A DNA stretch of 36,098 bases from a virus. The translations under genes and the position numbers were made by a program. The DNA lies in IMG/VR virus record IMGVR_UViG_3300037104_000400, positions 1-36,098 of that record; one strand, 5' to 3'. Below are positions 1 through 36,098 of the stretch, in pieces. The notes beneath the pieces are model-generated. The model saw only the letters and a program-made list of their open reading frames with translations, was not told where the DNA came from and did not search any database. Within the stretch, counting starts at the first letter, position 1; each line of letters begins with the position of its first letter.

Positions 1-60
1 ACTATAAAATAAGGATTTTATTTGATTTTTGCCTATCTACCATGCGTAGAAAAGGTAACG

Positions 61-91
61 ATAATGCAATATTATTGCAATATTGCATTAT
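61..91. repeat. Perfect 12-bp inverted repeat
   Basis: Arms 61-72 (ATAATGCAATAT) and 80-91 (ATATTGCATTAT) are exact reverse complements around a 7-base centre, and TGCAATATT recurs inside. No T-run follows, so a simple intrinsic terminator is unlikely. It lies about 40 bases upstream of the first gene start and could be a protein binding site or an RNA hairpin upstream of that gene. Confidence 0.6.
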
Positions 92-129
92 CAGCCATTA
101 TACTTCTGAAAGGAGGAAATTTTGTTTAT

Positions 130-549
130 ATGCCTATCGAAAAAAATGATGAACTTTCAGAGGGTGAAGTCAATCAATTAAGAATGACATTGAGAGAATA
201 TATTGATCTTAGATTTTCTAATGTAGAAAAAGAATTTAAAACTTATCAAAATAGTAATGATGTTAATCTGAAAAGTGCATATTCGAGTATGGAAAAAAGA
301 CTCGAATCCATGAATGAATTCAGACAGACTATCAGCGATACGGCTGCCAAATATTTTACTAAGGCAGAGCATGAAGCATGGAAAGAGAAGATAGAACAAG
401 AATTACAAACATTAAGAGATTTTAAATTAACCATAGACACTAAGGCAAGTAGTCGTTCGGTTACTACGGGATATATCTTAAGTGGCATTGCTTTATTTAT
501 GAGCTTTATAGGTTTAATATTGACTATATTGAAATTGAATATATTCTAA
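130..549 (+). CDS. Small protein with C-terminal membrane anchor
   Basis: I do not recognise a family. The reading frame is open from position 22, but I place the start at ATG 130 because GAAAGGAGG at 108-116 is the only good ribosome binding site; its spacing of 13 bases is somewhat long. The product is then 139 aa. Residues 1-110 are hydrophilic, charged and probably mostly helical or coiled coil. Residues about 115-137 form one hydrophobic segment (GYILSGIALFMSFIGLILTI) ending almost at the C terminus, as in a tail-anchored protein. The gene ends just before the promoter at 553. The 171-aa protein at 2170 has the mirror arrangement (N-terminal membrane helix, then coiled coil), so the two could work together, but that is inference. 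No lysis motif was seen. Confidence 0.7.
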   Translation: MPIEKNDELSEGEVNQLRMTLREYIDLRFSNVEKEFKTYQNSNDVNLKSAYSSMEKRLESMNEFRQTISDTAAKYFTKAEHEAWKEKIEQELQTLRDFKLTIDTKASSRSVTTGYILSGIALFMSFIGLILTILKLNIF

Positions 550-552
550 CCC

Positions 553-581
553 TTGACAAAATGAAGTATATATGTTATTAT
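553..581 (+). promoter_or_regulatory. Sigma-70/SigA-type promoter with extended -10
   Basis: TTGACA at 553-558, a 17-base spacer, then TATTAT at 576-581 preceded by TGT (extended -10). It matches the second promoter at 20188-20216, including the AACCC immediately upstream. Transcription would start near 588 and run through the structured leader at 613-784 into the exonuclease gene. Confidence 0.8.
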
Positions 582-612
582 TAATAATACTAAAGAGAAA
601 TAAAAATTCATA

Positions 613-784
613 AAGCAATCTAGTTAGAGAAAGTCGTATACTGAGGTGGCTCCTCAACTTATAATACTAGCCCAACTACTAGGGTAAGAAACGTCCATAG
701 CCAATGGCTGATAATCTGCTATATTTATTATTTAATTATAATCTATTTGCAGAGATATTGTAAGATATAGTAGTTAGATTGCTT
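613..784 (+). ncRNA. Candidate multi-branched structured leader RNA
   Basis: A 14-bp helix (two G-U pairs) joins 613-626 (AAGCAATCTAGTTA) to 771-784 (TAGTTAGATTGCTT). Inside it I can draw TGAGG/CCTCA (642-646/652-656) within GTAT/ATAC (636-639/664-667), a small CCC/GGG hairpin near 671-684, AGCC/GGCT (699-702/706-709), and CTATAT/ATATAG (719-724/765-770) stacking on the closing helix. It starts about 25 bases after the predicted transcription start and ends 34 bases before the exonuclease start. It matches no riboswitch, T-box or group I core that I know. It could be a leader regulator or a separate small RNA. Confidence 0.45.
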
Positions 785-817
785 ATATTCAAAATTTAGA
801 AAATTGGAGAAAATATA

Positions 818-1786
818 TTGGATTCAGCCATATTTGAAGATTGCTATAATGCTTATAAAAATGATTTTTATGATGGTAAAGGATGGAGTGATCTTGCAAT
901 AATTTATGGATATGTTTCAGGGGATGCGCTCAGATCAAGTTTTAAGAGGGAACGAAAAAAGAGGGGATTGCCTTCGAAGAATGAACTAAATCAGCCCGAA
1001 GTATTGCTAAAAACTGAAAAAGTATTTCCAAAAATATTGTGCTTCGATTGTGAACTGTCCTTGATGCGTGGCTATTTTTTTGACCTGTGGGAACAAAATA
1101 TTCGCCCCGAACAAATAATTAGCGATACATTTTTAATTTCATGGTCTGCCAAGTATCTCAATGAAGCAAAGATATATTCTAATGTTTTAACTCCAGAAGA
1201 AGCCAAATCAGGAAATGACGAAAGAGCGATTAGAAATATTTGGAATTTATTGAATGACTCAAATATTTTAATTGGGCAAAACATAAAATTCTTTGATTTG
1301 AAGAAATTGAATGTTAGGTTTCTACATTATGGAATGCCTCCTATTGGCAATAAGCAAATAATTGATACTTATATTATTGCTAAGAATAATTTTTCATTCC
1401 CCTCTAATTCGCTTAAATATATTAATAAATTTTTGGGTATAAAGCAAAAAGAAGAAAATGAAGGAATTTCCCTTTGGATCAAGGCTATGGATGGCGATCA
1501 AAAATCATTGAAGATTATGAACGATTACTGCGAGAATGACACCATGATAACAGAAGACCTTTACTTTAAGTTGTTGCCTTTTATTCACGGCGGAGTAAAT
1601 CTGGCGATTTATTATGATGGGAATGAAAAGCGATGTCCTAATTGTGGCAGTACTGATTTGAAAGAAGAATCATTCGAATATCGCAATATGGGGAAATATG
1701 CATCATATAGATGCGAATGCGGAAGTATTATTCGTTCTAAAGAAAACTTATTAGATAAAGATAAAAGAAAATCATTATTGGTTTAG
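818..1786 (+). CDS. DEDDy-type 3'-5' exonuclease (RNase H fold) with C-terminal zinc ribbon
   Basis: 322 aa, TTG start with GGAGA at 806-810. Residues 70-250 carry the proofreading-exonuclease motifs: D77 and E79 in FDCE (motif I), D160 in QNIKFFD (motif II), and Y237...D241 in YCEND (motif III, the DEDDy subtype). These residues bind two metal ions and hydrolyse DNA or RNA from the 3' end. The first 50 residues are basic and look like a helix-turn-helix. Residues 273-301 hold CPNC and CEC, a probable zinc ribbon. This is a stand-alone exonuclease with no polymerase domain. It follows the promoter at 553 and the structured leader, so it may be expressed apart from the head genes. The nuclease call is firm; the substrate is unknown. 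Confidence 0.82.
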   Translation: MDSAIFEDCYNAYKNDFYDGKGWSDLAIIYGYVSGDALRSSFKRERKKRGLPSKNELNQPEVLLKTEKVFPKILCFDCELSLMRGYFFDLWEQNIRPEQIISDTFLISWSAKYLNEAKIYSNVLTPEEAKSGNDERAIRNIWNLLNDSNILIGQNIKFFDLKKLNVRFLHYGMPPIGNKQIIDTYIIAKNNFSFPSNSLKYINKFLGIKQKEENEGISLWIKAMDGDQKSLKIMNDYCENDTMITEDLYFKLLPFIHGGVNLAIYYDGNEKRCPNCGSTDLKEESFEYRNMGKYASYRCECGSIIRSKENLLDKDKRKSLLV

Positions 1787-1791
1787 ATTAT

Positions 1792-1837
1792 AAGGCGGGT
1801 TTTACCCTCCTTGATAATATTTTATGGAAAGGGAGGG
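1792..1837 (+). promoter_or_regulatory. Two mutually exclusive hairpins, the second covering a Shine-Dalgarno sequence
   Basis: AAGG-C-GGG (1792-1799) pairs with CCC-T-CCTT (1805-1812) across a 5-base loop with one C/T mismatch, giving a terminator-like hairpin after the exonuclease. The CCCTCC at 1805-1810 can instead pair with GGAGGG at 1832-1837, which is the ribosome binding site of the TTG start at 1841. Formation of the first would free the second. Confidence 0.5.
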
Positions 1838-1840
1838 AAA

Positions 1841-2173
1841 TTGAATAGCGATGTGATTAATACTGTCTATATTCATATTATTAACTTAATGCTCGCATTA
1901 GCAACCATTGCAATGCTGATTAGAATATATTTAAAACAGATAAAATTGCCTAAAAACGATCTAGCTTTATATATGATAATTTTACCGATTGTAGCTGCTG
2001 CCCATGTAGTAATATTTTCTATAGTTTTAATAATTGATCATTTGGATGGAGTGATTAATTATCCTATAATTTATAATATATGGAGTTTATTTTTAATAAC
2101 AGAAATTCTTGTGACGAAATTGTGGCTTTCTATTTTGGGGTGGAGAAAAATTAATAAGGGTGAGTCAAAATGA
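1841..2173 (+). CDS. Three-helix integral membrane protein, unknown function
   Basis: The frame is open from 1811, but I choose TTG 1841 because GGGAGGG at 1831-1837 sits 3-4 bases before it and no ribosome binding site precedes the upstream codons. The product is 110 aa with three hydrophobic segments: one near the N terminus (INLMLALATIAMLIRIY), one in the middle (LYMIILPIVAAAHVVIFSIV) and one near the C terminus (IIYNIWSLFLITEILVTKLW). Its stop overlaps the next start (ATGA at 2170-2173), so the two are translationally coupled. A holin or holin accessory role is possible from size and topology, but no family signature was recognised. Confidence 0.75.
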   Translation: MNSDVINTVYIHIINLMLALATIAMLIRIYLKQIKLPKNDLALYMIILPIVAAAHVVIFSIVLIIDHLDGVINYPIIYNIWSLFLITEILVTKLWLSILGWRKINKGESK

Positions 2174-2685
2174 GTGATACGACTTTATTGACCTTAGCCA
2201 CAATTTTTGCATCCCTAATTTCGGTAGGAATAACTAGTTTAGTAGCTTACTTAGCAAATAGGTCTAAGGCTCCAGCAGAAGTCTCTCAAATCAAAGCAGA
2301 CACAAGTTTAACTGGAGGAGAAATTGCTGAAAAATATCAAAAAATCGCCAATAATCAAGCTGATGCCAACATCGAACTGGCTAAAGATAATATGGAATTA
2401 AAAAAACAAATTGAACTTCTTCAAAATGATGTTGAAGAGCTAAAGGCGTCAAGTATCGCTAATCGTGAAGAATTTAGAAAAACATTCGAAGAAGAACGTG
2501 TTAAAACTCAAAGAATATTGGAAGAAGAACGTACTAGAGCAGATAGATTTGAAAATTATAATAATCGATTGGTACTTCAACTCCAGTCGTGGGAAATCGT
2601 ACCTGTTCCGTATAATTTGAGTGAATTCAAACAAAATAAGAAAGCATGTATTGATGGGGCTGAAATTATGCCTGAAAATAAGTAA
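2170..2685 (+). CDS. Membrane-anchored coiled-coil protein
   Basis: 171 aa, starting at ATG 2170, which overlaps the stop of the preceding membrane protein by four bases. Residues about 4-28 (TLLTLATIFASLISVGITSL) form a single N-terminal membrane segment. Residues about 60-135 form a long charged heptad-like coiled coil rich in E, K, Q and R (ELAKDNMELKKQIELLQNDV and onward). The C-terminal 35 residues are not coiled coil. The overlap suggests that the protein forms a complex with the membrane protein encoded at 1841. The topology would suit a tether or a lysis accessory protein. No enzymatic motif is visible and the function is unknown. Confidence 0.78.
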   Translation: MSDTTLLTLATIFASLISVGITSLVAYLANRSKAPAEVSQIKADTSLTGGEIAEKYQKIANNQADANIELAKDNMELKKQIELLQNDVEELKASSIANREEFRKTFEEERVKTQRILEEERTRADRFENYNNRLVLQLQSWEIVPVPYNLSEFKQNKKACIDGAEIMPENK

Positions 2686-2725
2686 AAAATAAAATGGTAG
2701 TTTTATTGGATTTTTATAGGTATCA

Positions 2726-2798
2726 GCTATCGTAGCTCAATTGGCAGAGCAGTGCATTTGTAATGCACAGGTTGAAGGATCGTTGCCTTTCGATAGCT
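2726..2798 (+). tRNA. tRNA-Thr (anticodon UGU)
   Basis: Full cloverleaf: acceptor GCTATCG (2726-2732) with CGATAGC (2791-2797), D stem GCTC/GAGC around a GG-containing loop, anticodon stem GTGCA/TGCAC with loop TTTGTAA (anticodon TGT), variable AGGTT, T stem GAAGG/CCTTT, discriminator T. CCA is not encoded. The T loop is ATCGTTG rather than TTCGAAT: positions 54 and 58 are swapped from T-A to A-T, while T55, C56 and G57 are kept. Confidence 0.9.
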
Positions 2799-2803
2799 TT
2801 ATG

Positions 2804-2826
2804 CTAGTCATTTGACTAGTATTTTT
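2804..2826 (+). terminator. Intrinsic terminator after the tRNA
   Basis: CTAGTCA (2804-2810) and TGACTAG (2813-2819) form a tight hairpin followed by TATTTTT (2820-2826). It would end the tRNA transcript before the terminase operon. Confidence 0.7.
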
Positions 2827-2850
2827 AGATTAATAAAGAGGTGATAAATA

Positions 2851-3813
2851 ATGGTTGCTACTAAAGGAACTAGAAGTAGAAGAAAAACTGTACCAACAAA
2901 TAAAAAAACAATAAGTCTAGATGGAGAAACAATTGTAACATGTTATTGCCGTAGGTGTCGTAGAACTATGCCCCCTGCAAAATTTTATGATGCTACTGAT
3001 TCGAGATTAGATACTAATGGAAAAATGTCTGTTTGTGAAGAATGCATTGATGATATGTTTAATCAAATATATTCTTATGAACATGATATTTCTAGAACTA
3101 TATTGCAACTTTGTCGTACTTTGAATATTTGCTATTTGGATTCTTGTGTTGCAGCCACAATTCAACATTCAGAAAAAATGTTTGATAAAAACGGAACATT
3201 GGGGCCAATATTTGGATATTATAAATCAAAACTCACAACAATGAGTCAACTTAATCAAACGGGAGTGCTGACATTTTCTGAGCCTGGAACAATAGTTTCT
3301 GATGATCCTGATGGTGAAAATGCTCCATATGATGTACAGGAGTTTTGGGGTGAAGGATTAACATTTGATGATTATCAATTTCTAGAAGCAAAGATGGCAA
3401 AATGGAAACCTGGATTTTCACATGATAATGCTGCAAAAATGTTTTTCTTGAAAGAAGCATGTTTCAAAGAACTGGAATTGAAGAAAGCAAGAATTGAGGG
3501 AAAGTCCACTGATTCTATATTGAAGTCAATGGATATGCTAGTCAAGACAGGAAATTTAGCTCCAGTCCAGACCAGTGCTGGCGCTGGCGATGAGAATGCG
3601 GAAACGATTGGGACTTTAATCAAACGAGTAGAAACGACTGATCCTTCTGAATATTATAAGGATATAGAATTATTTAAAGATTATGATCATATTATTCCTT
3701 ATATATTAAATTACATCAAACGCCCGATTGAGAACTTTTTCAATGGCAATAAAAATTATTCAATCTTAGATGAAAACGGTATGATGGCAGAAGAAAAGTC
3801 TTTAGAGGTTTAG
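2851..3813 (+). CDS. Zinc-finger protein upstream of TerL, possible terminase small subunit
   Basis: 320 aa, ATG preceded by AGAGGTGAT. Residues about 31-66 hold C-x-C-x2-C...C-x2-C (CYCRRC and CEEC), a probable zinc-binding module in the basic N-terminal part. Residues 67-150 look helical, and the rest is mixed and acidic toward the end. The stop is three bases before the terL start, with the terL ribosome binding site inside this gene. Small terminase subunits, which recognise the packaging site, usually sit here, and a DNA-binding N-terminal region fits. At 320 aa it is long for a small terminase and no classic HTH is evident, so a packaging accessory protein is the alternative. Confidence 0.6.
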   Translation: MVATKGTRSRRKTVPTNKKTISLDGETIVTCYCRRCRRTMPPAKFYDATDSRLDTNGKMSVCEECIDDMFNQIYSYEHDISRTILQLCRTLNICYLDSCVAATIQHSEKMFDKNGTLGPIFGYYKSKLTTMSQLNQTGVLTFSEPGTIVSDDPDGENAPYDVQEFWGEGLTFDDYQFLEAKMAKWKPGFSHDNAAKMFFLKEACFKELELKKARIEGKSTDSILKSMDMLVKTGNLAPVQTSAGAGDENAETIGTLIKRVETTDPSEYYKDIELFKDYDHIIPYILNYIKRPIENFFNGNKNYSILDENGMMAEEKSLEV

Positions 3814-3816
3814 TGC

Positions 3817-5604
3817 ATGGCGACATCTAAAAGACCATATCAAAATAAAATAAGAAAAAGTTTAAAGTCTCAGGACATTTATCAAAAACCTGAGACAATG
3901 GTAACAGCAAAGGAAATTTCCGAACAAAATAAAAAACAAATAATTTTATGGACTACATTTTGGCGCAGAAATATTCATAGATTTATTATTGATGCTATGA
4001 ATGTTAAGCTTTTTCCTTTTCAAATTATTTGGATTTATCTAATGCAGATAAGCCCACTGTTTGTAGGAATTTGTTCCAGAACTGCTAGTAAAAGTTGGGT
4101 TGTTGCTGTATTTTCAGTGGCAAGATGTATATTATACCCCGGACTTTCTATTATTATTGCTGCTACAACTAAGGCCCAAGCGGGTTTGATTATTTCCAAA
4201 AAAATTAGAGAATTGCAGATAAAGTCTCAACTATGCAAGGCGGAAATAACTGGAATTACAGTCAATCCAAATCTATATGAGGTCAGATTTAGAAATGGAT
4301 CACTAATAACTGTGGTTGCTGCCAATGAAGGAGCCTTGGGAAATCGTTGCAATGACCTCATCTTGGACGAATTCGTGATCGCTGACAAAAAAATTATTGA
4401 TGAAATTTTAAAGCCATTCTTATTCCCTAGACAAACTCCTTTTCTAGATAATTATCCTGATTATAAGGAACCTATTAGGACTTGTTATATTTCTAGTGCT
4501 TGGTATATCAGTGAGTGGTGGTATAAAACCACTATGTTTATAGCTAAACAAATGGCAGAAGGAAAACCTGCCGGTTTCTTTGCCACAGATTTCATGTCAA
4601 GTTTGCGTCACAATTTAAAAACTCCAGAACAAATACGTGATGAAAAAGTGGACAATGCGGCGTTTGACATGCAATATGGAAACATTCCTGGTAGGGGTAA
4701 GGATGATGGATATTTTCAACCAGAAATGTTTAAGAGAAGTATTCAAAAAGCATTTTATCCATTAAGAAAAAAGGATTACGCATTAAAAAAGAACCCATAT
4801 TTTATTCCTAGAACCGAAAACGAAATTAGAATAATGGGTATAGATTTAGCTACTAAAAGTTCTGCTGCAAATGATAACTCTGTTATTTCTTGTATACGAT
4901 TGATACCCTCTAAAAAGGGATATGAAAGAAAATTGGTTTACATGGAAAGTTCTCATGGCGCAGATCATATTGATCAGGCTAATCGGATAAAAGATGTCTG
5001 GTATGATTTTTTGGCGGATTACATCGCAATTGACACGGCCAATATCGGTACGGATGTTTATGTAGATTTAAGCCTTCCTTATTTCAATGAGGAACGCGGA
5101 ATTCAAATGCCTGGATTTGCATTGATGAATCGCCCTGAAATGTCAGAAAATACTAGAAAAGACTTGACTGAAAAAACCAGAGGCATCAATGGCTTGCCGA
5201 TTATATTTCCAATTTCGGCCACATCTGAATTGAATAGCGATATTTATGTTGCATTTAGAAGTGCTTTGCAAAAGAAACTATGGAACTTTTTAACTGATGA
5301 GATGGAAGCTGAAGAATTTATAACCAAGAATATGCCTACAACAATTACTGATAGTGAATTACATGCCTTCGCACTCCATCCTCACACGCAGGTAAGCTTC
5401 TTTGTGCAGGAATGCTTAAATCTGGAATACAAACCATTGAATTCACTAGTAAGATTGGATGAAGGGTCAGGAAGGAAAGACCGCTTCAGTTCCGTGGCAT
5501 ACGCAAATTTTTTAGCTTCTTTATTTGATAAAGACTTATTGAAAGAAAATGATGATAATGATGATGACTGGAGCATTTTATCTGGATTGACGCAGTTTGC
5601 TTAA
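3817..5604 (+). CDS. terL: Terminase large subunit (packaging ATPase and nuclease)
   Basis: 595 aa, ATG 3817 with AGAGG upstream. It drives DNA into the prohead and cuts the concatemer. The ATPase half has a Walker A-like loop at residues 86-94 (CSRTASKSW, lacking the usual glycines) and a clear Walker B at 181-186 (LILDEF). The nuclease half has the three acidic positions expected of an RNase H-type nuclease: D343 in IMGIDLA, D406 in IAIDTAN, and D512 in TDSELHAFAL. The length is normal for the family and both domains look intact. It docks on the portal, whose gene follows after one inserted endonuclease gene. The call is firm; the packaging mode (cos or pac) cannot be read from this window. 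Confidence 0.93.
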   Translation: MATSKRPYQNKIRKSLKSQDIYQKPETMVTAKEISEQNKKQIILWTTFWRRNIHRFIIDAMNVKLFPFQIIWIYLMQISPLFVGICSRTASKSWVVAVFSVARCILYPGLSIIIAATTKAQAGLIISKKIRELQIKSQLCKAEITGITVNPNLYEVRFRNGSLITVVAANEGALGNRCNDLILDEFVIADKKIIDEILKPFLFPRQTPFLDNYPDYKEPIRTCYISSAWYISEWWYKTTMFIAKQMAEGKPAGFFATDFMSSLRHNLKTPEQIRDEKVDNAAFDMQYGNIPGRGKDDGYFQPEMFKRSIQKAFYPLRKKDYALKKNPYFIPRTENEIRIMGIDLATKSSAANDNSVISCIRLIPSKKGYERKLVYMESSHGADHIDQANRIKDVWYDFLADYIAIDTANIGTDVYVDLSLPYFNEERGIQMPGFALMNRPEMSENTRKDLTEKTRGINGLPIIFPISATSELNSDIYVAFRSALQKKLWNFLTDEMEAEEFITKNMPTTITDSELHAFALHPHTQVSFFVQECLNLEYKPLNSLVRLDEGSGRKDRFSSVAYANFLASLFDKDLLKENDDNDDDWSILSGLTQFA

Positions 5605-5614
5605 TTGTGATGAA

Positions 5615-5672
5615 AAATAGAGAGATAGGGTCGCTCCCGAAAACCGTAATCCTAAACGGTTTCTCTCTATTT
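5615..5672 (+). terminator. Three-way-junction hairpin between terL and the endonuclease gene
   Basis: AAATAGAGAGA (5615-5625) pairs perfectly with TCTCTCTATTT (5662-5672). Two hairpins sit inside: GGG/CCC (5628-5630/5636-5638) and AACCG/CGGTT. Only a short T-rich tail follows, so it could be a weak terminator, an RNA-processing site or an mRNA stabiliser. Hammerhead core sequences are absent. Confidence 0.6.
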
Positions 5673-5710
5673 ATTCAATTAGGAAATATTCTGTAGGAGG
5701 AATAAGTTTC

Positions 5711-7141
5711 ATGGGCGAAAAAATAAAGGATAAATTAGATTGCGATTTTGTAATAAATGAATTTAGGAAAGAAAATCTTGAATTATTGGATTTATATAAG
5801 AATGCAAGAACTAAGATGAGATTGTCCGATCAAATTGGATATAAATATTATTCTTCATATGGTGCGTTTGATTATAGAAGAAAAAAGAATATACACCTTT
5901 CTCCGTTTGGAAATGGCAATCCTTTTACATTTGATAATATTAAATTATTTTTAAAAAATAATTTTCCATCTTTATATTTAGTCGATAATCAAAAATGGGT
6001 TGGAGTCAATAAAAATTTAAATTTTTATGATATTGATGGTTATAAGTATAACACATCTTTTACAAATATTCAAGGAAATGCTAAAAGAGAATCATTTTCT
6101 GAAAAATTTGGAAAGGCTAATTGTTATGCGTTAGAAAATATAAAATTGTATTTATTAAAAAATAATTCTAAATTGATATTGCAAGAAGGTCAAAAATATA
6201 ACGGAGTTTTAAATAGATTAATTTTTTATGACAAGTATGGATATTTATATTTTAATAATTTCGCAAACATAAGAGATTCTATAGAAAGAAATTATTCAAT
6301 TACGCCATTCGACATAAGAAACATCTATACTTTTTATAATATAAAAAATTGGATAAAAATAAATAAAAAACAATTCGAACTTATTGAAGGACAAACATAT
6401 AAAGGTTGTATGTGTAAATTAAAGTTTCGATGTTTGATTTGCAATGAAAATGAAAAGCCATTTGAATCAACGTGGTCTAGTATTCAAGCAGAACATGGGT
6501 GTGGAATTTGCACGAATTCACAATTGGGACTATTCAATAGTTTATATTTTAAAAATAAATATATTTGCGAGTTTTGGAATTACGAAAAAAATTTTCCAAT
6601 CACTCCTGTTGATGTAGTTTGGGGTTCAAATAAATTTTATTATTGGAATTGTGAAAATTGTGGGAAGCCATATTTGGCATCTCCAAATAGTAGAGCGAAA
6701 ATAGAAAAATCATATTGTAAAAGATGTACTAGAGTTTTTTCTAATGGCGCAAAGGGAATCCTAAAAAAATTAGAGATTTATAAAAAATTAAATAGAATCG
6801 ATTTCGATACCGAATTCTCGTTTAAAGACTGTAAAAATATTTATCCTCTTTCCTTTGATTTTATTATTTGGGATAGTATAAAAAGAAAAAAATATATTTT
6901 GATAGAATATCAGGGTGAAGGCCATTATTTTCCAGTAGATTTTGCTGGACTCGGAAAAGAATGGGCATTAAAAGAATTTGAAAAAAATCAAATGAGAGAT
7001 CAAATTAAACGAGATTATTGTAAAAATAATAATATCCGTTTATTGGAAATATCTTATCTCGATTATAAAAATATAGAAAAAATTCTAGAAGAAGCACTAT
7101 GCCTCTTCGAAGGAAAGGAGGCGAAACTTTTTGGCAACTAA
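5711..7141 (+). CDS. Free-standing homing endonuclease, VSR-like/EDxHD type, with zinc-finger repeats
   Basis: 476 aa, ATG with TAGGAGGAAT upstream. The first 240 residues contain three related units of about 65 residues (starting near 72, 139 and 205), each with a motif like NIKLFLKNN followed by a beta-rich part, probably DNA-reading repeats. Zinc-binding cysteine pairs follow at residues 241-267 (CLIC, CGIC) and 314-339 (CENC, CKRC). The C-terminal 130 residues match VSR-like phage endonucleases: FDF around D383, IEYQGEGH (E399, H405), then RDQIKRDYC and a final IRLLEISY strand. Such enzymes cut a cognate site and spread their own gene. Its last 11 bases overlap the portal gene, and the portal's ribosome binding site lies inside its coding sequence. 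The fold call is good; the target is unknown. Confidence 0.82.
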   Translation: MGEKIKDKLDCDFVINEFRKENLELLDLYKNARTKMRLSDQIGYKYYSSYGAFDYRRKKNIHLSPFGNGNPFTFDNIKLFLKNNFPSLYLVDNQKWVGVNKNLNFYDIDGYKYNTSFTNIQGNAKRESFSEKFGKANCYALENIKLYLLKNNSKLILQEGQKYNGVLNRLIFYDKYGYLYFNNFANIRDSIERNYSITPFDIRNIYTFYNIKNWIKINKKQFELIEGQTYKGCMCKLKFRCLICNENEKPFESTWSSIQAEHGCGICTNSQLGLFNSLYFKNKYICEFWNYEKNFPITPVDVVWGSNKFYYWNCENCGKPYLASPNSRAKIEKSYCKRCTRVFSNGAKGILKKLEIYKKLNRIDFDTEFSFKDCKNIYPLSFDFIIWDSIKRKKYILIEYQGEGHYFPVDFAGLGKEWALKEFEKNQMRDQIKRDYCKNNNIRLLEISYLDYKNIEKILEEALCLFEGKEAKLFGN

Positions 7142-8732
7142 AAAAACAGCAAAAGAACCAATTTCAGAAGAACTATCTGAACAAGATGTTTGGGATATTT
7201 TGAGTTTCTCAAATGCACTTAGCGGTAGGGGGACTTATGGCGGGATTCTTACGCCCCAATTATTATCCCAAAGAATGAAGGATTTGAATTTAAATCCAGT
7301 TATTGCAACAGATAATATGCTGGCCTCTGCAATGGCTGATCCAAAAAATTCAGAGGTGGCTCTCCAATCCTTTTCTCAAAGCTTTGAAATTCAGTCTCAA
7401 GTCTACAAGAAACTATTAGGTTATCTAGGGGGGATTTTGGATTTCGGTTTGACTTATTCTTGTATCAATGCAAAACCCGCTGATTATACTAGCAAGGCAT
7501 ATATCAAAGATTTAGATCAAATAAAAATGTTTACGGATAAATTCGATTACAAAACCGAATTTTCTAATGTTGTAAAAGAAATGCTTAGAAATGAAGCATA
7601 TTTTTGTGCTCCTAGATTTGATGGTCAAAGATATGTATTGCAAGAATTGCCGGCATCTCCAGATTGGACTATGATCACTGGACGATGGGACTATGGATTG
7701 TTATTTTCCATGTCAATGTTGTGGTTCATTCAACCTGGGGTGGACGTGTTGATGTATCCGCGTTTCTTTATTGATAAATACAATGAATATTGGCCCAATA
7801 ATAAAAGTATTTTATCTTATAATCCCGAAGCAGAAGTAATTACCGGAAGAGGTTCTTCTAGCTGGATTTATTGGCAGGATATTCCTACATCTGTAGGATG
7901 GTGTTTTAAATTCGAACCAACCTCTGCCACTAGACTTCCGCATTTGACGGGGATGTACCTTGATCTAATTCAACAGCCCCTTTTAAGGGCATTACAAAAG
8001 AGCATAAGCATGTCTGCTGCTGCCCGTCTAATCGTGGGTCAAGTGGGAACTTTAAAAGATGCACAAGCAAAGTTAAAAGATCAGTTTAATATTAGCCCCG
8101 CCCTATTGGGAAATTTTATGGCTTTGGTAAAGAGTGCTATTGGCGATGCTTTAAATACCGCCGCATTGCCTTTGGAAAATATTCAAGCAATATCTTTTCC
8201 GGCTCAAAATGATCTTTACTCATCTTTCTTGAAGACGAGTTTGAGTACTAGCGGAGTTTCAACCAGTTTAATTTTCGATGAAGGCACTAATCGCACGAAC
8301 GCCATTCAGATTCAATTATCGTTGAATAATGATGAAAACGATTTAACTGCTTTATATAGTCAATTTTCAAATTTTCTTGAATTTCAAATCAATAGATTGA
8401 CTAGCAAATTTAAGTTCAAATTTATGTTTGAAGGAACACAATTTTTTAATAATCGTCAACAAAGATTTGATACTCAAATGACGCTTTGCGACAAGGGCAT
8501 TGTGCTCCCAGGCAAAATAGCAGCCTCAATTGGAATGAATGTCTTTGATTTTCAAAGACAGCTTGAAGAAGCACAGGCGACAGGATGGGTAGATAAACTC
8601 ACGCCTATTGTTTCGGCATTCCAACAATCGTCTAAAGATGCGGGTCGCCCTACAAAATCCGATAACAATTTGTCTGATTCTGGCGCTCAAACTAAGGGTG
8701 ATGCTGAAAACGCAGGGCGTGGGGGCAAATAA
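7131..8732 (+). CDS. Portal protein
   Basis: 533 aa. I take TTG 7131 as start because AAAGGAGG (7115-7122) lies 8 bases before it. The portal is the dodecameric ring at one capsid vertex through which DNA is packaged and ejected; it nucleates prohead assembly and binds TerL and the head-tail connectors. Support is position after terL, length typical of portals, and an overall composition that matches: a helical N-terminal region, aromatic-rich beta regions near residues 165-260, long helices in the C-terminal half, and a low-complexity hydrophilic tail over the last 30 residues. The start overlaps the endonuclease gene by 11 bases. Confidence 0.85.
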   Translation: MATKKTAKEPISEELSEQDVWDILSFSNALSGRGTYGGILTPQLLSQRMKDLNLNPVIATDNMLASAMADPKNSEVALQSFSQSFEIQSQVYKKLLGYLGGILDFGLTYSCINAKPADYTSKAYIKDLDQIKMFTDKFDYKTEFSNVVKEMLRNEAYFCAPRFDGQRYVLQELPASPDWTMITGRWDYGLLFSMSMLWFIQPGVDVLMYPRFFIDKYNEYWPNNKSILSYNPEAEVITGRGSSSWIYWQDIPTSVGWCFKFEPTSATRLPHLTGMYLDLIQQPLLRALQKSISMSAAARLIVGQVGTLKDAQAKLKDQFNISPALLGNFMALVKSAIGDALNTAALPLENIQAISFPAQNDLYSSFLKTSLSTSGVSTSLIFDEGTNRTNAIQIQLSLNNDENDLTALYSQFSNFLEFQINRLTSKFKFKFMFEGTQFFNNRQQRFDTQMTLCDKGIVLPGKIAASIGMNVFDFQRQLEEAQATGWVDKLTPIVSAFQQSSKDAGRPTKSDNNLSDSGAQTKGDAENAGRGGK

Positions 8733-8746
8733 AGTTTTTGGCACAA

Positions 8747-8770
8747 ATAATTAAGTAATCACTTAATTAT
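8747..8770. repeat. AT-rich hairpin after the portal gene
   Basis: ATAATTAAGT (8747-8756) and ACTTAATTAT (8761-8770) are perfect 10-bp arms with a 4-base loop. It lies in the 151-base gap between the portal and the next gene. It has no GC-rich core and no T-run, so a termination role is doubtful. The rest of the gap shows no promoter I can defend. Confidence 0.5.
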
Positions 8771-8883
8771 AAAATACTTATTATTTAACCGTAATAATAT
8801 ATTCGGGAACAAAGGCATAAATAATCTCACGATTATCTAGCGATAAAATTTTATATTCTATCATATTATAAGGAGAAATTATA

Positions 8884-9255
8884 ATGGCAAATACTTCAGG
8901 TTCTATGACTACAACTCAGATAAATCATTTAAATAACATGAACCGCGCTGCACAGGATGTTGCTTTAGGAACTCGTCTTAAATCGATGCCAGATGTAGCG
9001 GGAACTTATACTTTGGTTCTTGCAGATACAATTGGAACCAAAACGACTACCGTTGACGGTTTTACTGGCGAAGCTGGTTTTATCCTTCAGGCTTATCGTA
9101 GTGGCAGTGCAATTTCAGGCAGTGCTCTTGGCACCGGAACTCTTGTTACTTGGGGTGCTTATTTGTCTGGTAGTAGCCTTGTCGTGAAGACTGGTTCATC
9201 CGTTAGCGGCAGTGCCTTTACCACTGGTGATGTGCTTAACTATATTATATTCTAA
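8884..9255 (+). CDS. Small beta-rich structural protein, possible head decoration protein
   Basis: 123 aa, ATG with AAGGAGAAAT upstream. The first 35 residues (MANTSGSMTTTQINHLNNMN, then AAQDVALGTRL) look like a flexible arm plus a short helix. The rest alternates short hydrophobic stretches with G/S/T-rich turns (SGSAISGSALGTGTL, KTGSSVSGSAF), typical of a beta-sandwich. No membrane segment or cysteines are present. Codon use is somewhat more GC-rich than in surrounding small genes, as in the capsid and tube genes, which fits high late expression. Position between portal and capsid protease suggests a capsid-associated protein. A head fibre or decoration role is inference. Confidence 0.55.
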   Translation: MANTSGSMTTTQINHLNNMNRAAQDVALGTRLKSMPDVAGTYTLVLADTIGTKTTTVDGFTGEAGFILQAYRSGSAISGSALGTGTLVTWGAYLSGSSLVVKTGSSVSGSAFTTGDVLNYIIF

Positions 9256-9260
9256 AAGAT

Positions 9261-9285
9261 TATCCATCCTTTAGAAAGGAGGATA
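9261..9285 (+). promoter_or_regulatory. Stem-loop sequestering the ferritin ribosome binding site
   Basis: TATCC (9261-9265) pairs with GGATA (9281-9285), and TCCTT (9267-9271) pairs with AAGGA (9276-9280), leaving one bulged A and a 4-base loop. The Shine-Dalgarno sequence AAGGAGG (9276-9282) lies entirely in the 3' arm, 8 bases before the TTG start at 9290. It could restrain ferritin translation until the RNA is opened. It could also serve as a weak terminator, but no T-run follows. Confidence 0.6.
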
Positions 9286-9289
9286 AAAC

Positions 9290-9760
9290 TTGAAACTTAG
9301 TCAAAATTTATTAGATGCGATGGTTGCTCAAATTTCTATCGAGTTGGGCAACCAAAACAAGTATATGCAAGTTCAAAGTTATTTTGAAGACTTACAATTA
9401 AAGAATCTGTCGAAATTTTTCAAAGATCAATCCGCTGGTGAAAACAGTCATGCAAATTTATTTATGAATTACTTAAATGACCGTAATGGTAAAGTAATTA
9501 TAGAAGAGGTTGATGCTCCTAAAAATAATTTTTCAAGTATTGAAGAAATTGCAGATTTTTATATATCGACTGAACAACAAACAACAGAATCAATTGAAAG
9601 TCTTTACGATCTTGCATTATCAGAAAAATCATATATTGATTTAGGATTTTTAAGCAAAATGCTTGACGAACAAGTAGAAGAAGAGTCTCTTTCTATGAAG
9701 GTTGGAACCAATCTAAAAATGGTAAAAGATATTGTATTGTTTGATGCTACATTTGAGTAA
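9290..9760 (+). CDS. Ferritin (non-haem iron-storage protein, FtnA type)
   Basis: 156 aa, TTG start after AGAAAGGAGG. Ferritins oxidise Fe(II) at a di-iron centre and store it as mineral in a 24-subunit cage. It aligns with E. coli FtnA (as recalled) at a constant offset of one residue over nearly the whole length. Ferroxidase ligands are present: E18, E51 and H54 (GENSH), E95 (TEQQ), E127-Q128 and E131 (DEQVEEE), plus the conserved Y25. The position equivalent to the third-site ligand E49 of FtnA is glycine (G50). The ferritin-like YLNDRNGKV and FSSIEE segments between helices are also present. The C terminus (DIVLFDATFE) is about nine residues shorter than FtnA, so helix E, which lines the fourfold channels, may be incomplete. 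The gene lies between portal and capsid protease genes, followed three bases later by a 67-aa gene. Family confidence is high; its role in the virion or infected cell is unknown. Confidence 0.9.
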   Translation: MKLSQNLLDAMVAQISIELGNQNKYMQVQSYFEDLQLKNLSKFFKDQSAGENSHANLFMNYLNDRNGKVIIEEVDAPKNNFSSIEEIADFYISTEQQTTESIESLYDLALSEKSYIDLGFLSKMLDEQVEEESLSMKVGTNLKMVKDIVLFDATFE

Positions 9761-9762
9761 AA

Positions 9763-9966
9763 ATGTATATAAATAATCCAGAATCGGTTCCTAACATGGA
9801 ATGCAATTTCATTGTAGCCAATTATTTATTAGAAAAAGGTGTTCCTATTTTGTCTAGAAAAAATAATAAATATTATTTTGCGGATAGCATGTTGGTGAGA
9901 AATTTACTAAAAACAGCACCTTTTTATATAAAATTTATGAAAGAAAAATTAAATATTTTAGAGTAG
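9763..9966 (+). CDS. Small hypothetical protein downstream of ferritin
   Basis: 67 aa, ATG three bases after the ferritin stop, with only a weak ribosome binding site, so it is probably translated by coupling with the ferritin gene. The sequence is mixed helix and strand (FIVANYLLEKGVPILSRKNN, then KYYFADSMLVRNLL) with no membrane segment and one cysteine. I do not recognise it. It does not resemble a known encapsulin cargo-loading peptide or ferredoxin. Coupling to ferritin makes it a candidate partner, but it could equally be an unrelated small head protein. Confidence 0.6.
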   Translation: MYINNPESVPNMECNFIVANYLLEKGVPILSRKNNKYYFADSMLVRNLLKTAPFYIKFMKEKLNILE

Positions 9967-9972
9967 TTATAA

Positions 9973-9997
9973 CTACCTCTAAAAAGAGAGGAGGTAG
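9973..9997 (+). promoter_or_regulatory. Stem-loop sequestering the protease-scaffold ribosome binding site
   Basis: CTACCTC (9973-9979) pairs with GAGGTAG (9991-9997) around an 11-base loop. The 3' arm contains the GAGGAGG ribosome binding region of the TTG start at 10004. It is the same arrangement as before the ferritin gene. Confidence 0.55.
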
Positions 9998-10003
9998 ATA
10001 ATA

Positions 10004-11857
10004 TTGGTTGATAAATTAAAATTTGATATTGATGATATTAAACTTGTTGAAGAAAATCCCAATTCTAATTTTAGCATATTGTCTTTAGATTTCTTTGCTA
10101 GTGGCCCCAATCTCCACGATATGTATGTAAGCGATGATACTTTGTTACGAACTGCTGATACTATAAAAAATTGTCCTATTGTTTGGGAATACTCATATAT
10201 GATGGACGATGCAACCAGCCATACCGAAGATGAATCAGCAGTAGGTTTCGTTCCAGAGAAATCTGAAATTACTAGCAAGCAACTTCCTGATGGCAGAACC
10301 ATGCTTACTACAATTGCCTATGTTTGGAAAAAATATTCGGGACAATTAATAGATATTTTTCATAGAGATGGAAGTAAGCCTGTCAGCGTGGAGATGTCGG
10401 TTCTAAAAAGTGAAAAAAGAAAAGATGGTTTGACTGAACTGTTGGATTATGTATTTGATGCTGTCACTATTTTAGGAAATTTTGTCAAACCGGCAATTCC
10501 ATTGGCTAATGCTACTGTATTACAATTTTCTAAAGACGATAGAAAAGAATATGAAAGTTTGGTGCAATTAGAGTTTGGAAAATATGATGAAATTGATTTG
10601 TCTATACCGTCCGAAGTCAGGTCTAATGTATTAAACGGGCTTCAATTATACAAAGAAAAAGGTATTAACGCCTCTTCCTTAGCATTGTCTGTAGCTAGAC
10701 ATATTGTTAAAAATGAAAAAATATCTCCTGATAAAGCAAGACTAATTCATAAACATTTATCTTCACATCAAAATAAAGAAAAGAATAAAGATAAACCAGA
10801 CACAGAATATGTTTCATGGCAGTTACATGGTGGCGATCATGCTTTTGATTGGAGTAAAAATATTGTTGAAGGTTTAGATAATATTGATAATAGACATCTT
10901 TCTTATTTTGGTGAGAAAATAACTTTTCCTTATTCTAAACTTGAAGATATTAATCCATCATTGAAGGGCATTGATCCTCCAGTTTCGTTGGGACAAGCAA
11001 ATTCTATCGCCAAACAAGCTGATGCAATAGGTGCTGATAAAGGTGGATGGGGGATTGCAATTAAGAGTTTTAAAGATCATCACAAAATTGTCGATGGTCA
11101 TTGGGTAGAAAAAAACAGTAATAAAAATATGAATTCGCAAGAATCCGAGAAGGAGGTTATGTCTGTGGAAGATGAAAAAGATAAAAAAGTAGAAGAAATG
11201 GCTGCCGATAAACCAGCCGAAGATACTCCTGAAGAAGAGAAGAAAGAAACACCAGAAGAGGAAAAAAAAGAAGACAAGGAAGAACAGAAACAAGAAGAAG
11301 AAAAAGGCACTGAGAAAAAGATGTCCTTGGATGCCAATTTAGATGTTGCTGCGCTTTTAGCAATGCTTGAGGATGAAACTGAAGGTTATAAATCTTTGGT
11401 TGAAGAAGAGTTTGCTAAACCTGATAGCGAAAAAGATTTTGCAAAAATTTGTAATGCGATGTATGCAAAAATGTGCAAAATGAGCGCTGAAAAAACCGAA
11501 ATGTGCGGAAAAATGGCAAAGATGGATGAAGATGCAAAGGCATATATGGCAGAAAATGAAGAACTCAAAAAATTTAAGGCAGATGAAGAAGCCAAACGGT
11601 TCGAGTTTGAAGTTGATACTACCATGAAAGAAGTGGAAAATGCTTGCGAGATGCCTAAAGAAGAAATGTCTGCTTTGCGGGATGAGGCTAAGAATTTCAG
11701 CATTGCTAATGTTGATTCTTGGAAAAACTTAGTAAAAGCTAAAGCATTCAATTTTGCTATAAAGGGAAAAAAGGATGATGGCGTAAGGCGATATGCTTTT
11801 GCTTGGGCTAATGTTGATAAAAATGTTAAGAAACCCTTGTGGGATAAATCTAATTAA
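10004..11857 (+). CDS. Prohead protease fused to scaffold protein
   Basis: 617 aa, TTG start after GAGAGGAGG. Residues 1-175 resemble S78/U35-type prohead proteases: H73 in SHTEDESAVGFV and S128 in PVSVEMSV are the likely catalytic histidine and serine, followed by a strand ending in VKPAIP. Residues 204-256 are helical. Residues 267-375 form a separate unit beginning VSWQLHGGDHAFDWS, seen in other phage head proteins. Residues 389-440 are an extreme E/K-rich linker, and 441-617 are helical and charged, as expected of a scaffold. The scaffold would guide capsid assembly and then be digested. A strong in-frame ribosome binding site at codon 386 probably gives a separate scaffold. The major capsid gene follows after one gene. 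The protease call is moderate to good; the scaffold call rests on composition and position. Confidence 0.8.
   Translation: MVDKLKFDIDDIKLVEENPNSNFSILSLDFFASGPNLHDMYVSDDTLLRTADTIKNCPIVWEYSYMMDDATSHTEDESAVGFVPEKSEITSKQLPDGRTMLTTIAYVWKKYSGQLIDIFHRDGSKPVSVEMSVLKSEKRKDGLTELLDYVFDAVTILGNFVKPAIPLANATVLQFSKDDRKEYESLVQLEFGKYDEIDLSIPSEVRSNVLNGLQLYKEKGINASSLALSVARHIVKNEKISPDKARLIHKHLSSHQNKEKNKDKPDTEYVSWQLHGGDHAFDWSKNIVEGLDNIDNRHLSYFGEKITFPYSKLEDINPSLKGIDPPVSLGQANSIAKQADAIGADKGGWGIAIKSFKDHHKIVDGHWVEKNSNKNMNSQESEKEVMSVEDEKDKKVEEMAADKPAEDTPEEEKKETPEEEKKEDKEEQKQEEEKGTEKKMSLDANLDVAALLAMLEDETEGYKSLVEEEFAKPDSEKDFAKICNAMYAKMCKMSAEKTEMCGKMAKMDEDAKAYMAENEELKKFKADEEAKRFEFEVDTTMKEVENACEMPKEEMSALRDEAKNFSIANVDSWKNLVKAKAFNFAIKGKKDDGVRRYAFAWANVDKNVKKPLWDKSN
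11165..11857 (+). CDS. Nested scaffold protein from an internal start
   Basis: Within the protease-scaffold gene, GAGAAGGAGG ends at 11156. It is followed in the same frame by ATG 11159 (2 bases away, too close) and GTG 11165 (8 bases away, ideal). Initiation at GTG 11165 would give a 230-aa protein made of the acidic linker plus the helical scaffold domain, without the protease. Phage lambda makes its scaffold Nu3 from a start inside the protease gene C in the same way. The ribosome binding site is seen directly; its use is inference. Confidence 0.6.
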   Translation: MEDEKDKKVEEMAADKPAEDTPEEEKKETPEEEKKEDKEEQKQEEEKGTEKKMSLDANLDVAALLAMLEDETEGYKSLVEEEFAKPDSEKDFAKICNAMYAKMCKMSAEKTEMCGKMAKMDEDAKAYMAENEELKKFKADEEAKRFEFEVDTTMKEVENACEMPKEEMSALRDEAKNFSIANVDSWKNLVKAKAFNFAIKGKKDDGVRRYAFAWANVDKNVKKPLWDKSN

Positions 11858-11884
11858 TTTTTTATATAGGAGGATTATTTAAAT

Positions 11885-12436
11885 ATGGCTGATCATGGTA
11901 TTTTGATTCAAAATAAAGTTGCGGCTTTTGATGTTGGTTCTTATAATCGTTCGGTTGTTGCCGGTAGTGCTGTCGATATCGACAATGGCAACGTGTTTCG
12001 TCTGGATTCGCAGTCTTCGACTGCCGGGCAAACTGAAGTTTGGGCTGTAACTGCTCCCACGACTTCGGGTTCGACTATGAATGGTCTTTGGATGGCTGCT
12101 ACTCCTGAAGTTCCGATTACTTGGGATGGAACCTTGGCCTACAAGGGTCTTAATCAAGACCCCCGCCGCTTCTATAATAAGGGCGCTTATGTATTTGATG
12201 CGTTCAAACTTGTTCCCGGCGACATTATTACTGTAACTGCTGATAATCTGGATTCTAGCTCGGTTAATACATATGCTAATTCCTCAACTGGCGTTTATAC
12301 GTTGGCTTGGAGTGCATCCACTTCGGCTAGTTCTCTGAACTTGCGCTATTTGAAGACTACCTATATTTCGATTGGCAGTGGCGCAATTGATAATCAGCGG
12401 AAGACCGCTTACAAATTCGAAGTTATTGCTAACTAA
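11885..12436 (+). CDS. Probable capsid decoration or stabilisation protein
   Basis: 183 aa, ATG after ATAGGAGGATT. The protein is beta-rich, low in charge and high in S, T, G and A (VVAGSAVDIDNGNVFRLDSQ, and TYANSSTGVYTLAWSAST), without cysteines or membrane segments. It sits between the scaffold and the major capsid protein, where many siphoviruses encode the protein that trims or cements the expanded capsid. Its codons are more GC-rich than in surrounding small genes, as in the capsid gene, fitting abundant late expression. No specific family was recognised. Confidence 0.65.
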   Translation: MADHGILIQNKVAAFDVGSYNRSVVAGSAVDIDNGNVFRLDSQSSTAGQTEVWAVTAPTTSGSTMNGLWMAATPEVPITWDGTLAYKGLNQDPRRFYNKGAYVFDAFKLVPGDIITVTADNLDSSSVNTYANSSTGVYTLAWSASTSASSLNLRYLKTTYISIGSGAIDNQRKTAYKFEVIAN

Positions 12437-12468
12437 GTTAGCCAGAAATATAGGAGGATTTATTTAAT

Positions 12469-13563
12469 ATGAGAAAACTGACTAGTAATGTTGTAAAGTT
12501 CGCTATGGCATATCCTGATCTTTTCAATCGGTTTGATGATCTTTTTAAACAATATCAGCATCGCACCGAAAAGAAAAATACGGAATTTGATGCCACGGTT
12601 TCTTTCGATGAGAAAGAACATCAGATGAACGCTATGATTATCAAGCACATTATTGCTCGATCTGGCGTCAATTATGCCACTGATAGCAATCTTGAAGACT
12701 GGTTCTATCACCCGCTGGTGATTCATGAAACTTTTGCTGTATTGAACCAACTTATTGACTTCGTTCTGCCAGAAACTATCATTGACAGCATTGGTATGTA
12801 CACCGACGTAAAAGTGGGTGGGTGGGGAGACAATTTCTCGTTCGATGTAGCCCCGCGTGATATTTTTGTTGTGTCCAAGGCTGGTCGTGCTCAACGCAAT
12901 AGCGAAGTGAAGAAACAGTTCAAGGGGCAGGTAACGGTTCTTCCTGAAGCTCGACAGATTACCGTTGCCGTTGCTATGTATCGTATTTTGGCTGGAATTG
13001 ATTCGCTTGCTGAATTTGTTGCCAAAGCAGTTCGTGCTCTGGAAACTCAGATGGCATATGATTGCTATTCAGCTTTTGCTGTTGCTATGGCTGCTGTTGA
13101 TTCAACTGCCACCAGTGGTTTGCTGATTGCTGGATACACTCAGGCCGGACTTGTGCGATTGTGTGAACAGGTTTCAACTTGGAATGGTGGCGCAAAGGCT
13201 ATCGTTATGGGTACTGCTCTTGCGTTGCAGAGTGTGCTTCCAGACGACGCCAACTATCGCTATGAATTAGATAGTGATTATGTCAAAATGGGATATATTA
13301 AAACCATATCCAATTATGACATTATGGCTCTCCCGCAGGTTGTTGATTTAGCTACGCCTTTTGGTCGCCTTCTGTCAGATACAACTCTATGGGTTGTTTC
13401 TCCAGGTGCTCAGAAGATCGTAAAGTTGTGCTTAGAAGGCAATATGCTTTCTAATACCAATCAGCCGTTTGATGCAGCCAATCTTCGCCAGGAAACCACT
13501 TTAACTAAGAGTTGGGGCGTAGGCGTGGTCACAAATGCGATTGCAGGTGAGGTGACGTTGTAA
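12469..13563 (+). CDS. Major capsid protein (HK97-type fold expected)
   Basis: 364 aa, ATG after ATAGGAGGATT. It is the first large structural gene after protease-scaffold, the standard place for the shell protein. The N-terminal 60 residues are helical and charged, like a delta domain or N-arm. The centre has the mixed composition of the HK97 P-domain and A-domain, with a long helix near residues 180-205 (LAEFVAKAVRALETQMAYDC) resembling the spine helix. The C-terminal third includes VVSPGAQKIV and a final strand-rich part. Codon use is shifted toward G/C relative to the small genes, consistent with very high expression. The identification rests on position, size and these fold-level features. 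Confidence 0.8.
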   Translation: MRKLTSNVVKFAMAYPDLFNRFDDLFKQYQHRTEKKNTEFDATVSFDEKEHQMNAMIIKHIIARSGVNYATDSNLEDWFYHPLVIHETFAVLNQLIDFVLPETIIDSIGMYTDVKVGGWGDNFSFDVAPRDIFVVSKAGRAQRNSEVKKQFKGQVTVLPEARQITVAVAMYRILAGIDSLAEFVAKAVRALETQMAYDCYSAFAVAMAAVDSTATSGLLIAGYTQAGLVRLCEQVSTWNGGAKAIVMGTALALQSVLPDDANYRYELDSDYVKMGYIKTISNYDIMALPQVVDLATPFGRLLSDTTLWVVSPGAQKIVKLCLEGNMLSNTNQPFDAANLRQETTLTKSWGVGVVTNAIAGEVTL

Positions 13564-13567
13564 TTTT

Positions 13568-13589
13568 TCACATTGCAATAACAATGTGA
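13568..13589 (+). repeat. Hairpin just after the major capsid gene
   Basis: TCACATTG (13568-13575) and CAATGTGA (13582-13589) form a perfect 8-bp stem with a 6-base loop, five bases after the capsid stop. It may protect the abundant capsid mRNA from 3' exonucleases. Confidence 0.6.
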
Positions 13590-13602
13590 TCGATGATGTA
13601 TT

Positions 13603-13637
13603 AAGGGAGGGGCATCTAAACAATACCCCTCCTTTCT
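13603..13637 (+). terminator. GC-rich terminator-like hairpin after the capsid gene
   Basis: AAGGGAGGGG (13603-13612) pairs with CCCCTCCTTT (13626-13635) with one G-U pair and a 13-base loop. The T-run is only TTTCT, so termination is likely partial. It separates the very highly expressed head genes from the connector genes. Confidence 0.65.
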
Positions 13638-13688
13638 AGTAAAAATTAATAAATTAAATCATATAGGAAAAATAGGAGCAAATAGGAA

Positions 13689-14387
13689 ATGGGTCGTCCA
13701 AAGTTGAATAAATCTGTAGCATCTGTCTTAAATGTTGAACTGTCTGAAACGGAATTATTGAAAAAGCAGTTAGAAGATTTGAACGCTCAGTTTCAGGCAT
13801 ATATTGCCAAAACTAGTACAGAAAAAAAATTAGTTCAAACACCCGTTAATAACGATGATGAAGATGAAACAAATGAAATAAAAATTAGTTCAGACGATTA
13901 TATAAAAGTTATGAGTCTTTATCCAGGCATTTTATACCTTACAAAAGAGCCTAAAGGAAAGGGAATTCCTTTTATATTTAGAAAGTTTGGTGAAGTTAAG
14001 CGCATTCTTTATCGAGACTTAGTAAATATTATGGAAGTCAATCCTAGATTTCTCGATGAGGGATTTTATGTAATTCTAAACAATAAAGTGATTCGCAAAC
14101 ATGGTCTTGACGATGCCTATAGCAAGCTTTTGACTAAAGAAAAAATAGATCAAATTCTTGCTGGTGAAAATCAAACCGATGCAGTCAATTTCTTTAAGGC
14201 CGCTAACGATAGTCAAAAACAAAACATATGCAATCTTATTATGCAAAAATTAGTCAATGATGAATTTATTGACCTCAATCTCTTGGATAGAATTTCTAGA
14301 GAAATGGGAAAAGCTTTGGGAGACGAAGATTATAACTTGGCTAAAAAGGCGGAAGATGCTAGAAAACTTAAAGAAATAAAAAACTAA
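13689..14387 (+). CDS. Hypothetical head-region protein
   Basis: 232 aa, ATG with AGGAGC/TAGGAA upstream. Residues 14-42 look like a short coiled coil (SETELLKKQLEDLNAQFQAY), and 55-65 are an acidic linker (NNDDEDETNE). Residues 70-150 are a mixed alpha/beta domain with several basic residues, and the C-terminal 80 residues are helical (LIMQKLVNDEFIDLNLLDRI). No catalytic motif or membrane segment is visible. It follows the capsid gene and precedes the connector genes, so a role in head completion is likely, but I do not recognise the family. Confidence 0.65.
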   Translation: MGRPKLNKSVASVLNVELSETELLKKQLEDLNAQFQAYIAKTSTEKKLVQTPVNNDDEDETNEIKISSDDYIKVMSLYPGILYLTKEPKGKGIPFIFRKFGEVKRILYRDLVNIMEVNPRFLDEGFYVILNNKVIRKHGLDDAYSKLLTKEKIDQILAGENQTDAVNFFKAANDSQKQNICNLIMQKLVNDEFIDLNLLDRISREMGKALGDEDYNLAKKAEDARKLKEIKN

Positions 14388-14450
14388 TTATAGAAAATCA
14401 ATAGAATCTATATGGTTCTAATAATAGCAATTTAGAGAAAGGAGGTATAT

Positions 14451-14915
14451 TTGACAGTAACCACATTGCCTGATATTGTAGATTTATTTATGTCTAATCA
14501 ACAAGATTATCGCTTACTTTCTCTTTATTCTACGTCTGGTTCTGCTGCTTTTGGAACATATGTCGAGCCTTGGCTTTTATCATCTGTGACAAAATTTAAA
14601 CCAATTGCTAATCAAGTCCTTAATTATAATGCAAGCAATCAATCGTTTGATATTGAATTAAATGATGAAAACAAATTGTTATTGGCTCAAATAATGGTAG
14701 AATTTTGGCTCCAAAAATTAGTGTTTGATGTAACCGCTATGAAAAATTTTATTGTTGATCACGATTTTTCTCGCCATAGTGAAGCAGCTAATTTTAAAGA
14801 AAAAAAAGATGCTTTGAATATGAAAAAAGAAGAAATATCTCAATTGTTGAATGATTATGCCTATAAAAATAACGGGTGGAAAAATTGGTATAATCAGAAT
14901 TTTGATACGGGGTAA
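14451..14915 (+). CDS. Head-tail connector protein (adaptor-like)
   Basis: 154 aa, TTG start with GAGAAAGGAGG upstream. The central helix LLLAQIMVEFWLQKLV and the following helical segments resemble small helical connector proteins that bind below the portal in siphoviruses of Gram-positive bacteria. The gene is the first of three closely packed genes (two bases to the next), the usual connector set of adaptor, stopper and tail terminator. Identification is by position, size and helix pattern rather than a catalytic motif. Confidence 0.6.
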   Translation: MTVTTLPDIVDLFMSNQQDYRLLSLYSTSGSAAFGTYVEPWLLSSVTKFKPIANQVLNYNASNQSFDIELNDENKLLLAQIMVEFWLQKLVFDVTAMKNFIVDHDFSRHSEAANFKEKKDALNMKKEEISQLLNDYAYKNNGWKNWYNQNFDTG

Positions 14916-14917
14916 TT

Positions 14918-15970
14918 ATGAGTCCATATAAATATCTCAATTCCGGTTCTCCAACGTTTATGATGGCTCCTGCCGAAGAAATGGTTTATGATTTTCAATC
15001 CTGGTTAACTGAAGACTTTGATTACGCAACGACTGTATATACAATCCAAGAGGAATCTGTTTTTGGATCAAATATATATACGGATATAGTTGCCCGTGTA
15101 AATAGAGGCATACAGAGCGCAACGGGGATAAAACTCGGAGATGACTTCAAAACATTACTTTTCAAAGACTTATCCTATGCTCCAACTCTAGGCAAGAAAT
15201 ATTATTTTGACTCTAATTATTGGATCGTAACATTTAGTGAAACAATAAAAAATCTAGCCGTTTCAGCATTAGTTAGACGCTGTAATAATACCCTTAGATG
15301 GCTTGATGAAAATGGAAATTACTATTCTGAAGTTTGTGCTATAGATTATTTGTTGTCTCGTCCTAGAGATGAAATAGGTACAGTCAATCCTGTAATTCCT
15401 GCGGGCTATACAACTATAATCTGTCAACAAAACGATAGGACTAAAACTATTAAAGGCAGTCAAAGATTTCTTTTTGGCCCTGCTAATAATCGTATTTGTC
15501 TTAAAGTATTTGGAGACGGTGTAAAAAATTTCTTGAATCAATCTACATCCAATGATGAATCTAGCACTTTATTAGAATTATCAGTTGGTGGAAATTTCGT
15601 TAATCATACGACTGATGATCTAGTCAACGGAATAGCAGATAGATATCTTGATTATAATCAATTTACATCTGGTTCTATGGTAGGTTCTTTATCTATATTA
15701 TCATCTCCTGCAACTAATCAAATTCTTGAATCTGGTTCTCAAATCTATACTGTAAATTATTATTCAGGTTCTTCTATACATAGTGGAAGCTTCATCTTCT
15801 CTGTATCAGGAAGTAATGTCCCTGCCGATCATTATACAATGGCAACCCTAACATCAAATTCATTCTCAATAATAAATAATGAAAAATGGTTAGATAGTCC
15901 TCTTTCTGTAATATGTTCAGGAAGTAGTGGCAGTAGAATTCTAGATATAGAATTAAAAGGAAAATGGTAA
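14918..15970 (+). CDS. Connector/stopper-region protein with a beta-rich C-terminal domain
   Basis: 350 aa, ATG 14918, two bases after the previous stop, ribosome binding site weak (ACGGGG). The first 200 residues look like a mixed structural domain (IYTDIVARVNRGIQSATGIK; YYFDSNYWIVTF). Residues about 205-350 are S/T/G/N-rich beta strands (GSQIYTVNYYSGSSIHSGSF) resembling an Ig-like or carbohydrate-binding appendage. Its place between adaptor and tail terminator suggests the head-closure protein that seals the portal after packaging. It is longer than typical stoppers (about 110 aa), with the extra length mostly in the C-terminal part. The stop TAA shares its last base with the next start. 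Confidence 0.6.
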   Translation: MSPYKYLNSGSPTFMMAPAEEMVYDFQSWLTEDFDYATTVYTIQEESVFGSNIYTDIVARVNRGIQSATGIKLGDDFKTLLFKDLSYAPTLGKKYYFDSNYWIVTFSETIKNLAVSALVRRCNNTLRWLDENGNYYSEVCAIDYLLSRPRDEIGTVNPVIPAGYTTIICQQNDRTKTIKGSQRFLFGPANNRICLKVFGDGVKNFLNQSTSNDESSTLLELSVGGNFVNHTTDDLVNGIADRYLDYNQFTSGSMVGSLSILSSPATNQILESGSQIYTVNYYSGSSIHSGSFIFSVSGSNVPADHYTMATLTSNSFSIINNEKWLDSPLSVICSGSSGSRILDIELKGKW

Positions 15971-16527
15971 TGACAGATACTAGACAAGATTCATATAATA
16001 AATTTGAAATATTATCTACCGTTCCTTATTCTATAGTTGATTATCTTATCACAAATTCAGAGGCCACCTGGAAATTGCTTAATGATAATTCTCCTACTGC
16101 TTGGCAATCGTCAAAACCAAACCTTACTTTAGAACAAAAAGGACTGCTTGTATACAACGGTGTTAGAAAAATAAATGATTGTAGGGTATTTTTAGATACT
16201 GGTGCTGATGATGGATGGCTTGTAGAATCTACTCAATTGCGGGTTTCGGTAATGGAAGGCGTGCCTAATAATCACGTTTTCGGTACGCTATGTATCGCTT
16301 TTGAAATTTATACGCATTATAAAGTAAATAGCCTTTCAAATCTTACTCCTAGAAATTTATCGATAGCACAAGATTTATTGTCAGTTTTGAATGGGGCTGA
16401 CGTTCCCGGCATTGGGCGTTTATACTTCGATGCTAAACAAACTTCTAGATGTAGATTATCATTAGCGTTAGGAGCAATTCCATATAAGGGGTTAAGCCTT
16501 ATTATGGCGACAAAATCATTAGGTTAA
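15970..16527 (+). CDS. Probable tail terminator / tail completion protein
   Basis: 185 aa from ATG 15970. An earlier in-frame ATG at 15964 exists, but AAAAGGA (15955-15961) is 8 bases from 15970 and only 2 from 15964, so the later start is favoured; it overlaps the previous stop by one base. The protein is mixed alpha/beta, with a strand (TQLRVSVMEGVPNNHVFGTL), then helices and a short C-terminal strand set. This is the usual place for the protein that caps the tail tube and joins it to the head. No distinctive motif was seen, so the call rests on gene order and size. Confidence 0.58.
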   Translation: MTDTRQDSYNKFEILSTVPYSIVDYLITNSEATWKLLNDNSPTAWQSSKPNLTLEQKGLLVYNGVRKINDCRVFLDTGADDGWLVESTQLRVSVMEGVPNNHVFGTLCIAFEIYTHYKVNSLSNLTPRNLSIAQDLLSVLNGADVPGIGRLYFDAKQTSRCRLSLALGAIPYKGLSLIMATKSLG

Positions 16528-16528
16528 C

Positions 16529-17305
16529 ATGAATGAAAATGTAACAAAACAATATAATCCTACAAATGATCTATTCTCTCTTCCTCAAATTTATAAAACA
16601 ATCTCATTTTATCCAATAAAAGTAAAAGATCAACCTCAACTAAATCTTCTACATAAAATATTCGCACAGCCAAAAGAATATATCTCAAAAAAAGAAATAA
16701 TAAAATTATCATATCTAAAATTTATCCTATATGCTTTTGGTGATACTGAAAAAGTTCAAGAAGATATTATCAAAATTCTAGAATTCATCACTAAAAAATC
16801 AGTAAAAATAGGATATGATTTATTCGATAGAACTCAAATAGCTTCTATGGAAAATATTATGTTTAAAATAATGATAGATGATATATCATTTGATGAACAA
16901 GAATTTGATGATATTAGAGAAATAGTATTACTTCAAAATGGTATGTCTATAGAATATGTAGAAGCATATCGACCTGATTTAGAAAAGAAAATGGAATTTT
17001 TTACTTTTGGTAATGATGTTGATTTTGTAGATGAAATTTTTACATTTGCTGTACAAATGAGATTAGGTATGGAAGAGATTGGTAATATGACTAATTATCA
17101 ATTAAATAACATGGTTGAGAGATTATTTGTAGGTAAAAATTATGATATGTTGAAACCATTAGAGGTTTCAGGACAAATAAAACTAAAGAGTGGAGAAATA
17201 AAACCTTATCTTTATCATATAAATAAGAAAGGTAGGTATGATCAATTATTAATTCCGGCTGAACAATGGCAGGAAAAAAATAAAGAAATTTTTGATAAAA
17301 ATTAA
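16529..17305 (+). CDS. Hypothetical protein between tail terminator and tail tube
   Basis: 258 aa, ATG one base after the previous stop, without an obvious ribosome binding site of its own, so probably translationally coupled. The sequence is mainly helical and charged with no cysteines. Residues 40-100 include helices rich in I, L and K, residues 110-190 are acidic with FDEQEFDDIREIV, and the last 50 residues carry strand-like KLKSGEIKPYLY and then KKGRYDQLLIPAEQ. It is strongly AT-rich in codon use, unlike the neighbouring tube gene. I do not recognise it; a tail assembly role is plausible from position. Confidence 0.6.
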   Translation: MNENVTKQYNPTNDLFSLPQIYKTISFYPIKVKDQPQLNLLHKIFAQPKEYISKKEIIKLSYLKFILYAFGDTEKVQEDIIKILEFITKKSVKIGYDLFDRTQIASMENIMFKIMIDDISFDEQEFDDIREIVLLQNGMSIEYVEAYRPDLEKKMEFFTFGNDVDFVDEIFTFAVQMRLGMEEIGNMTNYQLNNMVERLFVGKNYDMLKPLEVSGQIKLKSGEIKPYLYHINKKGRYDQLLIPAEQWQEKNKEIFDKN

Positions 17306-17336
17306 TTTGTAATAAAAAAGGAGAAAATATAACTAT

Positions 17337-18383
17337 ATGGCGAATAATACTTTCTTAATCTCGGTTGCCGATGCTGTACTCCGTGACCCTAATACTATGG
17401 TTGCTATTGCTTATGGCAAAGCCAATATTGATAGTGCTTTGACTTTTACCACCGCGGAAACGGAAATTCGTGGGGGTAAGAACAATCCTCTCTTGTATAC
17501 TTATAAGCATGATCGTAAAATATCAGCTAAAATTACTCAGGCTATTTTTACTGAAGCAATTTTGGCATTGAATGCTGGTACTAGTGTTTATAATGGCGCT
17601 GTGACTGCTTTAGCTACTGATTGCGTAACTACATCTGCAAGTGGCTCTGCTACCCTTACTCAAACTCCTACTGGGGGAGTCGCAACTGTATTTTATGGTA
17701 ATGGCACGATTGCTTCTACTGCTCCAGTTACTAATACTGTTTCTGGTTTAACTGCTAGTCAAATGGTTAATGTGGTTTATCCCTATACTGTTGTAGCAGA
17801 TCGTATTCGTGTAGAAACGATTAAACCTCCGTCAGTTGTTTGGCTTACGATGTTGGCTGAAGTTCGTGATAACACGGGCGTGGTTCTTTATGATTTGCAA
17901 ATAGACATTCCCCGCTATCAGGTGTCCGGTAACTACACAATGGCTCTAACTGCCAATGGCGTTTCGAATCAGGCTCTTGATGGCGATGCTTTGGCCGTTG
18001 CTTCTACCGATTGCACGTCTGGTGAATATTATGCTGATATCACTTGGGTTCCCCGGTCTACTACAAGCATTGCCGTTAGTGATGTGGTTGCTACTCCTAC
18101 TAGCATGGCGTTTTCTGCCGCTTTGAAACCCTATTCGAAACAGGCTTCGCTTTGGGGTTTGCGCGGTGGCTTGTATAGCAATATTAATCTAACTACTTCG
18201 GCTTCTTGGACTGTAAGTTCAGGTTGTGCTCTTGGTGGTTTGTATACTGTAGGTGCTCATACTGGTTTGATTACTGGTGGCTCAAATATTGCTGCTGGCT
18301 ATACTGCCGTTATTAGCGCTTGTTATACTGACGCTACCAATGGTCTTTTGAGCGATACTATTTCAATTACTACAACTGCGTAA
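17337..18383 (+). CDS. Major tail tube protein with C-terminal Ig-like domain
   Basis: 348 aa, ATG after AAAAAGGAGAAAA. The first 230 residues have the beta-rich pattern of tail tube subunits, starting with a short arm, then ETEIRGGKNNPLLYTYKHDR and strands around VVLYDLQIDIPRYQ. Residues about 255-348 look like a bacterial Ig-like (Big_2 type) domain (ASWTVSSGCALGGLYTVGAH, then LITGGSNIAAGYTAV). Such domains stud the outside of tails and are thought to bind host surface sugars weakly. A central insert (GSATLTQTPTGGVATVFYGN) is also beta-rich. Codons are more GC-rich than the neighbours, as expected for an abundant protein. A perfect GGAGG-containing hairpin follows the stop. Confidence 0.82.
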   Translation: MANNTFLISVADAVLRDPNTMVAIAYGKANIDSALTFTTAETEIRGGKNNPLLYTYKHDRKISAKITQAIFTEAILALNAGTSVYNGAVTALATDCVTTSASGSATLTQTPTGGVATVFYGNGTIASTAPVTNTVSGLTASQMVNVVYPYTVVADRIRVETIKPPSVVWLTMLAEVRDNTGVVLYDLQIDIPRYQVSGNYTMALTANGVSNQALDGDALAVASTDCTSGEYYADITWVPRSTTSIAVSDVVATPTSMAFSAALKPYSKQASLWGLRGGLYSNINLTTSASWTVSSGCALGGLYTVGAHTGLITGGSNIAAGYTAVISACYTDATNGLLSDTISITTTA

Positions 18384-18398
18384 AATCTAATATTAACA

Positions 18399-18426
18399 GT
18401 AGGAGGATATTAACCTATCCTCCTAC
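18399..18426 (+). terminator. Perfect 11-bp hairpin after the tail tube gene
   Basis: GTAGGAGGATA (18399-18409) pairs exactly with TATCCTCCTAC (18416-18426) around a 6-base loop. The 5' arm carries a Shine-Dalgarno-like AGGAGG with no start codon. AAATTTC follows rather than a T-run, so it is more likely an mRNA end stabiliser or weak terminator than a strong one. Confidence 0.65.
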
Positions 18427-18443
18427 AAATTTCAAAGGAAAAT

Positions 18444-19037
18444 ATGGAAATAACTGAAAATCTCTTCGACAAAAAAATAGATATCAATTTAATTACACCT
18501 GAAGATGTTACATTTAAATTTCAAAAATTAGATATTATTGTTAGACCATATATCAATATGGAAAATAAATATGTTTTAATTGATGGTTATGCTAATGTTC
18601 TTAAAAATGATGAATATGATGATACTCGTAAATATGTCGAAGCAGAATATGCCTTAAAGCTCGGAATTGTCGATAAGCAAACCAATATTAATATTGAAAC
18701 AATTGATATTGATAAAATATTATCTAGTGGATTATTTGATAAAGTTATAGAAAATGTAACTAATTATCAAGAACTCAGGGAAGATATCGCAGAAATAGTC
18801 AATAGGGTAAATGACTCAAAATCAGTTAGTGTTGCCTTAGTGAAATTAACTGATAAAGTAATAGAAACTCTTGAAAAAATAAATCAATTAGATTTATCAC
18901 AGGAGGGAATTACTACTCTGCTTGGAAAAATGGAAGAACCATTAAAGAAAATTAGAGAATTTTATCCAGTGGTTGAAAGTGGAGAAAAAGTTGTAACTGC
19001 ATCTAAACGAAAACCCAAAAATAATGTGGTTTTATAG
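18444..19037 (+). CDS. Probable tail assembly chaperone
   Basis: 197 aa, ATG after AAAGGAAAAT. Directly after the tail tube, siphoviruses encode the chaperone that coats the tape measure before tube polymerisation. The protein begins with a strand-rich part (FKFQKLDIIVRPYINM) and continues as helices (YQELREDIAEIVNRVNDSKS), ending in a basic tail (SKRKPKNN). I looked for the usual -1 frameshift into a longer product: CCCAAAA occurs near the end but in the wrong phase, and the -1 frame is closed by TAG at 19040. If this is the chaperone, the long form is either absent or made in a way I cannot see. Confidence 0.55.
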   Translation: MEITENLFDKKIDINLITPEDVTFKFQKLDIIVRPYINMENKYVLIDGYANVLKNDEYDDTRKYVEAEYALKLGIVDKQTNINIETIDIDKILSSGLFDKVIENVTNYQELREDIAEIVNRVNDSKSVSVALVKLTDKVIETLEKINQLDLSQEGITTLLGKMEEPLKKIREFYPVVESGEKVVTASKRKPKNNVVL

Positions 19038-19069
19038 AGTAGATAAAAGTTGGATTTTATTGGAAAAAA

Positions 19070-19264
19070 ATGACAAAAAAACTGCATAAACGCCTAAAAA
19101 AGCCCTGTCCTGAGTGTGGGGGAACGCTCATAGACGTAGAAATCCAAACAATTCGCAATGGCGTCACATACATCGTTAATCGCATTGAATGTGTAGATGA
19201 AGAATGTGGATTTTACGAAATTCTCAGAGATAAGGGTATGAAGAAACTAATGTTTGACGAATAA
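19070..19264 (+). CDS. Small zinc-ribbon protein
   Basis: 64 aa, ATG after TTGG/GAAAAA (weak ribosome binding site). It has two cysteine pairs, CPEC at residues 13-16 and C-x4-C near residues 41-46 (CVDEEC), separated by strand-like sequence (VEIQTIRNGVTYIVNRIE). This is typical of a single zinc ribbon. The N terminus is very basic (TKKLHKRLKKP). It may bind nucleic acid or be a small structural domain. Its place between the chaperone and further tail-module genes gives no clear clue to function. Confidence 0.7.
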   Translation: MTKKLHKRLKKPCPECGGTLIDVEIQTIRNGVTYIVNRIECVDEECGFYEILRDKGMKKLMFDE

Positions 19265-19275
19265 TAGGAGGTAAT

Positions 19276-19752
19276 ATGGGAGGAATTGCTCGTAATGACG
19301 CAGAGTTAATGTTGCTCTTGATGCAAGATTTCAACCAAATTACCAAAGATACATCTGATAATGTTCTCACCCAAGTTGAACAATCTGTTGAAACTAACGT
19401 ATATGAAGCATATCAACCTAAAAAATATCAAAGAATAGATGGTGAAGGGAGCTTCATTAGTAGTTGGATTAGTGAATCAATGGGATATGTTCCTAATGAA
19501 ATTAATTATCAGGTATTTTCAGACCCCCTAAAAATGGCATATGTTCCTGAATTATTTCAACATGGAAATGATGCAGTTGATCGTAGGGGAGAATTAGCAG
19601 AAGACATTGCTGAAGGCAGAGGATACGATTGGCCTTTTTATTTGCATCGAGACTATTGGACTCCGATAGTTGAGTGGATAGAATCGGGTGAAGTCGATTC
19701 TGTCTTTGAGGCAATGATGACACGCAGGGGCGTGCAATGGACTAAAATTTAA
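19276..19752 (+). CDS. Hypothetical tail-module protein
   Basis: 158 aa, ATG after ATAGGAGGTAAT (strong). The helical N terminus (LMLLLMQDFNQITKDTSDNV) is followed by VYEAYQPKKYQRIDGEGSF and a later region with W and aromatic residues (GYDWPFYLHRDYWTPIVEWI). The pattern of an N-terminal helix followed by Y-x-P-x-x-Y-x-R is one I associate with small hypothetical proteins in siphovirus tail regions of Gram-positive bacteria. No enzymatic residues were recognised. A minor tail or assembly role is likely from context only. Confidence 0.62.
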   Translation: MGGIARNDAELMLLLMQDFNQITKDTSDNVLTQVEQSVETNVYEAYQPKKYQRIDGEGSFISSWISESMGYVPNEINYQVFSDPLKMAYVPELFQHGNDAVDRRGELAEDIAEGRGYDWPFYLHRDYWTPIVEWIESGEVDSVFEAMMTRRGVQWTKI

Positions 19753-19773
19753 ATTTATAATAAGGAGATAATT

Positions 19774-20118
19774 ATGTTATTAAAAGACTTTTTGACTTTT
19801 TTGGGTGGTGTTGGTGTAGTTGCTGCGGTGTCCTGGGTAATAGAGTATTTCAATTTATTTGCGGGCATGGAAGCTAAGAAGAAACAGCTTTTTTTCTTCT
19901 TAATTTGTATAGTTGTGGCCCTAGCAGCTTATTCTGTAACGGTTTTCGTTCCAGTTGCTACGCTTGAACAGATTGGGCCGTTCTTCGCAATTGTAGCTAC
20001 GATATTTTCTTACCTCTTCCTTGGGACAAATTTTCATGAGACTACCAAAGATAAGAGTGCTCCTACTGAAGTTACAGTAGTTCCTCCTGTTGCGGTTGTT
20101 CCTCCAGAAGTTAAATAA
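19774..20118 (+). CDS. Small membrane protein, holin-like
   Basis: 114 aa, ATG after TAAGGAGATAATT. There are three hydrophobic segments at residues about 6-27 (FLTFLGGVGVVAAVSWVIEY), 36-60 (KKQLFFFLICIVVALAAYSV) and 67-88 (GPFFAIVATIFSYLFLG), then a hydrophilic tail rich in P and V (TVVPPVAVVPPEV). Size and three-helix topology fit class I holins, which form membrane lesions that release endolysin. No endolysin gene is adjacent, and it precedes a strong terminator, so another role, for example membrane-bound superinfection control, cannot be excluded. Confidence 0.6.
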   Translation: MLLKDFLTFLGGVGVVAAVSWVIEYFNLFAGMEAKKKQLFFFLICIVVALAAYSVTVFVPVATLEQIGPFFAIVATIFSYLFLGTNFHETTKDKSAPTEVTVVPPVAVVPPEVK

Positions 20119-20135
20119 TACGAGGTATAATAATT

Positions 20136-20172
20136 AAGACGTACAGAGACATTAGTTTCTGTACGTCTTTTT
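20136..20172 (+). terminator. Strong intrinsic terminator
   Basis: AAGACGTACAGA (20136-20147) pairs perfectly with TCTGTACGTCTT (20158-20169), followed by TTT to 20172. It closes the head and early-tail transcription unit and lies just upstream of the promoter at 20188. Confidence 0.9.
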
Positions 20173-20187
20173 ATAAATATTCAACCC

Positions 20188-20216
20188 TTGACAGAATTGA
20201 TATAATATGTTATGAT
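20188..20216 (+). promoter_or_regulatory. Sigma-70/SigA-type promoter of the accessory block
   Basis: TTGACA (20188-20193), 17-base spacer, TATGAT (20211-20216) with TGT immediately before it. Spacing, extended -10 and the upstream AACCC are shared with the promoter at 553-581. It would drive the small genes from 20261 on, independently of the upstream late operon. Confidence 0.85.
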
Positions 20217-20260
20217 TAAATAATTGAATAAGAAAATAATATATTATAAAAAAGGAAAAA

Positions 20261-20578
20261 ATGGAAAATAATAAAGTTGAGTATTATGAAGTTATGGATT
20301 ATGATGAAAATTATTTTGTAGTTGAATCACATTCTTGTCATCCAGATAAAAATGACGAAAATATTTTCGGTTTTTATGATTATGATGGAAATATGGTTTT
20401 TAATTTACCATCATCAAATTTATTTTGTTTATTCCATCATGTGGGAGAATTACCGATAAAAAAAAAGACTTTCAAAGAAGTTATAGAAGAAAATAAACCT
20501 CCTTTATATCCTCCTTGCGATACTTTTACTACAGCAAAAGAATTTAAATCATGGATAATTGAGCAAAAAGGTAAATAA
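20261..20578 (+). CDS. Hypothetical acidic protein
   Basis: 105 aa, ATG after AAAAAGGAAAAA, first gene behind the promoter at 20188. It is rich in D, E, Y and F in the N-terminal half (EYYEVMDYDENYFVVESHSC) with three cysteines and several histidines scattered, and has a P-rich stretch (NKPPLYPPCDTF) before a C-terminal helix. There is no recognised motif. Small acidic proteins expressed from strong early-type promoters are often phage proteins that inhibit host factors, but nothing here shows that directly. Confidence 0.6.
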   Translation: MENNKVEYYEVMDYDENYFVVESHSCHPDKNDENIFGFYDYDGNMVFNLPSSNLFCLFHHVGELPIKKKTFKEVIEENKPPLYPPCDTFTTAKEFKSWIIEQKGK

Positions 20579-20580
20579 AA

Positions 20581-20781
20581 ATGAACCTACCATACATCGT
20601 AAAAGGTGCAATTCACGAAAGTTTGAAGATAGAAGATTTAAAAGATATTATTGTAAAAGACAATATGATGACATTAGTTTTTGTAGAAGAAAAAGATAAT
20701 AGAAGGATAGAATTAAAAATAGATTTGAAAAGTATTCAAGTAGGAATTAATAATTTAGAAGAATATCGTAATAGATTCTAA
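20581..20781 (+). CDS. Small hypothetical protein
   Basis: 66 aa, ATG two bases after the previous stop with AAAAGGTAAATAAA across the junction as ribosome binding site. The sequence alternates strands and charged residues (IIVKDNMMTLVFVEEKDNRR), suggesting a small beta-sheet fold with a C-terminal helix. It is unrecognised and has no cysteines. Confidence 0.55.
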   Translation: MNLPYIVKGAIHESLKIEDLKDIIVKDNMMTLVFVEEKDNRRIELKIDLKSIQVGINNLEEYRNRF

Positions 20782-20809
20782 TAAAAACACTATTTTATTA
20801 GGTCAAAAA

Positions 20810-21073
20810 ATGAAAATAATCAAAAATAAAAAGAAATATACAGATGTTTGGTATGAAATCATAGAATGTGATAAATGTCATTCTAAATTATTGATATCTC
20901 CTTCTGATATTCAATATCATAAGCATGAGTTTTGTGGAAATTGTTCTTGGAGATATATAGAGTGCCCTGTTTGTAAAAAATATTGGATATTGCCTGAAAA
21001 TATGGAATATGATTTGCTTCACTTTGCTCATGATAATAATATATCTATAAATGATTTTAAAAATTATAATTAA
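20810..21073 (+). CDS. Small protein with zinc-binding cysteine pairs
   Basis: 87 aa, ATG with TTAGGTCAA upstream. Three C-x2-C pairs: CDKC at residues 20-23, CGNC at 43-46 and CPVC at 52-55, with histidines between (YHKHEF). This suggests one or two small zinc fingers of rubredoxin-like or treble-clef type. The N terminus is basic (KIIKNKKKY). A nucleic acid binding role is plausible. Confidence 0.65.
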   Translation: MKIIKNKKKYTDVWYEIIECDKCHSKLLISPSDIQYHKHEFCGNCSWRYIECPVCKKYWILPENMEYDLLHFAHDNNISINDFKNYN

Positions 21074-21092
21074 TTAAAATAGGATAATAAAA

Positions 21093-21524
21093 ATGCGTAA
21101 AATGGTAGTAACCGAATTAGAAATTTTTGATCAAGAAAAATTCGATAAATTAGAAAATAAAACCAAAGTTGGTGATATATTTGATACCGAATATCATTTT
21201 GCTGTGGGAACACAACATTCGGTTGGCGGTATATATGGCATGAAATTAGAAGATCAAACGGATGATAACTGGAACAACTTGCCTAGAGAATATGGAATTT
21301 TATATAAAAACGGTAGTAGATTTTATTATGAAACCTTCAACACCCAATATGTAGCAGAGTTACGAAATGAAAAATTAATGGAAGATTCAAATAATAAAAT
21401 TAGATTGTTTTCTAAACAAATTCCGCTAGATAAGGTTCCGAATGGTTGGAATGTTAACATTTATAAAAATCTCGAAGAATTGAATAAAGATTTTCCAGAT
21501 ATTGATGACAAGTATTTCGAATAG
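21093..21524 (+). CDS. Hypothetical protein
   Basis: 143 aa, ATG with AGGATAAT upstream. The sequence is mixed alpha/beta without cysteines, with a glycine-rich turn (HFAVGTQHSVGGIYGMKLED) and repeated aromatic-charged segments (YKNGSRFYYETFNTQYVAEL). The C-terminal 40 residues are helical and acidic. No family was recognised. It is one of a run of short same-strand genes under the 20188 promoter. Confidence 0.58.
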   Translation: MRKMVVTELEIFDQEKFDKLENKTKVGDIFDTEYHFAVGTQHSVGGIYGMKLEDQTDDNWNNLPREYGILYKNGSRFYYETFNTQYVAELRNEKLMEDSNNKIRLFSKQIPLDKVPNGWNVNIYKNLEELNKDFPDIDDKYFE

Positions 21525-21539
21525 AGGATAAATATAAAA

Positions 21540-21872
21540 ATGTTGGATATAAATTTTGTTTCAAGTGAAACTAGAGTCGCTATGGAAAAATATTGTTTTG
21601 AATTTGAACAAAAATATGAACTAGATATGCATTCCATAGAAATGAATATTTTAAAGAAAGCAAGATCGGGAGAAAACACCTATATTTTTGTATTTGACAA
21701 AGAAAGTTTTCGATTTACCGAAGAAATGTTGCGAAGATATCTTTCATATAAGGGATTTGGTGTTTCAGACGTTAAAGTTAGATTTGAAGCATCTATTCCA
21801 AGCGGCAGTGTTGATGGAATTGAAGTAAAATGGCCCAATTGGATTACTAAACTAAGCTTTGTAAATCATTAA
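21540..21872 (+). CDS. Hypothetical protein
   Basis: 110 aa, ATG with AGAGGATAAAT upstream. The N-terminal half is helical (VSSETRVAMEKYCFEFEQKY), followed by a strand (NTYIFVFDKESF), a helix (TEEMLRRYLSYKGF) and C-terminal strands (VSDVKVRFEASIPSG). It contains one cysteine and no motif I recognise. Confidence 0.55.
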   Translation: MLDINFVSSETRVAMEKYCFEFEQKYELDMHSIEMNILKKARSGENTYIFVFDKESFRFTEEMLRRYLSYKGFGVSDVKVRFEASIPSGSVDGIEVKWPNWITKLSFVNH

Positions 21873-21898
21873 ATTAGAGGAATAAATTACATCAAACA

Positions 21899-22675
21899 AT
21901 GGGAAAATTTATTGATTTAACTGGACAAAGATTTGGAAGACTAGAAGTAAAAAATATAGATTGCCAAAAAAGGATAGGGAAAAAACTATATACGTTTTGG
22001 AATTGTTTGTGCGATTGTGGGAAAACCAAAAGTATCAATGGACATGCTTTGAAAGCGGGGAAAAGTCAATCTTGCGGATGTTTAAAAATAGAATTATTAA
22101 AAGAATATGAAAATATCGTAGGACAAAAGTTTGGAAGATGGGAAGTAATTAAAGAAGTTGAAAAACCAGACAATATAAAAGGCAGAAACAAATATTGGTT
22201 ATGCAAATGTGAATGCGGAAAAAAACGAATAGTTAAGGGAGACTCGTTAAAAAGTGGAACATCCACTTCTTGCGGGTGCTATATAGCAGAATTAACTAGA
22301 AATAGGACTAAATATGAGTATGGATTAGCGTCCGTTTTGAATGTATATAGAATGTATAAAAGAAATTCTAAAAAAGCTGGAAGAATATTTGAATTGAGTT
22401 TGGATTTTTTCAAGTTAATTACTCAAAAGCGTTGTATACATTGTGGCTCTGAACCTAATAATATTATGAAAAATTACCATAATAATGGTGATTACGTTTA
22501 CAATGGGATAGATAGAATAAATTCAGATTTAGGGTATACAGAAGACAACGTAGTCCCGTGTTGTTGGCATTGTAACCAAGCAAAAAGCGACTATACATTG
22601 GAAGAGCATGATTCTTGGCTAGAACAATCATATTTCTATAAACAACAAAATAAAATTGAAGATTTTTGTATATAG
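21899..22675 (+). CDS. HNH homing endonuclease with two zinc-ribbon DNA-binding repeats
   Basis: 258 aa, ATG 21899. The AGAGG site is 18 bases upstream, unusually far. Residues 4-60 and 68-125 are two copies of one unit: G-Q-x-F-G-R-x-E-V (GQRFGRLEV, GQKFGRWEV), then W-x-C-x-C-x-C-G and SCGC at the end, the AP2-like/zinc-ribbon DNA-binding repeat of phage HNH endonucleases. Residues 178-230 are the nuclease: CIHCG, then GIDRINSDLGYTEDNVVPCC and WHCNQAKSDY. The catalytic core GIDR-N-GYTEDN matches this HNH subfamily. It is free-standing among small accessory genes. It probably nicks or cuts a site in related phages lacking the gene. Confidence 0.88.
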   Translation: MGKFIDLTGQRFGRLEVKNIDCQKRIGKKLYTFWNCLCDCGKTKSINGHALKAGKSQSCGCLKIELLKEYENIVGQKFGRWEVIKEVEKPDNIKGRNKYWLCKCECGKKRIVKGDSLKSGTSTSCGCYIAELTRNRTKYEYGLASVLNVYRMYKRNSKKAGRIFELSLDFFKLITQKRCIHCGSEPNNIMKNYHNNGDYVYNGIDRINSDLGYTEDNVVPCCWHCNQAKSDYTLEEHDSWLEQSYFYKQQNKIEDFCI

Positions 22676-22687
22676 AGGAATTTTATA

Positions 22688-23128
22688 ATGTATAACAAAG
22701 CGCTTTGTATAGAATTACATAATTCTCACATTGTAATTTCAGATAAAAATAATCTCATTGAAAATGATGTGGCATTAATGGGGCGTCCAGAATTTGCATT
22801 CAGGAAGGCATATACCATCAATCTTGGAGATATAAAGAAAATAGCAATCATGCTTGGTCTTGATACAGTTGATAAATGGCCTTCAAATAAACCAAGAGGT
22901 GAAAAATATGAATATGCGGATTATATAGACTTTCCTATAATGCAGGATTATCGTAGTTTTCCAGACAATTCAGAAATAATTGAATTATTAGAATGCGAAA
23001 TTTTAAATCCATTAATGGTAAATATAAAAATAACTACCAGATATCCTCCCGAAGAAGCAGAATATAAAACACTTATTACTTATTCTGGAAATTTTACTAT
23101 TTGGTGGGATGAGATAAAAGAAGAATAA
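22688..23128 (+). CDS. Hypothetical protein
   Basis: 146 aa, ATG with AGAGGAATTT upstream. It is a mixed alpha/beta protein with a WPSNKPRGEKYEYADYIDF middle section and a C-terminal beta part (MVNIKITTRYPPEEAEYKTL; GNFTIWWDEI). One notable glycine-arginine segment (MGRPEFAFRKAY) occurs near residue 30. No enzymatic motif was recognised. It is followed by an AGGAGG site and the hairpin at 23153. Confidence 0.58.
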   Translation: MYNKALCIELHNSHIVISDKNNLIENDVALMGRPEFAFRKAYTINLGDIKKIAIMLGLDTVDKWPSNKPRGEKYEYADYIDFPIMQDYRSFPDNSEIIELLECEILNPLMVNIKITTRYPPEEAEYKTLITYSGNFTIWWDEIKEE

Positions 23129-23152
23129 ATAAAATAATAGGAGGTAAATTTC

Positions 23153-23183
23153 AACATAGAAGATAATTTCTTCTATGTTTTTT
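23153..23183 (+). terminator. Intrinsic terminator hairpin between an SD site and the RusA gene
   Basis: AACATAGAAG (23153-23162) pairs with CTTCTATGTT (23170-23179), 7-base loop, followed by TTTT. The first ATG of the RusA frame (23175) lies inside the 3' arm, and a GGAGG at 23141-23145 lies upstream of the hairpin, about 30 bases from that ATG. Confidence 0.7.
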
Positions 23184-23627
23184 AAGTTAAGTATGAATGA
23201 AATAAAAATAGTAATAGACAATAAAGTTTTAGCAAAATATTATCTAGAATATTTTGCGAAAAATCCAAGACGTAGAAAAAAGACCATCGAAAGTCCTATC
23301 CCTCCAAGTTTAAATACTTGGATGATTATGCCTAGATTTAAAATGAATGCACAAAAACAGGCATGGAAAGAATTCGGAAAGTGGCTAGTAGGCTATTATA
23401 AGTTTAGCAATATGAAAATTGCTAAATGTAAAATTATTATAGAATATTTTTTTGATAGTAAACGCAGACATGACGCAGATAATTATACCCCCAAAAATCT
23501 ATTCGATTCATTTACTGTTTCGGGACTTCTTATTGATGATGATTTTAATCATGTAGAATCTTTGACTATTATTGGCAATTATTCTAAAGAGAATCCACGA
23601 ACAGAGATAAGGATTATGTATGAGTAA
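23175..23627 (+). CDS. RusA-like Holliday junction resolvase
   Basis: 150 aa from ATG 23175; the start could instead be ATG 23193, since the first ATG is buried in a terminator-like hairpin and no normal ribosome binding site precedes either. RusA resolves four-way DNA junctions by paired nicks. Signature residues are present: IESPIPPSLNTW near residue 38, RRHDADNYTPKNLFD with D100 and D102, and VSGLLIDDD with D121-D123, the metal-binding acidic residues of the family. Length fits (about 120-150 aa). It would debranch DNA before packaging or act in recombination. It overlaps the GIY-YIG gene downstream by 8 bases. Confidence 0.85.
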   Translation: MFFKLSMNEIKIVIDNKVLAKYYLEYFAKNPRRRKKTIESPIPPSLNTWMIMPRFKMNAQKQAWKEFGKWLVGYYKFSNMKIAKCKIIIEYFFDSKRRHDADNYTPKNLFDSFTVSGLLIDDDFNHVESLTIIGNYSKENPRTEIRIMYE

Positions 23628-24240
23628 AAAGAATTTATACAATGTTGGGATTTATCAAATTAAAAATAATGCTAACGGCATGGTTTATATCGGTCAATCA
23701 ATGCACTTATACAAAAGAAAGAGTGAACATTTTTCTAGACTTAGAAAAAATAAACATGATAATAAACATTTGCAGAATGCATTTAATAAATATGGATCAG
23801 AAAATTTTATATTTGAAATTCTTTTATATTGTGAAGAATTTGAACTAACCAAATATGAAAATGCTATCAAAAATATAAATAAAGATCATTGCTATAATAT
23901 ACGAGAATGTGCTGATAGTAATAAAGGACTGAAACATACTGAACAATTCAAAAAAGAAGTTTCAGAACGCAATAAAGGAAATACATATTGGCTAGGTAAA
24001 CATCATACAGAAGCGACAAAAGAATTGATGTCTAAAAATAACGGCATGTTGGGTAAGCATCATACAGATGAAACAAGATTAAAAATGTCTGAAAACCATG
24101 CTGATTTTTCTAATGGAAAACATCCTAATTATGGTAAAACATATAGCGATGAAGCTAGAAAAAACATGTCTGAGAATCATGCTGATGTAAGTGGAAAAAA
24201 TAATCCCAATTATAAAACAGGAAGGTATGTGAAACAATAA
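23620..24240 (+). CDS. GIY-YIG homing endonuclease with NUMOD3-like repeats
   Basis: 206 aa, ATG 23620 overlapping the RusA stop. Residues 5-90 are a GIY-YIG nuclease domain: GIY in VGIYQIKN and YIG in MVYIGQS, then a basic helix (KRKSEH) and an F-I-F-E-I-L strand. Residues 100-200 contain four short repeats related to GKHHT/S-E/D-E-x-R-x-K-M-S-E-N, the NUMOD3-type DNA-binding repeats found in phage GIY-YIG enzymes. It is free-standing. The N-terminal 105 residues closely resemble those of the endonuclease at 31576, so the two are paralogues. The integrase-like gene starts immediately after its stop, with no gap. Confidence 0.88.
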   Translation: MSKKNLYNVGIYQIKNNANGMVYIGQSMHLYKRKSEHFSRLRKNKHDNKHLQNAFNKYGSENFIFEILLYCEEFELTKYENAIKNINKDHCYNIRECADSNKGLKHTEQFKKEVSERNKGNTYWLGKHHTEATKELMSKNNGMLGKHHTDETRLKMSENHADFSNGKHPNYGKTYSDEARKNMSENHADVSGKNNPNYKTGRYVKQ

Positions 24241-25242
24241 ATGGAAAAAGGTCATGTTTATAACAGGATTTTTAATAAAGAAGAATGGCTTCTTGTAAAT
24301 AATGAAAATAAAGAAATAATGATTGATTTTCTAGAAGAGTATAAACAAAGGAAAATCAAAGCAACCACTTTGGCTCAATACGAAAATGATCTTCGCATTA
24401 TACTTTTATACATAAAAAGATTTTGTGAGAATAAATTAATCTTTGAATTGGTAAAGCGTGATTTCAGAAAACTATCTATTTGGCTAAATGATGAATGCGG
24501 TATGTCATCTGCCAGAACTAATCGCGTAATGAGTTGCTGTAGAAGTATGCTTACATATTGCGAAGACAATGAAGAATACGATTATTCGCAAAATATTGCT
24601 AAAAAAGTAAAGGGCTTACCTAAAGAACGTGTTCATAATGATGATGAAGATTTTTTCATGTCGTTTGATCAGATTATGAGCATATGACAGAAATTATTAG
24701 AATTAGGTGAATTGCAATTATGTGTTTTACATATGCTTTTATTTGATTCTGGTGCTCGTAGAAATGAAATTCAACAAGTTAAAAAATATGATTTGATTAC
24801 TAGAAATAAAACTAATAATGTTGTAGGTAAAAGAGGAAAAATATTTCCTCTTGTTTATTTAGAAGATACTAAAGAATTGATTAAACTTTGGCTTGAAGAA
24901 AGAGGTGAAGATAAGATTGATTCTTTATTTATAATTGGTAAAGGTGATAATAAACGTGAAGCATCTTATGAAAATATTTATGAGATGGTAATGAGAATTC
25001 GTAAAATATTTTCTGATATGGAAGGAAGAGAATTAGATATATTTCCTCACGCGTATAGGCACAGCCGCACAGAATGCCTTTTGCAAGGCGAAGATAATCG
25101 CATTGTAGATAAAGATGGATTGCCTAGAAAATTTACATTAGAACAAGTTCAAGTATTTTTACATCATGAAAATCCAGCAACTACACAATCATATGCTAAA
25201 AATCATGATGAAGATGCTATTAATGAAATGTTTGGATTTTAA
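24241..25242 (+). pseudogene. Tyrosine recombinase (integrase family) interrupted by an in-frame TGA
   Basis: The frame runs from ATG 24241 to 25242 with one TGA at 24685-24687 (codon 149). The first part (148 aa) is the SAM-like core-binding domain. The second, continuous in the same frame, is the catalytic domain with every active-site residue: R at codon 173 (SGARRNEI), K near 200 (GKRGK), H270 and R273 (HAYRH), H309 (LHHENP) and nucleophile Y318 (TQSYA). Sequence around the TGA continues naturally (FDQIMSI, stop, QKLLELGEL). So it is either a recent nonsense mutation, a sequencing error or programmed readthrough (TGA followed by C is leaky). The weak TTG 24712 could give a catalytic fragment. 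TGA is a normal stop elsewhere in the window. Confidence 0.85.
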
Positions 25243-25278
25243 TTTTATGAATATCCTCAATAAAAGGAGGTAAAATAA

Positions 25279-27095
25279 TTGCCTGATTACAATGTAATCA
25301 TAAAAACACAAATAGATAATACTGCTTCTACTCAAATTGCTAATCTTGGTAAGAATGCAAAACCAGTAGTTATAAAAATAGCAGCACAAATGAGTACCGC
25401 CGATATTGAGGCTCAGGTTCAAACTTGGTCTAATAAATTGACTAAGATGCAGATTGGTAAAGATGCCGTCTTTAGTACATCTGCGGTACAAGCCGATTTA
25501 AAAGCATTAGATGTTTTAATTCAAGATTTTTCTGGTAAGGGTAAAACTTCAACACAACAAGTAAACCAAGCATTTGATAATTTGTCAGTAAGTATAAAAG
25601 ATGCTTCTAATAATATAAAAGAACTTAAGGCTGTGCAAACTGATGCTGCATTAAGTGAAAAAGAATATGCAGACTTACAGGCACAAGCAATACAAGAGAA
25701 TCTTCAATTTGACGAGGCTCAAAGAAATCAACTAATAGCTGAAGAAGAGCAACGAAGACTATTAACGGCTGAAATAGAAAAAGAAGATGCCGCAATTATA
25801 AAAACAGGGCAGTCAGAAGAAGCTGCCAGAATAAAGCAACAAGAAGCTACAGCAAAACTTATTGCAGACAATGAAAAATTAGCCGAACAACAGGCGACTC
25901 AGGCTGCTCAACGTAGACAACAAGAAGAAGCCGAAGTTCAAGCAAATCTTAAACAAAATGCAATGTTGCAACAGGATGAAGATAAGAGATTACTAAATGA
26001 ACAGAAATTAACTGCTGCGACTAATGAAAGAAATAATGCTCTATCTTTGATGGAAGCTAAAAATAAGACTGCTTATAATAGCGTTCCTGTTCAACAAATG
26101 ATCGCTGCCGAAAATACTTTGAGGGCAGAAGTTCAAGCCGGAACTGCAACCCAAGTCGAGTTAGATGTAGCAGTAAATAATACTAATACTGCATATCAAA
26201 AACAAATTATTGCTACTAATACTGCTGCCCAAGTTACCGATAGTTTTGGAAGAACTATTGAAAAAAATACTCTCAAAGTCATGCAGTGGATGGTCGCTAC
26301 AACTTTGATATACGGAAGTTTACGAGAACTTGGTGCAGGTGTCAAGTTTATCGAAGACCTAAATGTTGTAATGAATCAGACTCAAATCGTGACAGGCCAA
26401 ACAAGCGATCAAATTGGGAGACTGGCTGTTGAATATAATAAACTAGCTTCTCAACTAGGGTCAACTACGCTTGAGGTTGCCACGGGAGCACTCGAATGGC
26501 AAAGGGCTGGTTATAGCGCTGCTGATACAATAAAATTACTGACTGCTAGTACAGAACAGTCTAAATTAGCTAACATGGATGCTGCAACATCTACTGATCG
26601 ATTGATTGCTACTTTACATGGATTTCAATTAACTGCTGATGATGCACAGGGCGTAATTTCTGCTCTTGTGGCCCTAGACAATAACTATGCGACCAGCGTG
26701 GATGAGATCAGCGCAGCATTGGGTGAATCATCTAGTGTTGCAAAAAATGCTGGTGTGACATTTCAAGAATTAAGTAGCTACATCGCGATTGTGTCTAGCA
26801 CCACAAGGCAGAGCGGGGAAACCGTGGGAAATGCCTTCAAAACGATTCTGACCCGCATGGATCAGGTGAAAGCTGGGGCGAATACAGATGATTTTGGTGA
26901 AAATTTAAATCAAGTTGAAACTGTTTTACGAAAATTAGGTGTTCAACTTAGGGATACGACAGATTCCTTTAGACCTATGGGTGATGTTATAGATGAAATT
27001 GGGTCTAAATGGTCGCAATATACCCAAGTGGAACAAGAACAAATCGCCACAACAGTTGCAGGAACTCGGCAACAAAATATTTTCATGGCAAATTT
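25279..27095 (+). CDS. Tape measure protein, exon 1
   Basis: TTG start after AAAAGGAGGT. With exon 2 (28699-31453) the spliced gene is 4572 bases, in frame, 1523 aa. The tape measure fixes tail length, and at about 1.5 angstrom per residue this implies a tail near 230 nm. Exon 1 residues 110-260 are a long Q/E/A-rich coiled coil (AEEEQRRLLTAEIEKEDAAI). Residues about 370-600 are the conserved phage tape measure core: GALEWQRAGYSAADTIKL, ALGESSSVAKNAGVTFQELS, TVGNAFKTILTRMDQVK, and AGTRQQNIF just before the splice site. The unspliced frame stops 10 bases into the intron. Chaperone and tube genes lie 6-8 kb upstream, unusually far, because an accessory block intervenes. Confidence 0.9.
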
Positions 27096-28698
27096 ATTAC
27101 CATAACGTATGGAAACATACGGAATTTTAATATAACTACTGGCAAAATAGAACAATTGTGTTATATTAATAATTCAGCAGAACGCCATATCGGTGGAACA
27201 CTCTAGTAGTCAATACCGAGGAAAGATTAATTTATAAAATCTCTTATTTTTTACACTCATAATCCCTGAGTGATTTAGGATACTTATGTTTAAATGGAAT
27301 GAAGAAAAAATAAATATATTAAAAATGTATTATCCTTTGGGCGACTTTGAAACCTTGTATAAGTTGCTTGGAAAAGAAAATGAAAAAAGTATTAAAAGCA
27401 AAGCAAAAAAATTGCATCTAAAATATAGAAGGCAATTATCGGAAGATGATATAAACGTAATAAAAAATAATTATAATAAAATTCCAATCGAAGAGTTATC
27501 CAAATTATTAAATGTAGCAAATAGTACGATCTATGGAGTAATGAATAAATATAATTTGAGTAATAGGTATCAATGGACTGAAGAACGAATAAAATTATTA
27601 CATGAATATTATCCATTGGGAGATTGGGATTTATTGTTTGAAAAATTGGAAACAAATGATAAACCGGCAATAATTTCTAAAGCGAGTTCTTTAAAAATAA
27701 AAATGGAAAGTTATTTTTTCTCTGATGAAGAAATTAAATATCTCAATGATAATTATTTGATAAAATCTGTAAAAACAATGTCAAAAGATTTAAATAAAAC
27801 GGAATGTTCAATTTCTTCAAAACTTTCTAAACTTGGATTAATAAAAGTTTTCTCTTGGTCAGAAGAAGAATTAAAAACATTGAAAAAAGAATATCCTTAT
27901 TATTCTAATCAATATATCCATGATAATTTTCTTAAAAATAGAGATGCCAAAAATATAAATACTATGGCTCATAAATTAAATTTGAGAAAAATAAAAGGCG
28001 CAATGCAGAAATTCGATAAAGATGGTTTATTGAATGATTTGAAACAATTGTCTTTGGAGTTGGGCAGAACGCCATTGATAGAAGAACTATTTTCTCACGA
28101 CATTGCTTCTTCAAAAACATATGAAAGATATTTTGGAGGATATAGACAAGCATGTATTGGGGCAGGATTGGATATAAACATTTCCTCTTATGGAAATAAT
28201 GTTTGCTACTTATCTAAAAATAAAGATATTTGTTTTTCTAAAAGCGAATTGATTATAACAAACTTTTTAATTGATAGTAATATAAATTATAAAAAAGAGT
28301 TTTCCTATAAGGATGTTGTTGCCGATACCAGATGCACAACTAAAAAAATGGATTGGTTTTTAGATGATAAAATAATTGTTGAATTTTGGGGATTTCCAAA
28401 AGAAGGTTCATATAAAGCAAACATGGATCAAAAAAGGGCAATTTGTCGGGATTACAATATTACCCTTATTGAAATATTCAGCAAAGATATTAGAAATTTG
28501 TCAAAAGTTTTCAGAGATTTTATAAATTGATATCCGTAACGACTGAGCGCGTTCTAACTTAATATTTTTTGCATATTAAGTTAAAGTTACAGTCTGAACT
28601 ACATAGCGATATGTAGAGAAATGGTCAAGTGTAAAGACACTTTTTATTGAAGAACCATTTCCGCCATTTTTAAAATGGTCATAAAAAGTAACAGGTTG
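27096..28698 (+). mobile_element. Group I intron in the tape measure gene
   Basis: Splice sites can be proposed by pairing. P1: exon AAATTT (27090-27095) with GAATTT (27122-27127), the final exon U opposite G, and a CGTATG-GAAA-CATACG hairpin in the loop. P3: AGAACGC (27179-27185) with GCGTTCT (28549-28555). P7: GACTG (28541-28545) with CAGTC (28590-28594), the latter inside the typical AAAGTTACAGTCTGAAC. P8: AACTTAATAT/ATATTAAGTT (28556-28565/28573-28582). P9: CTACAT/ATGTAG (28599-28604/28611-28616). The intron would end at G28698. Joining gives MANLL-MQNYGEV across the junction and keeps the frame. The endonuclease ORF lies between the P4-P6 region and P7. Confidence 0.88.
27286..28530 (+). 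CDS. Intron-encoded homing endonuclease with HTH repeats and VSR-like nuclease domain
   Basis: 414 aa, ATG 27286, inside the group I intron. Residues 4-233 form about five Myb/SANT-like helix-turn-helix repeats, three marked by W-x-E-E-x-I-x-x-L (W4, W97, W191) with YPLGD following in two. Residues 255-295 match the homing-endonuclease-associated repeat (LGRTPLIEELFSHDI ending FGGYRQACIGAGL). Residues 315-405 are a PD-(D/E)xK/VSR-like nuclease: SKSELIITNFL, MDWFLDDKIIVEFWG with D356 and E366, and DQKRAICRDYNI, the EDxHD-like type known from I-Bth0305I. It would cut intronless tape measure genes to spread the intron. No ribosome binding site of AGGAGG type precedes it (TTAGGATACTT), suggesting low expression. 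Confidence 0.85.
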   Translation: MFKWNEEKINILKMYYPLGDFETLYKLLGKENEKSIKSKAKKLHLKYRRQLSEDDINVIKNNYNKIPIEELSKLLNVANSTIYGVMNKYNLSNRYQWTEERIKLLHEYYPLGDWDLLFEKLETNDKPAIISKASSLKIKMESYFFSDEEIKYLNDNYLIKSVKTMSKDLNKTECSISSKLSKLGLIKVFSWSEEELKTLKKEYPYYSNQYIHDNFLKNRDAKNINTMAHKLNLRKIKGAMQKFDKDGLLNDLKQLSLELGRTPLIEELFSHDIASSKTYERYFGGYRQACIGAGLDINISSYGNNVCYLSKNKDICFSKSELIITNFLIDSNINYKKEFSYKDVVADTRCTTKKMDWFLDDKIIVEFWGFPKEGSYKANMDQKRAICRDYNITLIEIFSKDIRNLSKVFRDFIN

Positions 28699-31453
28699 AT
28701 TAATGCAAAATTATGGAGAAGTCCTTAAAGCACAAGGCATTGAAGCTGATTCTGCTGGTTTAGCACAACAACGCTATGCTATTTATCTAGATAGTGTTCA
28801 GGCTCACATGAATCAAATGACTGATGCTTGGAATAAATTAGCAACAGTCACAACAAATAGTGATGTCATCAAATTCTTTATAGATTCTGCAACTGCTGCA
28901 TTGAATTTTACTGCAAGTATAGGTGGACTTGTACCTGCTATAACTACAATTTTAGGATTATTTGTATTATTAAAAGCACAAAAAATAGCAGAATATTTCG
29001 CAACTGTATCTGCTGGTGCTATAAGTCTTTGGACTACTGTTAAAAATCTTATAACTGGCAATGTTTTATTGGCTGGAAGTCATACCTCAGTAAAATTAGC
29101 TACAGATATGCAAGCATTGTCTATGGCGAGATTGAATGCTATAACGGCAGGCTATTCCGCTGAAAGCATGGGGATAGTAAAAGCAAATGAAGCAATCGTA
29201 GCCAGTGATGAGGTAGTCGCTGCTGCTAATATTGGTGTTGAAGCCACACTCGGTTATATCGGCTTAGCTATGTTGGCGATAGGAGCCGGAGTTGCAATCT
29301 ATAATGCTGTTGCTGGTGCTGCGAAAAATTATACGGATGAATTGCAAAAGGCAAATTCTGCTGTATCTGATGTAGCAACCAAAATAGGTAGCCTTAGAGA
29401 TAACATAACGGCGGTACAATCTTTATCTGGCGAATTTGACACTCTTAGCTCTAATACTCATAGAACAAACGATGAACAGCAAAGATTTACAGATATTCAA
29501 AATCAGTTAAAGAAATTACTACCCGACTTAAATGGATCATATGATACACAAGGAAATTTCGTTGCAACGCTTGCATCCAATATTAAAACCTTAACAGATA
29601 GAGAAAAAGATGAACTAGTTATAGAAGAAAAGTTAAAGGTTTTAAAAGATTTGGCTGCTGCTGGTGCTGCTGAAGATGCCTATAAAGCAGACGCAAAGAA
29701 ACTAAAAGATTTAAATGATCAAGTAACTAATTATGACAGAAATGTCATGATAGCGAGACAACATGGGGGCCAATATTATGGGCCAAGCAAAGATGAATTA
29801 ACTCAACAAGTAGCGGCTCAACAAATACAAGTTCAGCAAGATTATTTGACTTGGCAACAACTTTCTGGTGCCGTTGGTAATGCTGAGGGTAAATTTGATG
29901 ACATAGCAGAAACAGCTAGGAAAGCAACTAAAGCAGTAGATACTGTTAGTAGCCATTCCTATACGATGGGCCAGGCCATAGATGATGCCAATAAAATATT
30001 AAAAGATTTTGATTTTTCTAAAATGGTATCTGATGATACTGCTTTAGAAAAAATTATGATTGATATGCAACAAAACGGTAAAATAACCGCAGATCAATTC
30101 GCCTATATTCAAAAAAATTATCCAAAAGATTATTTAAATTTTGTAGGTGAATTAAATGGAAATCTTGTAGCATACAACGATATTGTAAAGCAGAAGATGA
30201 TTGATGATATACAACAAATTATTATAGCAAAACAATTGACTGGCGCTACTAAAGAAGAAATTGCATCATATCAATCATTTCAAGATTCTATACGTGATGG
30301 CACTTTTGCAAATGAGATTGCTCAAAAGGCATATCAAGATATTCTAAAAGATACCATTGATATGATCAAGCAACAAGTCAATGCTCAAAAAGATGCACTT
30401 CAACAAGAACTAAAAGATTATACAGATACCATAAATGCTGAAAAAGATGCTCTAGATACAAAATATGAAAAACAAAAATCACAATTAACATCAGAATTAG
30501 ATGGTTATAAAGCAATCATAGATGCTAGAAAAAAAATTCTAGAACAATTACAAGCTGAACAAGATTATAAAGATAAAATAGCAGAACAAACTAAAGCAGT
30601 TAGTGATATTGATAATGAATTGCTTCAGATACAGTTTGACAATAGTGATGAAGCAAAAGCTAAACGTCTCCAATTAGAAGATGATAAAAATAAAGCATTA
30701 AAAACCTTAAATAAAACTCAAACTGATTATCAATTTACTAATGAGAAAAATGCTTTAGATGATGAATTGAATGCTTATCAAGATAATATTACTAAAAAAG
30801 AAAAAGCATTAGATGATTATCATAAAAAAGAAACTACTAAATTAGATAATCAATTGAAAGTATTTAAGGCTAATATTGATAATAAGATAAAGGCATTAGA
30901 TGATTATTTAGCATCAACTGGCCTCATAACTAGAGACGCAATCGCTATGATTGAAAATCATACTGACGCATTTTATCAAAACTTGATGGCGTGGAACCTT
31001 AAGTTTGGGTCAGGTGTTGATGATATTACTGCAAAATGGGAATTAGCATTATCAACAATTAGACAAGCACAAATGGCTGCACAAGATGCATCTCAACAAG
31101 CACCTCCTAGTCAAAGTAATTGGTGGGGGCATTTGCCCGGATTTGATGAAGGTGGATTTGCTGGTGGTGCTCCTACATTGGATGACTCGAAAATATTTGC
31201 TCAACTTATGAAGGGAGAATTTCAGTCTACGCCACAAATGATGCATAATTTTGTATCTAGCACTTTGCCGAATCTTATCGCTACTACTAACAATAACAAT
31301 CAGGGCAATATAGAAATTAATGTGCCTGTTGCAATATATGGCAGTCCAGACAAAAATACTGTTGACACATTGACTGATAAGATTTTTGCCAAAATAAACA
31401 AGGCATTACAGATACAAGGTCATACTCGAAGCGGTATGGCATTTTCAGTATAG
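28699..31453 (+). CDS. Tape measure protein, exon 2
   Basis: This continues the reading frame after splicing, beginning ATTAATGCAAAATTATGG. An ATG at 28703 allows an unspliced 916-aa reading, but it lacks a ribosome binding site. The first 50 residues complete the conserved core (GLAQQRYAIYLDSVQAHMNQ). Two hydrophobic stretches follow (GGLVPAITTILGLFVLLKA and GYIGLAMLAIGAGVAIYNAV), the usual membrane-inserting segments of tape measures. Long helical regions then include a strongly coiled-coil part (ALQQELKDYTDTINAEKDAL and onward). A G/A/P-rich C-terminal region ends with NNNQGNIEINVPVAIYGSPD, typical of tape measure C termini. Confidence 0.9.
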
Positions 31454-31483
31454 ATGAAATAATGGTTTTATATTAATTAAATG

Positions 31484-31545
31484 AATGGGGATAGAAATAT
31501 CTGATCCATATTTTGATAAGATGAACCTTACATCTTCCCCATTTT
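31484..31545 (+). terminator. Hairpin between tape measure and GIY-YIG genes
   Basis: AATGGGGA (31484-31491) pairs with TCCCCATT (31536-31543), followed by TT. Inside, ATCTGATC and GATAAGAT form a second imperfect stem. It resembles the 5615-5672 element in plan: a clamp helix enclosing a smaller structure, located just before an inserted endonuclease gene. Confidence 0.65.
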
Positions 31546-31575
31546 AATTATTTAAGGTTATAAGGAATTTTTGTA

Positions 31576-32430
31576 ATGAAAAAAGAATACGGATATCAGA
31601 TTGGTGTATATCAAATTAGAAATTTATTAAATGGAAAAATATATGTTGGGCAAACAGCGCGTATGCATGAAAGAGAATTAGAGCATAAAGGAGCCTTAAG
31701 ACGGGGAAAACATGAAAATAGACATCTTCAATCGGCATATGATCTTTATGGTAAAGAAAACTTTGTTTTTGAAATTTTAGTTTTTTGTGAAACTTTTGAA
31801 CTTACGCGATATGAGGACGCAATTAAAAATGCAAGTAATGGTAATTGCTATAATATAAGACCGTGTTCGGATAGCAACAAAGGATTGAAAGCATCAGAAG
31901 AAACTAGGGCAAAAATGAGAGCAAATAGTGCCCATGCCGTGCTAGGAAGGCCACACACAGAAGAGGAGAAAAGGCATTTATCAGAAGTTGAAAGCGGAGA
32001 AAACAGTTATTGGTTTGGAAAACATCATACAGATAATGCTAAGAAAAAAATATCATTAGCTCGCACCGGAACTCATCATTCGGAACAGCAAAAACAAAAA
32101 CAATCAGAATTCATGAGGGGCAATAAATATAATTTGGGAAAGAAACATTCCGATGAAGAAAAATTAAAACGATCTGAGGAACATATCGGATATAGGCCAG
32201 AAGGAAATTATAACAGCAAATATGTCGGATTGCATCTTGATAAACGGGATACGAAATATTATGTGAATGTATTTTTTGAAGGAAAGGCGAGATTTTGCGT
32301 TGGCTCTACTAAATACGAAACAGAAGGAGCCTTAATGTACAATGATGCAATGTTGGATTTATATGGATGGAAAGCAAAATTAAATGATATTAGTCAGGAA
32401 GAAATTGATGCATTATGGGAAATGGAATAA
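31576..32430 (+). CDS. GIY-YIG homing endonuclease with NUMOD3-like repeats and AP2-like C terminus
   Basis: 284 aa, ATG with TAAGGAAT upstream. Residues 7-95 carry the nuclease domain (IGVYQIRN, KIYVGQT, then HERELEH and FVFEILVF). Residues 105-205 contain NUMOD3-type repeats (GRPHTEEEKRHLSE, GKHHTDNAKKKIS, GKKHSDEEKLKRSE). Residues about 212-270 resemble an AP2-like DNA-binding domain (YVGLHLDKRDTKYYVNVFFE, with ALMYNDAMLDLYG). The paralogue at 23620 lacks this last domain. It is free-standing between tape measure and Dit genes, flanked by a terminator-like hairpin. The family call is firm; the cut site is unknown but probably in a neighbouring tail gene. Confidence 0.9.
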   Translation: MKKEYGYQIGVYQIRNLLNGKIYVGQTARMHERELEHKGALRRGKHENRHLQSAYDLYGKENFVFEILVFCETFELTRYEDAIKNASNGNCYNIRPCSDSNKGLKASEETRAKMRANSAHAVLGRPHTEEEKRHLSEVESGENSYWFGKHHTDNAKKKISLARTGTHHSEQQKQKQSEFMRGNKYNLGKKHSDEEKLKRSEEHIGYRPEGNYNSKYVGLHLDKRDTKYYVNVFFEGKARFCVGSTKYETEGALMYNDAMLDLYGWKAKLNDISQEEIDALWEME

Positions 32431-32462
32431 TAATATGAAAATAATCAAAAGGAGGATATTTA

Positions 32463-33257
32463 ATGTCTAGATTTAATGGGTGTTCTTTTATATATGACAA
32501 TATACCCTCCGAAAATTTTAACCTTCGCATAGTAGAATTTGATAATGCGGGAAAACAGAATTATGATTCTGGAGTTGAATCAGAACTTTCGCTTGATGTT
32601 TTGTATCGCCGTTCAAAAGTTAACTACTACGGGCGTTCAGTCAATAAACCTTTGGAAATAGATTTTACTGCTGTATCTTTCGATCCTATCTCTGTAGACG
32701 ATCAACATATTATAAAGTCTTGGCTTTTAGGATCAATGAAGCATGTTCCTTTGAGAATAGTTCAGGACGATATGTCGCAAATCTACTATAATTGTATCAT
32801 AACAAAAGCGGAAGATATAAAAGTAGGCAATATGGGCTATGGGCTTTCTATACATTTTGTATGTGATGCTCCTTGGGCATGGGAAAATGAAAAAATATTG
32901 AATAAAGATTATATTTCGGGGGGTGTAACTAATGAAACCTTTTCTTTCTTTAATTCTAGTGTGTCCAAGGATTATTTATTCCCAATCATAGAATTCACCA
33001 CGAATTCCATCGGTGACAGCCTCACGCTCACTAATGTTAGTGATGATAATTATCAATTTTCATTTACGGGACTGTCGGCAAACGAAACTATAACTGCAAA
33101 TTGTTATAATGAGATTCTAACGAGTTCAACTGGATTTTATCGATTGAATAAATTTAACTTGAATTGGTTCCGATTGCTACAATTCAACAATTCTATAAAT
33201 ATTTTAGGTGCAATTTCAAATTTTAAAATGACTTATCAATTTGCCAAGGGAGGATAA
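32463..33257 (+). CDS. Distal tail protein (Dit-like)
   Basis: 264 aa, ATG after AAAGGAGGATATT. Dit forms the hexameric hub joining tube and tip. The sequence has the siphovirus tail N-terminal domain pattern: short first strand FNGCSFIYDNI, then VLYRRSKVNYYGRSVNKPL, IHFVCDAPWAWE near residue 135, and a galectin-like beta-rich C-terminal half. Length is close to typical Dit proteins (about 250 aa). Its place directly between tape measure (plus inserted endonuclease) and the large Tal-like protein agrees. The stop is followed at once by the next start, with a shared GGGAGG site. Confidence 0.83.
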   Translation: MSRFNGCSFIYDNIPSENFNLRIVEFDNAGKQNYDSGVESELSLDVLYRRSKVNYYGRSVNKPLEIDFTAVSFDPISVDDQHIIKSWLLGSMKHVPLRIVQDDMSQIYYNCIITKAEDIKVGNMGYGLSIHFVCDAPWAWENEKILNKDYISGGVTNETFSFFNSSVSKDYLFPIIEFTTNSIGDSLTLTNVSDDNYQFSFTGLSANETITANCYNEILTSSTGFYRLNKFNLNWFRLLQFNNSINILGAISNFKMTYQFAKGG

Positions 33258-35942
33258 ATGTACCAGAAATTTGATCATTTTGATCTATTTGAGCGTCCTC
33301 CTATTCTCTTGTGTAATCCTGATGGAAGCCAATTGTACTCATTGAGAAATATTGAAGATGTTTCGGTGAAACTTCGATATAATGCTTTGAGTGAAATTAC
33401 TTTCAATGTCCCAAAAGTTGTAAACGATATTACTTTCGAATATTATGACATGCTTGTATACAAGCGATTGATATTGATTGATAAAGTTGGATATTTTATG
33501 ATAACAGGAAACGAAGAAAACGGAAATGGGGCTAAGACCGTAAAAACGATTACTGCAACTTCAATAGAGTCCGCCCTTGTCTATAAACATCTTAGCATGT
33601 TCAAAGGCACGTACAAATTTTATGACTATATAACTCCTGCTCCGACTCTTCTTGGAAAAATATTATCGTATCTGCCAGGATGGTCTGTGGGAACTGTAGA
33701 CGGAGAACTTTTAGGAATTTACCGTACATTTGATGTTTCGGATTCTACAATCTATAATTTTCTTCAAACTTCAGTGGAAGATGCATTTTCTTGTATTTTC
33801 GAATACGATCTTTTGAATAAAACAATATCTGCTCATACTGTTGCCGGTGCTACCACTATGACCGACATTTATCTCAGTTTTAATAATTTAGTAAAATCAA
33901 CTAAATTAACTGAGATTACAGACGGTTTGATAACGTGTTTATCGTGTTCGGGTGCCGCCAACTTGTCGATCAACGCCGTGAATCCATTAGGAACAGATCG
34001 TATCTATAACTTTTCATTCTTTGAAAAAGCCGAGTGGATGAGCACTGATTTAATAAATGCTCTTCATGCTTGGGAAGCAAAAACACTTGTTGATCAGCCC
34101 GTTTATGCGGATTTATTGGCACAACTCGAACAAAAAAGTTCTGATTTGATAACAATGACCGCCGATCTTGCGACTCTAAATGGCGAGTTAAGCGCTCTCG
34201 AAGATGTGCGTGCGGTTCGTATTCAACAAGGATTAAGTATTTCGGCAATCAATACTCAAATAAAAGCAAAAAAAGCACAAATAAAATCTAAACAATCAGA
34301 TATGAATAGTAAGCAATCAGAGATAGATGATTTAACTGCCCAGCTTACTGTAATAAATCAGGATTTATCGTTTGATACCAACTTCACTACAGCACAACAA
34401 ACCGAATTGAGTAGTTTCATTCTGGAAAATAGTTATGTCAACGATTCTTTTATTCAAACAGATTCGATGTCAATTTTAGAGATAACTCAAGAATCCCAAG
34501 ATTTATATGATTTAGCACAGACGATTCTTCAAAAAGTATCGCAGCCTAGATACTCGTTCGACTTAGAATCAACCAACTTTATATTTTTAAAAGACTTCTT
34601 GCCGTTCACCCAACAACTCGCTTTGGGCTGCGTAGTTACGTTGGAATTGCAAGACGGAACCAATGTTTTTCCGGTACTATTAGAAATCGATTATTCATAC
34701 GATAAACCTGCTGATTTTAAATTAACTTTTGGTAATAGATTAAGACTTGATAAAAGTTCATTTATATATTCCGATATTTTCGGAGATAGTTTAAATAATT
34801 CTATTTCTCAAAATTTTAATAGTCAACAATGGGGCAATTGGAATGACTACCACAAAGACGATGTAACAACTTTTATTAATAGTGCATTAGACGCTAGTAA
34901 GAATGCTATTATTAATGCTTCTGGACAAGAAATTAGAATAGATCAAAATGGTATTAGAGGCAGAAGACTGAATCCCATAACTGGTGATTATGATCCCGAA
35001 GAATTTGCAATGATTAATAATCTTTGGGTAATGACTAGAGATGGGTGGGATTCAGCCAGTTTAGCGATTGGCTCGATAAACAATTCTTCTGGTTCATTTT
35101 ATGGAATCATAGCGGATCAATTAATTGGTCGCGTTTTGGCTGGAAATCAACTTCTAATTACTAATGAACAGTCAACATTTACAGTATCAGGATCAAATGT
35201 AACTATAGTAGATGGAATGATATCTCTTACTCGTTCAGATGGCGCTAATCGCCTTTATATTGATCCTGTAAATGGTATCGATCTTCAAAAAAGAAATCCT
35301 AGTACGGGTTCATATACTGATATCTTTTATGTAGATTCTCAAGGCAATCTTCAAATTAGTGGCAACCTAAATGCTGCTACAGGAACTTTTTCTGGTGCAA
35401 TCAATGCAAAACTAGGCAATATAGGTGCATGGACTATAGATGATTTAGGATTAAAAGACACTTATGGTAATTATATCTATGGTAATGGTAATGTTCGTTT
35501 AGGAATGTTGACTATTCAAGGCAACCAAGCCCAATTCAATGGTGACATCTATGCGAACAATTTACAAGGTCTTTTACAGGCATCACAAATAGGCAGTCTA
35601 AATGCTGATGTTATAAATGCGGGTACAATTAGAGGCATTGACATATACGGATCGAACATATATTGGCCTGGAGTACATATGTATCAAAATGAATTTGGAA
35701 TGTCTCTGTTAGAAGCTACAAATAATATATCTATGATTGCCGGGCTTTTACCAATGAAGGCGGGAATCAATATTTCTGCTGCTAGTAATGGACAATTAAA
35801 ATTATTTGCGAATGATAGCATTTTCATTGGCCGAAATCTTATTGAATTAGGAACTCCAGTTATTTGTTTGCTCGGTAGTATATATACTGAAGATGCCTAC
35901 ATGAATAAAGGAACAGGAATATCAGGAACATTTGTATTATGA
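33258..35942 (+). CDS. Tail-associated protein (Tal-like) with coiled coil and fibre-like C-terminal half
   Basis: 894 aa, ATG after AAGGGAGGATAA. Residues 1-240 resemble the N-terminal base domain of siphovirus Tal/gp27-like proteins (FERPPILLCNPDGSQLYSLR; NPLGTDRIYNFSF just after). Residues about 280-375 form a coiled coil (LEQKSSDLITMTADLATLNG). Residues 420-510 complete the hub domain. From about 545 the protein is fibre-like, beginning with short helical IINASGQEIRIDQNGIRGRR and continuing as repeated G/N-rich strands (GNLNAATGTFSGAINAKLGN) found in tail tip and appendage proteins. It forms the tail tip and probably positions receptor-binding proteins. No peptidase active site was recognised. 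It overlaps the next gene by four bases. Confidence 0.8.
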   Translation: MYQKFDHFDLFERPPILLCNPDGSQLYSLRNIEDVSVKLRYNALSEITFNVPKVVNDITFEYYDMLVYKRLILIDKVGYFMITGNEENGNGAKTVKTITATSIESALVYKHLSMFKGTYKFYDYITPAPTLLGKILSYLPGWSVGTVDGELLGIYRTFDVSDSTIYNFLQTSVEDAFSCIFEYDLLNKTISAHTVAGATTMTDIYLSFNNLVKSTKLTEITDGLITCLSCSGAANLSINAVNPLGTDRIYNFSFFEKAEWMSTDLINALHAWEAKTLVDQPVYADLLAQLEQKSSDLITMTADLATLNGELSALEDVRAVRIQQGLSISAINTQIKAKKAQIKSKQSDMNSKQSEIDDLTAQLTVINQDLSFDTNFTTAQQTELSSFILENSYVNDSFIQTDSMSILEITQESQDLYDLAQTILQKVSQPRYSFDLESTNFIFLKDFLPFTQQLALGCVVTLELQDGTNVFPVLLEIDYSYDKPADFKLTFGNRLRLDKSSFIYSDIFGDSLNNSISQNFNSQQWGNWNDYHKDDVTTFINSALDASKNAIINASGQEIRIDQNGIRGRRLNPITGDYDPEEFAMINNLWVMTRDGWDSASLAIGSINNSSGSFYGIIADQLIGRVLAGNQLLITNEQSTFTVSGSNVTIVDGMISLTRSDGANRLYIDPVNGIDLQKRNPSTGSYTDIFYVDSQGNLQISGNLNAATGTFSGAINAKLGNIGAWTIDDLGLKDTYGNYIYGNGNVRLGMLTIQGNQAQFNGDIYANNLQGLLQASQIGSLNADVINAGTIRGIDIYGSNIYWPGVHMYQNEFGMSLLEATNNISMIAGLLPMKAGINISAASNGQLKLFANDSIFIGRNLIELGTPVICLLGSIYTEDAYMNKGTGISGTFVL

Positions 35943-36098
35943 GCAAATATATAACCTTTACAAATGGATTGCTAACAAATGTTTCTGGGAGTCAAATAAA
36001 TGTTACTTCATCATCCAATCCTAGTAATTATGTCGATTTAGTAAGTAGTGGAAGTTCATATATTAGTATGGGGCATGATACTAGTTTAGCAGATTTAG
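35939..36098 (+). CDS. Tail or fibre protein, 5' part only
   Basis: Begins at ATG 35939, overlapping the Tal stop (ATGA), and runs off the window, giving 53 complete codons. The visible sequence is S/N/T/V-rich beta-type (FTNGLLTNVSGSQINVTSSS), like the N-terminal part of a minor tail or receptor-binding protein. Function cannot be assigned from this fragment. Confidence 0.6.
   Translation, partial: MSKYITFTNGLLTNVSGSQINVTSSSNPSNYVDLVSSGSSYISMGHDTSLADL

Follow-up and report, generated by a model that had tools for sequence, protein, structure and literature searches.

Background

Viral genes of the ferritin superfamily are already known. Dps is encoded by Lactobacillus phages (PMC6669764) and ferritin by giant viruses (PMC7136201), while phage Dps and Mn-catalase have been proposed as oxidant-tolerance genes of gut phages (PMC8008677). 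One phage paper, that on Enterocloster phage PMBT24, lists 'ferritin (ORF39)' under 'other functions' and passes over it without comment (PMC11035940). As to cellular ferritins, the ferroxidase residues of E. coli FtnA are E17, Y24, E50, H53, E94, Q127 and E130 (PMC7762939). Variants of the secondary iron site, site C, alter the Fe:O2 ratio and iron flux (PMC4653698, PMC7762939); substitutions at this site lower the Fe:O2 ratio and speed up regeneration in FtnA, and abolish oxidation in the Pyrococcus furiosus ferritin (PMC4653698).

Here, we describe a phage-specific ferritin lineage, characterised by its own active-site signature, by one head-module position and by exchange with a ligand-dead twin; no description of the lineage, its slot, this alternation or the signature was found among openly licensed papers. 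The starting point is a linear 36-kb IMG/VR virus record, analysed as a whole (36,098 nucleotides, hereafter the window).

Results

The front of the window encodes a DNA polymerase exonuclease subunit, a tRNA-Thr, the large terminase subunit (3817..5604, +; PHROG 38, E 5e-6, and relatives), an HNH endonuclease and the portal protein (7131..8732, +; PHROG 2739, E 2.4e-47). From the portal on, the order is a 123-aa protein, putatively a small head-region protein by its position (8884..9255, +), the ferritin (9290..9760, +; 156 aa, TTG start), a conserved 67-aa gene starting 2 bp past the ferritin stop (9763..9966, +), a putative maturation protease or scaffold, so called from its position and matching PHROG 3313, a family of unknown function (10004..11857, +), a conserved 183-aa protein 5' of the capsid gene, whose inferred function is probably decoration or stabilisation (11885..12436, +; PHROG 4147), and the major capsid protein (12469..13563, +; PHROG 4088), followed by a tail module of the long-tailed-phage kind. 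The capsid assignment rests on homology (38% identity) to the protein annotated as major capsid protein in Enterocloster phage PMBT24; the window protein has no Pfam family match and, with profile A3, no PDB sequence match, so that the HK97-type label given to the capsid cassette in the first-pass annotation is at most putative. The portal has no PDB match either. A first-pass annotation of this DNA had placed the ferritin between portal and capsid protease. The slot is indeed kept in many lineages, but the ferritin does not directly adjoin either gene, as the 123-aa and 67-aa genes intervene, and the protease is putative. The 123-aa protein gene adjoins the ferritin also in L002, L003 and L015, and a relative of it sits 3' of the protease-like gene in L061 and L071; phages without a ferritin likewise have, in their slot, a gene the size of the 67-aa one.

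The structural region harbours several homing endonucleases of the HNH and GIY-YIG types (5711-7141, 21899-22675, 23620-24240, 31576-32430). The tape-measure gene is apparently split, for 25279-27105 and 28703-31453 match consecutive parts of PHROG 4211, with an endonuclease- or regulator-like ORF (27286-28530) between the two parts (region 25279-31453); an intron or intein is likely. Split terminase genes are also found in the relatives L002, L009, L011, L012, L013 and L015, and split capsid genes in L069 and L076. A 154-aa protein with no assigned function (14451-14915) is 83% identical to its L002 counterpart, against about 35-45% for most flanking genes; it may well be a further exchanged cassette.

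The ferritin proposed at 9290-9760 by the first-pass annotation is confirmed as a genuine, non-stray one. Its TTG start has a strong ribosome-binding site 5' of it (AGAAAGGAGG; feature 9274..9286, +, AGAAAGGAGGATA), and homologues share this start position, using TTG in L002, ATG in L003 and GTG in L009. Residues 10-133 match Pfam Ferritin (PF00210) at E 5.8e-24, with 85.1 bits against a curated cut-off of 24.5; for the E. coli FtnA equivalog NF007638 of NCBIfam the score is 42.1 bits, below the curated cut-off of 178. In the PDB, ferritins of archaea and Thermotoga come closest in sequence (E about 2e-19). The AlphaFold model, built with 25 phage homologues, has a pLDDT of 94.8 and consists of a four-helix bundle (5-34, 38-64, 84-111, 115-144) plus a seven-residue helix E (148-154); the Foldseek search places it in the ferritin superfamily, with the P. 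furiosus ferritin as top PDB match (TM 0.92, rmsd 1.3). The shortening of helix E, which had been noticed from the letters, is borne out by the 25 residues that follow E131, compared with a cellular median of 36. All phage members have a short tail in place of helix E, commonly with an LFD- or W-rich motif at its end.

The di-iron ligands E18, E51, H54, E95 and E131 are all present, together with Y25 and Q128, as the first-pass annotation had it. These seven residues are invariant in the 32/32 ferroxidase-intact phage proteins (F-type), even though identity to the window ferritin drops to about 26-30% among them, and account for 7 of the 12 invariant columns of alignment A5. Site C tells a different story. 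If it is taken as intact when Glu occupies positions 50, 127 and 130 (FtnA E49, E126, E129), the window protein, with G50/E127/E130, has the Gly in place of FtnA Glu49 that had been pointed out before. Moreover, site C is intact in 0/32 F-type proteins, whereas 54 of the 55 cellular ferritins have it intact and the remaining one carries Asp at one of the Glu positions; this cellular set leans towards Bacteroidota and a single archaeal group and does not include SynFtn of marine Synechococcus. In the F-type, the site is broken by change of E50 to Gly, His or Gln, or by substitution at 127 and/or 130. Along the same line, Asn21 and Thr98 occur in all 32 F-type proteins and in none of these 55 cellular ferritins, which have Ser/Ala and mostly Ile/Val, respectively, at these positions; both are derived polar residues that lie a single helical turn away from E18 and E95, which are ligands. 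The breakage of site C in every phage member, the diagnostic N21/T98 pair and the ligand-less allele described below all go beyond the first-pass annotation. Judging from its residues, the F-type protein is predicted to be catalytically competent; its activity is a prediction because the P. furiosus substitutions at site C abolish oxidation, so that an intact A/B site is no guarantee.

A ferritin search yielded nine loci. Eight belong to related phages in which the genes are arranged as in the window, and a portal search added a ninth such relative; a pattern search with the profile of all 25 ferritins was dropped, these being too diverse. To reduce circularity, relatives were chosen by the capsid-protein alignment A3, the seed phages of which had come via ferritin or portal; when the capsid proteins were clustered at 90%, 29 lineages resulted, not counting the window and three distant relatives. 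Of the 29 lineages, 18 have an F-type ferritin in the slot 3' of the portal, 7 have a ferritin-fold protein that lacks the ligands (D-type) and 4 have neither; without the six seed lineages, the figures are 12, 7 and 4. A search of this kind had been called for by the first-pass annotation. Whole-record Pfam searches found no ferritin in the records of these four lineages, nor in Brevibacillus Sundance, Alicyclobacillus KKP_3916 and Mammaliicoccus phi127. At the loci examined, F-type and D-type never occur together, and the catalytic F-type was not found in any named phage. In a second, unrelated head module (L014, L092-L095), the interval between terminase and portal contains a member of the same ferritin group, its ligands being intact in L014; the portal of L014, L092, L094 and L095 carries a fused head-morphogenesis domain.

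Some matches were not counted as phage ferritins. Those in OR845001 and OR850087 ('Staphylococcus phage') are in the tree either identical to S. aureus FtnA, for the S. aureus one, or among cellular ferritins, and MT836766, MT838721 and MT838998 are also placed among the latter. The gene identical to S. aureus FtnA lies at 36141-36536 of OR845001.1 (L005, 'Staphylococcus phage SA 1306 Kay'), in a part that looks like host chromosome. A scan of genome contigs gave only two phage-like ones, L079 (BPGB01000006.1, Woesearchaeota MAG) and L080 (NGFH01000003.1, Bacteroidetes MAG), both carrying the head genes of this phage group; Woesearchaeota and Bacteroidetes are unreliable as hosts, the phage contigs being probably mis-binned. 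A link to anaerobic hosts was also dropped: where a slot-bearing phage has a named host, this host is an anaerobe, but all of these phages have the ligand-less form.

The D-type comprises PMBT24, CB473P1, TR-TP1, L027, L043, L071 and L072, and thus includes cultured phages of Enterocloster and Thomasclavelia. Of the ferroxidase residues, D-type proteins keep only His54. A case in point concerns PMBT24 ORF39 (OQ326496.2, 18788-19288; L016), which retains the His54 equivalent as its one ferroxidase residue and is annotated 'ferritin', the TR-TP1 protein being annotated 'Ferritin domain-containing'. The Pfam Ferritin scores of D-type proteins straddle the cut-off, L027 passing with 26.7 bits and L043 (19.3) and PMBT24 (13.1) falling below; the AlphaFold model (pLDDT 81.4) has ferritins as best PDB matches in Foldseek (E 1.9e-4, TM 0.79). 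The D-type forms one clade (100/100), yet its distribution over the portal tree takes five changes or more, and it is joined to the remaining ferritins by a long branch; it need not descend from the phage F-type and may have a function of its own.

In the tree against cellular ferritins that the first-pass annotation had proposed, the 32 F-type proteins group together, apart from the 55 sampled cellular ones (SH-aLRT 97 in one tree, 90/65 in another, SynFtn being in neither), and the highest cellular identity in the searches made is 37%. dN/dS is about 0.06-0.22 for F-type pairs, in keeping with the intact, non-decayed copy assumed from the outset; as read from such pairwise comparisons, the F-type ferroxidase site is under purifying selection. 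The gene is also mobile. Between L039 and L047, flanks are about 80% identical in nucleotides on both sides (portal 81%, gene of the 67-aa type 80%, protease-like gene 78%; capsid 96% in amino acids), while the ferritins, both ligand-intact, share 33% of their amino acids; the break in identity coincides with the borders of the ferritin gene. Exchange of F-type alleles likewise explains why the ferritins of the window and L002 are 75% identical and their portals 38%. On this comparative evidence, the ferritin is a head-operon cassette that, though open to exchange, has been strongly retained throughout a broad group of phages with long tails.

Discussion

The most likely reading, to which we give a probability of about 50%, is that of a late-expressed ferritin which oxidises and sequesters Fe(II) in the infected cell during virion production. 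The protein would be made late, together with the head proteins, and would assemble into a cage; Fe(II) would be oxidised rapidly with O2 or H2O2 and sequestered in the infected cell, whereby phage DNA and assembling heads would be spared Fenton damage. Conservation of the ferroxidase site without exception argues for iron-oxygen chemistry, and the missing site C points to a ferroxidase of rapid turnover more than to a long-term iron store. Against this reading, the D-type occupies the slot in 7 lineages, hence the slot may serve a purpose without iron chemistry.

As for a head role, the fixed position in the head module suits it no less than it suits a ferroxidase of the infected cell, and together with the ligand-less alternative this position argues for a possible head partner of the fold as well. 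It is accordingly conceivable, albeit with clearly lower probability, that procapsids or virions include the ferritin as a minor component, whether as free protein or assembled into a cage. It would then sit close to the portal or within the head, perhaps docked by its altered C-terminal tail, and carry iron or protect packaged DNA. In this phage group, ferritin is found only in the portal-to-protease slot; an unrelated head module has it as well, between terminase and portal region; a ligand-dead ferritin fold substitutes in the same slot, never alongside the F-type; and the short tail replacing helix E, so often LFD- or W-rich at its end, is common to all members. However, the gene-precise swap for a 33%-identical homologue amid unchanged neighbours tells against a tightly fitted, obligatorily co-adapted subunit, and the clean absence from four lineages against an obligatory structural one. 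Homologous recombination in conserved flanks, re-inserting the cassette, could also fix its position. We would hold only tentatively that the ferritin-fold protein of the slot associates with procapsid or virion, as an active site-C-less ferroxidase in some lineages and as a ligand-less structural derivative in others, the two being exchanged at one locus; that part of the ferritin is packaged in the virion is possible but rather doubtful.

Less probable still is a co-opted fold, that is, a purely structural or assembly protein whose F-type ligands hold a structural metal and oxidise no iron. The D-type, which keeps the ferritin fold while having lost all ligands but His54, and which is scattered as one clade over the portal tree, would suit such a role; on the other hand, the F-type also keeps the catalytic Tyr25 and Gln128 without exception, and the D-type, on its long branch, may have arisen outside the phage F-type and serve another function. 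Recent capture of a host ferritin with no specific role is most improbable, for although host-derived genes are common in phages and some relatives do without the cassette, the identity of cellular ferritins did not exceed 37% in the searches made, and the phage forms stand apart from the 55 cellular ones, with shared derived residues and purifying selection.

In the ferritin kept by this group of uncultivated bacterial viruses, the main catalytic site is untouched and the secondary iron site is broken in every case, so that what iron does in virus production lends itself to direct tests; since cultured phages of Enterocloster and Thomasclavelia carry the D-type, this role and the entry of the slot protein into virions can be addressed now.

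Comparison with known systems

Encapsulin systems resemble the window in having a ferritin-superfamily gene beside that of an icosahedral shell protein, and the first-pass annotation had considered a step toward such an arrangement. This idea finds no support: the protein is a classical ferritin, a single-chain four-helix one where encapsulated ferritin is two-helix, and its cassette was swapped for a 33%-identical one while the genes for portal, protease-like protein and capsid stayed 78-96% identical, which argues against a co-adapted shell-cargo pair. Furthermore, the shell is here a phage capsid within a terminase-portal-tail operon, with no match to a Pfam family. The C-terminal tail of the ferritin is conserved, and no targeting peptide was identified. 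Nor was the 'ferrojan horse' tail idea (PMC10892097) taken up; the gene in that paper lies in a putative tail-gene operon, and no TonB/FeoB dependence was found there.

The Dps and Mn-catalase of gut phages ('Gratiaviridae' and others) are likewise phage-encoded oxidant or iron genes of the ferritin superfamily, but belong to different families, and the sections of PMC8008677 dealing with them describe no fixed head-module position. The related phages PMBT24 (ORF39), CB457P1/CB473P1 and Thomasclavelia TR-TP1 share with the window a ferritin-fold protein in the same slot 3' of the portal; theirs, however, is ligand-less, with only His54 of the ferroxidase centre left. SynFtn is like the phage ferritins in lacking site-C side chains (PMC7762939), and its TM of 0.95 to the window model is among the highest; it is nonetheless cyanobacterial and about 25% identical. 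Finally, with E. coli FtnA and the P. furiosus ferritin (2jd6/2x17) the window protein has in common the four-helix fold (TM 0.92), the A/B-site ligands, Tyr25 and Gln128, whereas a broken site C, N21, T98, a shortened helix E and a gene placed in a phage head operon set the phage members apart from bacterial and archaeal ferritins.
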